A stretch of DNA of 64,000 nucleotides from Bacillota bacterium (lineage in GTDB: Bacteria; Bacillota; Clostridia; Lachnospirales; Bianqueaceae), in the NCBI GenBank assembly GCA_017441925.1, contig JAFRUE010000006.1, forward strand, positions 1 through 64,000, read 5' to 3'. Each line of letters begins with the position of its first letter. Position 1 is the stretch's first letter. Shown here one piece after another: positions 1 to 64,000 of this stretch. The position numbers and the translations under genes are program-made. The notes beneath the pieces are model-generated. The model did not search any database and was not told where the DNA came from. It worked only from the letters and a program-made list of their open reading frames with translations.

Positions 1-819
1 ATCCGGATTGCCGTTAACTCTTGCAAACAAAAAGTCTTTATCTCTGAGCAGATATCTTTTCTTTTCTGCCTCAGTGAGAACAATCCGATTTGGGTTCGTG
101 TAATCGATATACCCATCCTGCAACTCAACAAGACGCATTACAATGTTACCATGTTCATCATTCCCGCGACGTGCCATTCCGTTGTTTGCAGCAGTTATCA
201 CTTTGGCAAGAGGTTTCTTTTTCCACTCCTTCGGGTTTGTCTCAGGTTCCCCAAACATCTCGACAAATCGGGCTTTGATGAGGTCGTCAAGACTCTGTAG
301 TTCTTGTCTTCTGTTAGCTATGATACCTTGTAAATGATCAAAAATAGAAACAATTTCTGCTTGCTTTTCCTCTGTATACACAGGTATTTCATAGTCCTTG
401 AGCCACTCTGTGCTCATGTTTTTTTGTGCGACACCCTTTGATGACTGTATACACTTTTGTTCGAAATAGTCACTGTTAAGAATGTGATATAAATACCCTT
501 TTGAAACTCTATCCGACTTCATTCTTAAACAGGCTACACGCTGATTAAGTGCCGCAGGAAGAAACTCTTCTGCAAGGATAGCCACTCTTCCGACGTTTCC
601 AGTCAAGGACATCAGCAAGTCTCCGCTTTCGAGCATATATTTATCCAACCCGGTAGAATCTTCCGGATAGAATACCGGTGTAGAATCTTCAATATATCCT
701 TTTTGAACATTGGCGATACGTATTACTCTTATTCCTGACTCTACATAGTTTTCACTCTTAAAAGCAAAACCGTTGAGAATCTCACAGATATCACCAATTC
801 TAACTGTGTCTATGCTCAT
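1..819 (-). CDS. hsdS: Type I restriction-modification specificity subunit HsdS (partial, C-terminus beyond left edge)
   Basis: An open frame of 273 codons starts at the ATG at 817-819 and is still open at base 1. The protein begins MSIDTVRIGDICEILNGFAF, the usual opening of a HsdS target-recognition domain. It continues with a stretch like LESGDLLMSLTGNVGRVA and a helical spacer (EEKQAEIVSIFDHLQGII), then enters the second recognition domain. HsdS sets which DNA sequence the HsdM/HsdR complex methylates or cuts. It lies 20 nt downstream of an unknown gene that overlaps hsdM, so it belongs to the same transcript. No hsdR is visible; it may lie further left. Confidence 0.9.
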   Translation of the reverse strand, partial: MSIDTVRIGDICEILNGFAFKSENYVESGIRVIRIANVQKGYIEDSTPVFYPEDSTGLDKYMLESGDLLMSLTGNVGRVAILAEEFLPAALNQRVACLRMKSDRVSKGYLYHILNSDYFEQKCIQSSKGVAQKNMSTEWLKDYEIPVYTEEKQAEIVSIFDHLQGIIANRRQELQSLDDLIKARFVEMFGEPETNPKEWKKKPLAKVITAANNGMARRGNDEHGNIVMRLVELQDGYIDYTNPNRIVLTEAEKKRYLLRDKDFLFARVNGNPD

Positions 820-839
820 ACCCACAAACCTCAATTTCT

Positions 840-1493
840 TTAACTAATTTCTGCTCTTATTCTTGCAATAATGTTTTTACTGTGATCACGTGTATATTTC
901 TTCTCAATAATTCCACCATCTATATCGTATTTATATAAATAATTGGCAGTGTCTAAGACAACAAACGTATAACCTTCTGTATATTGATCATTGATTTCCT
1001 TTATAATGTTTAAGGCTTCATCTACCTCATCTTCAAACAGATCTCCCCAAGTTATGAATAGATCATATTGGTCACATTCTATATACTTTTTACTACTAAT
1101 CCTTTCGTGTTTTTTTATCAGCAGCTTTTTAAACCCACTATAATTGGTACCATCTATGGATGGAGAAAAGCCTATTATTTTATTTGTCCATTCACTTTTT
1201 ATTCGAGCACCGGTTAATACTTCATTGCCATAGCTAACAAAACTTTCAATTATTTGTGGATCTATATTGTCGATTTGTCGATCTTTAAGATAAGTATTAA
1301 AAAAAGCTACAGATTTCATTTCTTTATCCCAAAGCACTCGCGTAACTTCTATCCCAATCGATCTATCTTCAGATATCAGATCAGGTCTGTCCGTTCTTAT
1401 TAATTCTCTGTAACGCGAAGGATAAAGTGCTTCCAGTATATACTTTGCGTATAATTCGCTACTGATCTTGTCATAATCGTGATTATTATTCAT
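840..1493 (-). CDS. Unknown protein embedded between hsdM and hsdS; possible PD-(D/E)XK-like fold
   Basis: This 217-residue protein matches no family I can name. Its start overlaps the hsdM stop by 4 nt (ATGA), so it is translationally coupled to the methyltransferase and lies 20 nt before hsdS. Near the N-terminus it reads RPDLI (D38), then IGIEVT with E49. That spacing resembles the D...E-x-K core of PD-(D/E)XK nucleases, with Thr where Lys is usual. The rest is charged with no membrane segment or signal peptide. It could be an accessory nuclease or a regulator of the restriction system. The nuclease idea is inference from two short motifs. Confidence 0.6.
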   Translation of the reverse strand: MNNNHDYDKISSELYAKYILEALYPSRYRELIRTDRPDLISEDRSIGIEVTRVLWDKEMKSVAFFNTYLKDRQIDNIDPQIIESFVSYGNEVLTGARIKSEWTNKIIGFSPSIDGTNYSGFKKLLIKKHERISSKKYIECDQYDLFITWGDLFEDEVDEALNIIKEINDQYTEGYTFVVLDTANYLYKYDIDGGIIEKKYTRDHSKNIIARIRAEIS

Positions 1494-2989
1494 TTTAACA
1501 ATAACTCTAATTCGTCCATCTCTTTAAGAATCTGCTTCTCCAACTCTCGAAGTTTTGCCATAATCTCACTGGTCGGCGGGTATTCCACAGCCTTATATTC
1601 TGTCTGTTTGTACTTGTTGATGCTTAGATCATAGTCATTGCCGACGATCTCGTCCTTCTGCACAAAGAAGCTCTGTTCTGTGCGTTTGCGATCCTGCTCG
1701 GCATCCAGCGCGTGGAAGCGTGCTATGATATCCGGGATATCATTCTCTTTGGTCTCGCTGCGCTTGTCATCCAGACTATAGCCGTCGGCTTTCATATCGT
1801 AGAACCAGACCTTGTCCGTGCCGCCGTGTCCAGTCTTGGTAAAGATCAGAATAGCGGTGGAAACGCCGGCATACGGCTTGAATACGCCTGAAGGCATGGA
1901 AATCACAGCCTCCAGCCGGTTGCCCTCGATCAGCTCCTTACGGATCGCTTTATGTGCTGTGGAAGAACCAAACAGCACTCCGTCCGGTACGATGCAGGCG
2001 CAGCGTCCGCCCACCTTGAGCATCCGCAGGAACAGCGCCAGGAAAAGTAGCTCGGTCTTCTTTGTTTTGCAGACCTTGAGCAGATCCGCAGAAACGATAT
2101 CAGCGTCCAGACTGCCCTTAAAAGGCGGATTTGCCAGGATCAGTGTGTATTTATCCTTGTCCGGGTTCTGATCTGACAGACTGTCACGATACTCGATAAA
2201 AGGATTATCTACCCCATGCGTCATCATGTTCATGGCGCCGATACGCAGCATGGTCCGGTCCATGTCATAGCCGTGGAACATGTGGTTCATGTAGTGGTCC
2301 TTGTTCTGCCGGTTGAAAAAGACTTCCTGCTTGCGGTTTTCCTTCAGGTAGTCGCTGACCGCCACGAGGAAGCCCGAAGTGCCGCAGGCCGGGTCGCAGA
2401 CGATCTCATCAACGTTAGGCTGCATCAGATCCACCATCATGCGAATAATATGTCTCGGTGTACGGAACTGACCGTTAACACCGGCTGTAGCAATCTTGGA
2501 GAGCAGATACTCATAAACATCACCGCGGGTATCCACCGTCTTTAATTGAGCCATCTGCTCATAAATGCCATCCATCGCGGTAACGATCTTATCCAGCATC
2601 AGCGGCGTCGGCACCTTAAAGATCGCGTCACCCATGTACTTGGAATAGGCACTTTCTTTATCGCCGTGGAGGTTCTTGATGAAGGGGAAGACCCATTCCT
2701 GCACGGTGCTGTACATCTTCCCGGCGGGGAAATCATGAAAGACGCTCCACTTCAGCTGACTGCCGTCGATGGTACGGTCTCCGACCTGCACTTCTTTGGC
2801 AAAAACGCTCTCGTAAGGCAGCCCGAGCATGGCGGCCTCTTTAGCCCTGGTATTGTCAGAATCATCCAGGTCATGGATAAACATCAGATAGGTCATCTGC
2901 TCGATGACGTCCAATGGATTTGTCAGTCCTCCGGTCCAGAAGATCTCCCACAGGCTGTCAATTTTGCTTTTCAGTTCGCCAGTAATCAT
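1490..2989 (-). CDS. hsdM: Type I restriction-modification DNA methyltransferase subunit HsdM
   Basis: The 499-residue protein has the N-terminal helical HsdM domain (residues 1-150) followed by an N6-adenine methyltransferase domain. Motif I, which binds S-adenosylmethionine, is DPACGTSGF at residues 199-207. The catalytic motif IV is NPPF at 287-290. A C-terminal coiled region is typical for contact with HsdS. Length is normal. The start is supported by GGAG 7 nt upstream of the ATG. With HsdS it forms the methylating complex that protects host DNA. It is the first gene of the hsdM-unknown-hsdS unit and is separated by 104 nt from the DUF3800 gene upstream. Confidence 0.95.
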
Positions 2990-3031
2990 AATGATTCTCC
3001 ATTTATTTTAAATAATCCTATTGCTTTTTTT

Positions 3032-3044
3032 ACACTGTTAGTGT
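3032..3044. promoter_or_regulatory. Small palindrome in the hsdM upstream region
   Basis: ACACT-GTT-AGTGT is a perfect 5-bp inverted repeat in the 104-nt gap before hsdM. On the minus strand it overlaps an AT-rich TATGATACACT stretch that could act as a -10 region. It could be an operator for hsdM, but it is short and may be chance. Confidence 0.25.
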
Positions 3045-3093
3045 ATCATATAATTGAACCACTGAAAAGATGAATATCTCGTAGGTGGTGTTT

Positions 3094-3882
3094 TTATGGT
3101 CTTGGATAAATCACAAGGCCATATTTTATTGTACTTGCCTTTTCATTCAGGATAGCTCCTGCGTTGAATGTTGCCATCACTCGTGATACAAACTTTTTAT
3201 CTACCACTTGAGCAATTCTTTTAGGTAGCTCTGCATTCTTCATAACATATTTATAGTACAAGCTTGTAAAACAGGAGATATAATCACAAATCTGAATAAA
3301 ATAACTCTCTTCTGATTTCTTCTCAAGAATATCTTCAATCAAGCCTTGTATTGGAACGTTCGTCACTCCTCCAAAGTGAGATATTACGGGATTAAATGTT
3401 CGAATCTTTCGTGCAGTCTTTCTCATAGGTGCTATTCGACCTTCATCAGAAATAATCAGGTATTTCCATTGTCCGGCACTATCGTTTTCTATTCGTTGGA
3501 TATTATATGTCAAAGCATTCTCCAGCACGTCATAATCTTCTGTATGTATATAATTCTTATCAATTACAACATTGATAACCTTCATATCCAGTTTAGAAAT
3601 GTTGATTGTAAACTGAGTCAGTATCTCCCGTCTTTGTTCTAAAGTCCAGGCATGTGGTCTATATAGTCCTTTATCTCGCAGAAAATGCATAGTATGCATC
3701 TCTTCTGTGATATGCATGCCATACTGTTCTTTTATCTCTTTTCGAAAGGTTTTAAAAAGGTCATAGTTCTTCTGCCAGGCTTCTGAACTCATATAGATAC
3801 TTGAAAGGACGAAAACATCACTCGATGCTGTTGTAATCCCATCATCACCTGTCTCGTCAAAATATGCTATATATGTATTCAA
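3094..3882 (-). CDS. DUF3800 domain-containing protein
   Basis: The 262-residue protein opens with NTYIAYFDETGDDG, the conserved acidic YIDESG-type motif of DUF3800. A second acidic motif, ISDEGR, lies mid-protein. DUF3800 proteins have an RNase H-like fold and often sit in defence islands and near mobile elements; their substrate is not known. The start overlaps the fic stop by 4 nt, so both are made from one message. The gene context (Fic upstream, type I methyltransferase downstream) fits a defence or toxin role. That role is inference. Confidence 0.85.
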   Translation of the reverse strand: MNTYIAYFDETGDDGITTASSDVFVLSSIYMSSEAWQKNYDLFKTFRKEIKEQYGMHITEEMHTMHFLRDKGLYRPHAWTLEQRREILTQFTINISKLDMKVINVVIDKNYIHTEDYDVLENALTYNIQRIENDSAGQWKYLIISDEGRIAPMRKTARKIRTFNPVISHFGGVTNVPIQGLIEDILEKKSEESYFIQICDYISCFTSLYYKYVMKNAELPKRIAQVVDKKFVSRVMATFNAGAILNEKASTIKYGLVIYPRP

Positions 3883-4940
3883 TAAGCATTCTCCTTATTC
3901 CATGTGTAGGAGGTATAACGTCCTCCTCCGATCTTAATAATCCTGTTACTGTCCATCATTTCTTTTAAAGCTCGTTCAACCGTCTTTTGGCTGATATCCG
4001 GACATAGCTGCATAATCTGCGTCTTGGTGATACGGCCCGTGGTACCACGAATAATCTCCCGGACCTTATCAGTTTTTGAGAGCCCTCTTGTGATCAGAAT
4101 ATCCACTCGAGAAGCAAATTCACGGTACGCTGCAATCACAACACCTAATAAGTACCGGACAAACGGAAGATAATCATTTTGCTCTTCATGCCATCCTGCA
4201 GAACTATTCTGCACGGCTTCATAGTAAGATTCTTTGCTATCTGCGATTATTCTCTCGACACTGATATAATTCCCTACCAAATATCCGGAACGATATAACA
4301 GAAGCAACGTCAGGAGCCGGCTCATACGTCCGTTCCCGTCGCTAAAGGGATGGATGCACAGAAAGTCCAGGATAAAGACCGGCATCAGAAGGATCGGATC
4401 CAACTCCGGATCAGCCGCTGCTTCCTGAAAAGCTTTACACAGGATTTCCATGGCTTCGGTCGTTTCCCAAGCCGGAACAGGCTGGAACCGGACACGTTTC
4501 GTCCCGTCAGACAATTCCTCTGTAATGAGATTGTCAGCGTTCTTAAAACGTCCGCCGACAGCAGAATTGCTGAATTTATAAAGATCCCGGTGCAGCTGCA
4601 GGATCATACCGGGCCTGACTGGGATATAATCATAATTCTCATGTACGGTATTCAGAACGTCGCGATAACCAGCGATCTCACGTTCACTACGGCCCTTGGG
4701 TGTAGTCTTGTTCATAACGATCTTCTTAAGCCGGTCATCCGTGGTAATGACACCTTCGATGCGGTTGGATGCTTCAGTGCTTTGAATCCTGGCAATCTCC
4801 AGCAATTCATTCAAAGCATCTTTTTGGGCTTCGATAAACAGATTCTGCTGTCCTTTCATTTCGTGGATCTGTCCAAGATACGACACGATTTCCGGAGAAA
4901 GCAGCTTCTGATATTCGTTTTTATAATTCAGAGATCTCAT
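3879..4940 (-). CDS. Fic family protein (AMP-transferase type) with C-terminal winged helix
   Basis: The 353-residue protein carries the complete Fic motif HPFSDGNGRMSR at residues 197-208, including the catalytic His and both Arg. Fic proteins usually transfer AMP from ATP to hydroxyl groups of target proteins. The N-terminal Fic_N region contains SNRIEG at 58-63, matching the auto-inhibitory pattern [S/T]xxxE[G/N] of class II Fic proteins. The last 60 residues look like a winged helix-turn-helix (KTQIMQLC...ISQKTVERALKEMM), so the protein may bind DNA, possibly its own operator. GAGG precedes the ATG. It is the first gene of the fic-DUF3800 unit. Confidence 0.93.
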   Translation of the reverse strand: MRSLNYKNEYQKLLSPEIVSYLGQIHEMKGQQNLFIEAQKDALNELLEIARIQSTEASNRIEGVITTDDRLKKIVMNKTTPKGRSEREIAGYRDVLNTVHENYDYIPVRPGMILQLHRDLYKFSNSAVGGRFKNADNLITEELSDGTKRVRFQPVPAWETTEAMEILCKAFQEAAADPELDPILLMPVFILDFLCIHPFSDGNGRMSRLLTLLLLYRSGYLVGNYISVERIIADSKESYYEAVQNSSAGWHEEQNDYLPFVRYLLGVVIAAYREFASRVDILITRGLSKTDKVREIIRGTTGRITKTQIMQLCPDISQKTVERALKEMMDSNRIIKIGGGRYTSYTWNKENAY

Positions 4941-4965
4941 TCAATATCCTCTTCTTGAAATGCAG

Positions 4966-4976
4966 CATAGTCATTT
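4966..4976. promoter_or_regulatory. Third copy of the fic operator half-site
   Basis: CATAGTCATTT repeats one arm of the palindrome at 5029-5065. It lies between the predicted fic transcription start and the fic start codon. Three copies of one 11-bp word around a promoter suggest a repressor binding above and below the start site. Confidence 0.5.
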
Positions 4977-4998
4977 GTATGCGTTTTGACATAGATGT

Positions 4999-5027
4999 AT
5001 TCTACTAAATTATTCCGCAAAAGTCAA
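4999..5027 (-). promoter_or_regulatory. Sigma-A promoter of fic-DUF3800
   Basis: On the minus strand the -35 box TTGACT (5022-5027) and the -10 box TAGAAT (4999-5004) are separated by 17 nt. The transcript would start near 4992, about 50 nt before the fic ATG. The -35 box abuts the palindrome at 5029-5065, so an occupied operator should affect RNA polymerase. Confidence 0.75.
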
Positions 5028-5028
5028 G

Positions 5029-5065
5029 TCAACATAGTCATTTTTGAGAAAAATGACTATGTTGA
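5029..5065. promoter_or_regulatory. Perfect 17-bp inverted repeat, likely operator of the fic unit
   Basis: The arms at 5029-5045 and 5049-5065 are exactly complementary (TCAACATAGTCATTTTT against AAAAATGACTATGTTGA) with a 3-nt centre. It starts 2 nt from the -35 box of fic. It lacks a terminator T-run in a useful position, so an operator is more likely than a terminator. Confidence 0.65.
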
Positions 5066-5114
5066 TCAGGCAGATGGCTATATTGCGTCCGAGCTCTTGC
5101 CGGGCAGAGAACAT

Positions 5115-5146
5115 AAAAAACCCCGGAAACTGCTGATTCCCGGGGT
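5115..5146 (-). terminator. Displaced original rpsI terminator
   Basis: Read on the minus strand it forms an AACCCCGG...CCGGGGTT hairpin followed by TTTTTT. It lies 24 nt after the stop codon of the displaced rpsI tail (5170-5219). It closely resembles the terminator at 43981-44015 that now follows intact rpsI. Confidence 0.8.
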
Positions 5147-5169
5147 TCCAGAGGTTTTGCTGATTCTGA

Positions 5170-5219
5170 TCAACGTTTGCTGAACTGAGGAGCTCTGCGC
5201 GCGCCCTTGAGGCCGTACT
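5170..5219 (-). pseudogene. rpsI: Displaced 3' end of rpsI (ribosomal protein S9 tail)
   Basis: On the minus strand this stretch encodes [15 protein letters not shown] and a TGA stop. That is the S9 C-terminus with one change (Ala to Gly) from the intact rpsI at 44035-44430. The DNA outside the 13-bp core differs at many synonymous positions, so it is not a recent duplication. It has no upstream coding part: to its right the sequence turns into ICE DNA. It is the original host 3' end, pushed aside when the ICE integrated and supplied its own tail. Confidence 0.88.
5207..5219. other. attL core of the ICE
   Basis: TTGAGGCCGTACT is identical to 44072-44084 inside intact rpsI. On the minus strand it reads codons for the YGLK region of S9. 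Identity stops on both sides of this word, which marks the probable crossover segment. The left integrase gene ends 84 nt away. Confidence 0.8.
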
Positions 5220-5302
5220 CGGCCACCTAACTCCCGTTTTCCCAGTATTTACGCGGTTTTACGGGCTTTTGAGATTTTGTTCCCTAGAGTTTTAACCCAC
5301 CA

Positions 5303-6526
5303 TTAAGGCTCGGAATCTGTATCGTTTTGGGGCTCAGGAAACGCTGCGTTTACAACCTTTGCGAGTTCCCAGGGCTTATTATACTTCACTTTGGCGTAGA
5401 TATCCATGGTCACCTTGCTGTTTTCGTGGCCTGCAAGATACTGTACCGTCTTTGGATCTACACCGCTGGCGATCAGGTTCGTGATATATGTGTGTCTGAG
5501 TACATGAGGCGTTGTTGTAAAGTCCAGCGTATAAATGAGACTCTTTTTGGTCCTGCACCGCTCTCCCAGCTCTGGTTTGATCGTATGATGGATCCTCTCG
5601 CCGTTGATGTAACGATAGATTGTTCTTTCCTGCGTGCTTCTTGCCGGAATGTAATTCCACATACGATGAAACTGAGAATAGGAAAGTGGCTCTCCCTCAC
5701 TGTCAGCAATGACATAGTCCGAAATGCTCTTTTCCTTCTGTTCTCTCAGTGCAGTGACTAAAAGCTCCGGAATCGGAATGTCTCTTCGAGCTGCAGGTGT
5801 CTTCAGTACCGGAGTTACTGACGGCCGATTCTTTTCTGAACGCCATGCTCTTCTCACTGCAATATAAGGCACCGCAGCATCCAGAAATACACAGTCCCAT
5901 TTCAGTCCCAGGATTTCCTCTCTTCGGAGTCCTGCATAGAGTCCGAGAAGCACGAAAAGGTAAGGGGGAAGATCCTTTACGGTTGCAATCAGATCGCTCA
6001 CCTGGCGATCCGTGAGAGCAGGACGTTCCTTTGCCGGCTTTCCACCGCGAGGATTAATACCGGCTGACGGATTCTCCTGAATCACCTCACTTCGAAGTGC
6101 AGAGTAAAAGATACATTTTAACAGCATGTTTACGGAAGCATAGGTTGCAGAAGAAAGCTTCGAAACCGGTACCATCAGCATCTTCAGGTCATCTGCTGTG
6201 ACCTCATCGATATACTTGTCTCCAATCGCAGAAAGAATATGCTTTTCAATAGTTTTGCGGTATCCTGCAAGCGTGTTTTCTCTGATGGTAGCTGATTTCA
6301 TCAGCAGCCATTTCTCGCTGTAATCTCTGACCGTCGGATTCGCTTTTCGAAACTTCAGTTCTTCGATGGCCTTTCGGCCTTTCTCTGCTTTATTGTAGAC
6401 TTCTTCACAGGTTTTCCCGTAAAACGTCACCTGTTTGCCGTCTGCATCTACCATGCTCGTATAGTAATACATATGCCCCTTCTTCGTAACGGTATTATAC
6501 TGAGGGATCACTTTTTTCTTAGCCAT
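5303..6526 (-). CDS. Tyrosine recombinase / ICE integrase, left copy
   Basis: This protein of about 407 residues is a Tn916-type integrase with an N-terminal arm-binding domain, a SAM-like core-binding domain and a C-terminal catalytic domain. Numbered from the first of two adjacent ATGs, the catalytic residues are R202 (GLRREEI), H342 and R345 (PHVLRHTY), H368 (LAGHENS) and Y378 (MDIYAKV), so it should be active. The second ATG is preferred because AGGAGG lies 5 nt before it. It is the gene nearest attL. It is paralogous to the integrase just upstream. It should catalyse integration into and excision from rpsI, alone or with its neighbour. Confidence 0.93.
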   Translation of the reverse strand: MAKKKVIPQYNTVTKKGHMYYYTSMVDADGKQVTFYGKTCEEVYNKAEKGRKAIEELKFRKANPTVRDYSEKWLLMKSATIRENTLAGYRKTIEKHILSAIGDKYIDEVTADDLKMLMVPVSKLSSATYASVNMLLKCIFYSALRSEVIQENPSAGINPRGGKPAKERPALTDRQVSDLIATVKDLPPYLFVLLGLYAGLRREEILGLKWDCVFLDAAVPYIAVRRAWRSEKNRPSVTPVLKTPAARRDIPIPELLVTALREQKEKSISDYVIADSEGEPLSYSQFHRMWNYIPARSTQERTIYRYINGERIHHTIKPELGERCRTKKSLIYTLDFTTTPHVLRHTYITNLIASGVDPKTVQYLAGHENSKVTMDIYAKVKYNKPWELAKVVNAAFPEPQNDTDSEP

Positions 6527-6578
6527 CATATCCTCCTAAAAATATGGAGCGCAGGAATCTTTTCCGCGCCCCTTTGTG

Positions 6579-7817
6579 TTACTGCGCCACCGATTCATTC
6601 CACGCGTTGAATGTATCCTCCAACTGCAGAACTACGTCCTCCGGGCGGTTGTACTTTGCTTTCGCATAGATATCCATCGTGATCTTGCTATTCTCGTGGC
6701 CTGCCAGATACTGGACCGTTTTCGGATCCACAGAGGCATAAATCAGATTCGTGATATACGTGTGTCTCAGCTGATGCGGTGTTACTTCAAAGTCCAGCGT
6801 ATACACCACATGACCATTGTTCCTGGCTCTCTCTCCCAGTTTCGGATAAAGCATATACTTCACATATTTGCCACCTACTTTTTTCTTTGCTTTCCTTGGT
6901 AATGCAGTCCTGGTCTTGATGAACTTCCATAGCCTCTGAAACTGCGTGTATGTCAGAGGCCCGCCATCCCTGTTCGCGATCACATATACAGAGCGAGAAT
7001 TCTCCTTTGCTTCCTTAAGCGCCTCCGAGAGTCTCGGCGGGCAGGGGATATTGCGGTGTGCAGCCTTGGTTTTCAACTCGGTCAGAATAACCGGCTGATT
7101 GTTTTCCGTATGCCATGCTCTTCTTACTGTCAGATAAGGTGCATCGCAATCCAGATATACAGAGTCCCACTGCAGTGCGAGAATCTCTTCACGCCTTAAG
7201 CCTGCATATAGTCCCAGTAAAACAAACAGATAAGGTGGTAACCCCTTCGTCGCTTCGATCAGTTTTTCTGCCTGTTCATCTGTCAAAGGAATTCTTTCCT
7301 TCTGGGGGACACCGCCGTCCTCCGAAAGAAACACAGTCGGGTCCTTTTCGATAATCTTGCTCTCCATCGCGGATTTGAAGATACACTTATAAAGAACATT
7401 TACGGATTTGAATACTGACTTTGACTTTTTCCCGGCCGGGATGGTAGCCATTCGTATATCGTCCAGCGTCACATCCTGCATCTTCATATCCCCAAGAGGT
7501 TTGATGATGTAGTTTTTCACCTTAGATCGATAATCAATCATTGTTGTTTCCCGGCAGTTTGCGGATTTCATGAAAAGCCATTTTTCGCAGTATTCGCGAA
7601 CCGTGGGCGCTTCAACACCATAGATATGATTATCGATCTGATACTCAATCTTGCAGGCCTTTTCATAAAGTTCCTTCCTGGAAGGCGCATAAATAGCAAT
7701 CCTTTTCCCCTCATCATCTGTGATTCGTGTTCGGAAGTACTGATGACCATTGACGTTCACCGTCCCATACTTGGGAATCATGTTCATACGTCTGGTTGTG
7801 TGTTTCTTCTCAGCCAT
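6579..7817 (-). CDS. Tyrosine recombinase / ICE integrase, second tandem copy
   Basis: The 412-residue protein has the same architecture as the integrase 52 nt downstream and shares long blocks with it (LPPYLFVLLGLYAGLRREEI, HTYITNL, VQYLAGHENSK). Catalytic residues R208, H348, R351, H374 and Y384 are all present. AAGGAG lies 10 nt upstream of the ATG. The two copies differ mainly in the N-terminal arm-binding region and around residues 300-340. They may recognise different sites or work as a pair. The excisionase-like gene lies 14 nt upstream, so xis-int-int form one unit. Confidence 0.92.
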   Translation of the reverse strand: MAEKKHTTRRMNMIPKYGTVNVNGHQYFRTRITDDEGKRIAIYAPSRKELYEKACKIEYQIDNHIYGVEAPTVREYCEKWLFMKSANCRETTMIDYRSKVKNYIIKPLGDMKMQDVTLDDIRMATIPAGKKSKSVFKSVNVLYKCIFKSAMESKIIEKDPTVFLSEDGGVPQKERIPLTDEQAEKLIEATKGLPPYLFVLLGLYAGLRREEILALQWDSVYLDCDAPYLTVRRAWHTENNQPVILTELKTKAAHRNIPCPPRLSEALKEAKENSRSVYVIANRDGGPLTYTQFQRLWKFIKTRTALPRKAKKKVGGKYVKYMLYPKLGERARNNGHVVYTLDFEVTPHQLRHTYITNLIYASVDPKTVQYLAGHENSKITMDIYAKAKYNRPEDVVLQLEDTFNAWNESVAQ

Positions 7818-7831
7818 ATGTTACTTACTCC

Positions 7832-8056
7832 TTAACTGCGTCTTCTCCGGTAGGTTGGCCGTCCATCATCCGAGACCTTTACCTTATACGTATTCTTTGC
7901 GATGTATTCATCAATCGCATTCTCGGTAAAATAGACACAACCGTTTTCTACAAACTGCACATAGGCAATGGCTCCACTCTCCCTTGCCAGATCCAGGGTC
8001 TTAACGCTGATGCCTAAAAGCCTGGCTGCTTCTTTTCTGGTAATCAGATTCTGCAT
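7832..8056 (-). CDS. Excisionase-like helix-turn-helix protein
   Basis: The 74-residue basic protein reads LITRKEAARLLGISVKTLDL, the helix-turn-helix of MerR-like excisionases. A wing region (GAIAYVQFVENGCVYF) and an Arg-rich tail (RPTYRRRRS) follow. It sits immediately before two tyrosine integrases, the usual place for a recombination directionality factor in Tn916-type elements. It should bend DNA at the element ends and favour excision. The assignment rests on size, fold pattern and location. Confidence 0.8.
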   Translation of the reverse strand: MQNLITRKEAARLLGISVKTLDLARESGAIAYVQFVENGCVYFTENAIDEYIAKNTYKVKVSDDGRPTYRRRRS

Positions 8057-8116
8057 GGTCAGGCTCCTTTCCGGAGGACTGTGCAGGGATCTGTTAGCAA
8101 AAGAATTGTCCTAAGT

Positions 8117-8356
8117 CTACCCATTCTGCCTCCTCCGCTCCATCATGCGATTTCGCACATTTTCATCATTTCGCATACTTGACTTTCTCGTAATGATGAA
8201 ATCATATCCCAGCCTGCAGCTGCAGTAGGTGCAGGGCTCTTTTTCCACCTGGTACGGATTCTTTCTTACAATCCGGTATTCCGGCATGTCATAAAATATG
8301 CCGGCACAGGACGCGCAGAGGCACAGCTCCATCTCCTGTGTTGATTTCTGTTGCAT
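8117..8356 (-). CDS. Small cysteine-rich protein of unknown function
   Basis: The 79-residue protein has paired cysteines LCLCASCAG and PCTYCSCRLGYDF, which could bind one zinc ion, and a basic tail (NRMMERRRQNG). Such small zinc-ribbon-like proteins are common near the recombination end of clostridial ICEs, but I cannot name a family. GAAAGGA lies close before the ATG. It stands between the excisionase and the sigma-like gene on the same strand. Confidence 0.6.
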   Translation of the reverse strand: MQQKSTQEMELCLCASCAGIFYDMPEYRIVRKNPYQVEKEPCTYCSCRLGYDFIITRKSSMRNDENVRNRMMERRRQNG

Positions 8357-8403
8357 ATTCCTTTCTCTTCCTCTCGATGTACTAAGGAAGAAACCTTCCT
8401 CAA

Positions 8404-8436
8404 GTGGTAGATCACGAGAAGGGAAAAAATATAAGG
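8404..8436. repeat. 33-bp motif shared with the other end of the ICE (left copy)
   Basis: The stretch begins GTGGTAGATCACG and ends AAATATAAGG. It matches 43550-43582 near the right end with only small differences, in the same orientation. Here it follows the stop of the sigma-like gene. The reading frame differs between copies, so the match is at DNA or RNA level. It may be a protein-binding site or a leader RNA element. Confidence 0.6.
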
Positions 8437-8437
8437 A

Positions 8438-8908
8438 TCACTCAGATTTTTTTATTTTTTTCCGGATTGTCTTAATACGTTGCGAAACGGAAGGCTGTGT
8501 AACTTTGAGCTCGATGCTGATTTCTGTCTGTGTCTGCTCCCGGAACGCGATTTTGTCAATCAGCAGAAGGTCTTCTTCGGAAAGCTGAAGTAGGGACTCC
8601 AGTAGAACCTCATCCTCGATCTCATCCAGCCACCAGAGCGGTCTGGTCTCATCCGGTTCCTGATTCACGGTCAGTTCATCCTCAAACTTATGAAGCAGCG
8701 GATTTTTTCCTTCCGCCTCCAGCTCGGTTTCAGGCATCAGCTGCTGTGTATGCCTGTTGTAAGCAATGTCTCTGTTAAACTGGTGCAGATCAAACTCGTA
8801 CATCTCCCGGATCTGCTCTTTCGTCATTCCCAAGGCTTCGTATTTCCTGCGAAGTTTTTCCTGTTCTTCTCTGAATCTCTTGCGTTCAAGGGCAAAATTG
8901 ATAGCCAT
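8438..8908 (-). CDS. Sigma-70 region 4-like DNA-binding protein
   Basis: The 156-residue protein has a charged coiled N-terminal half (RKRFREEQEKLRRKYEAL) and ends in a sigma region 4 helix-turn-helix (LSEEDLLLIDKIA...TQTEISIELKVTQPSVSQRIK). Region 2 is absent, so it cannot be a full sigma factor alone. Tn916-type elements carry similar small proteins that activate recombination and transfer genes. It follows a 300-nt structured gap and precedes the small Cys-rich gene, excisionase and integrases. A role in turning on this operon is inferred. Confidence 0.7.
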   Translation of the reverse strand: MAINFALERKRFREEQEKLRRKYEALGMTKEQIREMYEFDLHQFNRDIAYNRHTQQLMPETELEAEGKNPLLHKFEDELTVNQEPDETRPLWWLDEIEDEVLLESLLQLSEEDLLLIDKIAFREQTQTEISIELKVTQPSVSQRIKTIRKKIKKSE

Positions 8909-9004
8909 TTCGTAATCTCCTTTTGATTTTTTGGTTTTTGGTTGAACTCAAAAAATCCGGAGATTACGGGTATTTAGCTTCGTAGCAAAGCCACCGATAA
9001 AACA

Positions 9005-9041
9005 TAGGAGTCCTTTCCGCGAAACCGGGGAAGGACTCCTA
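9005..9041. other. Strong hairpin in the 8909-9227 gap
   Basis: TAGGAGTCCTT (9005-9015) and AAGGACTCCTA (9031-9041) form a perfect 11-bp stem. No clear T-run follows on either strand, so it is not a standard terminator. It may be a control RNA or a protein site upstream of the sigma-like gene. Confidence 0.5.
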
Positions 9042-9075
9042 ACACAGTACAAAGCTATTACTCGCGCAAATGAAA

Positions 9076-9148
9076 AAGCACCGCAGAATCGAATCAGAAG
9101 TACAGGTTTATATACCTGTTCTTTCTGGTTCGGCTTCGTACGGTGCTT
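9076..9148. other. Long imperfect palindrome of 73 bp
   Basis: The outer arms AAGCACCG/CGGTGCTT, a middle part pairing CGAATCAGAA with TTTCTGGTTCG, and the inner hairpin ACAGGTTTATATACCTGT nest into one extended structure. A short GTGATC-CTCA-GATCAC hairpin follows at 9164-9179. No gene is seen in 8909-9227. The structure could be a replication or transfer origin signal or a structured leader RNA. Confidence 0.55.
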
Positions 9149-9227
9149 GGTAGACTTCGATCCGTGATCCTCAGATCACAAAACCGGCTCCGCTTGCGCG
9201 ATTAAAAGTCGATGGTTATATTCAGTT

Positions 9228-9482
9228 TTATCTTCGTGGGGTACGTACACGCACTGTTCTGAACAATGCGGTATCAATGACCTCGTTAAACTTGCATTTG
9301 TTGCATTTGACCCTGGTGTAATGGTGGTCTCTGCCGTAAACGTCCAGCAGATAGAAGCCACAGACCGGGCACTTGATCTCGCGCTTCATCAGCTGCTCCG
9401 ATGCGGTTTTGCATCTTGCCAGCTTCTCTGCCACAACGGGGGTCATTTCATAGTGATATCGCTTTGAGCAGGTCTGCTGCAT
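9228..9482 (-). CDS. Small zinc-ribbon protein
   Basis: The 84-residue protein contains KCPVCGFYLL and VKCNKCKF, two CxxC pairs 22 residues apart that form a zinc ribbon resembling phage Com-type proteins. The N-terminus has a short helical part. Its start overlaps the ImmA-type gene's stop by one base (TGATG), so the two are coupled. Function is unknown; binding of RNA or DNA is likely for this fold. Confidence 0.65.
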   Translation of the reverse strand: MQQTCSKRYHYEMTPVVAEKLARCKTASEQLMKREIKCPVCGFYLLDVYGRDHHYTRVKCNKCKFNEVIDTALFRTVRVRTPRR

Positions 9483-10204
9483 CAGCGTTCACCGCCTTCC
9501 GTCCTGAATCTGGAAAGATACTGTTCGATCGGCTTCATGTCGATCAAATCCAGTTCCTTCAGCCGGTTGAACATCGGGCTGTAATTCACGCCCATCGCAT
9601 CCGCCATTCTCTGAACCAGATCCTTCTGATCTTGAGACATCACATATCCGTCATAGGCGATCACCTTGTTCCCGGCGTTGTACTTCTTCAGTACTCTCAA
9701 CATCAGAAATCTGGGCATCAGGAAGCAGGCCGCCGCTCTGTTGGCAAATGATTCCGTAATGGACATCATTTCCCTCAGCATGTCCTGTGAGTAATTCATG
9801 GCTCCGTCGAACTCACTGTGAAACGCGGCCTGCGACTGCGCAGGTACGTGCCTGTCGATTACAAAGTGAGCTCCTTCATGGGCAATGGTAAAGCGCCGCT
9901 TGCCCTGTTCATAGGGTTTCTTCAGGAAACTCTCGATAACAATGGTCCCTGCCGGGAAGACTACCTGTACCTTCGTGTTGCCACGATGAACCCAGAGCGG
10001 TCTTTTGCCGTCGGAGATGAAACCGATCCTTCCCGGATCCGGTTCCGCAAAGCTTTCATAGACGATCGGAATTCCCAGGTATTCCGTGACAAAGGCTTCG
10101 ATATCGACGCAGTGGGAATTGGTGTAATGCTTACGCCGCATAAAATCCTTTATCATGGCTTCACAGAGGTTTTCGATCTCGTCATAAGTAGTGAACTTCT
10201 TCAC
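9482..10204 (-). CDS. ImmA/IrrE-type metallo-endopeptidase
   Basis: The 240-residue protein has the zinc-protease motif HEGAH at residues 109-113 (FTIAHEGAHFVIDRH) in a COG2856/DUF955 fold. Members such as ImmA of ICEBs1 cleave a repressor and so induce an ICE. Here the nearby candidate partner is the LexA-like repressor two genes upstream. Genes on both sides are tightly packed on the same strand. Whether it cuts that repressor or another protein is not shown by the sequence. Confidence 0.88.
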   Translation of the reverse strand: MKKFTTYDEIENLCEAMIKDFMRRKHYTNSHCVDIEAFVTEYLGIPIVYESFAEPDPGRIGFISDGKRPLWVHRGNTKVQVVFPAGTIVIESFLKKPYEQGKRRFTIAHEGAHFVIDRHVPAQSQAAFHSEFDGAMNYSQDMLREMMSITESFANRAAACFLMPRFLMLRVLKKYNAGNKVIAYDGYVMSQDQKDLVQRMADAMGVNYSPMFNRLKELDLIDMKPIEQYLSRFRTEGGER

Positions 10205-10219
10205 TCCCTACACCTCCAT

Positions 10220-10444
10220 TCAAGCCATCACATACCAATCGTGATTGACTCTGTAAATATATTTTTCCGCACTACCGATCAGAATCGTGTAGCGAATTCC
10301 TTCAAACTCACCGGTACAGGAGCTGCTGTAGTACAGCACTCTGGATACGTCACAGCTTTGACCATCTTCAAATGTAATCACTTTCGGGACGGATTCTCCG
10401 TCATGGTCTGCCTCACACTCTACCTTTACGGGTATTCTTTTCAC
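10220..10444 (-). CDS. Conserved hypothetical protein between lexA-like and immA-like genes
   Basis: The 74-residue protein (KRIPVKVECEADHDGE..., GIRYTILIGSAEKYIY, DHWYVMA-like end) looks like a compact beta-rich domain. Similar short proteins sit beside error-prone polymerase or LexA-type genes in Firmicutes, but I cannot assign a family name. It lies 10 nt after the LexA-like gene and 15 nt before the ImmA-like gene, in the same transcript. Confidence 0.6.
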   Translation of the reverse strand: MKRIPVKVECEADHDGESVPKVITFEDGQSCDVSRVLYYSSSCTGEFEGIRYTILIGSAEKYIYRVNHDWYVMA

Positions 10445-10454
10445 TTAATCTCTC

Positions 10455-11069
10455 CTATAGATCCTTTAATACTTTCTTGGCCACTCCCTGAACCACAAGT
10501 TCGTTCACAATTATGGTTTTTCCGGGATACTTATTCTCATTCATATATTCGAGGATTGCCTGATGGTCCTCATTGAAACCGCCAAACTTCTTCAAGGTAT
10601 TCTGGTTCATGTCGTCCAGCGCGACAACGACATCTCCAACTGCTGCTGTTTTCTGCGAACGGATCACGATCAGATCGCCCTCTTCGATTCCGGCGTCTTC
10701 CATGGAATCGCCGGTCGCCTTTAACAGATAATACTCTCCCTTTCCGAACAGAGCCTCCGGAAGTCCAATATACATCTCTACCTGCTCTTCCTCTGTTTCC
10801 GGATTACCGCAGTTAATGCTGCCGACTAGGGGGGCGGAGATAAAGTCTGTCGGTGTCTTTTTGATCTTTGGCAGGTCATCCAAGATGCCGTTCCGGTAGG
10901 AAAGCATGCCCTTCTCGTCCATCTCCACCAGGTAACCATGCGCTGTCGATGTGGAGATTCCCATAGCCTTCGCTATGACCCGTATCGTAGGAGACTCATA
11001 ATTGTGTCTGTAATACTCTCCTACAAAATCACGGATCTTTTCCATTAACTCTGGATTCTTCCTTCTCAT
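10455..11069 (-). CDS. LexA-like self-cleaving repressor (S24 peptidase)
   Basis: The 204-residue protein has an N-terminal winged helix like LexA (SPTIRVIAKAMGISTSTAHGYL) and a C-terminal S24 domain. The catalytic Ser is S122 (GDSMEDAG) and the Lys is K160 (TLKKF). The expected cleavage site is Cys87-Gly88 (GSINCG) rather than the usual Ala-Gly. RecA-stimulated self-cleavage after DNA damage would remove it. It heads the control operon of the ICE and has a palindromic operator just after its -10 box, so it very likely represses itself. Confidence 0.88.
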   Translation of the reverse strand: MRRKNPELMEKIRDFVGEYYRHNYESPTIRVIAKAMGISTSTAHGYLVEMDEKGMLSYRNGILDDLPKIKKTPTDFISAPLVGSINCGNPETEEEQVEMYIGLPEALFGKGEYYLLKATGDSMEDAGIEEGDLIVIRSQKTAAVGDVVVALDDMNQNTLKKFGGFNEDHQAILEYMNENKYPGKTIIVNELVVQGVAKKVLKDL

Positions 11070-11103
11070 GACAACACCTCGACTTTCTCTCCAAGCTCTA
11101 TCC

Positions 11104-11118
11104 CGAACATCTTGTTCG
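11104..11118. promoter_or_regulatory. LexA-type operator
   Basis: CGAAC-ATCTT-GTTCG is a perfect palindrome with the half-site of the Gram-positive LexA box. The spacer is 5 nt, one more than the usual 4. It lies between the -10 box at 11127 and the start of the LexA-like gene at 11069, where a bound repressor would block transcription. Confidence 0.8.
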
Positions 11119-11126
11119 TGATTATC

Positions 11127-11155
11127 ATTATACGCTTAGCGATTTCACAAAGCAA
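11127..11155 (-). promoter_or_regulatory. Promoter of the LexA-like control operon
   Basis: On the minus strand TTGCTT (11150-11155) and TATAAT (11127-11132) are 17 nt apart. The start would fall close to the palindromic operator. A separate palindrome (GTTGACG...CGTCAAC, about 11180-11201) lies upstream of the -35 box. Confidence 0.78.
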
Positions 11156-11212
11156 TAGAGAATCGATCGCGCGTAACATGTTGACGGTTTAGAGCGTCAA
11201 CAAAAAAGACCC

Positions 11213-11655
11213 GTAAGTGCTCCATAGTGAGTACTGGTTAACAAAAATGCCGCTCTAAATAGAACGGCATATAACAAACTTGATCATGCTTTCTTTTTTC
11301 TGCAAGCTTCCGGAAGAGTTCGCGACCATGGCAGCAGGTCATCCAGAAATGCAGGATCTTCAAACTCCCCATGCTTCGGAAGTTCTTCTAACAAATAACG
11401 GAAGTATTCATACGGCTTCAGATCATTCGCTCTCGCCGTCTCCGCTATAGAGTATGCGATGGCACTGGACTGCGCTCCGCTGACTGTATCGATCAGATAC
11501 CAGTTGTGCTTACCCAAACAGAAAGTCCTGATTCCACGTTCTGCCGCATTGTTATCAATCGGAACATAAGGATCTGTCACAAAGACTTTCAGGTAGGGTT
11601 CCTGGTTCAATGCATACTGGATCGCTTTCCCTGTTCCGGATTTCGGAGCTATAAA
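11213..11655 (-). pseudogene. IS66-family transposase fragment (C-terminal part)
   Basis: About 120 C-terminal residues remain (ALNQEPYLKVF, PIDNNAAERGIRTF, YEYFRYLLEELPKHG), closely matching the tail of the complete copy at 13739-15370. The frame is cut off near 11655 in non-homologous sequence. The downstream insertion-sequence end (GTAAGTGCTCCAT, from 11213) is kept. So one end and the last quarter of the transposase survive. It is in the same orientation as the full copy and may come from recombination or deletion of an older insertion. Confidence 0.85.
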
Positions 11656-11671
11656 TTGTAATATTATAATA

Positions 11672-11711
11672 AAACCGGCCTTATGGAGTTATCAATCCCC
11701 ACAAAGCCGGT
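11672..11711 (-). terminator. Probable terminator after the NTF2-like gene
   Basis: On the minus strand ACCGGC (loop of about 25 nt) GCCGGT is followed by TTTATT. In plus orientation it ends CCCACAAAGCCGGT, the same word that ends the hairpin at 13125-13170, so the two flank the TetR/NTF2 cargo as related direct repeats. Confidence 0.5.
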
Positions 11712-11782
11712 GTGTTTTAATAAGTATGCTAGACCAGTATAAGGCCTGAGTGTCAACAATCTCACAACGTATCGTTTATCAA

Positions 11783-12265
11783 TCACCCCCTGAGCATATT
11801 TCCTCCATCAGTGTAAAGATCCAGACGGGTAACCATCAGTTTTCCATCCACAATACCGAAATGATTGAATTCTGTGACAGTCATCGTAAATGTTACCTTA
11901 TTTTCCATTCCTTTAGGCATCAGGTACATATCATAAACAAGTGCGACTGTGTCCTCACCAACAATGGATTGAAGGATCGGCCCCATTGCCATGGTGCAGC
12001 GGTCCCTCTGGTCCTTCATACTGAGGCGGTATTCCGAATACTTCTGTTCGCCGCCGATGGCGTTGATGATCGCATCAGGAGCATAGAGGGAATCTGCGAG
12101 TTTAAGCCACCCCTCATAATCAGGGACCCAGTTGCCCCACCAGTCGTAGATACGCTTCACCATTTCATCCTGCAGTGTTTTCACAGGCATAGCGTCAATC
12201 TTCTGCATCGCATTTACACGAAGTTCCTGTGAATTCTCTTTTGTTGCTTTTGTTTCTTCTCTCAT
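11783..12265 (-). CDS. NTF2/SnoaL-like protein (cargo)
   Basis: The 160-residue protein starts at the ATG at 12263-12265, chosen because GGAGG lies 8 nt upstream; a longer frame exists but has no such site. The pattern (VKRIYDWWGNWVPDYEGWLKLADSLYAPDAIINAIGG..., FNHFGIVDGKLMVTRLDLYTDGG) fits an alpha+beta cone of NTF2/SnoaL-like proteins that bind or alter small molecules. It is divergent from a TetR regulator, so a small-molecule-induced enzyme is likely. The substrate is unknown. Confidence 0.65.
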   Translation of the reverse strand: MREETKATKENSQELRVNAMQKIDAMPVKTLQDEMVKRIYDWWGNWVPDYEGWLKLADSLYAPDAIINAIGGEQKYSEYRLSMKDQRDRCTMAMGPILQSIVGEDTVALVYDMYLMPKGMENKVTFTMTVTEFNHFGIVDGKLMVTRLDLYTDGGNMLRG

Positions 12266-12450
12266 GAAATCATCCTCCAAAACAGTCGTTAATTTTTGAG
12301 ACATATGTTGCAATCTCTGTGATATTAATGTATACTAAAACCGAAAAAGAAGCAATCATTAATCTTAGGTCAAATGTCGATTTTTGCAACACAATCAAAT
12401 CATCTATCGCAAAGAACGACACTTAAGACTAAACTGAATGGAGATCAGAT

Positions 12451-13008
12451 ATGGAAAAAATGAGTGCCGCGCGGAGAAGGACAGATCGGGTTATCCGAGA
12501 ATGCTTTCTCCGGCTTTTAGAAGAGAGATCTTTAAACAATATCACAGTTCAGGAACTCTGTGTGGAAGCAGAGATCAACCGCGCTACATTTTACCGCTAC
12601 TACACGGACGTCTACGCTTTGTATGATTCCATCACACAATCCTTCTTCGACAAACTATTTACCGATATCGTCAACCGTCAAACGCAAATCAGCAAGAATA
12701 AGGATCGGGTGCAGCAGGGGGTGCGGGCAGCGCTGGTTTTAATAGAACAGCAAAAGAGTCTATGTTACAGACTCTTTCACGACGTGGACAGCGCTTTCAG
12801 TTTTCACCTTTTGAACAAAATCCGTGAAGTTGTCGCGCAGGAAAAAGGAGCCTTAAGTGAAACTGAAAGTCTGCGCATTTCCTACATGTGCGGCGGAATC
12901 CTCAGCGTTATTCTGGAGTGGATCCGGAATGATTGTCAGTTAGAAAAAGAAACCGTCGCACAGGTGATCGAGCACGGTGTCCGAGAGACTATTCAATCAC
13001 ATGGATAA
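12451..13008 (+). CDS. TetR/AcrR family transcriptional regulator
   Basis: The 185-residue protein has the N-terminal TetR helix-turn-helix (ITVQELCVEAEINRATFYRYYTDVYALYDSI) and a helical ligand-binding C-terminal half. GGAG lies just before the ATG. It is divergent from the NTF2-like gene across an AT-rich gap of 185 nt that must hold both promoters. It is the only plus-strand gene I recognise in the ICE. It probably controls the neighbour in response to a ligand. Confidence 0.88.
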   Translation: MEKMSAARRRTDRVIRECFLRLLEERSLNNITVQELCVEAEINRATFYRYYTDVYALYDSITQSFFDKLFTDIVNRQTQISKNKDRVQQGVRAALVLIEQQKSLCYRLFHDVDSAFSFHLLNKIREVVAQEKGALSETESLRISYMCGGILSVILEWIRNDCQLEKETVAQVIEHGVRETIQSHG

Positions 13009-13124
13009 TGAGATCGGTGTGGATACCCACAGCCTTCTGCTCACAGTTCTCAGCAATGTTCATACGCCGACAGATAACGTCTACTTTACCGATTTAAATT
13101 CATAAAGCGTGCATGGTTAAACAC

Positions 13125-13170
13125 AACCGGCTCCATAGGGATCGTCTTACCGATACCCACAAAGCCGGTT
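13125..13170 (+). terminator. Probable terminator after the TetR gene
   Basis: AACCGGC (13125-13131) pairs with GCCGGTT (13164-13170), followed by TCTTTAT. It is related in sequence to the hairpin at 11672-11711. Confidence 0.45.
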
Positions 13171-13207
13171 TCTTTATAACATTTATAACATTTTATAACG
13201 CTTTTTA

Positions 13208-13324
13208 TTATAGTCTTTCCGTTCGTGTTTCATCCTGTTTGTACCTGACAGCATAAATGATGTTTGGAATCAATATGAGGACAACGATGACAGCGCCAAA
13301 CAGATTAATCCATCCAAATTCCAT
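13208..13324 (-). CDS. Small single-pass membrane protein, perhaps a truncated gene
   Basis: A 38-codon frame on the minus strand has GGAGAG 5 nt before its ATG. It encodes MEFGWINLFGAVIVVLILIP followed by NIIYAVRYKQDETRTERL. One clear membrane helix is followed by a charged tail. The sequence looks like the N-terminus of a longer integral membrane protein family, so it may be a remnant. The remaining DNA between 13325 and 13666 shows no convincing gene. Confidence 0.5.
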   Translation of the reverse strand: MEFGWINLFGAVIVVLILIPNIIYAVRYKQDETRTERL

Positions 13325-13666
13325 AAACACTCTCCATTATATCCTGAATGAAATGATATCTATAAAAGGGCAGACTCCTCCCCTGGCCCTAAATCTGAAA
13401 ATAGGGAGACTTCTCCTTGGGCTAAAACCTGATGGGAAGGATCCATATCCTGAAACTTTAATCTATATGAACCGCCGTAGCGGGAAATCGCATATGGCAG
13501 GCCGGAACCCATAATTCCGGCTCGAAAACCTGTGGATAACTCACTTCGGAAGGGCACGATACCCCTTCATTTTCGAAAAAAAAGTGAGTAAGCGCTGTAG
13601 CGCTCTGAAGGATACACGGAAAAATGTTACGCCGGAGGCGTTCCACATATTTCACATTGATTTTTA

Positions 13667-15442
13667 GTAAGTGCTCCATTACGAGTACTGGGTAACAAAT
13701 AATGCCGTCCCAGGTAGAACGGCATATAACAAACTTGATCAGGCTTTGGTTTTTCTGCAAGCTTCCGGAAGCTTTTCCGACCATGGCAGCAGATTGTCCA
13801 GGTACTCCGGACCTTCAAACTCTCCATGTTTCGGAAGCTCTTCCAGCAGATATCGGAAGTATTCATAGGGCTTCAGGTTATTCGCTCTGGCTGTCTCTGC
13901 TATGCTGTAAGCAATGGCACTGGCCTGTGCGCCACTGACAGTATCGATCAGATACCAGTTATGCTTGCCCAGGCAGAAAGTGCGAATTCCGCGTTCGGCC
14001 GCGTTGTTGTCGATTGGAACATACGGATCTTTCAGGAAGACTTTCAGGTATGATTCCTGATTTAGCGCATACCGAATCGCATCCCCTGTTTTGGCTTTTG
14101 GAGCTATGGGAATCTGCTGTTCCTTCAGGTATGCGAAGAAAGCGTCCACCAGAGGAGCACACTGTTTCTCTCGGAATGATTGTCTTTCTTCTGGAGATTT
14201 GTCTTCACAAAGCTTCTCGTAGCGATACAGCATCTGTATGATCTGCAAAGCTTTGTATGCGACTGTCTCCTGAATCCTGGGATCGTCTTTCGGTGAGGCT
14301 TTGATAACATCTGCGAATCCTCTCCGGACGTGTGCCCAGCACCCCGCCACCGTCAGGTCATCCCTTTCTTTGTCGATCGAGTGATAGACCTGGAATCCAT
14401 CGGTGACGCAATAACCCTTGTATCCCTTCAGAAACTCCCGGGGATGGTCGCTTTTCCGGGTCTTCTGATAATCATACAGGACGAAGGGGTTGGACTCCAG
14501 TGCCCCTGACCGGTATACCCACATATAGCTCTTGGCTCCCGCAGCACGTCCGTCCTTCCTTACTTCTACCGGTGTCTCATCCGCATGGATGACATGATAG
14601 GCAGAGAGCTTTTCTTTCAGCCTGTCATAAATCCGTTTCAGATACCGGTCGGAGCATTCATTCACCCATCGACAGACGTTCTGCACAGGAATATAGACTT
14701 CCTGGCGTTTGAACTCCTCAACGATTCGGTTGATCGGCTGAGAGTTGACAAACTTGTAGTTGTATACTCCTGCCAGCAGGGACGGTGTTGCGATACTGTT
14801 CCTCAGAAGATCCGCCGGTCTGTCCGCACGGACGATCGCCTTTTCTCCTTCTCCGGCGTAGACAGCTACATGATGTTCGATCACCTCAAAGCTTGCCGGA
14901 TGAAACTCCAGGCGTTTATAAACCTCATCGGGAAGCCGTTTGTATTTACCATCGGGGAATGCGGCCAGAAGTTCTTCATCGCTTAGCGTATGTTCTTCGA
15001 CCCGGACAGGAAGATCCTTTAAGCTTTCTTCCCGCTTACCTTTCTGTTTCCGGCCTCTTTTATAGGGCTTTGGACAGATCTCCTCGAATTCGGGTTCTTC
15101 TATTCCCGGATTCAGGTCGAAGACAACTTCCGACTCGTTGAATGCGATATGCAGCTGGTCGGTGACATCTGTCAGACTCTGCTCTGTTTTTCGTCCAAAG
15201 CGATCCGCTCGAAGAGAACGGACTTCTTCCGTCAGAAGATCGATCTGTTTAGTCAGCCCTTCGCTGGTTTTCTGCAAGGATTCCAGAGAAGCATGTGTTG
15301 CCATAAGCATCGTGATCAATGTTTGTTTGTCAAGGTTCTCAAGGTCGTTCCTGCTTAATCCTTCTGCCATGTTTTATGCCTCCCTTCCTTTGCTTTACTG
15401 CCTGATAGTATAGCATAAATGGCTTGTTTTAGCCACTTGTAA
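13667..15442 (-). mobile_element. IS66-family insertion sequence, single-gene type
   Basis: It spans about 1.78 kb around one transposase gene. The ends are GTAAGTGCTCC near 13667 and CCACTTGTAA near 15433-15442, which pair imperfectly as terminal inverted repeats. The small tnpA and tnpB genes of classical IS66 are not seen, as in the ISBst12-like group. Exact ends and target duplication could not be fixed by eye. Confidence 0.7.
13739..15370 (-). CDS. tnpC: IS66-family transposase TnpC
   Basis: The 543-residue protein has a coiled-coil N-terminus (ASLESLQKTSEGLTKQIDLL), a zinc-binding linker region and a DDE core. Acidic catalytic positions are suggested by HADETPVEV, YCVTDGFQVYH and IDNNAAERGIR, the last carrying the conserved Glu. 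Length and domain order are complete, so it may be functional. A second, broken copy of its tail lies at 11213-11655 in the same orientation, bracketing the TetR/NTF2 cargo. Confidence 0.92.
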   Translation of the reverse strand: MAEGLSRNDLENLDKQTLITMLMATHASLESLQKTSEGLTKQIDLLTEEVRSLRADRFGRKTEQSLTDVTDQLHIAFNESEVVFDLNPGIEEPEFEEICPKPYKRGRKQKGKREESLKDLPVRVEEHTLSDEELLAAFPDGKYKRLPDEVYKRLEFHPASFEVIEHHVAVYAGEGEKAIVRADRPADLLRNSIATPSLLAGVYNYKFVNSQPINRIVEEFKRQEVYIPVQNVCRWVNECSDRYLKRIYDRLKEKLSAYHVIHADETPVEVRKDGRAAGAKSYMWVYRSGALESNPFVLYDYQKTRKSDHPREFLKGYKGYCVTDGFQVYHSIDKERDDLTVAGCWAHVRRGFADVIKASPKDDPRIQETVAYKALQIIQMLYRYEKLCEDKSPEERQSFREKQCAPLVDAFFAYLKEQQIPIAPKAKTGDAIRYALNQESYLKVFLKDPYVPIDNNAAERGIRTFCLGKHNWYLIDTVSGAQASAIAYSIAETARANNLKPYEYFRYLLEELPKHGEFEGPEYLDNLLPWSEKLPEACRKTKA

Positions 15443-15907
15443 GGGAGTCGGGCGAAAGGTTGAGTCCGTCAAAATGACGAACCGGAAAAGCTGACTTCAG
15501 CGATATGCGCCAAAGTTTCAGGCTGATTCTGCCTGGGTTATCCACCTCATGGGCGGATGGATTGGATCTTCCGTGAAGGGGAGTACACGCCTGATACCGT
15601 TTTTCATAGAGGGCGTTATGCGAAGTCAACTGACTTTCTCAGTGATTTTTCCCTGATAAAAATCTCCGTTTCGCACAATAAGTCCTACCGAATCTTCGTA
15701 CACGTCGCTTCCCTGAGTGAGGATTTTTCCAGTATCGTAAACCCGGATATCCTGACAACATGTATTGCAACATGTCAAGTTTCTATAGAATACAACCCTA
15801 TAGAATACAACACAATATACTATACCACAAAACTCACGGTTTTACAATAAAGTGTCCCCATCCGCGCCACCTCTTGACGGTCAAAACCATCAATTCATCA
15901 TTTCCAA
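15443..15907. other. Non-coding stretch between the IS66 end and the transfer operon terminator
   Basis: No frame here has a ribosome site or recognisable protein. It contains two tandem copies of CTATAGAATACAAC (15783-15796 and 15798-15811) and AACATGT repeated on either side of ATTGC just before them. The region may be debris from insertion of IS66 next to the transfer operon. Confidence 0.4.
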
Positions 15908-15952
15908 CAAAAATAGACGCCCACTACCGACCTTTTGAGGCCGATAATGGGC
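15908..15952 (-). terminator. Terminator at the end of the transfer operon
   Basis: On the minus strand GCCCATTATCGGCC pairs with GGTCGGTAGTGGGC around CTCAAAA, followed by a T-rich TCTATTTTTG. It lies 61 nt after the stop of the CHAP hydrolase gene, the last gene of the conjugation operon. Confidence 0.8.
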
Positions 15953-16012
15953 ATTTTTACTAAAATATTTACTGATAATCGTTCTGATAACTTATCTGAT
16001 AAGCGTCTCTTA

Positions 16013-17908
16013 TCAATACGCCGGACATCCATACCCGAGGATCTCATAGTATCCCACCGGATATTGCCGGATCCTGCAGCTGTCGCCGGAGTTTCCTTCG
16101 ACAGTATAGACGATTCCGTCTTCCACCCTCTGCACAATGCCGGTGTGATCTGACTCACCGTCCTGAGGGCCGGATTCTCCATCTGGGCTATCCCAGTCAT
16201 AGAAGATGATCATGCCGGGTAACGGTTCCTGGCTGCCATCGATCCACTGATCGCGATCCTTGAACCACTGTACGCCGTTCACACAGCCTGCATACTTCGG
16301 GATGATACCGTCCTCAATATAGCCGCACTCATTGGCGCACCAGGAGACAAAGCAAGCACACCATTCCACGCGGTTGTCAAAGCCGTACCAGGACCAGTAA
16401 GGCTGGCCGCCGACCTGTCCTACCTGTGACAGCGCGACCTCTACGATATCCGAATCTCCTGCCCGGATGCCGTACAGCACGGAAGCCCACATGGAGCGGT
16501 TCTTTTCATCCAGAAGCTCCGCCAGCTGCTGCTTCTGCTCCTCATTGAATCCGTAGGCCTCTGCCATTTCATCGGCGGTCTTGTGAGTAACGGTGATAAG
16601 CAGAACCGTTTTCGTCTCCTCTCTTGTCTCTTCCACGATGTTGCCGTTGCCGTCATCCGTCTCCACAATGACCGTTTCCGTTCTTGTTTCGGTTCGTGAA
16701 GAGATATTGTTCATCTCCCAGAAGATATCCGTCAGGATATTGATCTTGTTGTCATCCAGTGAAGCAACCTCCTGGGCTTCCTCCTCATCATTGGTGGTCC
16801 TTACGGTATAGACGGAAAGAACCTCTTTCCATACGGCTGTCGAGCCGGACATTTCCACACTGTCGTAGCTTCCGGAGTTCTTCAGGTCATCGATCTCCTG
16901 CTGATAGTCCTGATTGATGCCTTGCACGACGGATCTCATAGTTGTCTCACTGCCGGTATCTTCACTGGAGAAGAAGATGCCGAAGATCGAGCCCACCAGA
17001 AGCCCTACCAGAAGGATCGGCAGCAGGATCATGAGCATTCCGGAAGCTCCGGCAACAAGGAATGCGACCAGGCTTTTCGTTGCCGCGATAATGCCTTTGA
17101 TGGCTGACGCGACACCTTTAGCCACAGCCACTGCCGTAGCCCGGGATGCCTCTGCCGCTTTTCGCATGATGATAGCGGAACGCTTGGCTGTCTCGGCTGT
17201 CTGCTTCGCAGCTTTGGCCGCTGTAGCCGCTGCGGCCTGCGATGTTTTCACAGTAGCACCGGTTCTTTCTGCTGTCTTCACTGTCTTTTTCGTTGCCTTT
17301 ATAGTGCCGTTAACGGCCTTAGGCGCTGCTTTTTTTGCTTCCTTAGCTGTCGTTTGAGCCGTACGCCCAGCTTCCACCTCTGTGACAGTCACTTTCGCTT
17401 TTCGCAGTCTTCGTACCCTTGCCTCGTGCTGCTGTACCCCGTATTCACGCTGCCTGAAGGTGGCCTGTTCCACCTTCGGGGCAGTGTTGTTTTTGCGACG
17501 GGGAAGTGGTTCCTCCTGAGATTCTTCCACAACAGTCTCTGCTGTCTGCTTTTCCGCTTCCGCAAGTGTTCTCCTGCTCTCTTCTGCCTGTTTCATCTGC
17601 TTTTCCTGCAGCTTTTGCTCTCTGCGGTCCCGAACACGCTTCCTGACCTTCTTTGTAGTCTTCTTTGCAGCGTTTTTCATCTGATGCCCGGCTTCAGAGG
17701 CCGTATCTTCAGCAGCATAGCGCATCTTATCTTCCGCAAATTCCTCGGGAGAGATCTGGCCGTCATCCATCAGATTCTGCATCTGGTCCTTCGTGCGGAT
17801 CGTGGTCTGTTTCAAGCTTTTAGCCGCTTCAGCTGCCTTGTCCAGTACCTTGATATCATGCTTTACCTCACGGGTTTTGATATTCTTCACAGGGCTTTCA
17901 TTCATCAT
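16013..17908 (-). CDS. Conjugative transfer cell-wall hydrolase with CHAP domain
   Basis: From the ATG at 17908 (AAGGTGG just upstream) the protein has 631 residues. The first 280 are long charged helices rich in Lys and Ala. A membrane helix follows (MLMILLPILLVGLLVGSIFG), then a stalk and a C-terminal CHAP domain with catalytic Cys in VEWCACFVSW and His in SDHTGIV. Such VirB1-like enzymes cut peptidoglycan so the transfer channel can cross the wall. The gene overlaps the sortase gene by 11 nt. It is the last gene of the operon; the CD1108 type in clostridial elements is similar. Confidence 0.9.
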   Translation of the reverse strand: MMNESPVKNIKTREVKHDIKVLDKAAEAAKSLKQTTIRTKDQMQNLMDDGQISPEEFAEDKMRYAAEDTASEAGHQMKNAAKKTTKKVRKRVRDRREQKLQEKQMKQAEESRRTLAEAEKQTAETVVEESQEEPLPRRKNNTAPKVEQATFRQREYGVQQHEARVRRLRKAKVTVTEVEAGRTAQTTAKEAKKAAPKAVNGTIKATKKTVKTAERTGATVKTSQAAAATAAKAAKQTAETAKRSAIIMRKAAEASRATAVAVAKGVASAIKGIIAATKSLVAFLVAGASGMLMILLPILLVGLLVGSIFGIFFSSEDTGSETTMRSVVQGINQDYQQEIDDLKNSGSYDSVEMSGSTAVWKEVLSVYTVRTTNDEEEAQEVASLDDNKINILTDIFWEMNNISSRTETRTETVIVETDDGNGNIVEETREETKTVLLITVTHKTADEMAEAYGFNEEQKQQLAELLDEKNRSMWASVLYGIRAGDSDIVEVALSQVGQVGGQPYWSWYGFDNRVEWCACFVSWCANECGYIEDGIIPKYAGCVNGVQWFKDRDQWIDGSQEPLPGMIIFYDWDSPDGESGPQDGESDHTGIVQRVEDGIVYTVEGNSGDSCRIRQYPVGYYEILGYGCPAY

Positions 17909-18731
17909 CAACCACCTTCCTTGCCACAACCACCAGCCGTCCGTTCCGATAGGTGTATTCGCAGGTAGAAAGCGTCAGCAGCTGATCACCGTACTGCGCG
18001 GTCTTACCGGTGCTGTACAGTTCCCGCTCATGCACCTGCTCAATATATTGACCATATTCTTCTTCGGTCATGTTGATACCCTGATCATAGCGGAACTTGT
18101 CCCTCTCCGTATTAAATCGGAACACCGCGATCACTTCATATTTGCCGAAGCCGGACAGGCTATCGAACTGTATGATCGGATGCTCCTTGCAGAACTCCGG
18201 ATCGGTATAGCCGTCCAGATCGTAGAACATGCTTCCGTTCTTCATATGGTGACCATATATCACATAGTTGTTGCTCTCATCCAGCACACAGGCTTCGTCC
18301 AGATAGGGAACACCGTAATCGCTGTATTCATGTTCAAAACTGTGCTTCAGGTAGTAATCCGGATCATCCGGTGTCTGCATCACCGGATAGTTGATATTCG
18401 TGCCGTCGATGCGGATCCAGCCGACAAAGTCCGGATTCTTCTTATAAAACTCACCATAGATCTCATGCGCCCGCATCCATTCCAGCGTCTCTTTTTCCTG
18501 CTCGGTCAGAATCATTCCGATTTGCTTAACTTTCTGATCGATTTCTCTGCTTTCGGTAAGTCCTAACTCGTTCATCATTTCATTGGTCGAAACATGCCCT
18601 GCCAGCTCCTCAAACGCTATTCTGCTCTTCTCCGCTTCCATATGTTTCTTCCAGAGCATTCCTCCGGAGAAAAGAGCTCCCGCCGCGCACAGGACGATCA
18701 TACAGATCCCCAGTACTTTTTTCTTACTCAT
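17898..18731 (-). CDS. srtB: Class B sortase
   Basis: About 277 residues, with the start placed at the last of adjacent candidates because GGAGG lies 7 nt upstream. An N-terminal membrane anchor (VLGICMIVLCAAGALFSGG) is followed by the sortase fold, with catalytic H161 (YGHHMKNGSMFYDL), C257 (TLSTCEYT) and R265 (NGRLVVVARKV). Sortases join secreted proteins to peptidoglycan. It lies inside the transfer operon, between the VirB4-like ATPase and the wall hydrolase. The element's own IPKTG adhesin is a possible substrate, although class B enzymes usually prefer NPxTx signals. Confidence 0.93.
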   Translation of the reverse strand: MSKKKVLGICMIVLCAAGALFSGGMLWKKHMEAEKSRIAFEELAGHVSTNEMMNELGLTESREIDQKVKQIGMILTEQEKETLEWMRAHEIYGEFYKKNPDFVGWIRIDGTNINYPVMQTPDDPDYYLKHSFEHEYSDYGVPYLDEACVLDESNNYVIYGHHMKNGSMFYDLDGYTDPEFCKEHPIIQFDSLSGFGKYEVIAVFRFNTERDKFRYDQGINMTEEEYGQYIEQVHERELYSTGKTAQYGDQLLTLSTCEYTYRNGRLVVVARKVVDDE

Positions 18732-18762
18732 CATCAAGCCTCCATTTCAAAAAGGGCAGGCT

Positions 18763-21102
18763 TTAATCCTCCTGCCCTGCAAAGATGCCTTCTCCCGGTC
18801 TGGTCGTCATCAGCTGATACAGCTTGGTGTCCTTCGGGAACCGGTTTACAAAAGGCACCAGCGACCCGCCGTACTTGATCAGTCCGCAGCCGGGATCGGC
18901 GTTGGTAATATAGCTCATCTGTTCCTGAGAGATGTTCAGAAGCTTCGCCAGCTCCTCACGGTCCGATGCCGCCTGGTTCAGCATCACGATGAACTCAGAA
19001 TTGGAAAGCATCGTGCTGGCCTGTACGGAATCCAGCAGGTACTCCACGTTCTGGGTGATGGCTGTCGGGTAGGCATTTCTCTTACGGAACTGTCTCCAGG
19101 CAGAATTGAAGAACTGTGCGGAGAACTCATTTTCAAACACCACATGGAACTCATCGATAAAGACGTGGGTGCGCTTGCCTCTCTTCCAGTTCAGCGTTAC
19201 TCGGTTCAGCATGGTATCGGTGATCACCAGAAGGCCGGTGGGCTTCAGCTGTGCTCCCAGACCATGAATGTCGAAGACAACCACTCTCTTGTCCAGATCT
19301 ACATTGCTCTGCTTGCCGAAGATATCCAGCGAACCGGTGGTATAGAGCTCCAGAGACAGAGCGATCTGCTTTGCCTCCGGCTCCGGCTGCGAGAGCAGCT
19401 TCTCTCTCAGCGTGCTGAGTGTAGGGATCGTGGCCATCTCGTAGGCCTCTTTGTAGACCTGCGCGATACAGCGGTCGATGATGGACTTGTGTTGCGGTCC
19501 CACGCCCTTCTTGTCGATCTGCTCGATCAGGGACATGATGAACTCCGACTTCACCACGATCGGATTGTTTTCTCCGTAGCCGTCCACCATATACATGGCG
19601 TTCAGACGGTCTTTTCCTCCGGCAGATACACGGATCACCGATCCAAGATCCCCCATGGCTTCCACCAGAGGCGCATATTCACCTTCAGGATCGCACACCA
19701 GGATATCGTCGTCCGTATTCAGGATCAGGAACGCGATCAGTTCCTTCACGCTGAAGGACTTGCCGGAGCCCGGAACGCCCAGCACAAAAGCAGACTGGTT
19801 CAGCAGGTTCTCCTTGTTGCACATGATCAGGTTATGGGAAATGGCATTTTCACCGAAGTAGATGCCGCCCTTGTCCATGATCTCCTGCACCTTGAAGGGA
19901 ATAAATACTGCCAGGCTCTCCGTGGTCAGGGTGCGGAAGGCATTGATCTTTCGGGAGCCAAAGGGAAGTATAGTATTCAGCCCGTCGATCTGCTGATATC
20001 TCAGCACCGCCATCTGGCTCATCCCCTTGCGGGCAGCCGACAGGATCGCTTCCGTGGTCTGATCCAGTTCCTTCAGGCTGTCTGCCGTGATCACCATCGT
20101 CAGCACCGCATAGTACATTCTCTGGTCACGGGTCGTAAGATCGTCCAGGAACTCCTTGGTCTCTTTGCGCTGCAGATCCATATCGTAGGGAACCACAGCA
20201 CTGAAGTTGTTGTTCTGATTCTGTCTTCTCTGCCAGTTGGTGATATTCGTCTCCACACCCAGCAGACGGTTCTCCACGTCACGGACAGCCTCGTCCGTAG
20301 GGATCGGGATGATGTCAACGGAAAGCATCATGTTGCGGCTGAGCTCTGTCAGCTCCGCCACAAAGCTGTCCTTGATATAGTTGGCGTAATCCTTCAGATA
20401 CAGGATTCTTGCAAAGCGGTCTCCAATCATCAGGTGATCCGTCTTGTTTACGATGCTGTCCGGGCAGATATAGTCCTTGAAGTCATGGCCCTTTCTTGCT
20501 GCATCATGGATATCAAAGGCAAATGAACTCTCTTCGCCGGCATGATAGAAATCATGGATCACCTTCAGACGCTCCTGCGAGGACATGGGCGTGCATTTGG
20601 CTCCCAGCGCTGCAAAATGCGCGGTCAGTTCCACCTCCATACGGGCAAAATAGCTTCTGGCCTCTTCCACATCCTTCTTTCCGACAGTGATGGTCACGTA
20701 TTTCTCCTGCAGGATGCCATTGGCGTTCATCGCCTTGTCCAGAATCACCTTGTTGTATTCATCCCTGTATTCGTTCAGTCCGTCTGCCTTTTCCTTCATC
20801 AGCACGGAGCCTTCAAAGTCCGCCCGGTTCATACGGTAATTATTGATGGTGATCTTGGTACAGGCACCGGTATCCAGGCTGTTCAGGAGCTCCGAATAGG
20901 TGAGGAACATGCTCTCCTTATCTTCCTTGCTGGCCACCAGATAGTTGATATCCCTGAACTTCCAGCTCTTGGTGAACTTATTGCCCACCAGGAAGATTCC
21001 GTCCGTCCAGATTCGTTTAATGGGAATCACATCCTGCACCGTTTTCGGGACCTTATAGCGCTCCTTATCGGTCTTCAGGATATTACTGACTGATTTCATC
21101 AT
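18763..21102 (-). CDS. VirB4-like conjugation ATPase
   Basis: The 779-residue protein has Walker A GVPGSGKSFS and Walker B HVFIDEFHVVF in the C-terminal RecA-like domain, as in VirB4/TraE and Tn916 Orf16. It powers assembly of the type IV secretion channel at the inner face of the membrane. The N-terminal 400 residues match the VirB4 N-domain in length. It starts within the last 20 nt of the PrgI gene, so the two are coupled. Confidence 0.93.
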   Translation of the reverse strand: MMKSVSNILKTDKERYKVPKTVQDVIPIKRIWTDGIFLVGNKFTKSWKFRDINYLVASKEDKESMFLTYSELLNSLDTGACTKITINNYRMNRADFEGSVLMKEKADGLNEYRDEYNKVILDKAMNANGILQEKYVTITVGKKDVEEARSYFARMEVELTAHFAALGAKCTPMSSQERLKVIHDFYHAGEESSFAFDIHDAARKGHDFKDYICPDSIVNKTDHLMIGDRFARILYLKDYANYIKDSFVAELTELSRNMMLSVDIIPIPTDEAVRDVENRLLGVETNITNWQRRQNQNNNFSAVVPYDMDLQRKETKEFLDDLTTRDQRMYYAVLTMVITADSLKELDQTTEAILSAARKGMSQMAVLRYQQIDGLNTILPFGSRKINAFRTLTTESLAVFIPFKVQEIMDKGGIYFGENAISHNLIMCNKENLLNQSAFVLGVPGSGKSFSVKELIAFLILNTDDDILVCDPEGEYAPLVEAMGDLGSVIRVSAGGKDRLNAMYMVDGYGENNPIVVKSEFIMSLIEQIDKKGVGPQHKSIIDRCIAQVYKEAYEMATIPTLSTLREKLLSQPEPEAKQIALSLELYTTGSLDIFGKQSNVDLDKRVVVFDIHGLGAQLKPTGLLVITDTMLNRVTLNWKRGKRTHVFIDEFHVVFENEFSAQFFNSAWRQFRKRNAYPTAITQNVEYLLDSVQASTMLSNSEFIVMLNQAASDREELAKLLNISQEQMSYITNADPGCGLIKYGGSLVPFVNRFPKDTKLYQLMTTRPGEGIFAGQED

Positions 21103-21460
21103 GGGCTTTGTAAACCTCCTTTTCGTGCGCCGCGATGGTATCCTTCATCGCATCGTAGTAATAGTTGTGGGCTTCAAACTTCAGTACTCTCGGCTCGATC
21201 AGCTCGGATCTCAGCCAGGCAATCAGGAACTGCTCCGCCGTCATACCGTGATAGTTGATAAAGCCCATGGCCGCGAAGGGAGCGGCTCCCAGGATACACA
21301 TCCAGGAAACCGTCTCCGTTCCCACGTGGGGCTTCAGCAGAAAATACAGAAGCACCGCCACGCCAACGGCCAGCAGGGAAAAGATGAACTGCCTGAGCGA
21401 CAGTCCGAAAAACATGGATTCCGTATACTGACGGATCTCACGGTTGATCTTTACTTCCAT
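21083..21460 (-). CDS. PrgI-family (VirB3-like) membrane protein
   Basis: The 125-residue protein has two adjacent membrane helices (FIFSLLAVGVAVLLYFLL and TVSWMCILGAAPFAAMGF), then a cytoplasmic helix. The N-terminus MEVKINREIRQYTESMFFGL is typical of PrgI/VirB3 proteins that anchor VirB4. Its start overlaps the upstream gene's stop by one base, and its end overlaps the VirB4 gene. Confidence 0.9.
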   Translation of the reverse strand: MEVKINREIRQYTESMFFGLSLRQFIFSLLAVGVAVLLYFLLKPHVGTETVSWMCILGAAPFAAMGFINYHGMTAEQFLIAWLRSELIEPRVLKFEAHNYYYDAMKDTIAAHEKEVYKAHDEISQ

Positions 21461-22140
21461 TAGCCCCGCTCCTTTCCTCTCTCCTTATCGTGATCCATAT
21501 CCGCTGCCACCTGCAGCTTCTGCAGATCACTGCGGAAATGAAGCACCTTGTTGCCAAGTCTTTCCTGCGGAGATACCTCCGCCTCATTGATCTGCTGCAC
21601 CATCATGGCCAGCTCCTTCGGATCTGCCTGTCCGCGATCCGGAAGAATCAGCACCTCATGGACCGAGCTGGGGAGCACAAAGTAATCACCGCCCACCAGA
21701 TCTCCCAGGTGTTTGGCCACACCCGGGTAATAAAGAACAGAGGCTCCCAGTCTTCCGCTGTCTGAAGTCAGCACCAGCGGCATGCCTGCCTCTATTTCGA
21801 CAGGTCCATCTTCGGGAAACAGGTTCTCCGCTGATCCGAACAGCATGTCGTGAATCGGACACAGTCTTGGCTGCTCTGCCGTCATGGAACCCACCATCGC
21901 ATCATGCATGATCAGCCGCTTGCTGGCTCCTTCGATCTGGGCAAAAGACTTCGGTACGTTCGCGATGCCGCCTGCCGCAAGGGATCCCGGCAGCTCAATA
22001 TAGGCGACAAGAGCGTAGCCGCAGCCCATCGGTTCATAGATCAGATTCTGCAGTTTATCCGCATTGCTTTTCATATCCATGAGCCTCACACGGAGGTTGT
22101 CACGGATCTCGTCATAGTTTTTAACCTCGTAATTAGTCAT
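21460..22140 (-). CDS. DUF5688 family protein in the transfer operon
   Basis: About 226 residues from the ATG at 22140, which has GGAGG 11 nt upstream; an earlier ATG directly after the previous stop lacks a site. The C-terminal part (LGDLVGGDYFVLPSSVHEVL, then ELAMMVQQINEAEVSPQERL) is characteristic of DUF5688. This family occurs in clostridial genomes and mobile elements; its function is not known. It has no signal peptide or membrane helix. Its place between the VirB6-like and PrgI genes suggests a cytoplasmic helper or a cargo insertion. Confidence 0.75.
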   Translation of the reverse strand: MTNYEVKNYDEIRDNLRVRLMDMKSNADKLQNLIYEPMGCGYALVAYIELPGSLAAGGIANVPKSFAQIEGASKRLIMHDAMVGSMTAEQPRLCPIHDMLFGSAENLFPEDGPVEIEAGMPLVLTSDSGRLGASVLYYPGVAKHLGDLVGGDYFVLPSSVHEVLILPDRGQADPKELAMMVQQINEAEVSPQERLGNKVLHFRSDLQKLQVAADMDHDKERGKERG

Positions 22141-22161
22141 CAGTTCTGTTACCTCCATCAT

Positions 22162-22998
22162 TTACAGACCCATCATCTCTCGTACGACGCGGTCTGCCAT
22201 TTTCACCGATCCCACCAGGATCAGCATGTTAAAAATCAACTCTCCGATATAGCTCCAGACCATCGTGGCTGCTGCCGCATCGGGATCCACCACCGGCGGT
22301 TCTCCTGCAAATACGGAGAAGATAATGCAGGCCAGCACGATGATCGCCCCTTCCAGGCAAACCGCCGCATAGCTCTTCAGGAAGCTCTTGCCCACGTTCT
22401 GGGTCGGCTCTCCGGCAAAGGATGCCAGCGGGATCGGAGCGATGGCCGTATACATATAAAGCTTAAAGAAACGTCCGTAGACGTTCAGAATCATGATGAA
22501 CGAAAGCACCCACACAAAGAGCCCTCCGATCAGGGTGACGGCCCACAGTGGAATCGATTCGAAGAATCCGCAGTCCTCGATGGCCGTGATCATCTCCTGC
22601 GGAATCACCGTCTCTGTCGCCGTACCGAAGCCTGCCGCATTCATGATGGTTCCGATCACGCCCTGAATGACACTTAAGAAGGCCAGCATGACCTCCATAC
22701 CGTAGGTGATCACCGCCTTCGCGCAGGCAAAGCGGATAAAGAGCTTAAGCGCATGCTCCGGCTTCTTCAACTCCGCGAAAGATCCGCAGGTCTTCATCAC
22801 ACCGACGACAAAAAACAGGACCAGCAACGCATAGCCGATGGCCTGCAGGCTTCCGTGGATGCTCTGGATCACACTCCAGATCGCTCCGCCTTTGAATTCC
22901 TGTGGCGACTGGGTGATCAGCATCCAGATCTCCGAGAGCTTTTCGTTCCAGACTTCCAACGCTCTCATCAGGTTTTGTACGATCCAGTTATCTGACAT
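22162..22998 (-). CDS. VirB6/TrbL-like conjugation membrane protein
   Basis: The 278-residue protein has about six membrane helices (for example ALLVLFFVVGVMKTCGSF and LIGGLFVWVLSFIMILNVYG), as in the CD1112/TrbL type channel proteins of Gram-positive conjugative elements. GGAGGTG stands before the ATG. It should form the central membrane pore with PrgI and VirB4. It follows the Maff2 gene after 62 nt and is followed directly by the DUF5688 gene. Confidence 0.88.
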   Translation of the reverse strand: MSDNWIVQNLMRALEVWNEKLSEIWMLITQSPQEFKGGAIWSVIQSIHGSLQAIGYALLVLFFVVGVMKTCGSFAELKKPEHALKLFIRFACAKAVITYGMEVMLAFLSVIQGVIGTIMNAAGFGTATETVIPQEMITAIEDCGFFESIPLWAVTLIGGLFVWVLSFIMILNVYGRFFKLYMYTAIAPIPLASFAGEPTQNVGKSFLKSYAAVCLEGAIIVLACIIFSVFAGEPPVVDPDAAAATMVWSYIGELIFNMLILVGSVKMADRVVREMMGL

Positions 22999-23060
22999 TC
23001 AGACACCTCCTTCCTTGGATCCAAAGGGCAGGCGGGAGGCCTGCCCTGCTTTGACGCGTC

Positions 23061-23402
23061 TCATCCCACGATCAGGTTCAAGATCTCTTTGGCGAAGGTG
23101 ATGATGACGCCGCCCGCCAGCGTCAGGAAGCCGTTGGATCGCTGAGAAGGATCGTGACTCTGGAAGGACAGGCCCACCTGGACGATGCCCCAGCCCAGCA
23201 GGATCAGACCAACCGCACGGATCAGTCCGAAGATGAAATCACTCAGGTTGTTCACGACCTCGATGGGATCTCCGTCCGCTGCAAAGGCAGTCACGCCAAG
23301 CGCCGTCATCATGGTGACGGCCAGCACTAGTACAGCGTAAAAGCGGAAGCCCTTCTTGACCTTCGCGGGAACCATGGTTTTGTTACTGTTTTTCTTGTTC
23401 AT
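23061..23402 (-). CDS. Maff2 family mobile-element membrane protein (VirB2-like)
   Basis: The 113-residue protein has a signal-like helix ending in TAFA (AVLVLAVTMMTALGVTAFA) and two further hydrophobic helices (FIFGLIRAVGLILLGWGIVQ and LTLAGGVIITFAKEILNL). This is the layout of Maff2 proteins and resembles small VirB2-like pilins. It overlaps the end of the coupling protein gene by 20 nt. It probably forms part of the transfer channel or a surface filament. Confidence 0.85.
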   Translation of the reverse strand: MNKKNSNKTMVPAKVKKGFRFYAVLVLAVTMMTALGVTAFAADGDPIEVVNNLSDFIFGLIRAVGLILLGWGIVQVGLSFQSHDPSQRSNGFLTLAGGVIITFAKEILNLIVG

Positions 23403-25215
23403 TCTGATATTCCTCCATTTTCTTATTGATCATTTCCTCCATCTCCTCTTCGGTGAAGATCAGGAAGTCATGACTTGCGATATTGGTAAGTTCTTTTTTG
23501 TCACCCTCGCTCATCGGCTCATAGGTGACGGATGCAATACTGAGGAGATCCTCGCCGTGTCTATAGGCTTCGGTTCCTCCGTCGGTAGTGAGGGCCACGT
23601 TTGGATGATGAAGGATGTCGTATTTCAGATCCTTCACGGGCCGCTCGCCTCGTATAAAAAGAAGTGCGTAGCGGTTGTCCAGCATACGCACTTCGTCCGG
23701 TGTCAGCAGCTCTCTTCCGGTAAGCTGCCAGTTGGTGGAATAGTTCCCGTTCCGGCCACGAGACTGTCCGTAGGTGTTCATGTCGATGGTTTCCTTGCCC
23801 AGAAGCTTGGAGACATATTCATGGGTGGACTGTTCATTGCCGCCCAGATACAGAAACTCATCGCAGTTGCCCACGATGCTCTCCCACTGTTTCTCAAACA
23901 GAGCCTTCAGCTGCGCCAGATTCTGGATGATGATCGAGACCGAAATCTCACGGGATCGCATGGTCGAGAGGAGCTTGTCAAACTCGTCCGGCAGGGCCAC
24001 ATTTGCAAATTCATCCATGACAAAGTGCACATGCACCGGAAGCCTGCCGCCGTGCACGATATCCGCCTGGTAATAGAGCTGCTGAAAGAGCTGCGTATAG
24101 AGCATTCCCACCAGGAAATTGAACGAGCTGTCGTTATCCGGGATCACGGCAAAGATGGCCGATTTCTTTTCTCCCACATTGGCCAGATCCATCTCATCAA
24201 ACTGAGTGATGCCAGCCAGCGACTCCAGATTGAATTTCTCCAGTCTGGACATCAGCGTGATCTGAATCGACTTCAGGGTCTTTCCTGAACCGGAATGATA
24301 GCTGCGGTAATACTTCAGCGCGATATGCTCCGGATTGCGGATCTCCAGCTTCTCAAACAGGATATCCAGAGGGGACTGGTATTCCTCGTTGTCCTCCTTC
24401 ACATCACCGGCCCGGATCATGTCCATAACCATCGAAAAGTTCTGCTCCTCCGGCGGTGCTTCATAGTGCAGATAAAAGATCAGCGCCAGAAGCAGCATCA
24501 TGGCCGCCTGATCCCAGAAGGGATCCTGGCTCTGTGAGCCCTTGGGCGTTGTGTTCTTGAACAGATTCGTGACCAGCCGCTGGATATCGTTGTCGCTCTT
24601 CAGATAGACAAACGGGTTGTAGCAATGGCTCTTCTCCATATTGATGAGATCAAGCACCCGTATATCATAGTTTTTTGCCTTCAGAAGGTTCCCCGTATCC
24701 CTCAGCAATTCCCCTTTCGGATCGAGCACTATAAAGCTGCAATTGGCATTCATGATATTCGGTTTGGCAAAGAACCGGGTCTTGCCGGCACCAGGTCCGC
24801 CGATGATCAGCGTATTCAGATTTCTTCGATGCTTTCGTCCGTCCAGACCGATGGCAACATTCTTCGTCAGCACCTTGTTATCCGTGAATACCGGAGCCGC
24901 ATATCTTTTGTTGACCTGCAGGGCATTGCCCCATTTGGCGGAACCATGCTCTTCGCGTCGCCTGTAATTCCGGTCATTGGACAGGTAGATGCCGATTCCC
25001 AGTCCATATGCTAAAAGCAAAATGAGGACAGTTTTCAGGCTGTCCTCACAAAGCTCGATATGAAACGGATGGCTCATGATCTCTCCGAAGTTTCGGATGA
25101 TTCCTGCCAGGCCATCACCGGCTGCGGGTGCGATCAGAAGCCCGATCCAGACCACCGGCAGAGCGCCGCAGACATACAGGATGATATGCTCCCTCGAAGT
25201 TTTATCGTCCCTCAC
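23383..25215 (-). CDS. Type IV coupling protein (VirD4/TraG-like)
   Basis: About 610 residues from the GTG at 25215, chosen because GAGG lies just upstream; a longer ATG frame has no such site. Two N-terminal membrane helices are followed by Walker A (GGPGAGKTRFF) and Walker B (VHFVMDEFANV), then the DNA-translocase domain of VirD4/TraG. It links the relaxase-DNA complex to the secretion channel. It overlaps the preceding small gene by 14 nt. Confidence 0.93.
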   Translation of the reverse strand: MRDDKTSREHIILYVCGALPVVWIGLLIAPAAGDGLAGIIRNFGEIMSHPFHIELCEDSLKTVLILLLAYGLGIGIYLSNDRNYRRREEHGSAKWGNALQVNKRYAAPVFTDNKVLTKNVAIGLDGRKHRRNLNTLIIGGPGAGKTRFFAKPNIMNANCSFIVLDPKGELLRDTGNLLKAKNYDIRVLDLINMEKSHCYNPFVYLKSDNDIQRLVTNLFKNTTPKGSQSQDPFWDQAAMMLLLALIFYLHYEAPPEEQNFSMVMDMIRAGDVKEDNEEYQSPLDILFEKLEIRNPEHIALKYYRSYHSGSGKTLKSIQITLMSRLEKFNLESLAGITQFDEMDLANVGEKKSAIFAVIPDNDSSFNFLVGMLYTQLFQQLYYQADIVHGGRLPVHVHFVMDEFANVALPDEFDKLLSTMRSREISVSIIIQNLAQLKALFEKQWESIVGNCDEFLYLGGNEQSTHEYVSKLLGKETIDMNTYGQSRGRNGNYSTNWQLTGRELLTPDEVRMLDNRYALLFIRGERPVKDLKYDILHHPNVALTTDGGTEAYRHGEDLLSIASVTYEPMSEGDKKELTNIASHDFLIFTEEEMEEMINKKMEEYQNEQEKQ

Positions 25216-25390
25216 GGTCTCGCCTCTTTTCTTTGGCAGGCGGAGCGTCAATCACCTTCATGATCAGATCTTCAACGTCCTCCAGAGGCTTGTCCTGCCT
25301 CTTCAGACCGTTCTTGAATTCGACCAAGCCATTGACCATGAGATGCTGTTCGAAGCTGTCCAGAGTCACTACTACTTTCTGACTGCTCAT
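25202..25390 (-). CDS. Small conserved conjugation-operon protein
   Basis: A protein of 62 residues (MSSQKVVVTLDSFEQHLMVN, then GLVEFKNGLKRQDKPLED and a charged tail). The ATG at 25390 follows AAGGAGG at 7 nt, an ideal site. It sits directly before the coupling protein gene and overlaps it. Similar short proteins occur at this position in Tn1549-type elements. The role is unknown; helping the coupling protein or relaxosome is a guess from location. Confidence 0.75.
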   Translation of the reverse strand: MSSQKVVVTLDSFEQHLMVNGLVEFKNGLKRQDKPLEDVEDLIMKVIDAPPAKEKRRDREGR

Positions 25391-25400
25391 AGGCACCTCC

Positions 25401-26309
25401 TTATCTGGCATCGTCGCGGGCTTTGGATTCCTTCTGCTTTTCCGTCATCCGATCCATATCCGCACTGATGCTGTTGGCAACGTCGCGCATTCTACCAAGT
25501 TCCGCTCTCACACTTTTGGAATCCAGCGCCTTGAAGCTCTCCGGCGGTTCAAATCTGAAATCCGATACATCGATACCGTTCCGCCTGCAGATCATATAAG
25601 CGATACAGAAAGCAGGGAAGGCGTGCTCCGCACGATGGTAAGAACCCTTCTCGACAACCGTGTCCATATGAGCATGGGCCAGTTCTTGTGCGATATCCTG
25701 AAAGAGCTCCTTTGCATCGTGCCCTCGCTCCACATAGATGATCCTGTCCTGCGGATCATAAACTGCTGCCATTCCTTCCGAAAAGTCTCTGTCATCCGCC
25801 AGCCGGATCTCACAGGGAGCGTTATAGATCAGCGTCTTCAGAAGCAGTCTCCCATCCCGATGGACCTCCGGCTGTGGTGCTTCTTTGGCGGAGGTCTGGG
25901 AAATGTCAAAGACACGCTTGGCGTTGTAGGATACGCCCACGCTGCCGTCCTCTCTGGTATATTCATTGCCGGGTTCCAGGATGATGATCCCGGTCTCGCC
26001 CTTCTGAATATAAGCTCCGCCATCCTTCCAGGTCTTATAATCTGCAATCCGGGTTGCCTCCGGCTTCTGTGCGGAAAGCAGGAGCACGTTTCCCACGGAA
26101 TAGCGGGGGAAACGGCTCTGCAGATCCAGATAGGTTTTGATCCTCTCTCCATCGGAAGGAAGCAGCTCCGCTGCCTGATCGATCATCAGATAGGCGGCTT
26201 CCCGCTCTGCCTTTTTCTGCTGGATCCATTCTTCCTTATCGAAGGGCTGCACACTGATCTCTTCCGGCTTTTTCTCCGCCTCTGCGAAGATGTCATCAAA
26301 TTCACTCAT
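25401..26309 (-). CDS. ArdC-like anti-restriction protein with altered metalloprotease motif
   Basis: The 302-residue protein has an ArdC-type single-strand DNA-binding N-terminal domain (SRFPRYSVGNVLLLSAQKPE, KTWKDGGAYIQKGETGI) and a zincin-like C-terminal domain. The expected HExxH reads QELAH at residues 208-212, so one zinc ligand is replaced. It may be catalytically dead or use another residue. ArdC proteins protect incoming single strands or block restriction. It lies between pcfB and the coupling protein genes; a second, intact ArdC is at 32620-33630. Confidence 0.82.
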   Translation of the reverse strand: MSEFDDIFAEAEKKPEEISVQPFDKEEWIQQKKAEREAAYLMIDQAAELLPSDGERIKTYLDLQSRFPRYSVGNVLLLSAQKPEATRIADYKTWKDGGAYIQKGETGIIILEPGNEYTREDGSVGVSYNAKRVFDISQTSAKEAPQPEVHRDGRLLLKTLIYNAPCEIRLADDRDFSEGMAAVYDPQDRIIYVERGHDAKELFQDIAQELAHAHMDTVVEKGSYHRAEHAFPAFCIAYMICRRNGIDVSDFRFEPPESFKALDSKSVRAELGRMRDVANSISADMDRMTEKQKESKARDDAR

Positions 26310-27097
26310 TACGATCTTTCCTCCTTTTTCGGTCTGTTACGTTTTCTCTTTGGCGGCCTATGCTCATTGGTCTGCTGCCGCTCCCTGGTCTTGGAATCGC
26401 CTGCCTTACTCTTCTGTTCCCGGCGGATCTCTTCCAGCTGCTTTTTCACAGACGGCCGGCGCTCAGGCTCCTCAGAAGCGTCCCTTGCGATAGGCGATTT
26501 CCTCTTTGAGGAAGGCTCGGACTGACGGGACCTGGCAGTCCGGCCCTCGGTGGGGTTTGTATTCTGAGTTTCCTCCCTGGTCGGGTTCTTTTTCAGCGCC
26601 TCATCCAGGAAGGCATCCACCTTTTCCTGATGCGTCATAGCGCGGTCCGGTGCTTCCGGCTGTTCGCCCTTACCGCGCTCTGCCCGGTTCCGCTCGATCT
26701 CTGCCTTTACAGAGCCCATGTCCACCGTTGCCAGCTTGAACCTTTCAAAGATACGGTTGATCTTACTGGCATCCTCCGCACGGACCATGATATCGGTCAG
26801 ACCGTCATCGGCGTCACGATCCTTCAGGACCGTATACAGTACGCCGTACTTCTTGGCCTCCGTACAGAACCGCTGAAGATCCGTGTCCTTTACGGCAAAT
26901 ACCTTCAGCTCCTTGCCGGAGCGCAGCATGTTGGTAAGGCGAATCTTGCCTCTGGTCTTGTGCTGATCCTTCAGCACCGCATACAGCAGAATCGCCAGCT
27001 GCTTGGCTCCGGTTCCTGCCAGCTTTACCGCCACCTCAGCGCCTTCCAGGCTCATTCTCACGACCTGTTCGGCCGCGTCCCCTGAATAACTGCTCAT
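26309..27097 (-). CDS. PcfB family conjugation protein
   Basis: About 262 residues from the ATG at 27097 (AAGGAGG 9 nt upstream). The N-terminal half (EQVVRMSLEGAEVAVKLAGT, AILLYAVLKDQHKTRGKIRL) is the DUF3801/PcfB domain, which in pCF10 helps bring relaxase to the coupling protein. The C-terminal third is highly charged and low in complexity (PPKRKRNRPKKEERS), probably a flexible nucleic-acid-binding tail. The start lies 62 nt inside the end of the relaxase gene. The stop overlaps the ArdC-like start by one base. Confidence 0.88.
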   Translation of the reverse strand: MSSYSGDAAEQVVRMSLEGAEVAVKLAGTGAKQLAILLYAVLKDQHKTRGKIRLTNMLRSGKELKVFAVKDTDLQRFCTEAKKYGVLYTVLKDRDADDGLTDIMVRAEDASKINRIFERFKLATVDMGSVKAEIERNRAERGKGEQPEAPDRAMTHQEKVDAFLDEALKKNPTREETQNTNPTEGRTARSRQSEPSSKRKSPIARDASEEPERRPSVKKQLEEIRREQKSKAGDSKTRERQQTNEHRPPKRKRNRPKKEERS

Positions 27098-28487
27098 GGG
27101 ATTGTTCCTCCTTTCCATTTCTCTCTATCTGTTCTTCGGGCAGTTTTCGGAGCTCTTCCGCCATCAGCGCGGATCGCTCCTCGATGCCGTCACAAAGCTT
27201 CAGATCCTTTCTGATTCTTGTCATCTCAGCCGTAGTCTCTGATATCTTCTCACTGATTCGTTCTGTCTCCTCGGGATCTCCGGCACGGACTGCTCTCCTG
27301 CGAGCATTTCTCAGCGCCCTTCTTTGCCTTTCAAGGCTCTGCAGGCTGTCCTGAGCCTCTTCCTGAAATGTGTGAAGATCCTCCAGTGTATCGATGTCAT
27401 GCTCTCCCAGAAACCTTGTCTGGGCATCCAGCCGTTCCAGATGGATCAGATCCTCACGCATAAAAAAAGACACCCGCTTTACGGATGCCGGATGCTTTTC
27501 AATGATATGAAGTTCAAAGCAGTATCGGATATACAGGGCATGCAGGCCGGTTGTTTTTGTTTGCGGCCGATTTTGCGTTCGATACGCTCGGACCGCTTCC
27601 TGTTCATCAGCAGGGAAGGGAAGCTGTCTCCGATAATTGTTTGCGATTCTCTGCCGGATCTGCTCCAGCGTGTACTCTTCGCCTCCCAGCTTATGAAACC
27701 GGAAAAAGCCTTTGGCTCCTGGAGGCTTTAGTGCCGGATACTTCAATGGCCTTCCGCTTTCGGTATAGAGCTTCATCTCATAACCCATCTGTTCCAGATT
27801 GTGGAAGAATTCCCGATCCGTCATGGAAGCTTTGATCGCGCGGTCGATGTCATCCCGGATCAGGCTCCGATTAGTCGGCTTACCGTTCTTTTCAGCCAGA
27901 TACTCGCCGTAGTTACGGCCCCGACCCAAAGGCTCCTCGATGACAGAGATCCGATACTCCAGACACAGCCGGTCAGACTCCCGCTTCATCGCCTGATAGT
28001 CTGCAGGGGAGTTAAAGAACTTATGTCCGTCGATCAGAGATACAGGATTAAGAACGAAATGATTATGATAATGATCGGTATTACAGTGGGTAGCAATCAC
28101 CACCTCATATTCATTTCCCCATAATCTCTCCGCCAGCTTAACGCCGATTTCGTGTGCCGTCTCCGCATTTACCTCGCCTTCGGGGAAGGATTGATATCCG
28201 TGATAGCAGACCCGTCCGGAGGTTTTGTCCATGCCTGTAATCTGTGACCAGAGACGTTTCGTTTCCATAAACTGCTGTGCTGCGTGCTCCTCTGTACAGT
28301 TCAGGCAGGTGACATACGCCCGTCGTTCCGTCTTCATCTCATCCGCCGCATACTCCACCACTCCATCGATGGCATGCAGCTGTGCCAGGTCATTATGAAC
28401 CGTTTCGACCGTCTTCTCCGGATTCCTTGCATAGTTGATGACCTTATCAACCCGGCCCTTGATCGGCCACATGGATGTGACTGCCAT
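27036..28487 (-). CDS. Relaxase, MobA/VirD2 (MOBP-like) family
   Basis: The 483-residue protein carries a candidate nicking tyrosine Y19 (KVINYARNPEKT) and the metal-binding histidine cluster H134, H139, H141, H143 (THCNTDHYHNHF). These nick one strand at oriT and stay attached to it during transfer. The C-terminal half is helical and charged. Its ATG shares a base with the mobC stop (TGATG). A hairpin-rich candidate oriT lies about 450 nt upstream. Confidence 0.94.
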   Translation of the reverse strand: MAVTSMWPIKGRVDKVINYARNPEKTVETVHNDLAQLHAIDGVVEYAADEMKTERRAYVTCLNCTEEHAAQQFMETKRLWSQITGMDKTSGRVCYHGYQSFPEGEVNAETAHEIGVKLAERLWGNEYEVVIATHCNTDHYHNHFVLNPVSLIDGHKFFNSPADYQAMKRESDRLCLEYRISVIEEPLGRGRNYGEYLAEKNGKPTNRSLIRDDIDRAIKASMTDREFFHNLEQMGYEMKLYTESGRPLKYPALKPPGAKGFFRFHKLGGEEYTLEQIRQRIANNYRRQLPFPADEQEAVRAYRTQNRPQTKTTGLHALYIRYCFELHIIEKHPASVKRVSFFMREDLIHLERLDAQTRFLGEHDIDTLEDLHTFQEEAQDSLQSLERQRRALRNARRRAVRAGDPEETERISEKISETTAEMTRIRKDLKLCDGIEERSALMAEELRKLPEEQIERNGKEEQSHEQLFRGRGRTGRENEPGRR

Positions 28488-28801
28488 CAGTATCCATAAG
28501 CACTGGAGATCTGCTTTTCGACAGTTCTCAGTTCATCCAATGCTTTCCTCAGATCCGGCACCTGCAGCAACCCTCCGGCATTGGCGATCTTCAGAATCTG
28601 ATCAATGTTATGACCGACTCTGCGAACCTCACGGATCAGTACCGGAACGTCCGCGCTGGGTGCTTCCACCACCTTCTGGCCTGCGACAGACATACGCACA
28701 AATGCTCCGGTAGTGAGCCCAGCTTTTCTTGCTTTCTTTGTCAGCTCATAATACTCGTCCTTAGTGAGTCTGACCTCGAATCTGCAGTTTCTTTTTGCCA
28801 T
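28487..28801 (-). CDS. mobC: MobC-like relaxosome accessory protein
   Basis: 104 residues from the ATG at 28801, which has AGAGGA upstream; longer frames read through the previous small gene. The N-terminus has a ribbon-helix-helix-like part (RFEVRLTKDEYYELTKKARK, TGAFVRMSV). The end has the MobC pattern IREVRRVGHNIDQILKIAN. It should bind oriT and help the relaxase nick. It is coupled to the relaxase gene downstream and to the DUF3789 gene upstream. Confidence 0.9.
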   Translation of the reverse strand: MAKRNCRFEVRLTKDEYYELTKKARKAGLTTGAFVRMSVAGQKVVEAPSADVPVLIREVRRVGHNIDQILKIANAGGLLQVPDLRKALDELRTVEKQISSAYGY

Positions 28802-28899
28802 TACGTTTCCTCTCTTTCCAAATGATTTGCTTTCAGGAGGCACATAAGGAAGATTCCCATCATGCCTCCGGTAAGCATTCCCGCAATAAAAATCAGCAC
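28801..28899 (-). CDS. DUF3789-type small membrane protein
   Basis: A 32-codon frame starts with GTG at 28897-28899, 9 nt after AAGGAG, and stops in TAATG overlap with mobC. The product is one membrane helix with a short tail (VLIFIAGMLTGGMMGIFLMC, then LLKANHLEREET). The pattern G-x-x-x-G-G-x-x-G-...-M-C-L-L is that of DUF3789 proteins found at this place in many clostridial ICEs. Function is unknown. Confidence 0.8.
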   Translation of the reverse strand: MLIFIAGMLTGGMMGIFLMCLLKANHLEREET

Positions 28900-28924
28900 A
28901 CTTCACCACTCCTTTCTCCGGGGT

Positions 28925-29030
28925 TTCAGGGGCGGCAGCCCATTGACAAGCTGTCCCGCTGTCGGGCAAATCCTATGATTTGTCCGTACAGGGACGTTGC
29001 TTGTTAAGACATCAGACCGCCCCGGTCTGC
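28925..29030. other. Candidate origin of transfer (oriT)
   Basis: About 105 nt upstream of mobC and relaxase hold a row of short inverted repeats: GACA-AGC-TGTC, CCCG-CTGT-CGGG (28955-28966), AAATC-CTAT-GATTT (28968-28981), GTCC-GTACAG-GGAC and CAGACC-GCCCC-GGTCTG (29013-29029). Such an array beside mobC is typical of oriT. The last hairpin could instead be part of a terminator for the DUF3846 gene. The nick site cannot be fixed by eye. Confidence 0.5.
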
Positions 29031-29034
29031 CTTT

Positions 29035-29463
29035 TTATCGTGTCCGATCCATACTCTTGGACGGTTCATAGGGAATGGCATGGATCTCTCCATTCACCTT
29101 CACATAGTGCTCCGGACACTCAAACATGTGGCCGTAACGGTCCAACTGTTCTGCATTCAGACTATCGAAATTCTCCCCTCTGCAGTCACAGATGAAAAAC
29201 GGGCCGAAGATAATATCCTGGATTTTCTGGTCATCTCCGTAGACCGCTCTGCAGGGTCTCATGCCGTTGAACTTACCTTCATCATTGCATACGATGCAGA
29301 CCTCTTCCTCAAAGGGGTAATAAGTCTCGATGAACCCTCCTCCGACTGCCCGCTGGAGATCCGAAAGCTCTGTTCCGATCTCTGCGATCCGTGCCTTACG
29401 GCCAGGCTCACAATAGATGACTTTGATCCTCTGCTCCTCGCTATTTCGAACTTCCTCATTCAT
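29035..29463 (-). CDS. DUF3846 domain-containing protein
   Basis: 142 residues from the ATG at 29463 (AAGGAG 7 nt upstream). The core (RIKVIYCEPGRKARIAEIGT, LSDLQRAVGGGFIETYYPF, VCIVCNDEGKFNGMRPCRAV) is that of DUF3846, a small domain common in mobile elements of Firmicutes. No enzyme activity is known. It lies between the Toprim gene and the candidate oriT on the same strand. Confidence 0.85.
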   Translation of the reverse strand: MNEEVRNSEEQRIKVIYCEPGRKARIAEIGTELSDLQRAVGGGFIETYYPFEEEVCIVCNDEGKFNGMRPCRAVYGDDQKIQDIIFGPFFICDCRGENFDSLNAEQLDRYGHMFECPEHYVKVNGEIHAIPYEPSKSMDRTR

Positions 29464-29542
29464 GCTTTTGCTCCTTTCTCGCCGATATAACACGGCGTTA
29501 TATGATCTGTCGATTTCACACTCCATCGTCTTCAGGTTGATA

Positions 29543-30490
29543 TCATCGAGTCCATTCAGGATGAAAAGATGAAAGCTCCTTTAAACCAAGCCTCATCATC
29601 AGCTGATCGTTGACATCCTTCCCGCACTCAGGAGGCTCATCCAAAACCTTGTATTTTCCCTCCAGGCATTTTATGATTCCTTCCGAAGCTCCGCGTCCGA
29701 CTTCATCGTTGTCCAGGTGAAGATGGACAGTTTGGATCTCCGGATGCTGCTTCAGGAAATGCTCCAGGGCAACCGGCAGAACCTCCTGCCGTTTCATCTG
29801 AAAGACTCCTGCCAGGGAAAGAAGGGCCTCTTTCTGCCAGTCATGTCCCTTCTTATGAAGCAGTGTTGCATGGCTTAACAGGTCGATCGCTGCCTCAAAG
29901 AGATGAACCTCACTTTGTGCCTCGTTTACGATCTGAAAAGAATAGTGCTTGTCGCTTCCGGTGGCTTCACCTTTGTAGTTCCCGATCGTCCCCCGCAAAG
30001 CTGCATAGGCAGGATGCCCTCGCTCGTCGTATCCGACAAAGACCGCGTTGTGATAGTCTCTGGACTCATACAGCAGCTTATGATCCAGACAATACTGAAT
30101 GACTGCCGGATGGATCCCGCGCCCCCGCAGATAACGGATCACCTGTTCCGCATTGGAGTTTCGTTCCGGAAGCAGCAGTCTCTTCTGTTCCGTTTTCTTC
30201 TCCGTATATGAAACAGGCGGCGAAAGCTCCACTCTTCCGAGTATTGCCTCCACCGCCTGGGGTAAAGGGATTTCCTTGACTTTGATCAGATAGTCAAGGG
30301 CTGACACGCCGCCGAAGCCTCTGGAGAACCAGTACCATTTCCCGTTGCTGATCTTCAGGGAATCATGCTCTCTGGTACAATAGTTCTGCCCGGAGATGTG
30401 GACCAGTTCCGAGGGATCGTTGGCTCTAAGATAGCTCAGCAGATCCATCTGTCTTGCTTCCCGGATCTGTTCCTCCGATACATAAGCCAT
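29543..30490 (-). CDS. DUF3991/Toprim domain protein (primase-like)
   Basis: 315 residues from the ATG at 30490. The N-terminal part has a CHC2-like region (EHDSLKISNGKWYWFSRGFG, SALDYLIKV), then DUF3991 (YLRGRGIHPAVIQYCLDHKL), then a Toprim-like domain with FEAAIDLLSH and acidic HLHLDNDEVGRGA. Proteins of this kind in ICEs are thought to help prime or process element DNA after transfer. The gene starts 4 nt after the RadC stop. Confidence 0.88.
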   Translation of the reverse strand: MAYVSEEQIREARQMDLLSYLRANDPSELVHISGQNYCTREHDSLKISNGKWYWFSRGFGGVSALDYLIKVKEIPLPQAVEAILGRVELSPPVSYTEKKTEQKRLLLPERNSNAEQVIRYLRGRGIHPAVIQYCLDHKLLYESRDYHNAVFVGYDERGHPAYAALRGTIGNYKGEATGSDKHYSFQIVNEAQSEVHLFEAAIDLLSHATLLHKKGHDWQKEALLSLAGVFQMKRQEVLPVALEHFLKQHPEIQTVHLHLDNDEVGRGASEGIIKCLEGKYKVLDEPPECGKDVNDQLMMRLGLKELSSFHPEWTR

Positions 30491-30494
30491 GTTC

Positions 30495-31025
30495 TTACCT
30501 CGCATCATCTCTGTTGCGTGCTTTTTTCTGCATGCCTGCGAAAGAAAGGTCCTCAATGTTGATGGTGTAGTCCATTTCCAATACCGGAAATTCACAGTGT
30601 TCCCGCAGTGAATAGAACCTATCATCTGGTCCGAGAATGATGTGATCCAGCACATTGATATCCATCAGCTTATATGCCTTGATCAGTTTATCCGTACAGC
30701 GAATATCTTCTCTCGAAGGTCTTAGATTCCCTGAAGGATGATTATGAAACAGCAGGATTGCCGCAGCGTTCGACAGGATGGACGCCTTGAGAGCTTCTCT
30801 CGGGCATGCAAGGGAAGCATTGATTGTTCCCATGCTCATGATGTTCATATTAATGGGTTTGCCGTCAGTTCTGAGATTCACGATCGCCATCACTTCCCGA
30901 TCGAAGTCTCCCAGGTAGTCGTTCAGAATCTCAATCGCACTCTCCGGTCCGGTAATCGGGTTCTGCGACAAAAGCGGTGGTTCTTTCACCATGCGGATTG
31001 AGACCCGGTCCATCTCATAATTCAT
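30495..31025 (-). CDS. RadC/JAB domain protein
   Basis: 176 residues from the ATG at 31025 (GAGG upstream). The JAMM metal site HNHPSGNLRPSREDI is intact (H94, H96, S98, D107). The N-terminal helix-hairpin-helix part of chromosomal RadC is absent. Short RadC proteins like this are common in ICEs and phages, where their function is still unclear. It overlaps the end of a 39-codon gene. Confidence 0.9.
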   Translation of the reverse strand: MNYEMDRVSIRMVKEPPLLSQNPITGPESAIEILNDYLGDFDREVMAIVNLRTDGKPINMNIMSMGTINASLACPREALKASILSNAAAILLFHNHPSGNLRPSREDIRCTDKLIKAYKLMDINVLDHIILGPDDRFYSLREHCEFPVLEMDYTINIEDLSFAGMQKKARNRDDAR

Positions 31026-31134
31026 CTTCCTCACCGCCTTCCGTTTTCTCTTCCAGTTCAACAATATGGATCTCTCCGTCCTGCAGATCCTCTAGCATCC
31101 TGGTGAACTGCTCCCTTGCTTTGTCTTCTGACAT
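31015..31134 (-). CDS. Small acidic protein upstream of radC
   Basis: A 39-codon frame begins at the ATG at 31132-31134 with an ideal AAGGAGG before it. The product (MSEDKAREQFTRMLEDLQDG, then EIHIVELEEKTEGGEEDEL) is strongly acidic. Its last 11 bases overlap the radC start, which suggests coupled translation. No family is recognised. Confidence 0.65.
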   Translation of the reverse strand: MSEDKAREQFTRMLEDLQDGEIHIVELEEKTEGGEEDEL

Positions 31135-31204
31135 TTTGCTCCTCCTTTCCAAATGAAAAAAGCCGCAGAGTTTTGGCTCTACGGCAGTAAATATATTTGT
31201 TCAG

Positions 31205-31360
31205 TTATTTTGTGAGCTTGATAATTAGCTCATTGATATCTTCCGTGGGTAGGCCATCTCTGGCAGCCCGGTTGCGAAAATGAATCATTGCAGCGATCAG
31301 AAGTCTTGCTTCTCCCTGCGTCATCTCAAGTCTGTATCTCTCTGGTTTCTTTCGGAACAT
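31205..31360 (-). CDS. Small conserved ICE protein of 51 residues
   Basis: The frame from the ATG at 31358-31360 encodes MFRKKPERYRLEMTQGEARL, then LIAAMIHFRNRAARDGLPTE and a helical end. Two helices with a basic start are predicted. Similar short proteins are frequent in Lachnospiraceae ICEs at this place. Its ribosome site lies inside the 3' arm of the hairpin at 31367-31403. Confidence 0.65.
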   Translation of the reverse strand: MFRKKPERYRLEMTQGEARLLIAAMIHFRNRAARDGLPTEDINELIIKLTK

Positions 31361-31403
31361 AAAAATCACCTGACCTTTCTGGGTACAGAATACAGGTCAG
31401 GTG
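31361..31403 (-). terminator. Hairpin ending the kinase-like gene and covering the next gene's ribosome site
   Basis: On the minus strand CACCTGACCT (31394-31403) pairs perfectly with AGGTCAGGTG (31367-31376), followed by ATTTTT. It lies 58 nt after the kinase-like gene. The 3' arm holds the AGGTG ribosome site of the 51-residue gene, so read-through transcripts would have that site hidden. Confidence 0.7.
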
Positions 31404-31461
31404 GTTTGTGCGCAAATGTGCGAATATGGAGATCTCTACAGTCGGCAAAATGCTCACTGGT

Positions 31462-32499
31462 TTATACTGGCATTGGCAAAAGGAACGATTCCCTTTTGTA
31501 GATTTCATTCATCCATTGATGCACCGCATCGACATCGTCAGTCTCGATGGCATGAGATAGGCTGTTCTCACTCCATTTTACATCAAAGAGCCAAAATGCT
31601 GACACCAAAGCATACAGGTATGGAAAGACTGCTCTTTCCTCCTTTGAAAAAGGCCGAATCTGTTGATAGCCTTCCAAGAACGCAGACAAGACGGCCTCCT
31701 CATGCTGGCCCGCCAACTCTTCTGAATAATCCATTAGCCGCGCTTCAAAAACAGCTTGCATGATGGCATCGAAAAACAACTGATTGTCACCGCAACGATT
31801 GAAATCAAAGATCCCAAGCGTTCCGTCTTGAGTTCGGTACAGATTGCAATCGCTGATATCCCCCTGAACAGCATATCGAGGTTCCTTTCCAATGGGCTGG
31901 ATCTTCGATACGAGCCATTCATATTTTTGAACAATGGAATGATATAGTTCACTGTCGATTGCATCCAGTTCAGACTTGTATTTATTGAATTCATCAAAGC
32001 TGAAAAGGTCATTCTGATCCAACGGATCAAATAGTACTTTACTATACACATGAAAGTCTGCTTCTTCAGCTATATTATGCATCCTTGCAAGCAACTGTCC
32101 AGTTTCACTTGCTGTCTTAAGATCAACAGCTTTGATCTCTCCATCCTCAAAGTCTTCGACCATTACAGTTACATCATATCCATTTATGGTATAACAACGG
32201 GCAAAAACTCCTTCGGATGCGTAGACTTTAGGCGTCACAATACCATGCTCATACAACAGCGCAGCAAAACGGCTCTGAGCTTCCATGGTTTCTTGTGTAA
32301 CATCCTCTTCATTTTTAAAACGAAGAACCAGCGGCATACCACCATTAAGATTAAGCTTCACGATTAGACGCACCTGTCTTGACTCCGGTTCTTCCTCTTC
32401 GTAATGGTATCTCTCCAATTCCTCAACAGTGAAATTCTCCGCCTGTATCTTATAATCACTCAAAATCATGTGAATATCTTTATCTGTTATTGTGAACAT
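31462..32499 (-). CDS. Aminoglycoside/choline-type phosphotransferase-like protein (cargo)
   Basis: 345 residues from the ATG at 32499 (GGGAGG upstream). The fold signs of the APH/choline kinase family are present: an N-lobe with a lysine strand (LVLRFKNEED) and the catalytic region QGDISDCNLY...GIFDFNRCG. The usual HGD is QGD, and the metal-binding DFD-type motif is DFN. The catalytic Asp remains. It may phosphorylate a small molecule, perhaps an antibiotic, or be a divergent non-resistance kinase. It is AT-richer than its neighbours and interrupts the small ICE genes, so it looks like acquired cargo. Confidence 0.7.
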   Translation of the reverse strand: MFTITDKDIHMILSDYKIQAENFTVEELERYHYEEEEPESRQVRLIVKLNLNGGMPLVLRFKNEEDVTQETMEAQSRFAALLYEHGIVTPKVYASEGVFARCYTINGYDVTVMVEDFEDGEIKAVDLKTASETGQLLARMHNIAEEADFHVYSKVLFDPLDQNDLFSFDEFNKYKSELDAIDSELYHSIVQKYEWLVSKIQPIGKEPRYAVQGDISDCNLYRTQDGTLGIFDFNRCGDNQLFFDAIMQAVFEARLMDYSEELAGQHEEAVLSAFLEGYQQIRPFSKEERAVFPYLYALVSAFWLFDVKWSENSLSHAIETDDVDAVHQWMNEIYKRESFLLPMPV

Positions 32500-32619
32500 A
32501 ATAGCCTCCCAAATACCTGTTTGCACCCGCACATTTACTTCAGCTTTCTGTTTGGTTTCAATGATATTATACCTGATCAACCTGTTCCAATCTACCGCCG
32601 AAATGTTAACAATGCACTC

Positions 32620-33630
32620 TCAACGTTCCTTTTCACGCTCTTTCTGCCTGACCTCCATCACAGAACTTTTGGCTAGCTCATACTCTTTGTCTGTAATCAG
32701 TCCGGCTTTCCAGTCCATATAGTTTGCCGCTGCTTGAGCATCCTTGATAGCTTTGATTAACGTCTCCGGCTTCTCACGGATCGCCTGGATCCAGGACTGG
32801 ACATAGGCTTTATGGTTATCGATATGGTTGGCACTGGCTTCCGCGTGCAGGTCGAATCCCATAAAACAGGAGCACATCTCTGCCACCAGCTCTTCATAAG
32901 CGTATTGACTGGTACCAAAGAAACCGCTCATCGGCCGGTTCAGCCGGCTTGGATGTCCGGTGGAATGGGACAGCTCATGCAGCGCCGTTGCGTTGAAAGC
33001 ATACTCATTCTCAAAAGAGCTCGGTGTTGGCAAATGAATCTGATCCTGATGGGGTGAATAGTATGCCTGATCTCCACCATCCAGAAGAATCTGTACTCCC
33101 ATTCCTTCAGACAGCTTCTGTACCATCTCATCCATATGGATATTTGTGTTTTCCGGTTCCTGACTGATCTCCGGCATGCCCTCCACATTGCAGGCATTGA
33201 ACACTGCTGTATAACGGGTAGAAAGCTTAAACTCGTCTTCCCGGCGGCCGCTTTGTATTTCCTGTTTATACTGATCCCAGGTCAGTGCCTTCTTATCCTT
33301 CAGGTCAAAGGGATACCAATATTCCACGTAAGTCGCTTTGGAGCCTGCTTTCAGATGCCACTTCTCCTTCGGATGATATTTGGAATCCTTATCCATGATC
33401 TGGACCATCGTCACCCAGCGTGGGTCTGAATAACCCTTCATCATGGCGACCAGGCTCAGCCAGAAGGCATTGCTGCCGCGATAGCAGGCCTTAGTGATCC
33501 CATTGTGCGGAGCACTGCCTCCGGTCCCTGTCCATTCTTTTCGCCACTCAAGGCCTTTTTCCTCTAAAACATGGGCAAAAGCTTCCGCCATTTCCTGGCG
33601 GTACTCATCCTTGTTCTTCGGTCTGCTCAT
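32620..33630 (-). CDS. ardC: ArdC family anti-restriction protein
   Basis: The 336-residue protein has the ArdC N-terminal single-strand DNA-binding domain (PHNGITKACYRGSNAFWLSL, WVTMVQIMDKD) and a C-terminal metallopeptidase domain with intact HELSH at residues 218-222. ArdC proteins coat or protect incoming single-stranded element DNA and can block type I and II restriction in the recipient. The gene lies in a run of tightly coupled leftward genes (33-35 kb). The host here has a type I system next door at 1-3 kb. Confidence 0.92.
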   Translation of the reverse strand: MSRPKNKDEYRQEMAEAFAHVLEEKGLEWRKEWTGTGGSAPHNGITKACYRGSNAFWLSLVAMMKGYSDPRWVTMVQIMDKDSKYHPKEKWHLKAGSKATYVEYWYPFDLKDKKALTWDQYKQEIQSGRREDEFKLSTRYTAVFNACNVEGMPEISQEPENTNIHMDEMVQKLSEGMGVQILLDGGDQAYYSPHQDQIHLPTPSSFENEYAFNATALHELSHSTGHPSRLNRPMSGFFGTSQYAYEELVAEMCSCFMGFDLHAEASANHIDNHKAYVQSWIQAIREKPETLIKAIKDAQAAANYMDWKAGLITDKEYELAKSSVMEVRQKEREKER

Positions 33631-33697
33631 CGGCGATCGCCTCCCATTCCTCCGGTGTCAATGTCTCGTCATCGATAAAAATGATCTCCTTCTTCAT
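33605..33697 (-). CDS. Small acidic protein of 30 residues
   Basis: The ATG at 33695-33697 has AAAGGAG 6 nt upstream. The product reads MKKEIIFIDDETLTPEEWEA then IADEQTEEQG. It overlaps the previous gene's stop by 4 nt and runs 26 nt into the start of ardC. No family is recognised, but the packing supports a real gene. Confidence 0.6.
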   Translation of the reverse strand: MKKEIIFIDDETLTPEEWEAIADEQTEEQG

Positions 33698-34005
33698 CGG
33701 GCACTCCTTTCCGTCTGTCTCTTATGCTGCCGTTTCTCTTCTGCATACAGGATTTTCAGTTCTTCAATTAGGCCTTGGCAACGCTGTTTTTCCTCCGGTT
33801 CTTCATCCAGATCTCCATCGGTGATGATTTTCTGCAGCACCTCAATCGCACTGCTTACCACCTCCGGACTTTTCAGCATCTGATGGTTCATCTCAATCCT
33901 GTCATCGTCTGTCTGATCAATCTCTAAGCTATCTATATAATCGTAGTAGTCGAAGTCTTTGACAAACATTGTCAGTCGCATGGCCAGATCATATAAGTCG
34001 GTCAT
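33694..34005 (-). CDS. Hypothetical ICE protein
   Basis: The 103-residue protein is acidic in its N-terminal part (FVKDFDYYDYIDSLEIDQTD) and basic at the end (EEKRQHKRQTERSAR), all helical by appearance. No family is recognised. It overlaps both neighbours by 4 nt, so it is one of a chain of coupled genes from 35.1 to 32.6 kb. Confidence 0.65.
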   Translation of the reverse strand: MTDLYDLAMRLTMFVKDFDYYDYIDSLEIDQTDDDRIEMNHQMLKSPEVVSSAIEVLQKIITDGDLDEEPEEKQRCQGLIEELKILYAEEKRQHKRQTERSAR

Positions 34006-34373
34006 ACGGTCTCACCTCCGATCCGGATCGTGATCTCGATCTGCGGCTGCCCCTGCGGAACTCTCGCAAAAAGTAAGCCGGTTCGGGAATTGGATACGCC
34101 TGTCACCAGCTCGTTCAGCCTGGATACCGTCTTATTGATATCCTGCTGCGTCTTGGCAAAATAGTAGCCCTTCTGATCGCTGCAGATCGGACACCCTTCT
34201 TTTCTCAGCTCACTGATAATTCTTCGGATGGATCTTCCGTCCAAAGAAAAAAGCTGTTCCAGTTCACTGCTGAAAACAGCCTTGTCTTCTCCGGCATGGT
34301 TATTTTTCAGATAGTCACGGACCTCATTTTTCTTGTCCATGGCTTTACAGGTTTTCTGAGTATCGTCGCTCAT
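34002..34373 (-). CDS. Hypothetical winged-helix-like protein
   Basis: The 123-residue protein has a winged-helix pattern in its first 80 residues (FSSELEQLFSLDGRSIRRII, SELRKEGCPICSDQKGYYFA), then a helix and a short beta part. It may bind DNA, as regulator or in replication. It is coupled to both neighbours by 4-nt overlaps. Confidence 0.65.
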   Translation of the reverse strand: MSDDTQKTCKAMDKKNEVRDYLKNNHAGEDKAVFSSELEQLFSLDGRSIRRIISELRKEGCPICSDQKGYYFAKTQQDINKTVSRLNELVTGVSNSRTGLLFARVPQGQPQIEITIRIGGETV

Positions 34374-35068
34374 CGTGCCACTCCTTTCTCTCTGGTTTTA
34401 TTCATAACGGGGGAGACAGGCTCCACCTTCGCGCCGCTCGCTTCCATTCGCTCCGCGAACTCACAGATATGGAACAGATTCATGCTGCCGTAACCGATCT
34501 CCACATGATAAGGATCGATGAATCGGCAAAACTCCTCTCTCCGGTCTCCGTCCGGATAGGTGATCCTGATCTTGCCTCCGTCGGGGATACGGAACTTATC
34601 ATTGTATCCGCTGTCGATAAAGCGGATCCCGCGCTCTGCCTCTTTCAGATGGTGATCCAGCCAGTCTCTTCGGTAGCAGTAACAATACAGGTTGTATTCG
34701 CCCCGATTCGGATTAAGCCGCATCAGATAGGCATATGCACCGGTGTCCACACGGAATCCGAACTCGTGATCGTTCAGCTGGCCTTCCGGATGTGCGAAGC
34801 AGTACTTCATCAGGGTCGTCCGATCCTTCAGAAAAGTCACGTCTCCATCGAAGCGCAGGTTGTTTATTACATCGTCAAATTCATCCTTGAACTCCTGTGT
34901 CTTCAGATCGTCCCTGAATCCGTTCCATGTAGAGAAGAAGCCGGTTCCGTCCGTGTCCATGTCCGCTCTCAGATACCCGATGTTCCCGGTTTGACTGCGG
35001 ATCTGCTGGCTCTGTGTGTAACAGTACATCCTCTCTGTTTTCGTGATCGGTCTTATAGTCATTTCCAT
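34370..35068 (-). CDS. Conserved ICE protein of unknown function
   Basis: The 232-residue protein begins MEMTIRPITKTERMYCYTQS and has well-defined blocks (NIGYLRADMDTDGTGFFSTW, YCYCYRRDWLDHHL, NLFHICEFAERME). I recognise it as a type seen in clostridial mobile elements but cannot give it a function or family number. It is the first gene of the leftward chain and has GGAGGAAATACCT before its ATG. The terminator at 35119-35156 separates it from the surface-protein genes upstream. Confidence 0.7.
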   Translation of the reverse strand: MEMTIRPITKTERMYCYTQSQQIRSQTGNIGYLRADMDTDGTGFFSTWNGFRDDLKTQEFKDEFDDVINNLRFDGDVTFLKDRTTLMKYCFAHPEGQLNDHEFGFRVDTGAYAYLMRLNPNRGEYNLYCYCYRRDWLDHHLKEAERGIRFIDSGYNDKFRIPDGGKIRITYPDGDRREEFCRFIDPYHVEIGYGSMNLFHICEFAERMEASGAKVEPVSPVMNKTREKGVAR

Positions 35069-35118
35069 AGGTATTTCCTCCCATCATCATTTCCTCCTCG
35101 CAAAACAATTCATTCTTT

Positions 35119-35156
35119 CAAAAGATACGGGCGGTGTCATATTTCAGGCACCGCCC
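35119..35156 (-). terminator. Terminator after the adhesin operon
   Basis: On the minus strand GGGCGGTG (35149-35156) pairs with CACCGCCC (35129-35136), followed by GTATCTTTT. It lies 9 nt after the 28-residue membrane peptide gene. Confidence 0.8.
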
Positions 35157-35164
35157 GCCGGCTG

Positions 35165-35251
35165 TCACTTTCTGCTCTTCAGCTTCATGACAATCAGTCC
35201 GCCGATCACTAGGACCAGCAGGACAATTCCGATAATCGCTTTAGGGGCCAT
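35165..35251 (-). CDS. 28-residue membrane peptide
   Basis: The ATG at 35249-35251 follows GGAGG at 8 nt. The product is MAPKAIIGIVLLVLVIGGLI followed by VMKLKSRK: a single membrane helix with a basic end. It starts 3 nt after the adhesin stop and ends 9 nt before the terminator, so it is co-transcribed with the adhesin. Function is unknown. Confidence 0.65.
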   Translation of the reverse strand: MAPKAIIGIVLLVLVIGGLIVMKLKSRK

Positions 35252-35254
35252 AGA

Positions 35255-38200
35255 TTAATCCTCCTTTTTCTTTTTTCTGAATGTCAGGATCGAACCGGCT
35301 GCAAGTCCAAGGACAGATACTCCCATAAGGCCGATCCAAAGTCCCATATTGGTTTCGTCGCCGGTCTTCGGGATGTCCGGTTTCTCCGGCTTCAGCTCGT
35401 TGTGGAACTTCGCTACCGTAGTCTTGTCTTCCAGCACAGTCACTGTCTTTCCTTCAGGCAGTACGTATTTCTTGGTTGCTTCATTGGCAACTTCGGTCAC
35501 GGTGTAATCACCGATGCGGAGTCCCTCGATCAGAATCTGCCCTTTCTCATCGGTCACATACTCTTTAGAGAATGCATTTCCTGCAACGTCCTTGCCTTCC
35601 ACCTTAAAAGTGAAGCCTTTCAGCACGCCATCCTCGGATGTCTTCTCGATGCGGATGCTACCGGTTCTGCACTGGTTGATAAAGCCTATTCCAGCCTCAT
35701 TCTCAACGGTTACGGTCTTTCCGTCCTCACGGATCTCGAAGGGATAATAGCCGTCATCCTTCTTGAATCCGTCAGGGGCGGTCTTCTCGTATACGAAGTA
35801 GGAACCGTAACGGAGTCCGTCCATCTGATAGATGCCGGCCTCAACTTCCTCCATCAGGCCGACAAGAACATCCTTTTCCGCATCGTACTTACTGTCGTTG
35901 TCCAGATCCAGGTACACCTCGAATTCGGCTCCGGTCAGTTTGTTTTCCGGATAGTCCTCATCCACCTTGGTCACCTGAACGCTGCCGGTAATATGCAGAT
36001 TCTCAAAACCGATCTCCACCAGCTGTCCATCCTCCTGAATCGTGACCGGGTAAACGGTCTCGTCCAGGACAAAACCCTCTGCAGGGGTGATCTCCCGGAT
36101 CAGATATTCGCCGTAAGGCAGCTTCTCAAACACGAAGATTCCCTCAGAATCGGTCTCTGCGGTCAGGATGGCATTCTCACCCGTGAATTCGGTTTCACCG
36201 ACCTTAAAGAGGCCAAAAACGGCCTTTTCGATGACCTTGCCGTCCTCATCAACCTTCAAACCTCTGACCGTTCCTCTCTTCAGATGGTTCTCGATCGGTT
36301 TGCCGTCGTTGATGACGAAATCGACCTGTGAGATCTCCTGCGATGCATACGCAAATGCAACGAAATTCTTTGCGTCGCTGACGATATAATGCTCATCAGC
36401 CGCGATCTCTTTCACATACAGCTCCGAGCCAACCGGCACGTCGCATTCAAAGACTGCATTGCCGTCTTCTCCGCAGAATGCGGTCGCTATCAGTCCATTC
36501 TCGGGAATGATACTACCATCCGCTGCAATAATTTCCTTGTCTGCATACAGACCGAACTGTACCTTTACGATCTCTCCGTTCTCACCGATACCGAAGGTTT
36601 CGTCCCTCTCCATGACCTTCACCAGAGAGATGCTCGCCTTCTGTCTCTCGTTGCAGAAGGAAACGGACGTCTCCGTGAGTTCTACGTCCTGGCCTGCATA
36701 GGTCAGTTCCACTGTCTGGGGCTGATCGTTCAGAACCATTCCATAGGGTGCGCTGATCTCCTTGACCTCGTACTTACCCAGGTACAGTTCCTTGCTCTTT
36801 GCGATACCGGTCTCGTCGGTAGTGATGGTGTCCACCACCGTTCCGGCCTCCGCTCTCACGGTTCCCTCCGGTGTCACGATGTCTTCCACGGCGCGGATCT
36901 CATAGACCGCATCCGCCAGGCCTCTCATCTCATAGACGGGGGTATAGATCTCGCCTGTCTGATTGACGCTGGCAAAGACTTCACCAGTCTTAAGGATGGA
37001 AATGATCCCTTTCTGGGCCATATTGGTCTTCTCGACCACGATCAACGTGATGGACTCTTCCATGGTGGACTTGTCCTGCTCCACGTCAAACGGGATCGGG
37101 GTAGAATCCAGCACGTACCCATAGGGTGCCTGCACTTCCACAAGAGTGTAATTCTTTCCGTAGGGAAGCTTCTCAGGAGTGATCAGGGTTCCGTCGGAAG
37201 TCGTATAGAAGGTATCCAGCACGGTAAGCTCCGGATAGGTATAGGTCATGGTGACCTTATTTCCTTCTGGATCGAAGATCTGGAAGCCTGCTCCGGCATA
37301 AGGAATGGTCTTTCCGGTCTCGCGGTCCACCTTTACGACCTTGATATAACTTTCAAAGTCACGGTTGTTGATCAGGAACGGATAGGTTTCTCCATCCCTG
37401 GAGATATAAACGTCGAAATCCGCCATGAGCTCACGGCCGTCCCAGCCGGATACCTGATGTACCGTATAGGTTCCGTACGGGAGCTCCTTGCTCTCGGCAT
37501 AGCCGTGTTCGTCGCAGACCAGAAGATCTCGCTCCGTGTCTACTGCGGCGTCAAAGCTGCCTGCGCTCTTGAGCCAGATCTCGAAACTGGCTCCGGCTTC
37601 GGGCGTTTCGATCTGAGTCTCTCCGTTATCGCTGTGTTTGATCAGTGCGATCTTACCCTTGATGATGTCTTCTTCCACATCCATGGTCAGGGGATTCAGC
37701 TCGATGGTATAAAGCTTTGCCTCCGCTCCCACCGGGTACGAGTTGGTATCCAGAAGATATCCTTCGGAGGGCTCGATCTCACGGATGGTCCACTGATCAC
37801 CACAGGGGAAATAATCCGTAGTGAACTGACCGTTTTCATCGGTCACATAGGTCGCCACCAGATCCTCCGCGTTATACAGGCCGTACTTGGCCCCTGAGAG
37901 CTTTGCGTCGGCCTGCGGCTCGCCGGTCTCACTGTCCGTCTTTGTCAGAGTGACATTGAACTTCTTCAGGATGTTGGTAAAAGTCTTTTCGGTGACCTTG
38001 TTCCACTCAATGGCAGCCTCCTGATTCTCAGGAACCACATAACGGATCGCGGTATCCACTTCCTCGATCACGTATCCGGATCCGATCAGGATATCCTTAA
38101 AGATAGCAATACCGTCTTTATCGGTCACTGCATACTCATCGACCGCTGTTCCGGAATCAGAAGTGCCGGTCAGATGGAACTTCACGCCCTCCACCAGCTT

Positions 38201-40327
38201 GTCCTCCGAGATCTTGATCACCTTCAGATCACCTTTCTTCAGATCATTTCTGAAATCAAGATGTATCACCTTGTTCCATTCGATCGGAGTGGTCTGTGCG
38301 TCCGGCACGATGTACCAGGCCTTTGTATGGACCTCTTCTACCGTGTAGCTGTCACCGATCAGGATATCCCTGAAGGTGACAACGCCCTTGGAGTCGGTCT
38401 TTCCGTAAACATCTACCTTCTCGCCGTTCAGCGCAGTGCCGTAAAGGTGGAACTCCATGTTTTCCACAAATCCGTCTTCGGATGTCTTCTGAATCTCCAG
38501 ATCGCCCCGCTTCAGGTTGTTTTCAAAGTCCAGATGCATCACCTTGTTCCACTCGATCGGAGTGGTCTGGGCATCCGGCACCTCATATCTGGCGGCCGTA
38601 TCCACTTCTTCCACGGTATAACCGGATCCGATCAGGACATTCTTAAAGGTCGCAATGCCATTAGCATCCGTCGTCGCATACAGGTCAACCGTGTCGCCAT
38701 TGACGGCAGTTCCATACAGATGAAACTTCACGCCTTCCACCAGACCGTCTTCGGAAGTCTTCTTGATCTCCAGATCTCCTCGCTTCAGTTCGTTGTCGAA
38801 AGTAAGCTTCATGACTTCTTTCCACTTGATCGGAGCAGACTGACTCTCAGGAACGATATATTTGGCAGCCGTATCTACTTCTTCCACGGTATAATTTGTG
38901 CCAACAGGGATGTTCTTGAATGTGGCAACACCCTTGGCATCCGTAACCGCTGTTTCATCCACCTTGCTGCCATTGGTGGCTGTACCATAAAGGTGAAACT
39001 TGATTCCTTCCACTAGACCGTCATCAGCAGTTTTAGTAATCTGCAGATCTCCACGCATCAGCGTGTTATTAAAAGTCACTTCAGCAGTTTTCCCGGCTTC
39101 CACCGTTACGGTCTGCGGATCCTGCGGCTCGTAGGCATCGCTTGCTGCCTCTGTCACGGTATATGTGCCAGGCTTAAGATTCGTCAGGATAATTTCACCA
39201 TTCTTGTCCGTGGTGGCTGTCTCCTTATAGTCACTTCCTTCTACGGTGAAGGTGATACCTGAGACATTGCCGTCTTCTGCAGTCTTCAAAATTTTTACTT
39301 CACCATAGCTCACCCCGACCTTCAGGAAAGCCTTTACAGGGTCGCTGACGGATGCGGAGTAAGTGACAGTATCTTGGTGACCGCCCTGGTGCTCTCCGTC
39401 GCTCCAGGTGATAACGCCAGAACGGGTCTGGCTCTTAGTGGCGGAAATAGTCACCGGTCCATCAGGAGCAGTCGCCGTTGTAATAGTCAGCGTGTTTCCG
39501 CTAATGCTGAAGTTCATGCCAGCCACATCAGACGAAAAAGAACACTTCGAGAGGACGTTGTTAGTATCAGTGAGCGTGGCGTAATACTCGCTTCCGTTCC
39601 ATTCAAGCTCGATTTCCTGTGCGCTTCCAGAGCTCTTCTTCATAAAGCTCGGCATGACGGTGTGGCTCTGCACACTGGCAACAATGCTGTCATAGTATTC
39701 GCAGATTTGATTGTACAGGGGATGGCCGGGCCTGAGAACGTCCTTAACGTGGTCATATCCATCGGGACTGACATAATTGAAGTCTGCGTCACGCTCTCCG
39801 ACGATTGTCTCCCATACAAGGATCTGAGTCGCATATACATGGGCGATTTTGTCTGCTTCGTCAGCATTCTGAGAACGCCAGGATAAAGAAAGATTCCCAT
39901 GATACCCATACTGCAGGAGTCTGCCGAGCAGCAGCTTGATATAGTCCGGCTGAATGGTGTTGTTCAGATTGCTCGGATAGTTGTCCCAGAAATCCTCACC
40001 AAAGCCAGGCATAGTTTCACCGAGTTCCCTATGAATGGCAGGCTCAATGCAATAGACGACCTGTCCGTCAAAGCCGTTCATACAGTGGATAGTCGTAATA
40101 TCGGAATCTTCGGCCCACCAACCATTTATAAATGTCAGTGCTGGGTGGCCCCAAACCTCATTGGAATAGACCTGATTCGCGTCACCGTCGCGCGGATAGC
40201 CGATCATATAAGTCGTGCAGGTCTCCGATGCTGCAAATGCCGGTGTCACTCCGATACCGAGGATTGCAGTGAAGCACATCAGGAGTGCAAGTAGTCCCGA
40301 CATGCCTTTCTTAAAAATTGCTTTCAT
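35255..40327 (-). CDS. Giant cell-wall-anchored adhesin with thioester domain and Cna-B repeats
   Basis: The 1690-residue protein has a signal peptide (cleavage after about residue 32, TPAFA) and an N-terminal thioester domain with candidate bond partners C93 (VVYCIEPA) and Q168 (YATQILVW). About a dozen Cna-B/SpaA-type repeats follow, then an IPKTG sorting signal near residue 1652, a membrane helix and a KKKKED tail. Thioester domains can bind host or cell-surface amines covalently; Cna-B repeats form stiff stalks through internal isopeptide bonds. The protein may hold donor and recipient cells together or bind host tissue. It is the largest gene of the ICE. Confidence 0.93.
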   Translation of the reverse strand: MKAIFKKGMSGLLALLMCFTAILGIGVTPAFAASETCTTYMIGYPRDGDANQVYSNEVWGHPALTFINGWWAEDSDITTIHCMNGFDGQVVYCIEPAIHRELGETMPGFGEDFWDNYPSNLNNTIQPDYIKLLLGRLLQYGYHGNLSLSWRSQNADEADKIAHVYATQILVWETIVGERDADFNYVSPDGYDHVKDVLRPGHPLYNQICEYYDSIVASVQSHTVMPSFMKKSSGSAQEIELEWNGSEYYATLTDTNNVLSKCSFSSDVAGMNFSISGNTLTITTATAPDGPVTISATKSQTRSGVITWSDGEHQGGHQDTVTYSASVSDPVKAFLKVGVSYGEVKILKTAEDGNVSGITFTVEGSDYKETATTDKNGEIILTNLKPGTYTVTEAASDAYEPQDPQTVTVEAGKTAEVTFNNTLMRGDLQITKTADDGLVEGIKFHLYGTATNGSKVDETAVTDAKGVATFKNIPVGTNYTVEEVDTAAKYIVPESQSAPIKWKEVMKLTFDNELKRGDLEIKKTSEDGLVEGVKFHLYGTAVNGDTVDLYATTDANGIATFKNVLIGSGYTVEEVDTAARYEVPDAQTTPIEWNKVMHLDFENNLKRGDLEIQKTSEDGFVENMEFHLYGTALNGEKVDVYGKTDSKGVVTFRDILIGDSYTVEEVHTKAWYIVPDAQTTPIEWNKVIHLDFRNDLKKGDLKVIKISEDKLVEGVKFHLTGTSDSGTAVDEYAVTDKDGIAIFKDILIGSGYVIEEVDTAIRYVVPENQEAAIEWNKVTEKTFTNILKKFNVTLTKTDSETGEPQADAKLSGAKYGLYNAEDLVATYVTDENGQFTTDYFPCGDQWTIREIEPSEGYLLDTNSYPVGAEAKLYTIELNPLTMDVEEDIIKGKIALIKHSDNGETQIETPEAGASFEIWLKSAGSFDAAVDTERDLLVCDEHGYAESKELPYGTYTVHQVSGWDGRELMADFDVYISRDGETYPFLINNRDFESYIKVVKVDRETGKTIPYAGAGFQIFDPEGNKVTMTYTYPELTVLDTFYTTSDGTLITPEKLPYGKNYTLVEVQAPYGYVLDSTPIPFDVEQDKSTMEESITLIVVEKTNMAQKGIISILKTGEVFASVNQTGEIYTPVYEMRGLADAVYEIRAVEDIVTPEGTVRAEAGTVVDTITTDETGIAKSKELYLGKYEVKEISAPYGMVLNDQPQTVELTYAGQDVELTETSVSFCNERQKASISLVKVMERDETFGIGENGEIVKVQFGLYADKEIIAADGSIIPENGLIATAFCGEDGNAVFECDVPVGSELYVKEIAADEHYIVSDAKNFVAFAYASQEISQVDFVINDGKPIENHLKRGTVRGLKVDEDGKVIEKAVFGLFKVGETEFTGENAILTAETDSEGIFVFEKLPYGEYLIREITPAEGFVLDETVYPVTIQEDGQLVEIGFENLHITGSVQVTKVDEDYPENKLTGAEFEVYLDLDNDSKYDAEKDVLVGLMEEVEAGIYQMDGLRYGSYFVYEKTAPDGFKKDDGYYPFEIREDGKTVTVENEAGIGFINQCRTGSIRIEKTSEDGVLKGFTFKVEGKDVAGNAFSKEYVTDEKGQILIEGLRIGDYTVTEVANEATKKYVLPEGKTVTVLEDKTTVAKFHNELKPEKPDIPKTGDETNMGLWIGLMGVSVLGLAAGSILTFRKKKKED
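37965..39057 (-). repeat. Four tandem about 273-bp repeats in the adhesin gene
   Basis: Four consecutive modules of about 91 residues each start RGDL or KGDL and run through SEDGLVEGVKFHLYGTA and YTVEEVDTA-type blocks to IEWNKV. Modules 2 and 3 are most alike. Such repeats can change in number by recombination, which would vary stalk length. Confidence 0.85.
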
Positions 40328-40350
40328 TCATTTCCCTCCTTCAAGGCATG

Positions 40351-40375
40351 AAAAAAACACCGCACTGCTGCGATG
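40351..40375 (-). terminator. Terminator between the lipoprotein and adhesin genes
   Basis: On the minus strand CATCGCA-GCAG-TGCGGTG forms a 7-bp stem (one G-T pair) followed by TTTTTTT. It lies between the lipoprotein stop (40401) and the adhesin start (40327), so the adhesin is either controlled by partial read-through or has its own promoter nearby. Confidence 0.75.
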
Positions 40376-40400
40376 CTTTCTTCAAAATTCATATTCTGTT

Positions 40401-41249
40401 TTATGCGTATCCGATGTAGATCAGATACTTGTTTGTGCCGATGTTCTCATACCAGATCCAGACCGTCGTGATGTCTTTATCTCCGGCATATCGGCTGAGT
40501 CTGCCGGAAATATCCCGTTCCAGATAGATGCAGTCCGGGTTTGCTGTGATTGGATTGTCCCAACATTCTGTTGCGGTGGAATCCAGATTCAAACCTTGAT
40601 CTACGGCATACTGCTTCGCGTAAGCGATCCAGTAGTCAATGTCAAAGGCAGGCTCCTCTGCCTCATTTTCCGATTCAGGTTCAGACACGATTTTGGAATC
40701 AGATTCCTCTGTCTCTTCAGTCACTTCTGATACTTCAGGCTGATCTTCTACCTCACTTTTAGCTTCAGAACTGCTTTCTGACTCCTCCGTTACAGTGATC
40801 TCCTCGAGTGTTTCCTCAGCTTCTGTTGTTTCCTGATGTTCCTCTTTATCAGGATGCTCCTCCGTGCTCCTACCCGTGCTTTCTTCGTCCGATTCTCTGG
40901 CTTCCGAAGAATAAGAATCCACTATCTGAGAAGAAAGAACCGATGTCTCAGATTCAGGATCACTCTTTGACTGCTGATGATCCTGCTCTGGCAGCTGATT
41001 GCTATCCGAAGCCTTAGATTCCGTCGGAGACTCATCAGACTCTGTTGCTTTATCATTCGCCTCTTCGTTCACCGGTTCAGGCACACTTTCAGCCACCTTT
41101 ACCTGTTTGTTTTCTGAAGCTTCCGCACTTTCAAGCTTCTCCTCCATCTCCGGAGCCGCCGTAGAAACTGTCTCTTTTCCCACTCCTCCGGCTGCACAGC
41201 CTGAAAGAAGCAGCATCGCCAGGATCAGCAATATTCCTACTCGTTTCAT
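40401..41249 (-). CDS. Acidic surface lipoprotein
   Basis: 282 residues from the ATG at 41249 (GGAGGTG upstream). A lipoprotein signal ends in the lipobox LLLSGCAAG. About 170 residues of very Glu/Ser-rich linker follow, likely an extended spacer through the wall. The C-terminal 75 residues look folded (DIDYWIAYAKQYAVDQGLNL, TVWIWYENIGTNKYLIYIGY). The small domain is not recognised. It precedes the adhesin gene and probably belongs to the same surface module. Confidence 0.8.
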   Translation of the reverse strand: MKRVGILLILAMLLLSGCAAGGVGKETVSTAAPEMEEKLESAEASENKQVKVAESVPEPVNEEANDKATESDESPTESKASDSNQLPEQDHQQSKSDPESETSVLSSQIVDSYSSEARESDEESTGRSTEEHPDKEEHQETTEAEETLEEITVTEESESSSEAKSEVEDQPEVSEVTEETEESDSKIVSEPESENEAEEPAFDIDYWIAYAKQYAVDQGLNLDSTATECWDNPITANPDCIYLERDISGRLSRYAGDKDITTVWIWYENIGTNKYLIYIGYA

Positions 41250-41425
41250 CCAAACACCTCCACGTCTATTTGGGATCATTATATGAGTCTTCCGTATTCA
41301 AAACAATCCTGAGATTATGCTTGTTCTTTTCAGGTAGTACAGGAAGTTTTGATAAGGGGAGTGTGAGGGGAGAAGTCAAGAAAAGACTGATGCCGTTTCA
41401 GAGCATAGTAACCCTGTTTTGTACA

Positions 41426-42343
41426 TCATCTGTCACCCCGATCTGCCTTCTTGCGCTCTTGATAGCGCTGATAAAAGTCCAAGGCCTTCATGATATAATC
41501 GCCGGTCTTATTGAACGGAACATTCGAAGGGATATATTTTCTCACGTCTGCATATCGGACGGAGATCCGTTCCTTCTGGTTCGGTTTCTCCTCACCCATC
41601 ACGTTTTCAATCACGTGAGGACCGAGCGCTCCATCAATAGAGAAGGCTCTTAAGCGGATTGCTTGCGCATGAGATGGTGTGCACTGCGTATACTCAATAG
41701 CTTCCATCAGCATCTTCTGCTCATCCTTCTTCAAGTACGAAAGCTCTACCGCTGGGCGGAGGCCAATCTTTCCTTCATCGACTAGATTCAGCAAGGGAGG
41801 GATGAGTTCCGTGAGACGGATGTAGCGTTTGATTTGTGAAGTGCTATCTCCTACATCACTTGCAAGATCTTCATTCGATCTAGATCCCAACTTCGGTCCC
41901 ACTGGGTCCGAAGTTAAATCTTTCCTGACTCCCTGCCTCTTCATTGCATCCAGCCTCATCTTATAAGAGAAAGCTTTCTCGCTTGGAAGGATTACTGATC
42001 TCTGCAGATTCGACTCCACCATCATGATAATGGCTTCATCTCTGGTCATCTCTCGGACTTCTGCTTTGATGGTCTTGTACCCCAGGATCTCGCAAGCCTT
42101 CCTGCGACGATGTCCTGAAACAATCTCGTACTGATCCTCGCCCTTCTTACGAAGGATGATCGGCGTGATCAGTCCTCGGTCCCTGATGCTCTCCACTAGC
42201 TGTTGCATGTCTTCATCCATGCGAACCTGAAACGGGTGGTTTGGAAAATCGTCGATCCTCCTTAATGGGATATCTTCGATCTTCGGCAGTGTACGGTCTT
42301 TGCGCTCCTGGTCTGTCATGAAGAGCTCAGCGTACCCAGTCAT
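41426..42343 (-). CDS. parB: ParB/Spo0J-like partition protein
   Basis: About 305 residues from the ATG at 42343 (17 nt overlap with parA); a longer frame reads further into parA and is less likely, but the exact start is not certain. The ParB core is clear: PFQVRMDEDMQQLVESIRDR, VSGHRRRKACEILGY and an ESNLQR helix, followed by a central helix-turn-helix. With ParA it may stabilise the excised circular ICE during cell division. Confidence 0.88.
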   Translation of the reverse strand: MTGYAELFMTDQERKDRTLPKIEDIPLRRIDDFPNHPFQVRMDEDMQQLVESIRDRGLITPIILRKKGEDQYEIVSGHRRRKACEILGYKTIKAEVREMTRDEAIIMMVESNLQRSVILPSEKAFSYKMRLDAMKRQGVRKDLTSDPVGPKLGSRSNEDLASDVGDSTSQIKRYIRLTELIPPLLNLVDEGKIGLRPAVELSYLKKDEQKMLMEAIEYTQCTPSHAQAIRLRAFSIDGALGPHVIENVMGEEKPNQKERISVRYADVRKYIPSNVPFNKTGDYIMKALDFYQRYQERKKADRGDR

Positions 42344-43154
42344 TCCGAGATCGATCTTTGGATCGTTCTTCAAGCTCCTGTACCTCCTTCGTAAACTGTT
42401 CATAGGCCTGTGCAAGTTTTCCTTTTCCATCAAAGGCATAGATACTGCCTCCGCTTAACGAACACTCAGCTGCTCGTACGGAATGTGGGATTTCCGTGTC
42501 AAACACACGGACGTTCTGGCCGATTGTTGCTTTCAATGAAGAAATAATGTTTCTTGCATTATTCGTTCTGCTGTCTACCATCGTAAGCAGGATACCGTCA
42601 ATCCGAAGCTTAGGATTAATTGTTCTTCTCACTCTGGCGACCGATCCGAACAAAAGATTCAGACCTTTAGTAGAAAGAAAGCTTGGCTGACAGGGAACGA
42701 TCAGACTGTCTGCCGCCACAAAAGCATTGATTGTCATCATTCCAAGTGATGGCATGCAGTCGATCAGAATATAGTCGTAGTTTTCTTTTATCCTGCCGAT
42801 ATACTCCTTCAGGACATATTCCCGGCTCATGATATTCACAAGTCCGGTTTCTGTCCCTGAAAGCTCTATGTTTGCAGGCAGAAAATCAGCACCTTCCGGA
42901 TGCTGAAGGATTCCTTTTTTCAAGGGAAAAAACTTATCCTCCACCACAGCCTTCAACACTGTTGAAAGTGTATCGTCCAGTGCATCTGGATTCTTCTGAC
43001 CAAGGCAAATGCTTAAAGAGCCCTGCGGGTCGGCGTCCACCATAAGAACCTTCTTTCCCTGGCGGGCCAGCCCGATCCCTAAGTTCACGGTAGTCGTGGT
43101 CTTTCCAACGCCGCCCTTTTGATTGGTGATTGCGATCACCCTACAATTGTCCAA
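42327..43154 (-). CDS. parA: ParA-family partition ATPase
   Basis: The 275-residue protein has the deviant Walker A motif KGGVGKT at residues 13-19 and later ParA motifs (VLMVDADPQGSLS, YILIDCMPSLGMM). It starts at TTG (43152-43154), 10 nt after GGAGG. It is the first gene leftward from the right end of the ICE, and an 800-nt gene-poor control region lies upstream. Confidence 0.92.
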   Translation of the reverse strand: MDNCRVIAITNQKGGVGKTTTTVNLGIGLARQGKKVLMVDADPQGSLSICLGQKNPDALDDTLSTVLKAVVEDKFFPLKKGILQHPEGADFLPANIELSGTETGLVNIMSREYVLKEYIGRIKENYDYILIDCMPSLGMMTINAFVAADSLIVPCQPSFLSTKGLNLLFGSVARVRRTINPKLRIDGILLTMVDSRTNNARNIISSLKATIGQNVRVFDTEIPHSVRAAECSLSGGSIYAFDGKGKLAQAYEQFTKEVQELEERSKDRSRNDWVR

Positions 43155-43438
43155 TGCAGTTTTACCTCCTTCCTTAAATATATTTGTTTTTACATGAGTT
43201 GCTTTCGCAAGCTATTTTTCCTCGAACCCCGCTTGCTATGGGAAATCATCAGGTGTCCGGATGCGATCCGGATCCATGGGAATCTCACCCCTGCCTGTTT
43301 CGTCGCCAGCCACGTACGGAAGTATCATTATGCCCTGTACCTGTCATGGCCTCATCCGAAAGCGATTCGGATTTCGCGGCATGGGTCTGTTCGCTCGACT
43401 ACCTTACACTTGCGATCTCTTCGCTCAAGGAGGAAGTG

Positions 43439-43612
43439 TCATGGCGGACCTGCAGCTTTGGCTGGGGCTCTTGCCCCGATACAGGGAATGTACCTGATGA
43501 ATGGGTATTCAGTTGTCAAGGTTCTTCGAGAAGCTTTCATGCCTCTCACGTGGTAGATCACGGGAAAGGGAAAAATATAAGGCTTCAGGAAAAATATTTT
43601 GAAATCTTTCAT
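43439..43612 (-). CDS. Possible leader peptide gene of 57 codons
   Basis: The ATG at 43610-43612 has an ideal AAGGAGG 6 nt upstream and follows the terminator at 43643-43679. The product is hydrophobic then basic (MKDFKIFFLKPYIFPFPVIY at the start). Half of it overlaps the 33-bp motif shared with the left end, where the frame is not kept. It may be a short leader whose translation affects parAB, or only a structured RNA. No other gene is seen in 43155-43980. Confidence 0.4.
   Translation of the reverse strand: MKDFKIFFLKPYIFPFPVIYHVRGMKASRRTLTTEYPFIRYIPCIGARAPAKAAGPP
43550..43582. repeat. 33-bp motif shared with the other end of the ICE (right copy)
   Basis: It begins GTGGTAGATCACG and ends AAATATAAGG, matching 8404-8436 in the same orientation with two small differences. 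It lies about 400 nt before parA. Confidence 0.6.
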
Positions 43613-43642
43613 AGCGACCTCCTTTCCGGAATTCTCGGAAAC

Positions 43643-43679
43643 AAAAAAAGCCCCGACTTCCACATTGGGAAATCGGGGC
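43643..43679 (-). terminator. Strong terminator or attenuator before the parAB region
   Basis: On the minus strand GCCCCGATTTCC pairs with GGAAGTCGGGGC across a short loop and is followed by TTTTTTT. It would stop transcripts entering from the rpsI side or attenuate a promoter in 43690-43980. A ribosome site and small frame follow directly. Confidence 0.85.
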
Positions 43680-43718
43680 GATTGTAAACACATATGGTAT
43701 CCCTAAGTACAAAAGGGA

Positions 43719-43973
43719 TCAAATCTCGTCAGAGTTTTCCATAAACCGGGCCAAATCTCTTCAGACGTTTTAAGAAGTTCGGGTGTACGTACAAATGGCA
43801 TTCCTTCAAATCGGACACGGACTGTTTTCACTACTCCTGGGATGCCGATTTGAAAAATTTTTTGCCATATTTTGTAGCCCATTAGGGTGTAAAAATGGCC
43901 GTTCCATTGTCATTAACCCATCTTTTCTAGGATAAACCTCTTCAAAAATCGTCAAATTTCGTCAGGCGATTTT
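43719..43973. repeat. Three direct repeats near attR, candidate integrase arm sites
   Basis: Copies at 43719-43738, 43751-43771 and 43951-43973 share the consensus CAAATYTCKTCAGRSG followed by TTTT. The first two are 32 nt apart; the third lies about 100 nt from the attR core. Tyrosine integrases of ICEs bind such short repeats with their N-terminal domain. Confidence 0.6.
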
Positions 43974-43980
43974 GAAAATG

Positions 43981-44015
43981 AAAAACCCCGGAAACCGCAT
44001 GATTCCGGGGTTTTT
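43981..44015 (-). terminator. rpsI: Terminator of rpsI supplied by the ICE
   Basis: AAAAACCCCGGAA pairs with TTCCGGGGTTTTT across a short loop; T-runs flank both sides, so it may act in both directions. It lies 19 nt after the rpsI stop and inside the ICE boundary. It closely resembles the host terminator at 5115-5146. Confidence 0.85.
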
Positions 44016-44034
44016 GAGGCCTTCTGAGTCTCGA

Positions 44035-44430
44035 TTATCGCTTCGAGAACTGGGGTGCGCGACGTGCGGCTTTGAGGCCGTACTTCTTACGCTCTTTCAT
44101 ACGAGGGTCACGGGTAAGCAGTCCCGCTCTCTTCAGAGGAGCACGCATGGTCTCGTCGACTTCCAGAAGGGCTCTGGAGATGCCGTGACGGATCGCTCCG
44201 GCCTGGCCGGTGTAGCCGCCGCCGACGACGTCAACGCGTACGTCGTACTTGCCTTCCGTCTCAGTTACAGAGAAAGGCTGACGAACGATATTCTTAAGGA
44301 TCTCAGTGCCGAAATATTCATCAAGCGGCTTCTTGTTGACAATGATCTCGCCGTTTCCGGGAGTCAGATATACACGGGCAACGCTGGTCTTTCTTCTTCC
44401 GGTTCCGTAGTACTGAACTGTCATCTTCAT
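44035..44430 (-). CDS. rpsI: 30S ribosomal protein S9
   Basis: The 131-residue protein matches S9 along its length ([34 protein letters not shown]) and ends RRAPQFSKR, the tail that reaches the ribosomal P site. The gene is second in the rplM-rpsI unit. The last 12 codons (44035-44071) lie inside the ICE, so the present gene is a host-element hybrid. The protein sequence is kept intact, which explains why integration is tolerated. Confidence 0.97.
44072..44084. other. attR core of the ICE inside rpsI
   Basis: TTGAGGCCGTACT is identical to 5207-5219. It encodes part of YGLK near the S9 C-terminus. Bases to the left (44035-44071) are element-derived; bases to the right are host rpsI. Confidence 0.8.
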
Positions 44431-44441
44431 GCTCTCCTTTC

Positions 44442-44876
44442 TTATGCCTTGATCTCAAGCTTCTCAGGTTTCTGAGCGGCCTGCTCGTGCTCCGGTCCTG
44501 CATAGACCCAGAGCTTAGAAATCATCTGCTTGCCGATGGCGTTCTTGGGAAGCATTCCCTTAACAGCGAGCCTGAAGGCTCTCTCCGGATTCTTGTCCAT
44601 CATCTGCCTTGCGGTGGTTTCTCTGTTGCCGCCGGGCTGTCCGGTATGGGTAACATAGACCTTCTGATCCAGCTTCTTGCCGGTGAAAACGATCTTGGCT
44701 GCGTTAACGACGATTACGTTGTCTCCCATGTCGATAAAGGGAGTAAATTCAGGTTTATTCTTACCGCGCAGGATGGTTGCTACCTGAGAGGCCACACGGC
44801 CCATCGGAAGTCCGGCTGCGTCGATGACATACCATTTTCTCTCGATATTCTTCGCACTCGGAATAAATGTCTTCAT
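44442..44876 (-). CDS. rplM: 50S ribosomal protein L13
   Basis: 144 residues from the ATG at 44876, the normal L13 length ([35 protein letters not shown]). A GTG five codons earlier would sit directly on the AAAGGAG site and is unlikely. It precedes rpsI by 11 nt. It has its own promoter and a leader of about 80 nt, which may hold the L13 autoregulatory element known in Firmicutes. Confidence 0.96.
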
Positions 44877-44965
44877 TAGAACAATGTCCACTCCTTTAAT
44901 ATTTACGAACTCTATCAGGTCCGACCGGGGCTGTGGTTCAGATCCCTATAAAGTCACGCTCGAAC

Positions 44966-44994
44966 AGTATAGAACAAATAAAATGTGATGTCAA
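44966..44994 (-). promoter_or_regulatory. Promoter of rplM-rpsI
   Basis: On the minus strand TTGACA (44989-44994) and TATACT (44966-44971) are 17 nt apart. The leader downstream, with an ACAGCCCCGGTCGGACCTG stretch, may fold as an L13 leader; that is not proven here. Confidence 0.85.
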
Positions 44995-45079
44995 GCCCTT
45001 TTCGGCTATTTTAAACAAATTTTCCCGACTTTTCTCCTGTGCGGGACGGCTGAAAGAGCACTTCCTCCGGTCTTTTGCC

Positions 45080-45108
45080 TTGCAATTGTTTCCCGGGTAT
45101 GTTAGGAT
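45080..45108 (+). promoter_or_regulatory. Promoter of the GH105 gene
   Basis: TTGCAA (45080-45085) and TAGGAT (45103-45108) are 17 nt apart, 30 nt before the GH105 start codon. A GGAGGA ribosome site follows. Confidence 0.65.
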
Positions 45109-45137
45109 ATCACTAACAAAGCAGGAGGACATATCAA

Positions 45138-46331
45138 ATGGATAAAATCACTGTACAGGAAGCAATGAAGCGGGCGCAGTTTTACGTAGATGATCTGACG
45201 GTCGATTCACCCGTAAACGATCCCGTTGAGGTAATCACCAACGAAAACCGCTTTTTCAGCTGGGACAATGAGCATCGCAGTCCTGATACCAAGCCGTATC
45301 TTTTCAACTGGAGCTACTACAACGGAGTCATCATGGAAGGTCTGTATTACATCTATCAGCAGACCGGAAACGAACGCTATCTGCAGTACGCCTCTTCCTA
45401 TATCAAAGCGATGCTGACAGAGGACGAGAACGGCCATGTGTCCCTGAACCGCCGTACCGCCGGATATGTGGACCATCACGGGCTGGACTGCTATAAAACC
45501 GCTTCTCTGGTCACGCTTCTGGCTGAGAACGATCCCAAATGCGCCCAGCTCGCCGCGGATCTCTACCGGGATCTGACCGATACAGACCACATCAACTCCA
45601 AGGGCAACTGCGTCGCGGTCGATTTTGCTGAAGACGCTCTCGGCGGCAATTACTGGCACTCCTGGGCAAGCGGCAATCCTCCCAAATACAAAGTATGGCT
45701 GGACGGACTGTATATGGCCCAGCCTTTCCTCACACGATACGCGGCCCGCATCGGCGACCGCGCGCAGCAGGAAAAAATAACCCAGAGGATGCTCTGGGTC
45801 GCTGAAAACATGCTGAGTCCGGAAGGTCTCCTGTATCATGGAGCCAATTCCGCTGAAGACGTCTGCCCGTATCACTGGCTTCGCTCTATCGGCTGGTATG
45901 CCATGGCGGTCGTAGACGTGCTGGAATATCTGCCGGACGATCTCGCAGCCAGACTCGCGCCAGTTGTCAAGACCGTCGCCGACGGCATGCTCAGATTCCA
46001 GGATCCGGAGAGCGGAATGTGGCCCAACCTTGTCAATAAGCCTGTGACGGATACCAACCGGCTTGAGACCAGCGGTACGGTCATGATCATCTACATGCTG
46101 CTGAAAGGCGTCCGTCTGGGCGTCCTGCCGGAGAGCTATAAGTCCGCTGCGGAAAAAGCTTTCACCGGCACAGTGGAACTTGAGCTTGACGGGACACATC
46201 TGCATGATATCTATCTGATGGCTGCCGCCAACAATACGAACAACTACGAGATTCCGGACTATTACAAGACCGACGAAGGCAAAGGCGCCGGTCCTTTCAT
46301 CATGGCTTATTCGGAAATGATCCGGAGATAA
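45138..46331 (+). CDS. GH105 unsaturated uronyl hydrolase (YteR/RhiN-like)
   Basis: The 397-residue protein has the (alpha/alpha)6-barrel pattern of GH88/GH105 enzymes (FNWSYYNGVIMEGLYYIYQQ, VWLDGLYMAQPFL with candidate catalytic D189, RSIGWYAMAVVDVLEYLP). These cytoplasmic enzymes remove unsaturated uronic acid residues left by pectin or glycan lyases. There is no signal peptide. It stands alone on the plus strand between truA and rplM, breaking a conserved ribosomal block. An SDR dehydrogenase at 53.0 kb could act in the same uronate route, but the link is inferred. Confidence 0.88.
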   Translation: MDKITVQEAMKRAQFYVDDLTVDSPVNDPVEVITNENRFFSWDNEHRSPDTKPYLFNWSYYNGVIMEGLYYIYQQTGNERYLQYASSYIKAMLTEDENGHVSLNRRTAGYVDHHGLDCYKTASLVTLLAENDPKCAQLAADLYRDLTDTDHINSKGNCVAVDFAEDALGGNYWHSWASGNPPKYKVWLDGLYMAQPFLTRYAARIGDRAQQEKITQRMLWVAENMLSPEGLLYHGANSAEDVCPYHWLRSIGWYAMAVVDVLEYLPDDLAARLAPVVKTVADGMLRFQDPESGMWPNLVNKPVTDTNRLETSGTVMIIYMLLKGVRLGVLPESYKSAAEKAFTGTVELELDGTHLHDIYLMAAANNTNNYEIPDYYKTDEGKGAGPFIMAYSEMIRR

Positions 46332-46335
46332 AGGC

Positions 46336-47091
46336 TTAACGTCCGCCGTACTCTACCCGCATCAGGCACAGTCCCTGCGGCGGCGCCGTAACGCCCGCGA
46401 TCGTGCGGTCTTTCGTCTCGATCGCCTGCCGGATGATGTCCTCCGGGAGCCTGCCGCGTCCGACGTCGGCAAGTGTCCCCGCGATAATCCGTACCATGTT
46501 ATAAAGAAAACCGTTCCCTGTCACTTCGATCCGGATGATCTGCGGATCCGAGGCGTCCCTGTAGACGTCCGCGCTGTAGATTGTCCGGACCGTTGTTTTT
46601 GATTGTCTTTGTGCGGAACTCAAGGCTGTAAAATCGTGCTCGCCGACAAGATCCTGCGCTGCGCGCCGCATAGCATCAATGTCCATCGGCTCGTGAATGT
46701 GCGTCATGTACAATCTGTACTGGGGCAACAGGAATGTCCCGTTATAATAGGAATAGCAATATGTCTTTCTTTTTGCTTCGAACTGCGGATTGAAATCCGT
46801 TTCTGTCTCCTCGGCATCAAGCACCCGGATATCCTCCGGCAGACAGCTGTTGAGCGCAAGGGACAGTTTCCGGACCGGGATCGGATACTCGAGCGTCACC
46901 GCTGCGACCTGTCCCCGGGCATGCACGCCCGCGTCGGTCCGTCCCGAAGCATCTACACGCACTTCCTCATGAAAAAGCGTATAAAAAGCCTCTTCCAGCT
47001 TCTGCTGGATGCTGATCCCGTTATTCTGGCGCTGCCAGCCTACGTAATCCGTGCCGTCGTATGCGACCGTCATTCGGATCCGACGGCTCAT
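46336..47091 (-). CDS. truA: tRNA pseudouridine synthase A
   Basis: The 251-residue protein has the TruA signature with catalytic Asp in GRTDAGVHARGQ and the opening MTVAYDGTDYVGWQRQ. It modifies positions 38-40 of tRNA anticodon stems. Its start overlaps the ecfT stop by 4 nt, so it is the last gene of the ecfA1-ecfA2-ecfT-truA operon. It converges with the GH105 gene with a gap of 4 nt and no visible terminator between them. Confidence 0.96.
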   Translation of the reverse strand: MSRRIRMTVAYDGTDYVGWQRQNNGISIQQKLEEAFYTLFHEEVRVDASGRTDAGVHARGQVAAVTLEYPIPVRKLSLALNSCLPEDIRVLDAEETETDFNPQFEAKRKTYCYSYYNGTFLLPQYRLYMTHIHEPMDIDAMRRAAQDLVGEHDFTALSSAQRQSKTTVRTIYSADVYRDASDPQIIRIEVTGNGFLYNMVRIIAGTLADVGRGRLPEDIIRQAIETKDRTIAGVTAPPQGLCLMRVEYGGR

Positions 47092-47927
47092 ATCGTCCCT
47101 CCGGTATTGGTAAGGAACGGTGCGAGCGGCAGGAACCGTGACGCGATCAGCAGCGCAGCTCCGAGGATCAGGATCAGATAAGCGATTCTGTCCTGTTTCG
47201 TATATTTCAGTTCTTTCATTCGCGTACGGCCGGAATCGCCGCGGTAGCAGCGGGATTCCATCGCGGTCGCGAGATCGTCCGCCCGGCGGAAGGCTGAGAT
47301 GAACAGCGGTACAAGGATCGGGACCATCGCTTTGGCCCTCTCGATCAGGTTGCCCGTCTCAAAATCCGCTCCGCGCGCCTGCTGCGCTTTCATGATCTTG
47401 TCCGTCTCCTCGAGCAGGATCGGGATGAAACGCAGCGCGATGCTCATCATCATGGAGATCTCGTGCACAGGAATATGGATCTTCTTAAGCGGACGCATCG
47501 CCTTCTCCATGCCGTCGGTCAACGACAGCGGAGTCGTCGTCAGTGTCATCAGCGAACTGCCAAGAACAAGCAGGATCAGGCGCAGTCCCAGGAAGAACGC
47601 GTTCTTGACGCCGCGGTCCGTGATCGTGATGATCCAGAAACGCACAAGAACTGTCCCGTCTTTGATCAGGAAAAGATTCATGACCACGGAGAAGACCAGC
47701 AGGATCACGATGGTCTTGAGTCCCCTGACCATGTAGGAAAACGGAATGCGGGAGAGCTTCACGACAGCCGCGAACATCGCGAGCGCAAGCAGGAAGCCTA
47801 CCGCGTTATTGACAAAAAAGATCGATATGATGAACAGAAATGTCCCCGCGAGCTTGACCCGCGGATCCAGGCGGTGTACCGGAGAGTCCACCGGATAATA
47901 CTGTCCGATCGTAATATCCCGTAACAT
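47088..47927 (-). CDS. ecfT: ECF transporter transmembrane subunit EcfT
   Basis: The 279-residue protein has about six membrane helices and the two coupling motifs of EcfT (QQARGADFETGN and MESRCYRGDSGR), which contact the two ATPases. It forms the shared energy module for vitamin and metal S-components. It overlaps the ecfA2 stop by one base. Confidence 0.94.
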   Translation of the reverse strand: MLRDITIGQYYPVDSPVHRLDPRVKLAGTFLFIISIFFVNNAVGFLLALAMFAAVVKLSRIPFSYMVRGLKTIVILLVFSVVMNLFLIKDGTVLVRFWIITITDRGVKNAFFLGLRLILLVLGSSLMTLTTTPLSLTDGMEKAMRPLKKIHIPVHEISMMMSIALRFIPILLEETDKIMKAQQARGADFETGNLIERAKAMVPILVPLFISAFRRADDLATAMESRCYRGDSGRTRMKELKYTKQDRIAYLILILGAALLIASRFLPLAPFLTNTGGTI

Positions 47928-48790
47928 TACGCCTCTCCTTTTCCGAAAAGCTCCACAAGCTTTTCTTCCATATCTTCGATCCGGAGAATGTCATCCGGTA
48001 TGTCGAAGCCGCGTTCCCTGAGCATCGCGCTGAGCACGGACAGTTCCGGCACCGCAAGTCCCATTTCCTCAAGTTCCGTTCGGTGGCGGAAAACCTCTGC
48101 CGGCGTATCATCGTAGCGGAGCTTCCCGTGATCCATGACCAGGATCCGGTCCACATACTGAGCGACATCGTCCATGCTGTGGCTTACCAGGATCACCGCC
48201 ATACCTGTCCTGTCGCGGAGCGCCGCGATCCTCTCGAACAGTTCGTCCCGGCCCTGCGGATCCAGTCCGGCAGCCGGTTCATCCAGGATCAGGACCTCCG
48301 GGCGCATCGCAAGAACACCTGCCAGCGCGACTCTGCGTTTCTGTCCGCCGGACAGATCGAACGGCGATTTCTCGTAATATTGCTTATCCAGACCGACGAG
48401 ATCCAGTGCCCACTCCACTCGTTCGTTGATCTCTTCCTCCGAAAGCTTCATATTATGCGGACCAAATGCCACATCTTTATAGACCGTCATTTCGAAGAGC
48501 TGGTTCTCCGGATACTGGAAGACCAGTCCGACTTTCTGCCGGATCTCTCGGCGGCGTGACTTCTGCTCCGGGTCGAAAATATTTTTACCGTTATAAAGGA
48601 CTTCACCCTCTGACGGCTCAAGCAGCGCGTTCAGTGTCTGGATCAGGGTCGATTTACCGGAACCGGTATGTCCGATCAGGCCGATGAATTCCCCGCCGTT
48701 AACGGTGAAGCTGACGTCCGACAGTGCCGCGAGCTCAAAAGGAGTTCCGGCCTCATATAAATAGCTTACGTGCCTGACTTCAATCGACAT
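47927..48790 (-). CDS. ecfA2: ECF transporter ATPase EcfA2
   Basis: The 287-residue ATPase has Walker [13 protein letters not shown], signature [13 protein letters not shown] and Walker [21 protein letters not shown] lies before the ATG. It overlaps the ecfA1 end by 25 nt. With EcfA1 it powers uptake through EcfT and S-components such as the one at 56.3 kb. Confidence 0.94.
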
Positions 48791-49629
48791 AACTCCTCCG
48801 TCATCTCTTCCATCGTCATAACGTCCGCCCGTACGGCGATACCGTGTTTACGCAGCCTCCAGGCAAGTTCTGTCGCCTGGGGCACATCCAGCCCCAGTTC
48901 CTTCATACGGTCAACCTGTGAGAAAACTTCTCTCGGGCTCCCGCTCAGTACGACGCTTCCCCGGTCCATCACAACAATGCGGTCCGCCTTGGCCGCTTCG
49001 TCCATATGATGGGTGATGTACAGGATCGTGATCCCTTTCTCCCGGTTCAGATAATTGATGGTCTCCATGACCTCTCTGCGTCCGGAAGGATCAAGCATTG
49101 CTGTCGGCTCATCCAGAATAATACAGTCCGGCTCCATCGCGAGGATCCCCGCGACGGCGACACGCTGCTTCTGCCCGCCCGACAGCTTATTCGGGGAAGC
49201 ATTCCGGTATTCGTCCATGTGTACACTTGCAAGGCCCATATTAACGTTCTCGACGATCTTGGGCGGCGCGAAGCCCAGATTCTCCGGGCCGAAAGCAACG
49301 TCTTCCTCGACGATCGACGCGATGATCTGGTTGTCCGGATTCTGGAAGACCATCCCGGCCTTTTTCCGGATATCCCAAAGCTTATCGTCATCCTTGGTAT
49401 TCATGCCCTCTACGAACATGTCGCCTTCCGTCGGAAGGAACAAGGCGTTCACATGCCTGGCAAGCGTGGATTTGCCTGATCCGTTGTGGCCGAGGATCGC
49501 AACGAACTCCCCTTTGCGCACCTTAAGGTCCACACGGTCGACGGCTCTTGTTTTGCCGGTTTCCGCGCCGTTCTCGTCAAAAACGGCATAATCATAGGAA
49601 ACCTTCTCGGCCTCAAGCATCCATTCCAT
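48766..49629 (-). CDS. ecfA1: ECF transporter ATPase EcfA1
   Basis: The 287-residue ATPase has Walker [14 protein letters not shown], signature [13 protein letters not shown] and Walker [14 protein letters not shown]. It is the first gene of the ecfA1-ecfA2-ecfT-truA operon and follows the rplQ terminator. The order rplQ-ecfA1-ecfA2-ecfT-truA is the common one in Firmicutes. Confidence 0.94.
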
Positions 49630-49691
49630 ATAAGTATCCTCCTTGCGGCTGCATAAGTCCGCCGGATCAGCTTTACAGCTGTGATAAAACC

Positions 49692-49727
49692 ATGAAAGAA
49701 AACGGGTCCGTCTTGCGGCGAACCCGT
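49692..49727 (-). terminator. Terminator after rplQ
   Basis: On the minus strand ACGGGTTCGCCGCAAG-ACGG-ACCCGT forms a stem followed by TTTCTTTC. It separates the rpsM-rplQ operon from ecfA1; part of the transcripts may read through. Confidence 0.8.
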
Positions 49728-49737
49728 TCTTTTCTCA

Positions 49738-50277
49738 TTATACCAGCTCGATGATCGCCATCTCAGCGGCGTCTCCCTTGCGGGGACCGATCTTAACGAT
49801 ACGGGTGTAGCCGCCCTTACGGTTGTCGTACTTCGGGCCGATCTCGTCGAACATCTTGGCAGCAAGGTCAACCTTCTTGCTCAGGCTGCGCTTCTTGACT
49901 CCGTCAGCCGGCGTCTCGGTGATGTCGTAGAATACCTGCAGCATCTGACGGCGGGCATGCAGACGGGAAGGATTATCCTTCTTGATGGTCTTGGTGATCT
50001 CTTCATATACCGTGACCATCTTGCCTTCGCTGTTCTTCTCTTTAACTCTCTTGCCGTCCGCGGTCTTCTTGGGGACCTTCTGCGTAACGGTAACAGTCTC
50101 ATAATTATCTTTCTCACGAACCGCCAGTGTTATCAGCTTTTCGGCGATCTTGCGGACCTCCTTGGCGCGGGTAACGGTGGTCGTAATCTTGCCATGATAC
50201 AACAGATTCGTAACCAGGCTCCTCAGCATAGCTTTGCGCTGGGATGAGGTTCTCCCGAGCTTTCTGTATCCAGCCAT
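49738..50277 (-). CDS. rplQ: 50S ribosomal protein L17 with an internal insertion
   Basis: The 179-residue protein is longer than the usual 115-130. The L17 N-terminus ([20 protein letters not shown]) and C-terminus ([20 protein letters not shown]) are normal. About 50 extra, very charged residues lie between ([20 protein letters not shown] and onward). Similar insertions occur in other Lachnospiraceae-type clostridia. It is the last gene of the rpsM-rpsK-rpsD-rpoA-rplQ operon. Confidence 0.96.
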
Positions 50278-50298
50278 ATTATACCTCCCGATATGTTA

Positions 50299-51261
50299 TC
50301 ATTCTTCGTTGGATTTAAGCTTCAGATGAAGCTCTTCCAGCTTTCCAAGCACTTCGTCCAGAGACTTGCGTCCGAGATTCCGTACTTTCATCATTTCTTC
50401 TTCTGTCCGGGATGTCAGATCTTCCACCGTATTGATGCCCGCGCGCTTCAGACAGTTGTAAGAGCGTACAGACAGATCCAGTTCTTCGATCGTCATCTCC
50501 AGGGCCTTTTCCTTCTCGTCAGGATCCTTGGTGACCATAATGTCGGTATCCTTTGCTTTGTCGGACAAATTGATGAACAGCGCCAGATGGTCGTTCATGA
50601 TCTTGGCAGCCAGACTGACTGCTTCCTGGGGACGGATCGTTCCCTTGGTCCAGACTTCAAGCGTCAGCTTATCATAATCGATATTCTGACCGACACGGGT
50701 ATTCTCGACTGTGAAGTTTGCGCGCTCCACAGGCGTGTACAGGGAATCTACCGGAATGACTCCGATGGCCTGTCCTGCCTTCTTGTTCTTATCCGCGCCG
50801 ACATAACCCCGTCCGGTCGTGACCTCGAGTTCCATGGAGAGATGATTGCTCTCTCCGCCCGAAAGCGTCGCGATGACAAGGTCAGGATTGGTGATCTCTA
50901 CCAGACTCTGGTCGATCTTGATATCAGAAGCGTGCACAACACCCTCGCCCTGGTAATCGATATAGGCGGTCAGGGGCTCCTCAAACTCGGAGACAGCGCG
51001 CAGCGCCAGATTCTTGATATTCAGAATGATGTCAGACACATCCTCTTTAACACCGGGGATGGTGCTGAACTCATGCAGGACTCCCTCGATCCGGATGCTG
51101 GAAACAGCGGTACCCGGCAGAGAAGAAAGCATAATTCTGCGCAAAGAGTTCCCTAACGTGATTCCGTAGCCACGTTCCAGAGGCTCGACCACGAAGCACC
51201 CGTACTTCCCGTCTTCCGATATATTCGAAACTTCAATACGTGGTTTCTCAAATTCTAACAC
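50299..51261 (-). CDS. rpoA: RNA polymerase alpha subunit
   Basis: The 320-residue protein has the alpha N-terminal assembly domain ([20 protein letters not shown]) and the C-terminal helix-hairpin-helix domain ([20 protein letters not shown]) that binds UP elements and regulators. Length is standard. Gene order and 20-30-nt gaps fit the alpha operon. Confidence 0.97.
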
Positions 51262-51287
51262 AGGGATCCTCCTTTACTTCGCGTTAA

Positions 51288-51881
51288 TTATTTGGAATAC
51301 AACTCGACGATCAGCATCTCGTCAACCGGAACGTCGATCTGCTCACGGGTAGGCAGAGCGTTTACGGTAGCTTCGAAAGCTTCCGTGTTCGCGGTGAGCC
51401 ATTCGGGAACGATGCGTCCGCTCGTTACATCCAGAATGTCCTTCATGCGCTGATAGGTCTTGTTCTTTTCCTTGATCTCGATCTTGTCTCCGGGCTTGAC
51501 CTGATAAGAAGGAATGTTGACTGTCTTGCCGTTGACCAGGACGAATTTGTGCTCTACGATCTGGCGAGCCTCGCGGCGGGTCCTTGCCCATGCCAGACGG
51601 AAGATGATATTGTCAAGACGGGTCTCAAGCTGGATCATCAGATTCAGACCGGTCATGCCCTTCATGCGAAGAGCCTTCTCATAATAATTGCGGAACGGCT
51701 TCTCCAGAACGCCATAGATGAACTTGGCCTTCTGCTTCTCACGAAGCTGGGTGCCATACTCGCTGACCTTACGGTTCGTTCTCTTAAGCTGTCTCTTGGA
51801 AGTCTTGCTGATGCCTAAATACATCGGTTCGAGGCCAAGAGAACGGCATCTTTTCAGAATGGGATCTCTATTAACTGCCAT
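51288..51881 (-). CDS. rpsD: 30S ribosomal protein S4
   Basis: The 197-residue protein has the S4 RNA-binding domain (LDNIIFRLAWARTRREARQI, VEHKFVLVNGKTVNIPSYQV). S4 starts 30S assembly and, in many bacteria, represses its own operon by binding the rpsM leader. It lacks the N-terminal Cys zinc cluster (the start is VNRDPILKRCRSLGL). Confidence 0.97.
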   Translation of the reverse strand: MAVNRDPILKRCRSLGLEPMYLGISKTSKRQLKRTNRKVSEYGTQLREKQKAKFIYGVLEKPFRNYYEKALRMKGMTGLNLMIQLETRLDNIIFRLAWARTRREARQIVEHKFVLVNGKTVNIPSYQVKPGDKIEIKEKNKTYQRMKDILDVTSGRIVPEWLTANTEAFEATVNALPTREQIDVPVDEMLIVELYSK

Positions 51882-51897
51882 TGTCTATACCTCCCTA

Positions 51898-52299
51898 TTA
51901 AACTCTTCTGCGCTTAGGCGGACGGCATCCGTTATGCGGAACCGGGGTAACGTCCGTGATCATGGTAACTTCCAGACCTGCTACCTGCAGAGCGCGGATC
52001 GCGGACTCACGTCCTGCGCCGGGGCCCTTTACGTAGACTTCGACCGTCTTGAGACCATGCTCCATAGCAGCTCTTGCTGCTGTCTCGGCTGCCATCTGCG
52101 CAGCATAAGGAGTATTCTTACGGGATCCTCTGAATCCCAGTCCGCCAGCGCTTGCCCAGGACAGAGCGTTGCCGGCAGTGTCGGTCATCGTAACGATGGT
52201 ATTGTTAAATGTTGACTGAATATGCGCCTGACCCTTTTCAACGTTCTTGCGGTTACGACGGCGCGCAGCTCTCCTGGCTGCTGAATCATTTCTTGCCAT
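51898..52299 (-). CDS. rpsK: 30S ribosomal protein S11
   Basis: The 133-residue protein matches S11 ([37 protein letters not shown] end). It lies between rpsM and rpsD with short gaps, in the usual order. Confidence 0.97.
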
Positions 52300-52314
52300 T
52301 TCCTAACCTCCTGA

Positions 52315-52683
52315 TTACTTTTTCTTGTTGGCCACAGTTCTCTTGGGGCCTTTGCGGGTACGCGCATTGTTCTTGGTATTCTGTCCGCGCACAGGAAGAC
52401 CTCTGCGATGACGGATACCGCGATAGGAACCGATCTCTGTAAGTCTCTTGATGTTCATCGCGACTTCACGACGAAGATCACCCTCTACGATCTGCGTGTT
52501 GCTGATGACTTCACGGATTCTGGCTTCTTCCTCATCCGTAAGGTCGCTCACGCGGGTATCGGGGTTGACGTTAGCTTCTGCCAGAATTCTGTTCGCACTG
52601 GTACGGCCGATTCCGTAAACATACGTAAGGCCGATCTCGATACGCTTCTCTCTGGGCAGATCCACACCTGCAATACGTGCCAT
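52315..52683 (-). CDS. rpsM: 30S ribosomal protein S13
   Basis: 122 residues from the ATG at 52683, giving the canonical start [14 protein letters not shown]; a TTG three codons earlier is too close to AGGAGG to be preferred. The end [11 protein letters not shown] is typical. It is the first gene of its operon. The usual upstream neighbours infA and rpmJ are absent; a promoter lies directly before it. Confidence 0.96.
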
Positions 52684-52797
52684 GTTTGTCAAGCACCTCC
52701 TGATAAATTTTCGTCCTTCTCATTGCACCGCCCGCGGTGTATCGAGGCGGCCGAGAAGTTTACAATTCGCAGACACGCGACGAGTCTGCAATTTAGT

Positions 52798-52826
52798 ATT
52801 ATATCTCACCGTCTGCACAAATGCAA
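52798..52826 (-). promoter_or_regulatory. Promoter of the rpsM-rplQ operon and its structured leader
   Basis: On the minus strand TTGCAT (52821-52826) and TATAAT (52798-52803) are 17 nt apart. The leader of about 100 nt to the rpsM start has hairpins GCAGAC...GTCTGC and CACCGC-GG-GCGGTG, possible targets for S4 feedback control. The feedback role is inferred. Confidence 0.85.
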
Positions 52827-52902
52827 GAGAAATTTTTAAAAAAACCGCGGATTTTTGCAGAAAAAAGCGCAGGCGGCCCTCCCGCGGCATGTTCTCCGGG
52901 CA

Positions 52903-52953
52903 TAAAAAAGCCGCGGTTCTTCCCGGATGGTCCGTCATCCGTTAAAACCGCGG
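52903..52953 (-). terminator. Terminator after the SDR gene
   Basis: On the minus strand CCGCGGTT (52946-52953) pairs with AACCGCGG (52911-52918), with an inner CGGATG/CATCCG stem, followed by CTTTTTTATG. It isolates the SDR gene from the rpsM operon promoter. Confidence 0.85.
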
Positions 52954-52998
52954 TCTTTCGGCTTTTATACCGTGCCGGCAGACAGTCTGCCCTGCTCT

Positions 52999-53802
52999 TT
53001 ACTGCGGCTGTTTGCCGATGTAGGCAAGGATACCGCCGTCAACGTAGAGGATATGTCCGTTTACAAAATCAGAAGCGTCGGATGCAAGGAAAACAGCCGG
53101 TCCCTGCAGGTCTTCCGTCGTGCCCCAGCGGGCGGCAGGCGTTTTCGCAACAATGAAGCTGTCGAACGGATGACGGCTTCCGTCAGGCTGACGCTCACGC
53201 AGCGGCGCGGTCTGCGGGGTCGCGATGTATCCCGGTCCGATACCGTTGCACTGGATATTGTATTCACCATACTCGGATGCGATATTGCGGGTCAGCATCT
53301 TCAGTCCGCCCTTGGCCGCCGCGTATGCGGAAACGGTCTCGCGGCCGAGCTCGCTCATCATGGAGCAGATGTTGATGATCTTGCCGTGTCCCTTGGCGAT
53401 CATTCCGGGAATAACAGCCTTGGAAACAATGAACGGAGCGTTCAGGTCAACGTCGATGACTTTGCGGAACTCATCCGCACTCATCTCGGTCATCGGGATC
53501 CTGCGGATAATACCGGCATTGTTGACCAGAATATCGATGGTCCCGACCTCTTCATTGATCTTCTTGACAAGTTCCTGCACCGCGGCCTCATTCGTTACAT
53601 CGCAGACATAACCGCGCGCAGGAATTCCTTCTTCTTTATAAGAAGCAAGGCCCTTGTCCACAAGCTCCTGATTGATATCATTAAATACGATCGTAGCTCC
53701 TGCTCTGTAAAAAGCGGTCGCGATCGCGAAGCCGATTCCGTAAGATGCACCGGTGATCAGAGCGACTTTGCCTTCCAGTGAAAAGCTCTTGGGAAATTCC
53801 AT
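52999..53802 (-). CDS. SDR-family gluconate 5-dehydrogenase / KduD-like
   Basis: The 267-residue protein has the SDR cofactor motif ITGASYGIGFAIA, NNAG and the catalytic YAAAK with an upstream Ser (CSMMSELGRETVSAYAAAK). The opening SLEGKVALITGASYGIGFAI and the RHPFDSFIVAKTPAARWG block match gluconate 5-dehydrogenases. KduD, which reduces a keto-deoxy-uronate in pectin breakdown, is a close relative. With a GH105 enzyme 7 kb away the KduD role is possible. It is a single gene with its own terminator. Confidence 0.85.
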   Translation of the reverse strand: MEFPKSFSLEGKVALITGASYGIGFAIATAFYRAGATIVFNDINQELVDKGLASYKEEGIPARGYVCDVTNEAAVQELVKKINEEVGTIDILVNNAGIIRRIPMTEMSADEFRKVIDVDLNAPFIVSKAVIPGMIAKGHGKIINICSMMSELGRETVSAYAAAKGGLKMLTRNIASEYGEYNIQCNGIGPGYIATPQTAPLRERQPDGSRHPFDSFIVAKTPAARWGTTEDLQGPAVFLASDASDFVNGHILYVDGGILAYIGKQPQ

Positions 53803-53880
53803 TGTAGTTTCCTCCTTCTGGTTGAATAAATACAGTATATCACAAAAATACCGGATTGCAAGCTGTAAGGCGCAGATCCG

Positions 53881-54828
53881 TCACATCTGATCATCCTGCT
53901 TCCACAGGCCGCCCTGCTGATATCTCGGATTCTCCGTATTTGTATACAGGACGGTATACCGGCGCGGACAGGATCCCCGGAGAGACAGATAAGCCTCTTT
54001 CGCCTTTGCTTCGTCCCTGAAAAGTCCGTAGACCGTCGGCCCGCTGCCGCTCATCGACGCGGCGTCGGCACCCAGCTGGATCAGCTGCTTCTTAAGCTCC
54101 GGGATCTCCGGATGCTCGCGGCTGACCGGTTTTTCCAGCATATTGATCATTTCCTTCTGCAGATTCCGGATATCGCCGGTCTCCACCGCAGCCAGAAAAC
54201 GCGCAACGTTCGGTTTTTTCTGGCGGCCTTCCAGATTGAACTGCTGATAGGCCCACGGCGTGGAAACGCTGAAATCCGGCTTGACCAGTACGACGTACGT
54301 CATCGGGAACGCGCGGACCGGCTCGATCAGCTCGCCGCGTCCTGTCGCAAGGCACGTCCCTCCCAGCAGACAGAAGGGAACGTCGGAACCGATCTCCGCT
54401 CCGATCTGCATCAGCTCATCCGTGGACAACCGCAGACTGAACAGCTTATTCATACCGCGGAGTACTGCTGCAGCGTCTGTACTGCCTCCTGCAAGTCCCG
54501 ACGCGATCGGAATCTTTTTCTTGATCATAAGCGCCACAGGCCGGTCAAGGCTGTAGCGTTCCTGCATCAGCGTCACCGCGCGGTACGCGAGATTCTTAGG
54601 GTTGGCGGACAGAAACGGTATATTGCATTCTACTGTGTTTTCGTCCCCTTCGGCAAACGCGAGCTCCACGTCATCCCACAGCCGCAGACTCTGCATGATC
54701 ATGGAAACCTCATGAAAACCGTCCTCCCGGGTCTTTCCGACTTCCAGTGTCAGATTGATCTTGGCCTTGGCCCGATAATATGCCTTTTTCCCGGACAGAC
54801 CGGATGGACTGCTCATCCGATATTCCAT
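53881..54828 (-). CDS. ispE: 4-diphosphocytidyl-2-C-methyl-D-erythritol kinase
   Basis: 315 residues from the ATG at 54828, which has AAAGGAGG upstream; longer frames lack a site. GHMP kinase motifs are present: RAKAKINLTLEVGKTREDGF, PIASGLAGGSTDAAAVLRGM and MSGSGPTVYGLF. It phosphorylates CDP-methylerythritol in the MEP isoprenoid route. It is followed by no coupled gene. Confidence 0.95.
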   Translation of the reverse strand: MEYRMSSPSGLSGKKAYYRAKAKINLTLEVGKTREDGFHEVSMIMQSLRLWDDVELAFAEGDENTVECNIPFLSANPKNLAYRAVTLMQERYSLDRPVALMIKKKIPIASGLAGGSTDAAAVLRGMNKLFSLRLSTDELMQIGAEIGSDVPFCLLGGTCLATGRGELIEPVRAFPMTYVVLVKPDFSVSTPWAYQQFNLEGRQKKPNVARFLAAVETGDIRNLQKEMINMLEKPVSREHPEIPELKKQLIQLGADAASMSGSGPTVYGLFRDEAKAKEAYLSLRGSCPRRYTVLYTNTENPRYQQGGLWKQDDQM

Positions 54829-54862
54829 TTTATCCTCCTTTAGACTTACGTCTTGCAGTATA

Positions 54863-55726
54863 TCATAACGAAACTGACTGACCGATCGTCTCCAGCATCC
54901 AGTTCCTGAAATTCTCCGTCCCTGAACTGTCCGCAACGGGCTTGCCGAAAGATTCCGCGAGCACCTCTACACGGACGGGGCCTTTAAGCGCTTCTGCCGT
55001 CTTTCTGACCTCGGCGGCAGGGATTTTTGCATTGCTCTGTTCGGATATCAGCAGGACCGGGACTTTCATCAGCCCGCCTCTTGCGCGTATCTCCGAGACC
55101 GGCGATGCTTTGGCTATGTCGGCGCCGGCCGTCATCCTGCAGATCATCCTGCACATCTGCAGAAGCGGGAATGCCGGGAAACCTTTATCCCGCAGATGCC
55201 GTTTCGTCAGATCCGTCAGATCCGCATACGGAGATATCGCGATGACAAACCTGACTCTGTCGTCCATGCACGCGTGCAGCAGTGCAGCGGCAGCTCCTGT
55301 CTCCCGGCCGATCGTACCGATATTCCGGCACACGTCAGGCTCCCGGTTCGCAATCGTTGTGTAGATAAGCCGCAGATCGCGGGCTTCCCGGATCCCCCAG
55401 GTCCCCGGCCTGCCGCTGTCCCGATAGCCGCGTCCCTGATAACGGATCACGGCAATTCCCTCCGCTAGCAGCATCCGTGCAAGCTCCGCGCCATGCGGTA
55501 CATCCGACAGTATCACCGTGGTCCCGGACGGTTTCCGCGGGACGAGGACCTCTCCCCGGATCCGGCAGCCGTCCGCCGTATCACACATAAAGTCATGTCC
55601 GCCCGGAGAACGGATCCCGTCCCCCGGTTTCTCAAATTTAAGAAAACGTATACACAGGAAATACGTCAGCACTGTGAAAAACACCAGTACGATCCCTGCC
55701 GTACACCCAAACACAGTAAGCCACAC
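54863..55726 (-). CDS. Membrane-anchored alpha/beta-hydrolase-like protein without the nucleophile
   Basis: The 287-residue protein starts with one membrane helix (VFGCTAGIVLVFFTVLTYFL). The rest follows the alpha/beta-hydrolase order: GTTVILSDVPHG strand, RYQGRGYRDSGRP, then the elbow region IGTIGRETGAAAALL. The elbow reads GRETG where GxSxG is expected, so the Ser nucleophile is missing. It may be a non-enzymatic binder. It is 34 nt upstream of ispE on the same strand and may be co-transcribed. Confidence 0.7.
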   Translation of the reverse strand: MWLTVFGCTAGIVLVFFTVLTYFLCIRFLKFEKPGDGIRSPGGHDFMCDTADGCRIRGEVLVPRKPSGTTVILSDVPHGAELARMLLAEGIAVIRYQGRGYRDSGRPGTWGIREARDLRLIYTTIANREPDVCRNIGTIGRETGAAAALLHACMDDRVRFVIAISPYADLTDLTKRHLRDKGFPAFPLLQMCRMICRMTAGADIAKASPVSEIRARGGLMKVPVLLISEQSNAKIPAAEVRKTAEALKGPVRVEVLAESFGKPVADSSGTENFRNWMLETIGQSVSL

Positions 55727-55803
55727 AGCGGCTCCTCCTTTATTATTGTTTTCATTATACTATCTGTTTTTGCAGAAATCAACCCCATAGGTCCCTGCTC
55801 TGC

Positions 55804-55832
55804 TTGCGAAAGAGTTTACATTTTGATATAAT
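55804..55832 (+). promoter_or_regulatory. Promoter of the DUF4430/ECF S-component unit
   Basis: TTGCGA (55804-55809) and TATAAT (55827-55832) are 17 nt apart, with an extended TGA before the -10 box. The DUF4430 gene starts 60 nt downstream after a GAAAGGATGG site. Confidence 0.8.
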
Positions 55833-55892
55833 ACGGGGCGACGGACATGATGGGCAGGCATATCCGATTTTTAACAGAAAGGATGGATTAAA

Positions 55893-56300
55893 ATGGCTGA
55901 ACAAAGCAAAAACAAGAAAACCGCTCTTATTGTGACCTGTGTGCTCGCTGTTCTGATCATCGCCGCGATCCTGATCGTCGTCTTCCGCAAGCCTGCCGCT
56001 ACCCAGCAGGGCAAGAAGACTATTGTCGTGGAAGTCATCAACGGCGAAGACAAACAGGAATTCACGGTCCACACGGATCAGGAGTTCCTGCGCAGCGCGC
56101 TCGAAGAGCTGAATCTGATCAAGGGATCCGAGTCCGAATACGGTCTCTTTGTTACGGAAGTCAACGGTGTCGCTGCGGATGATACCAAGCAGCAGTGGTG
56201 GTGCTTCACCAAAGGCGGCGAAGAGCTGATGACCGGTGTTGACACGACTCCGATCGCTGACGGAGATCATTTCGAAATCGAACTGAAGACAGGCTGGTAA
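55893..56300 (+). CDS. DUF4430 membrane-anchored surface protein
   Basis: The 135-residue protein has one N-terminal membrane helix (TALIVTCVLAVLIIAAILIV) and an extracellular DUF4430 domain (EFLRSALEELNLIKGSESEY, KQQWWCFTKGGEELMTGVDT). DUF4430 resembles the cobalamin-binding part of transcobalamin-like proteins. It ends 2 nt before an ECF S-component gene, so it probably hands a ligand to that transporter. The ligand is not shown by the sequence. Confidence 0.85.
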   Translation: MAEQSKNKKTALIVTCVLAVLIIAAILIVVFRKPAATQQGKKTIVVEVINGEDKQEFTVHTDQEFLRSALEELNLIKGSESEYGLFVTEVNGVAADDTKQQWWCFTKGGEELMTGVDTTPIADGDHFEIELKTGW

Positions 56301-56302
56301 TC

Positions 56303-56818
56303 ATGAACGTCTACCGGATGGTCCTGTTCGCGTTTCTCGGCGCCCTCTATTATGCCGTACAGGTAGCGCTCGCTCCTCTGCCCAATATCGAGCTTGTATC
56401 CACTTTGATCCTGGTTACGACGCTCACATTCGGAGCGCAGACACTGTTTCCGACGTATGTCTTTATCATCCTGGAGGGACTGACATACGGCTTCGGTGTC
56501 TGGTGGTGTGTCTATCTGTATGTTTGGCCCGTTCTGTGCGTAGTGGTGCTTCTTCTGCAGAAACACGGATCCTGGTGGCTGTGGTGTGCTGTTCTGGCCC
56601 TTTTCGGGCTGTCGTTCGGTTTCCTTTGCTCGATCCCCTATCTGTTCATTGGGGGACCCGGCATGATGTTTGCCTGGTGGATCAACGGTCTGCCGTTTGA
56701 CCTGATGCACTGTGCCGGCAATCTTGCAGCCGGTATCGTTTTGTACAAGCCGTTGCTGTTCTGCCTTCAGAAACTGAAGGAAATATTCCGGAGAAAACTG
56801 GAGAAGCAGGCGCTTTAA
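56303..56818 (+). CDS. ECF transporter S-component
   Basis: The 171-residue protein has about five to six membrane helices and the usual S-component shape (LFAFLGALYYAVQVALAPLP, GPGMMFAWWINGLPFDLMHC). It has no ATPase of its own and would dock on EcfA1-EcfA2-EcfT from 47.1-49.6 kb. With the DUF4430 partner it may import a cobalamin-like compound, but the substrate remains open. Confidence 0.85.
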   Translation: MNVYRMVLFAFLGALYYAVQVALAPLPNIELVSTLILVTTLTFGAQTLFPTYVFIILEGLTYGFGVWWCVYLYVWPVLCVVVLLLQKHGSWWLWCAVLALFGLSFGFLCSIPYLFIGGPGMMFAWWINGLPFDLMHCAGNLAAGIVLYKPLLFCLQKLKEIFRRKLEKQAL

Positions 56819-56822
56819 CGGC

Positions 56823-56851
56823 TTGACAAAACGGCGGAGAGCTTTTATAAT
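56823..56851 (+). promoter_or_regulatory. Promoter of tRNA-Ser
   Basis: TTGACA (56823-56828) and TATAAT (56846-56851) are perfect consensus boxes 17 nt apart, 31 nt before the tRNA. Confidence 0.9.
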
Positions 56852-56882
56852 GTGAAAGTCATGAAGAGTTTCTCTTTTCACT

Positions 56883-56968
56883 GGAGAGATGTCCGAGTGG
56901 TTTATGGAGCTGGTCTTGAAAACCAGTGACTCCGCAAGGGGCCGTGGGTTCGAATCCTACTCTCTCCG
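56883..56968 (+). tRNA. tRNA-Ser (anticodon UGA)
   Basis: The 86-nt gene has acceptor arms GGAGAGA/TCTCTCC with discriminator G, an anticodon stem CTGGT/ACCAG around CTTGAAA (anticodon TGA), a long class II variable arm and the TTCGAAT T-loop. The CCA end is not encoded. Confidence 0.96.
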
Positions 56969-56974
56969 TTCCCT

Positions 56975-57006
56975 GATCTGTATCCCCTGCGGATACAGAT
57001 CTTTTT
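56975..57006 (+). terminator. Terminator after tRNA-Ser
   Basis: GATCTGTATCC (56975-56985) pairs with GGATACAGATC (56991-57001), followed by TTTTTATTTT. Confidence 0.9.
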
Positions 57007-57028
57007 ATTTTCTGACAGGAGGTCCAAA

Positions 57029-58324
57029 ATGGATATCTGCACATTTACCGGCGGTACGATTCTGATCCCCCAGACCGATCTGACGGCTTTCAGCGTGATT
57101 GCCTGCGATCAGTATACTTCTGAACCCGAATACTGGAAACAGGCCGCGGCTATCGCGGACGGCAAGCCCTCCGCGCTTAACCTGATTTTTCCGGAAGCCG
57201 AGCTCGGCGCTCCCGAGGCCAACAGCGAACGGATCCGCAAGATCCACGACGCCATGTGGCAATCGCTCTCTTCCGGTCTGTTCCGCGAGTATCCGGACGC
57301 GATGATCCTCACGGAAAGGACGCTCCGCGACGGTTCTGTCCGTTACGGCATCCTTGGACTGATCGATCTGGAGCAATACGATTATCATACCGAATCCGAG
57401 AGCTTCATCCGGGCGACGGAGCAGACAGTTCTCGCCCGTGTCGAGTCCCGCAAAGAGCTGCGTGACGGCTCTGCTCTCGACATCCCGCATCTGATGCTGC
57501 TTGTGGACGACCGGGACAAAGAACTGGTCGAGCCGCTTATCGCGCGGATCGGCGAATTCGAAAAGATCTATGACTTCGGTCTGATGCAGAATTCCGGGCA
57601 TCTCCGCGGCTACCTGATCCCGAAGGACGGTCAGGAGCATATCGCCGCCGTTCTGGAGAAATGGTCGGATCCCAGCTGGTTCCGCCGCAAATACCGTTCG
57701 ACCTCCCATCCGATGGTCCTCGCCGTCGGTGACGGCAACCATTCGCTCGCCGCTGCCAAAAACGCCTACGAGCGGATCAAGGAGCGCATCGGCGCAGAGG
57801 CCGCCGCTTCTCATCCTGCCCGTTACGCACTCGCCGAGCTCAACAATCTGCATGATCCGGCGATCACCTTCGAGCCGATCTACCGTGTGCTGAAAGGCGC
57901 GGATCTCGATGATCTGCTGAATTTCCTGCGCAAGTCTGAGCCGGCTTTCCACGGCGGTTCCGCTCAGTTCGGCGAAACCAGCCTGTATTTCCAGTGCGGA
58001 CTTGAGCGCCGGACGCTTTCCATTCCGGCACAGCCCGGTATTCTGCCGGTCCAGATCCTGCAGCCGCTGCTCGACGCCTATCTGGCGGAGCATCCCGAGG
58101 TCGGTATCGACTACATCCATGGACTTGACACTGTCCGAGCGCTTGCCGGCGACCCTGCCTGCATCGGCATCACTTTCAGCGGGATCCGCAAGGACGAAGT
58201 CTTCGGCGCGGTGATCCACGGGGATGTGCTTCCCCGCAAGACTTTCTCCATCGGACACGCGGAAGACAAGCGTTTCTACCTGGAGTCCCGCCGGATCCTT
58301 ACCGACGCGGATCGCGAAGCATAA
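57029..58324 (+). CDS. DUF1015 family protein (SerK-like)
   Basis: The 431-residue protein has the DUF1015 pattern with VIACDQYTSEPEYWKQAA near the start and the central VLAVGDGNHSLAAAKNAYE. Archaeal and some bacterial relatives are ATP- or ADP-dependent free-serine kinases (SerK); whether this one is cannot be told from the sequence. AGGAGG lies before the ATG. It is the first gene of a three-gene unit with a flavoprotein and an AEC transporter. Confidence 0.85.
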   Translation: MDICTFTGGTILIPQTDLTAFSVIACDQYTSEPEYWKQAAAIADGKPSALNLIFPEAELGAPEANSERIRKIHDAMWQSLSSGLFREYPDAMILTERTLRDGSVRYGILGLIDLEQYDYHTESESFIRATEQTVLARVESRKELRDGSALDIPHLMLLVDDRDKELVEPLIARIGEFEKIYDFGLMQNSGHLRGYLIPKDGQEHIAAVLEKWSDPSWFRRKYRSTSHPMVLAVGDGNHSLAAAKNAYERIKERIGAEAAASHPARYALAELNNLHDPAITFEPIYRVLKGADLDDLLNFLRKSEPAFHGGSAQFGETSLYFQCGLERRTLSIPAQPGILPVQILQPLLDAYLAEHPEVGIDYIHGLDTVRALAGDPACIGITFSGIRKDEVFGAVIHGDVLPRKTFSIGHAEDKRFYLESRRILTDADREA

Positions 58325-58333
58325 GGCGTCCTC

Positions 58334-60247
58334 ATGCAGGAATACTCATTCCAGATCCTCGTTGTCGGAAGCGGTGCCGCCGGATTTGCAGCCTGCGACA
58401 GGCTGCATCTGATGGGCGCCCGTGACTTTGCTCTGGTCAGCGAAGGCCGCGACAAAGGCACTTCCCGCAATACCGGTTCTGACAAACAGACATATTACAA
58501 GCTGACACTGTCCGGCGACGAACCGGATTCCTATACCGAAATGGCACGGACGATCTTTGAGGGCAAATCTGCAGACGGCGATCTTGCGCTCTGTGAGGCC
58601 GCCGGATCCGTCCCTGCTTTTCTGCATCTTGCAGAGCTCGGCGTACCTTTCCCGACCAACGTCTACGGAGAATACATCGGTTATAAGACCGATCACGATC
58701 CGCGCAGCCGGGCAACATCCGCAGGTCCTCTGACTTCAAAGCTGATGACCGAGGCACTGGAAAAAGCTGTGCTTTCGCATGGTACGCCCATCTTAGAACC
58801 TCTGCAGATGATCCGTATTCTGACCGATAATAACCGTGTCTACGGTATCCTCTGCCTGGATCCGGACACACAGGAACTTGTCCTCCTGCACTGTTCTTCG
58901 CTTATCCTCGCGACCGGCGGCCCAGCCTGCCTGTATCAGGACAGCGTCTATCCCGCAAGCCAGCACGGCAGCACGGGTTTGGCTTTTCAGGCCGGTATCC
59001 GCGGCCGAGGACTTACGGAATGGCAGTATGGCATGGCTTCAATGCGTCCCCGCTGGAACGTTTCCGGCACCTATATGCAGGTCATCCCGACGTTTTACTC
59101 CACTGCGCAGGACGGATCCGACAGACGCGAATTTCTGTCAGACGGCTTCACAAGCCGTACGGAACTGCTGGGACAGGTCTTTCTGAAAGGCTACCAGTGG
59201 CCGTTCGACAGCCGTAAAGCCATGCACGGTTCTTCCCGTATCGATCTGATGGTCTACCGGGAGACAGTCCTGCTCGGGCGCCGGGTCTTCCTGGACTACC
59301 GCGTCAACCCGGGCAGACAGCCGATCGCTGCGGACGAGCTGCCGGATGAAGCGCGTAATTATCTGGTCAAAACGCTGCCGGCGGATCTTTTTGCCGCGCC
59401 GCCTTTCGAACGGCTCGCTTACATGAACCGTCCCGCGGTCGATTTCTATCTGTCTAAAGGCGTGGATCTTTCAGCCGAACCGCTTGAGATCGCGATCTGC
59501 GCACAGCACAATAACGGCGGACTGGCCGTTGACAACTGGTGGCGCACCAATGTGGAAGGCATCTTCTGCATCGGCGAAGCCGCGGGAACACACGGGGTAT
59601 ACCGTCCCGGCGGTACTGCGCTCAATGCCGGCCAGGTCGGCGCACTGCGCGCCGCCCGTTATATCACGGAGAAACGTCTTGATATCGAGATTCCGAAGCT
59701 GCCTAAATCCTGTCTTGGGCAGCTCTGGGAGGTTCTTGAACTCTTGGAGCATACGGGAGAGAATCAGGACTGCACAGCCTCTGTTGCCGAAAAATACCGC
59801 CGCAGGATGAGTGCTTCAGGCGGGGCTTTCCGTTCTGCTTCCGCCATCCGGGAGATCCTTGCGGACCTTTCAGAACTGCTCGCGCATTTCGGCGAAAGGA
59901 TCGGCGGGCGTCCGTCCGCTGTTTTCCGTCTGTATGACCAGCTGCGCGCTTCGCAGGTCTATCTTGCCGCGATGCTTGACTACGCCGAACATACGGAAAC
60001 CAGCCGCGGCAGCTCCATTTCCCGCACAGATCAGGGGACGCTCCCGGATCTTGCCGTGCATCCTGTTCCTGAAGAGTTCCGTTTTCTGGAAGATAACGGC
60101 AGCCTGGACGGCTTCCTGCAGGAGATCGATCCTGTGACCCTCTCTGCCGTCTGGCGTCCCGTGCATCCGATCCCGGATCGTTCTGCAGACGTTTTTGAGA
60201 ATATCTGGCGCGAATACCGGGAGCATACATTGATTAAGGAGCCGTAA
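58334..60247 (+). CDS. FAD-dependent oxidoreductase of the fumarate reductase / aspartate oxidase type
   Basis: The 637-residue protein has the FAD-binding GSGAAG motif at residues 12-17, and the later conserved region HNNGGLAVDNWWRTNVEGIF then GGTALNAGQVGALRAARYI. It therefore belongs to the fumarate reductase/succinate dehydrogenase flavoprotein family. The middle is divergent and the specific substrate is unknown. It starts 9 nt after the DUF1015 gene and ends 4 nt before the AEC transporter. Confidence 0.85.
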   Translation: MQEYSFQILVVGSGAAGFAACDRLHLMGARDFALVSEGRDKGTSRNTGSDKQTYYKLTLSGDEPDSYTEMARTIFEGKSADGDLALCEAAGSVPAFLHLAELGVPFPTNVYGEYIGYKTDHDPRSRATSAGPLTSKLMTEALEKAVLSHGTPILEPLQMIRILTDNNRVYGILCLDPDTQELVLLHCSSLILATGGPACLYQDSVYPASQHGSTGLAFQAGIRGRGLTEWQYGMASMRPRWNVSGTYMQVIPTFYSTAQDGSDRREFLSDGFTSRTELLGQVFLKGYQWPFDSRKAMHGSSRIDLMVYRETVLLGRRVFLDYRVNPGRQPIAADELPDEARNYLVKTLPADLFAAPPFERLAYMNRPAVDFYLSKGVDLSAEPLEIAICAQHNNGGLAVDNWWRTNVEGIFCIGEAAGTHGVYRPGGTALNAGQVGALRAARYITEKRLDIEIPKLPKSCLGQLWEVLELLEHTGENQDCTASVAEKYRRRMSASGGAFRSASAIREILADLSELLAHFGERIGGRPSAVFRLYDQLRASQVYLAAMLDYAEHTETSRGSSISRTDQGTLPDLAVHPVPEEFRFLEDNGSLDGFLQEIDPVTLSAVWRPVHPIPDRSADVFENIWREYREHTLIKEP

Positions 60248-60251
60248 CGTT

Positions 60252-61211
60252 ATGTTTCAGAATATGCTGACCGTAGGGGCTCAGGTTCTGATCCTCTTTC
60301 TCCTGATCCTGATGGGATATATTGCCGGCAAAACAAAGCTGTTTACTGCAGGCGCCGCTGCCGGCATGTCCAATATCATTCTGTATTTTGTTTCCCCCTG
60401 CATGATTCTGAACGCGTTTCAGCGCGACTACGATCCTTCTATGCTGAAAGGTCTGCTGCTTGCTTTTGCCGCAGGCGCGATCGGTCACGGCGTGGCCATT
60501 CTGCTGGCGCATCTTCTGGTCCGCGATCCCGACAAGCGACGCGAATGTGTCTACCGGTTCTGTATTGTTTTCTCAAACTGCGGCTATATGTCATTCCCGC
60601 TGCAGCGTGCGCTTCTTGGCGAGACAGGTGTTTTCTACGGCACCGCTTATGTAACGATGTTCAACATCCTGATCTGGAGTTACGGGATCCTGCTGATGAG
60701 CCGGAGTTTCGGCGCAAAAAAGAACGCGCCGGCCCAGGGCGAAAAAGTGTTCTCGATCTCGAAGATCCTGTTGAACCCGGGAATCCTGTCAGCCTGCGTC
60801 GGACTCGTCTTTTTCTTCTGCTCGATCCGTCTTCCGAACGTTCTCGCGTCACCGATCGCTTCCATGGCCGCCCTGAACACGCCGATGCCGATGTTCCTGA
60901 TCGGTTATTATCTGTCAAATGCGCGGTTCGGGACAATCCTGCGATCCCGTAAGGCTTATTATGTTATTGCAATGCGGCTTCTGGCCGTCCCGCTGATTGT
61001 ATTCGGATGTTATCTGCTTCTGGATCTCCGCGGACCTGTCCTGATCGCCTGCACGATCGCTGTCAGCGCGCCTGCCGCCGCCATGGGTCCGGTATTCTCG
61101 GAGCGCTTCGGCGATGATACGGAAACTTCGGTCGGACTTGTGTCGCTGTCGACAGTTCTTTCTATTATTACAATGCCGGTTGTTGTCGGACTGGCGCAGT
61201 CATTTGCGTAA
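60252..61211 (+). CDS. AEC-family transporter
   Basis: The 319-residue protein has about ten membrane helices with the two-half arrangement of auxin efflux carrier-type transporters (LILFLLILMGYIAGKTKLFT, ALNTPMPMFLIGYYLSNARF, APAAAMGPVFSERFGDD). In bacteria such proteins move organic acids such as malate. Placed after a fumarate-reductase-like flavoprotein, an organic acid substrate is plausible. It is the last gene before a strong terminator. Confidence 0.9.
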   Translation: MFQNMLTVGAQVLILFLLILMGYIAGKTKLFTAGAAAGMSNIILYFVSPCMILNAFQRDYDPSMLKGLLLAFAAGAIGHGVAILLAHLLVRDPDKRRECVYRFCIVFSNCGYMSFPLQRALLGETGVFYGTAYVTMFNILIWSYGILLMSRSFGAKKNAPAQGEKVFSISKILLNPGILSACVGLVFFFCSIRLPNVLASPIASMAALNTPMPMFLIGYYLSNARFGTILRSRKAYYVIAMRLLAVPLIVFGCYLLLDLRGPVLIACTIAVSAPAAAMGPVFSERFGDDTETSVGLVSLSTVLSIITMPVVVGLAQSFA

Positions 61212-61245
61212 AAGCCGGTTCACAACCTGAATGTTTGCAGCCGCT

Positions 61246-61292
61246 GCCGGTACAAAGTGTTCTGCGGTACACTTTGTACCGGCCGTTTTTTT
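61246..61292 (+). terminator. Terminator of the DUF1015/flavoprotein/AEC unit
   Basis: GCCGGTACAAAGTGT (61246-61260) pairs perfectly with ACACTTTGTACCGGC (61269-61283), followed by CGTTTTTTT. Confidence 0.92.
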
Positions 61293-61370
61293 CTGTCTTT
61301 TTATGCTATCCTAAAAACGAACAATTGTATAGACAGTTGCAAATAACAAGTTACGAAAGGAAGATTAATA

Positions 61371-61898
61371 TTGGCTTCTGCTGTCAACGGTCTGACAAAT
61401 ACAATCGGTAAACAATTGAATAAATTACGGTTAGCGAACCATCTGACTTCAGAATTCATTGCAAAGAAACTGAACATCACAAAAAGAGCCTATACCCACT
61501 ATGAAAAAGCATGCCGTCGTCCCACACTGGATTCTCTTCTTGTTCTGTCAGATCTTTATAAAGTTCCGCTGGAATACTTCGTCCGGCCCGAACGCATCAA
61601 CAGCTCTCTTGCGGCTCCGTTGATTTTTGAAGACAGCGAAAAGCCTTCCCGGACTCCGTCCCCTACGGCTCTTATTTCCTTTCTGGAGAAAATATCGGTC
61701 TCCCGGGAATTGCTGTTTATTGTATTCTGCGACGCATTCCATCTGGATCCGAAGCGCTGCATGATCCTTAGGATATTTCTGCATGTACTGACCTCCAACC
61801 AGGATCATGATACAAAGCCATCTGCCGCGAAAGGCAATATAAAATCCGGATCAAAGGCAGCCTCTAATCCGGACGATTTCCTGTCTGAATTCGATTGA
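61371..61898 (+). CDS. XRE-type helix-turn-helix regulator
   Basis: The 175-residue protein starts at TTG, 7 nt after GGAAG. It has an N-terminal Cro/C1 helix-turn-helix (IGKQLNKLRLANHLTSEFIA, NITKRAYTHYEKACRRPTLD). The C-terminal 100 residues are not recognised and end in a low-complexity tail. It stands alone, convergent with purA with only 5 nt between stops. Its targets are unknown. Confidence 0.85.
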   Translation: MASAVNGLTNTIGKQLNKLRLANHLTSEFIAKKLNITKRAYTHYEKACRRPTLDSLLVLSDLYKVPLEYFVRPERINSSLAAPLIFEDSEKPSRTPSPTALISFLEKISVSRELLFIVFCDAFHLDPKRCMILRIFLHVLTSNQDHDTKPSAAKGNIKSGSKAASNPDDFLSEFD

Positions 61899-61903
61899 TA
61901 TTA

Positions 61904-63217
61904 TTAGTCCTTCTTGCTCATAGCTTCCAGCCAGGACACTTCTCTTGTGCAGATAATCTTGTTGCGTCCAAGTCCCAGTTCCAGGATCAGCACCGGCGTA
62001 CCCGTCAGCTCTTCGATCCGGCGGATAAAAAACTTTGCCCTATCCGGAAGCTCTTCATAACTGCTGCAGTCATTGATCCGTCCCCAGCCCGGAATCGTTT
62101 CATATACCGGCTCGCACTGCGCCATAACCTCGGCGCTGGCAGGGACAGTCTTCATGATCTCGCCTTTGTACTTATAGCCTGTGCAGATCCTGACCTCGCG
62201 CATATCGCGAAGCGCATCCATTTTGGTAAGCGCGAATCCGTCAAGTCCGTTGACGCGCGCGGCATAATCAGCCGCGACCGCATCAAACCAGCCGACCCTT
62301 CGAAACTGTCCCGACGGTTCATATTCGTTCCCGCGGTCGCGCAGAACCTGTGCATCATCATTGAAAATCTCGGTCGGGAAAGGTCCTCTCCCTGCTCTGG
62401 AAGTATACGCTTTGATAACGCCCAGTGAATGCTCGATCGCATTGAGTCCGACGCCGCTTCCGATCGCCATGCCGCCGATCGTCGGATAGGAGGTCGTCAC
62501 GAACGGATAGGTCCCGTAATCCGGATCCAGCATTGTCGCCTGCGCGCCTTCGAAAATGACTTTCTTGCCGTTGGCCAGCATATCCTCGAGCAGTTCGCCT
62601 GTATCTGTAATATATGGAGCAAGTTTCTTTGCATATTCCATATATTCTGCAATCGTCTGCTCCGCGTCGGCCTGTTTGACCCCTCCGTAAACACGGGTGA
62701 TCAGACGGTTCTTCATCTGTGTATTCCTGCGGACCTTGCGTGCAAAAACATCCGGCTGCAGGAGATCACAGACACGGATTCCGATCCGCTCGATCTTATC
62801 CATGTAACAGGGACGGATGCCGTATCTGGCAGAAGCCGGGTCCCCGTCGCCGCCTTCATGTACTTCATTCATGAGACTGTCCAAAATCAGATGATATGGC
62901 ATTACAAGATGAGCGCGCCAGCTGATCCTCACATTGTCAACGTAAAAACCCTCGGATCTGAGATGCTCCATTTCCGCCAGAAGCTCCGCCGGATTCACTG
63001 CCGATCCATTGCCGATAATACCGAGAACGTTCGGATGTATGATTCCGCACGGCACAGAAGAAAAGCGGTACCGCTTGTCATTGATCACGACAGTATGTCC
63101 CGCGTTATTTCCTCCGGATGTTCTGACTACCGCATCTGCCCCGCCTGCAAGGAAATCAACGATCTTGGCTTTTCCCTCGTCTCCCCACTGGGTTCCGATT
63201 ACAGCAATACTAGGCAT
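61904..63217 (-). CDS. purA: Adenylosuccinate synthetase
   Basis: The 437-residue protein matches PurA throughout (IAVIGTQWGDEGKAKIVDFL, GGNNAGHTVVIND, SAVNPAEL). It joins IMP and aspartate with GTP in AMP synthesis. The GTP-loop reads GDEGKAK rather than the usual GDEGKGK; catalytic Asp and His appear kept. GGAGGAG lies before the ATG. It is a single gene with a 200-nt upstream region in which I see no certain promoter. Confidence 0.95.
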   Translation of the reverse strand: MPSIAVIGTQWGDEGKAKIVDFLAGGADAVVRTSGGNNAGHTVVINDKRYRFSSVPCGIIHPNVLGIIGNGSAVNPAELLAEMEHLRSEGFYVDNVRISWRAHLVMPYHLILDSLMNEVHEGGDGDPASARYGIRPCYMDKIERIGIRVCDLLQPDVFARKVRRNTQMKNRLITRVYGGVKQADAEQTIAEYMEYAKKLAPYITDTGELLEDMLANGKKVIFEGAQATMLDPDYGTYPFVTTSYPTIGGMAIGSGVGLNAIEHSLGVIKAYTSRAGRGPFPTEIFNDDAQVLRDRGNEYEPSGQFRRVGWFDAVAADYAARVNGLDGFALTKMDALRDMREVRICTGYKYKGEIMKTVPASAEVMAQCEPVYETIPGWGRINDCSSYEELPDRAKFFIRRIEELTGTPVLILELGLGRNKIICTREVSWLEAMSKKD

Positions 63218-63413
63218 CTGAACTCCTCCATTTTTGTATATTCTTTCTTAACTTCAATGAACCCGGCTTATCTATGTTTTTATATCAGTCTGTCTGACCC
63301 ACTCGACGCTACAGACCTGCCGTGTAATTATTTTACACGATTTCCTCACAATTTGCAACATATGAAAGACCCAAATTTCCAATTCATTGTGCAGATTGCC
63401 GGTTCCGTCTCTG

Positions 63414-64000
63414 TCATTTTACGCGGGGAACAGCCTCCTGCGCAAGTTTTGTCAGTTCTTCAGATGTATAGATATACTTTTTATTGCAACAGTCGCATCT
63501 AAGCTCAATATCTTCTTTTTCGTCCGCAAGCTCCAGCAGATCCTCTCTGCTCAGACTCCGCAGCGCATTCGTCACTTTTTCCCGCGAGCAGTTGCAGTGA
63601 AAACGGATCTCTCTCTTATCAAGGATCTGAAGATCCATGTCGCCGAGCAAAGCTTCCAGCATATCCTCAGGTGTATGCTCTTCAGACAGATAAGTTGTAA
63701 CGGACGGGAAAGCCATGATCTTATCCTGCAGTTTTATTGCTGTCTCCTCGGTCGCGCCGGGCATCATATGAAAAATGAACCCCCCTGCCGCTTTGACCGA
63801 ACAGTCCGTATCCACCAGCACGCCAAGCGAGACCGCGGACGGCAGCTGTTCCGAAACCGTATAATAATATGCCAGATCCTCCGCGATCTCTCCGCTGACA
63901 AGTTCCGAGTTGCCGATATACGGCTCTTTCATCCCGAGATTCTGGATCACCTGCAGCGTTCCCTTCCCGACGGCTCCGGCTACGTCAAGTTTACCGGCCG
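63414..64000 (-). CDS. hslO: Hsp33 redox-regulated chaperone (partial, N-terminus beyond right edge)
   Basis: The frame is open to base 64000 and encodes AGKLDVAGAVGKGTLQVIQN at its start, so the N-terminal part of Hsp33 lies outside. The core (EPYIGNSELVSGEIAEDLAY, SEQLPSAVSLGVLVDTD, AGGFIFHMMPGA) is followed by the zinc redox switch with CxC in FHCNCSREK and CxxC in LRCDCCNKKY. Oxidation of these cysteines activates its holdase function. It ends 196 nt upstream of the purA start. Confidence 0.95.
   Translation of the reverse strand, partial: AGKLDVAGAVGKGTLQVIQNLGMKEPYIGNSELVSGEIAEDLAYYYTVSEQLPSAVSLGVLVDTDCSVKAAGGFIFHMMPGATEETAIKLQDKIMAFPSVTTYLSEEHTPEDMLEALLGDMDLQILDKREIRFHCNCSREKVTNALRSLSREDLLELADEKEDIELRCDCCNKKYIYTSEELTKLAQEAVPRVK

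Follow-up and report, generated by a model that had tools for sequence, protein, structure and literature searches.

In ICESt1 and ICESt3 a cI gene adjoins a metalloprotease gene while ImmR is encoded separately, and in 2011 they were said to be alone among characterised elements in having repressors of both types (PMC3234194). Elsewhere, autocleavage of a repressor and its removal by a distinct protease are presented as alternative routes (PMC6872733). The classical substrates of ImmA proteases are XRE repressors and not LexA-type proteins (PMC6540685, PMC6872733). The cI-metalloprotease operon of ICESt1/ICESt3 is the nearest precedent of the switch analysed here, which lies in a 64,000-nt stretch of a Bacillota genome (contig JAFRUE010000006.1, hereafter the window). 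No LexA-type repressor paired with an ImmA gene and no 5-nt LexA-type spacing were found described in the open-access literature, a negative that is weak evidence of novelty because it covers open-access texts only.

Analysis of the minus strand of the window showed a control operon (9482-11155) that encodes, in order from the promoter, a LexA-family S24 repressor (204 aa), a 74-aa protein and a protease of the M78 type; the last of these genes is overlapped by one for a Zn-ribbon protein (Table 1). The sequence-only reading had seen two induction principles joined in this operon, and both enzymes were recovered with intact catalytic residues, Cys87-Gly88, Ser122 and Lys160 in the S24 domain and HEGAH in the M78 protease; the 74-aa ORF, the Zn-ribbon gene and the leader RNA were absent from that reading. 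The locus is probably best explained as an ICE control operon with LexA-type autorepression, self-cleavage upon DNA damage, protease feedback and an operator set apart by its spacing.

Table 1. Features of the control operon, its promoter and the surrounding ICE in the window
Feature	Position	Strand	Basis
-35 element TTGCTT	11150..11155	-	sequence; 17-nt spacer to -10
-10 element TATAAT	11127..11132	-	sequence; relatives with matching -10/operator layout
Putative operator ATCnCGAAC-N5-GTTCGnGAT	11100..11122	.	unique in window; covariation with recognition helix
LexA-like repressor, probable winged HTH + S24	10455..11069	-	domain and LexA-structure matches
Conserved 74-aa ORF	10220..10444	-	homologues in L005, L018, L096
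ImmA/IrrE-type (M78) metalloprotease, H109-E110-x-x-H113, E151	9482..10204	-	domain and fold matches
Small Zn-ribbon-like protein (CxxC...CxxC)	9228..9482	-	start overlaps protease stop
Leader RNA with terminator hairpin (model R1)	9029..9208	-	conserved; no Rfam match
Second hairpin GGAGTCC...GGACTCC and SD-pairing hairpin (GGAG with CTCC)	8908..9042	-	sequence
Sigma-70 region-4-like protein	8438..8908	-	profile score below curated cut-off
79-aa ORF	8117..8356	-	related ORFs in L088-L090, L094
Excisionase-like HTH_17 protein	7832..8056	-	domain match
Tyrosine integrase 1	6579..7817	-	domain match; 65% identical in L092
Tyrosine integrase 2	5303..6529	-	50% identical to integrase 1
Diverged rpsI 3'-end copy, left junction	5170..5223	-	last rpsI codons
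VirB4/TraG-like ATPase	18763..21102	-	scan of ICE ORFs
VirD4 coupling protein	23383..25251	-	scan of ICE ORFs
MobA/VirD2-type relaxase	27036..28487	-	scan of ICE ORFs
rpsI (ribosomal protein S9), right junction in 3' end	44035..44430	-	sequence comparison

The label of ICE given to the region earlier was borne out by the relaxase, VirD4, VirB4, integrase and xis genes lying between an rpsI 3'-end copy and rpsI itself. The element is about 38.9 kb in size, sits in the 3' end of rpsI and also encodes a NikA-like protein, a sortase, a CHAP protein, ArdC and ParA/ParB, the two tyrosine integrase genes being in tandem. The rpsI 3' end is duplicated in diverged form (5170-5223 and 44035-44088), and the offset of the left copy was exactly that of a GC-rich hairpin common to both junctions. 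Just beyond the left junction are HsdM-like methylase, DUF3800 and Fic genes (840-4940, minus strand), and a pemK RNA (Rfam RF02913; 43274-43331, minus strand) adjoins ParA at the right end. On the upstream side of the control promoter are an IS66 transposase gene (13739-15370, minus strand) and a fragment nearly identical to the IS66 C-terminus (11284-11610, minus strand), the two being separated by a TetR gene.

The repressor matched Pfam Peptidase_S24 (E 3e-18) and showed the Cys/Ala-Gly site, Ser and Lys of an S24 domain, with Cys87-Gly88, Ser122 and Lys160 invariant in 14 of 14 aligned sequences. Over its full length it matched LexA structures, including Thermotoga LexA 3k2z (E 5e-33; Foldseek 3e-14). 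Its score for TIGR00498, the NCBIfam lexA equivalog, was 96.4 bits, under the curated cut-off of 110.95, and its N-terminus reached 21.1 bits against the LexA winged-HTH PF01726 (cut-off 23.7), an N-terminal Pfam score that was not accepted on its own as proof of LexA membership. Identity with the host LexA was ruled out, since the host lexA gene is on another contig, its product scores 239.5 bits for TIGR00498 (239 vs 96 bits) and its promoter carries a 4-nt box. The recognition helix of the window repressor (TSTAHG) nevertheless resembles that of host LexA (TSTVHG). The AF2 model of the repressor contains no dimer and is uninformative on the preferred spacing.

The closest chromosomal relatives directly precede a Y-family polymerase gene (L004, L006, L007, L008, L010 and L016), so the repressor of the ICE is of a type common to damage-tolerance operons; a search of viral contigs found no relative. 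This gene order, together with a Cys-Gly site like that of UmuD, would also fit a family that mainly regulates translesion-polymerase operons and that serves the ICE as a borrowed SOS sensor beside an incidental or decayed protease. Such a reading was considered very unlikely, as the protease retains its active-site residues and the cassette is conserved across families together with integrases.

The sequence-only reading had placed a perfect CGAAC-N5-GTTCG palindrome just past the -10 element, and CGAAC-ATCTT-GTTCG (plus strand, 11104-11118) was confirmed there as the sole exact match in the window. The full palindrome, ATCnCGAAC-N5-GTTCGnGAT, is longer than had been noticed and has a single match in the window at up to 3 mismatches. 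The genome scan for the 5-nt-spaced site that had been proposed earlier gave four further exact copies of the core in the 2.7-Mb host genome, all within open reading frames, while the nearest other matches to the full operator had 2 mismatches. Two CGAAC sites on contig 11, considered as a sign of another element, were dropped because both lie in ordinary genes. The site at 11100-11122 thus looks like a single-copy operator, and as no other copy of the complete operator exists in the host genome, its regulon is probably limited to the control operon; a 5-nt-spaced site that is single in the genome does not appear to be the 4-nt SOS box of a multi-gene regulon. No second operator was found within the ICE, so that control of the transfer genes would need the control operon or other means.

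The relatives examined comprised 16 close homologues in a collection of genomes, to which searches of the order and the class added about 40. In nearly all LexA-like relatives a palindrome was found just 3' of the -10 element, mostly with 5-nt spacing, and its commonest form was TATC-n-(variable)-C-N5-G-(variable)-n-GATA. The half-sites differed by lineage (TAAGC, AAAGC/GAAGC, GGAAC, CCAAC, GCAAC and CGGAC), and CGAAC was exclusive to the window member. Recognition helices and half-sites went together, RGT(A/V)YK with (A/G)AAGC, KTT(A/V)YR with (A/G)GAAC, KST(A/V)HS with CGGAC, and TSTAHG with CGAAC. After control for the remaining protein sequence, similar helices still predicted similar half-sites (partial r=0.53, p=0.0005 by permutation), and the similarity of the rest of the protein had a predictive value of about 0 (p 0.81). 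Pairs less than 50% identical elsewhere shared 69% of helix residues when they had the same half-site vs 36% for the others, a comparison that includes only five same-site pairs. The placement of the palindromes and their covariation with the helices are strong evidence that these sites are the operators of these proteins, and there is likewise strong evidence that the window palindrome is the operator of its LexA-like repressor. The promoters of L060, L062 and L063 carry a long inverted repeat (TATCCGCGACA / TGTCGCGGATA type) whose arms flank the promoter, one upstream of -35 and the other downstream of -10, whereas other members have compact operators.

The textbook Firmicutes LexA box is CGAAC-N4-GTTCG. 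That the window site has 5 nt where 4 is usual, as had been claimed, stood insofar as the 5-nt spacing is a family trait and the host box has 4 nt; the box at the host lexA promoter is AGAAC-ATTT-GTTCT, so that AGAAC-N4-GTTCT and not CGAAC-N4-GTTCG is the host's own form. CGAAC-N4-GTTCG occurs once in the host genome, at an ORF start. Among the labelled rows of the repressor tree, 38 had 5-nt and 9 had 4-nt spacing (host LexA counted in), and spacing was clustered on the tree (2 changes vs 8.5 for shuffled labels), where the labels were set by hand, nine rows were left unlabelled and near-copies inflate the clustering. Labelling by hand was used because automatic -10 detection misplaced a few promoters (e.g. 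L008, L045, L046, L059). Exact GAAC-N5-GTTC was present in 8 of 51 promoters (0.05 expected) and exact GAAC-N4-GTTC in 10 of 51 (0.04 expected). Own sites with 4-nt spacing were found in a separate branch (L079, L081-L083, L085) and in the ImmA-bearing L038-L040, whose site resembles the host box; spacing alone is therefore not a general rule.

Host-type GAAC-N4-GTTC boxes were observed over the core promoter of six relatives (L049, L056, L057, L061, L086 and L087), at positions -69 to -77 relative to the start codon, mostly besides and apart from the family's own site. This suggests that these six promoters are under two LexA-type repressors. L086 and L087 have both AGAAC-N4-GTTCT and AGAAC-N5-GTTCT in one promoter, and the natural reading of two-spacing promoters would be that host LexA acts on the 4-nt box and the repressor of the element or operon on the 5-nt box. 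Only the 5-nt site is present in the window promoter. Most relatives differ from host LexA in half-site as well as spacing; in the window, helix and half-site are near those of host LexA, which leaves the spacing (and the outer arms) to separate the two. The GAAC half-site core common to both, the near-identical helix and the host-type boxes of several relatives would suit a window promoter that host LexA also, or even mainly, controls, with a 5-nt spacing that does not insulate. This was judged unlikely given that the window promoter lacks a 4-nt box and that the host-type boxes of the six relatives are separate sites. The comparison indicates that the wider spacing is real and conserved, and it may keep the ICE and host LexA systems apart.

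The protease showed HEGAH at residues 109-113 and thus the HExxH and third ligand of M78 proteins, HExxH being present in all four aligned relatives and Glu151 invariant; its nearest folds were IrrE 3dti and the PprI-ssDNA complex 8sln. It was present in nine of 391 class genomes. Of 12 further module loci that were searched, 11 had a Zn-ribbon homologue after the protease (tblastn gave no match in L097), and the cassette of LexA-like, ImmA and Zn-ribbon genes followed by a structured leader RNA recurs in other Clostridia. L092 and L093 have the order of the window, namely LexA-like gene, protease, Zn-ribbon, leader, sigma-like gene (L092), xis and two integrases, with integrases about 65% (L092) and 54% (L093) identical to integrase 1.

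The LexA-like gene precedes the ImmA gene in 7 of the 8 loci with a readable upstream side. The exception, L098 (G103), has an ImmA/Zn-ribbon pair without a LexA-like gene upstream, which means that the protease may have another substrate. The LexA-like protein could then control only the expression of the protease, which would cut another protein, such as a repressor encoded elsewhere by the host or by a different element, and the two enzymes would act one after the other on two targets. This cascade was regarded as rather unlikely, and it was kept at that level because of L098 and of the known M78 substrates being XRE proteins; against it, besides the 7 of 8 gene order, no XRE repressor was found among the scanned ICE ORFs (small ORFs partly covered).

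A conserved leader RNA fills the gap from the Zn-ribbon gene to the sigma-like gene and has a 5' arm (UAAUCGnGnAA), a 3' arm and, as terminator, the hairpin GC(A/G)CCGUA...CGG(U/C)GC-U-run, in which one to a few pairs show compensatory changes. As an unscored reading of the alignment, pairing is possible between the 3' arm and the 5' arm, and between GCUU(Y)GUAC, downstream of the U-run, and the 5' arm of the terminator. The Rfam search at gathering threshold gave no match to it. The model was found in 10 of 382 class genomes, eight at ImmA cassettes. The leader is conserved in the window and in L088, L089, L091-L094, L096, L099 and L005. The host genome has a second copy that is weaker (L124 9560-9775; G000:C1 about 17560-17775); it is preceded by a promoter with the SOS-like box GGAACATATGTTTG and followed by MobC-like and integrase-like genes. 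Downstream of the leader, the hairpin CCGTAATCTCC...GGAGATTACG (8908-8972, minus strand), similar in L088, L089 and L091-L094, would mask the ribosome-binding site ahead of the sigma-like gene.

In the favoured reading of the control operon, the ICE repressor would bind ATCnCGAAC-N5-GTTCGnGAT, recognised by comparison, over its own operon start and repress it. DNA damage would form RecA filaments, upon which the repressor, to judge from its intact catalytic residues, would cut itself at Cys87-Gly88. The freed promoter would yield more ImmA-type protease, which would most likely cut leftover and newly made repressor and so turn a brief signal into a committed switch. Transcription would then run via the structured leader RNA into the sigma-like, xis and int genes and lead to excision, while the 5-nt spacing and the outer ATC/GAT arms, on comparative grounds, would keep the site apart from the 4-nt SOS boxes of the host. 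For two intact enzymes under one operator, the simplest reading is that an autoregulated repressor cleaves itself upon damage and that more protease then clears what is left of it; the first half draws on established LexA biochemistry and the intact residues, and the second on gene order and the known ImmA/MpaR systems (PMC6872733, PMC6540685).

A wider generalisation is offered only tentatively, and we lean against it at present: mobile elements of Clostridia would use a LexA-derived family in which spacing (5 vs 4 nt) and a swappable helix form a code separating element and host SOS circuits, and one repressor would be the target of both self-cleavage and an ImmA-type protease in a feedback switch. 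The switch of the window would illustrate how a mobile element could run on the DNA-damage signal of the host yet avoid the sites of the host repressor. The relatives provide a natural series for tests of what determines LexA specificity, since helix, half-site and spacing are known for about 50 pairs of repressor and operator, and both inactivation routes in one operon would give a clear test of why elements retain both.

Compared with known systems, the window repressor shares with LexA, the SOS repressor, the fold and the catalytic residues, and with host LexA also a near-identical recognition helix and the half-site core; it differs in its 5-nt instead of 4-nt spacing, its sub-cut-off score, its apparently single-site regulon and its location on an ICE. 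UmuDAb of Acinetobacter (PMC4807011) is likewise a UmuD-related S24 protein whose N-terminal domain represses damage-inducible genes, but it belongs to another organism with other targets, is not on an ICE and has no described protease partner. The IrrE/PprI-DdrO system of Deinococcus has the M78 protease fold and a repressor cleavage linked to damage, whereas IrrE is the longer protein and acts on DdrO, a substrate of XRE type. ICESt1/ICESt3 (cI arp1 and orfQ, ImmR arp2; PMC3234194) are ICEs with an autopeptidase-type repressor gene beside an ImmA-like metalloprotease gene, and their excision is stimulated by DNA damage; their cI has an XRE HTH and they carry the second repressor ImmR, whereas in the window the repressor belongs to the LexA type, with a probable winged HTH, and no XRE repressor was found among the scanned ORFs. 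ICEBs1 (PMC6540685) also has, on an ICE, a repressor gene followed by an M78 protease gene, but its ImmR is an XRE protein without an S24 domain, whereas the window repressor has its own predicted self-cleavage centre.
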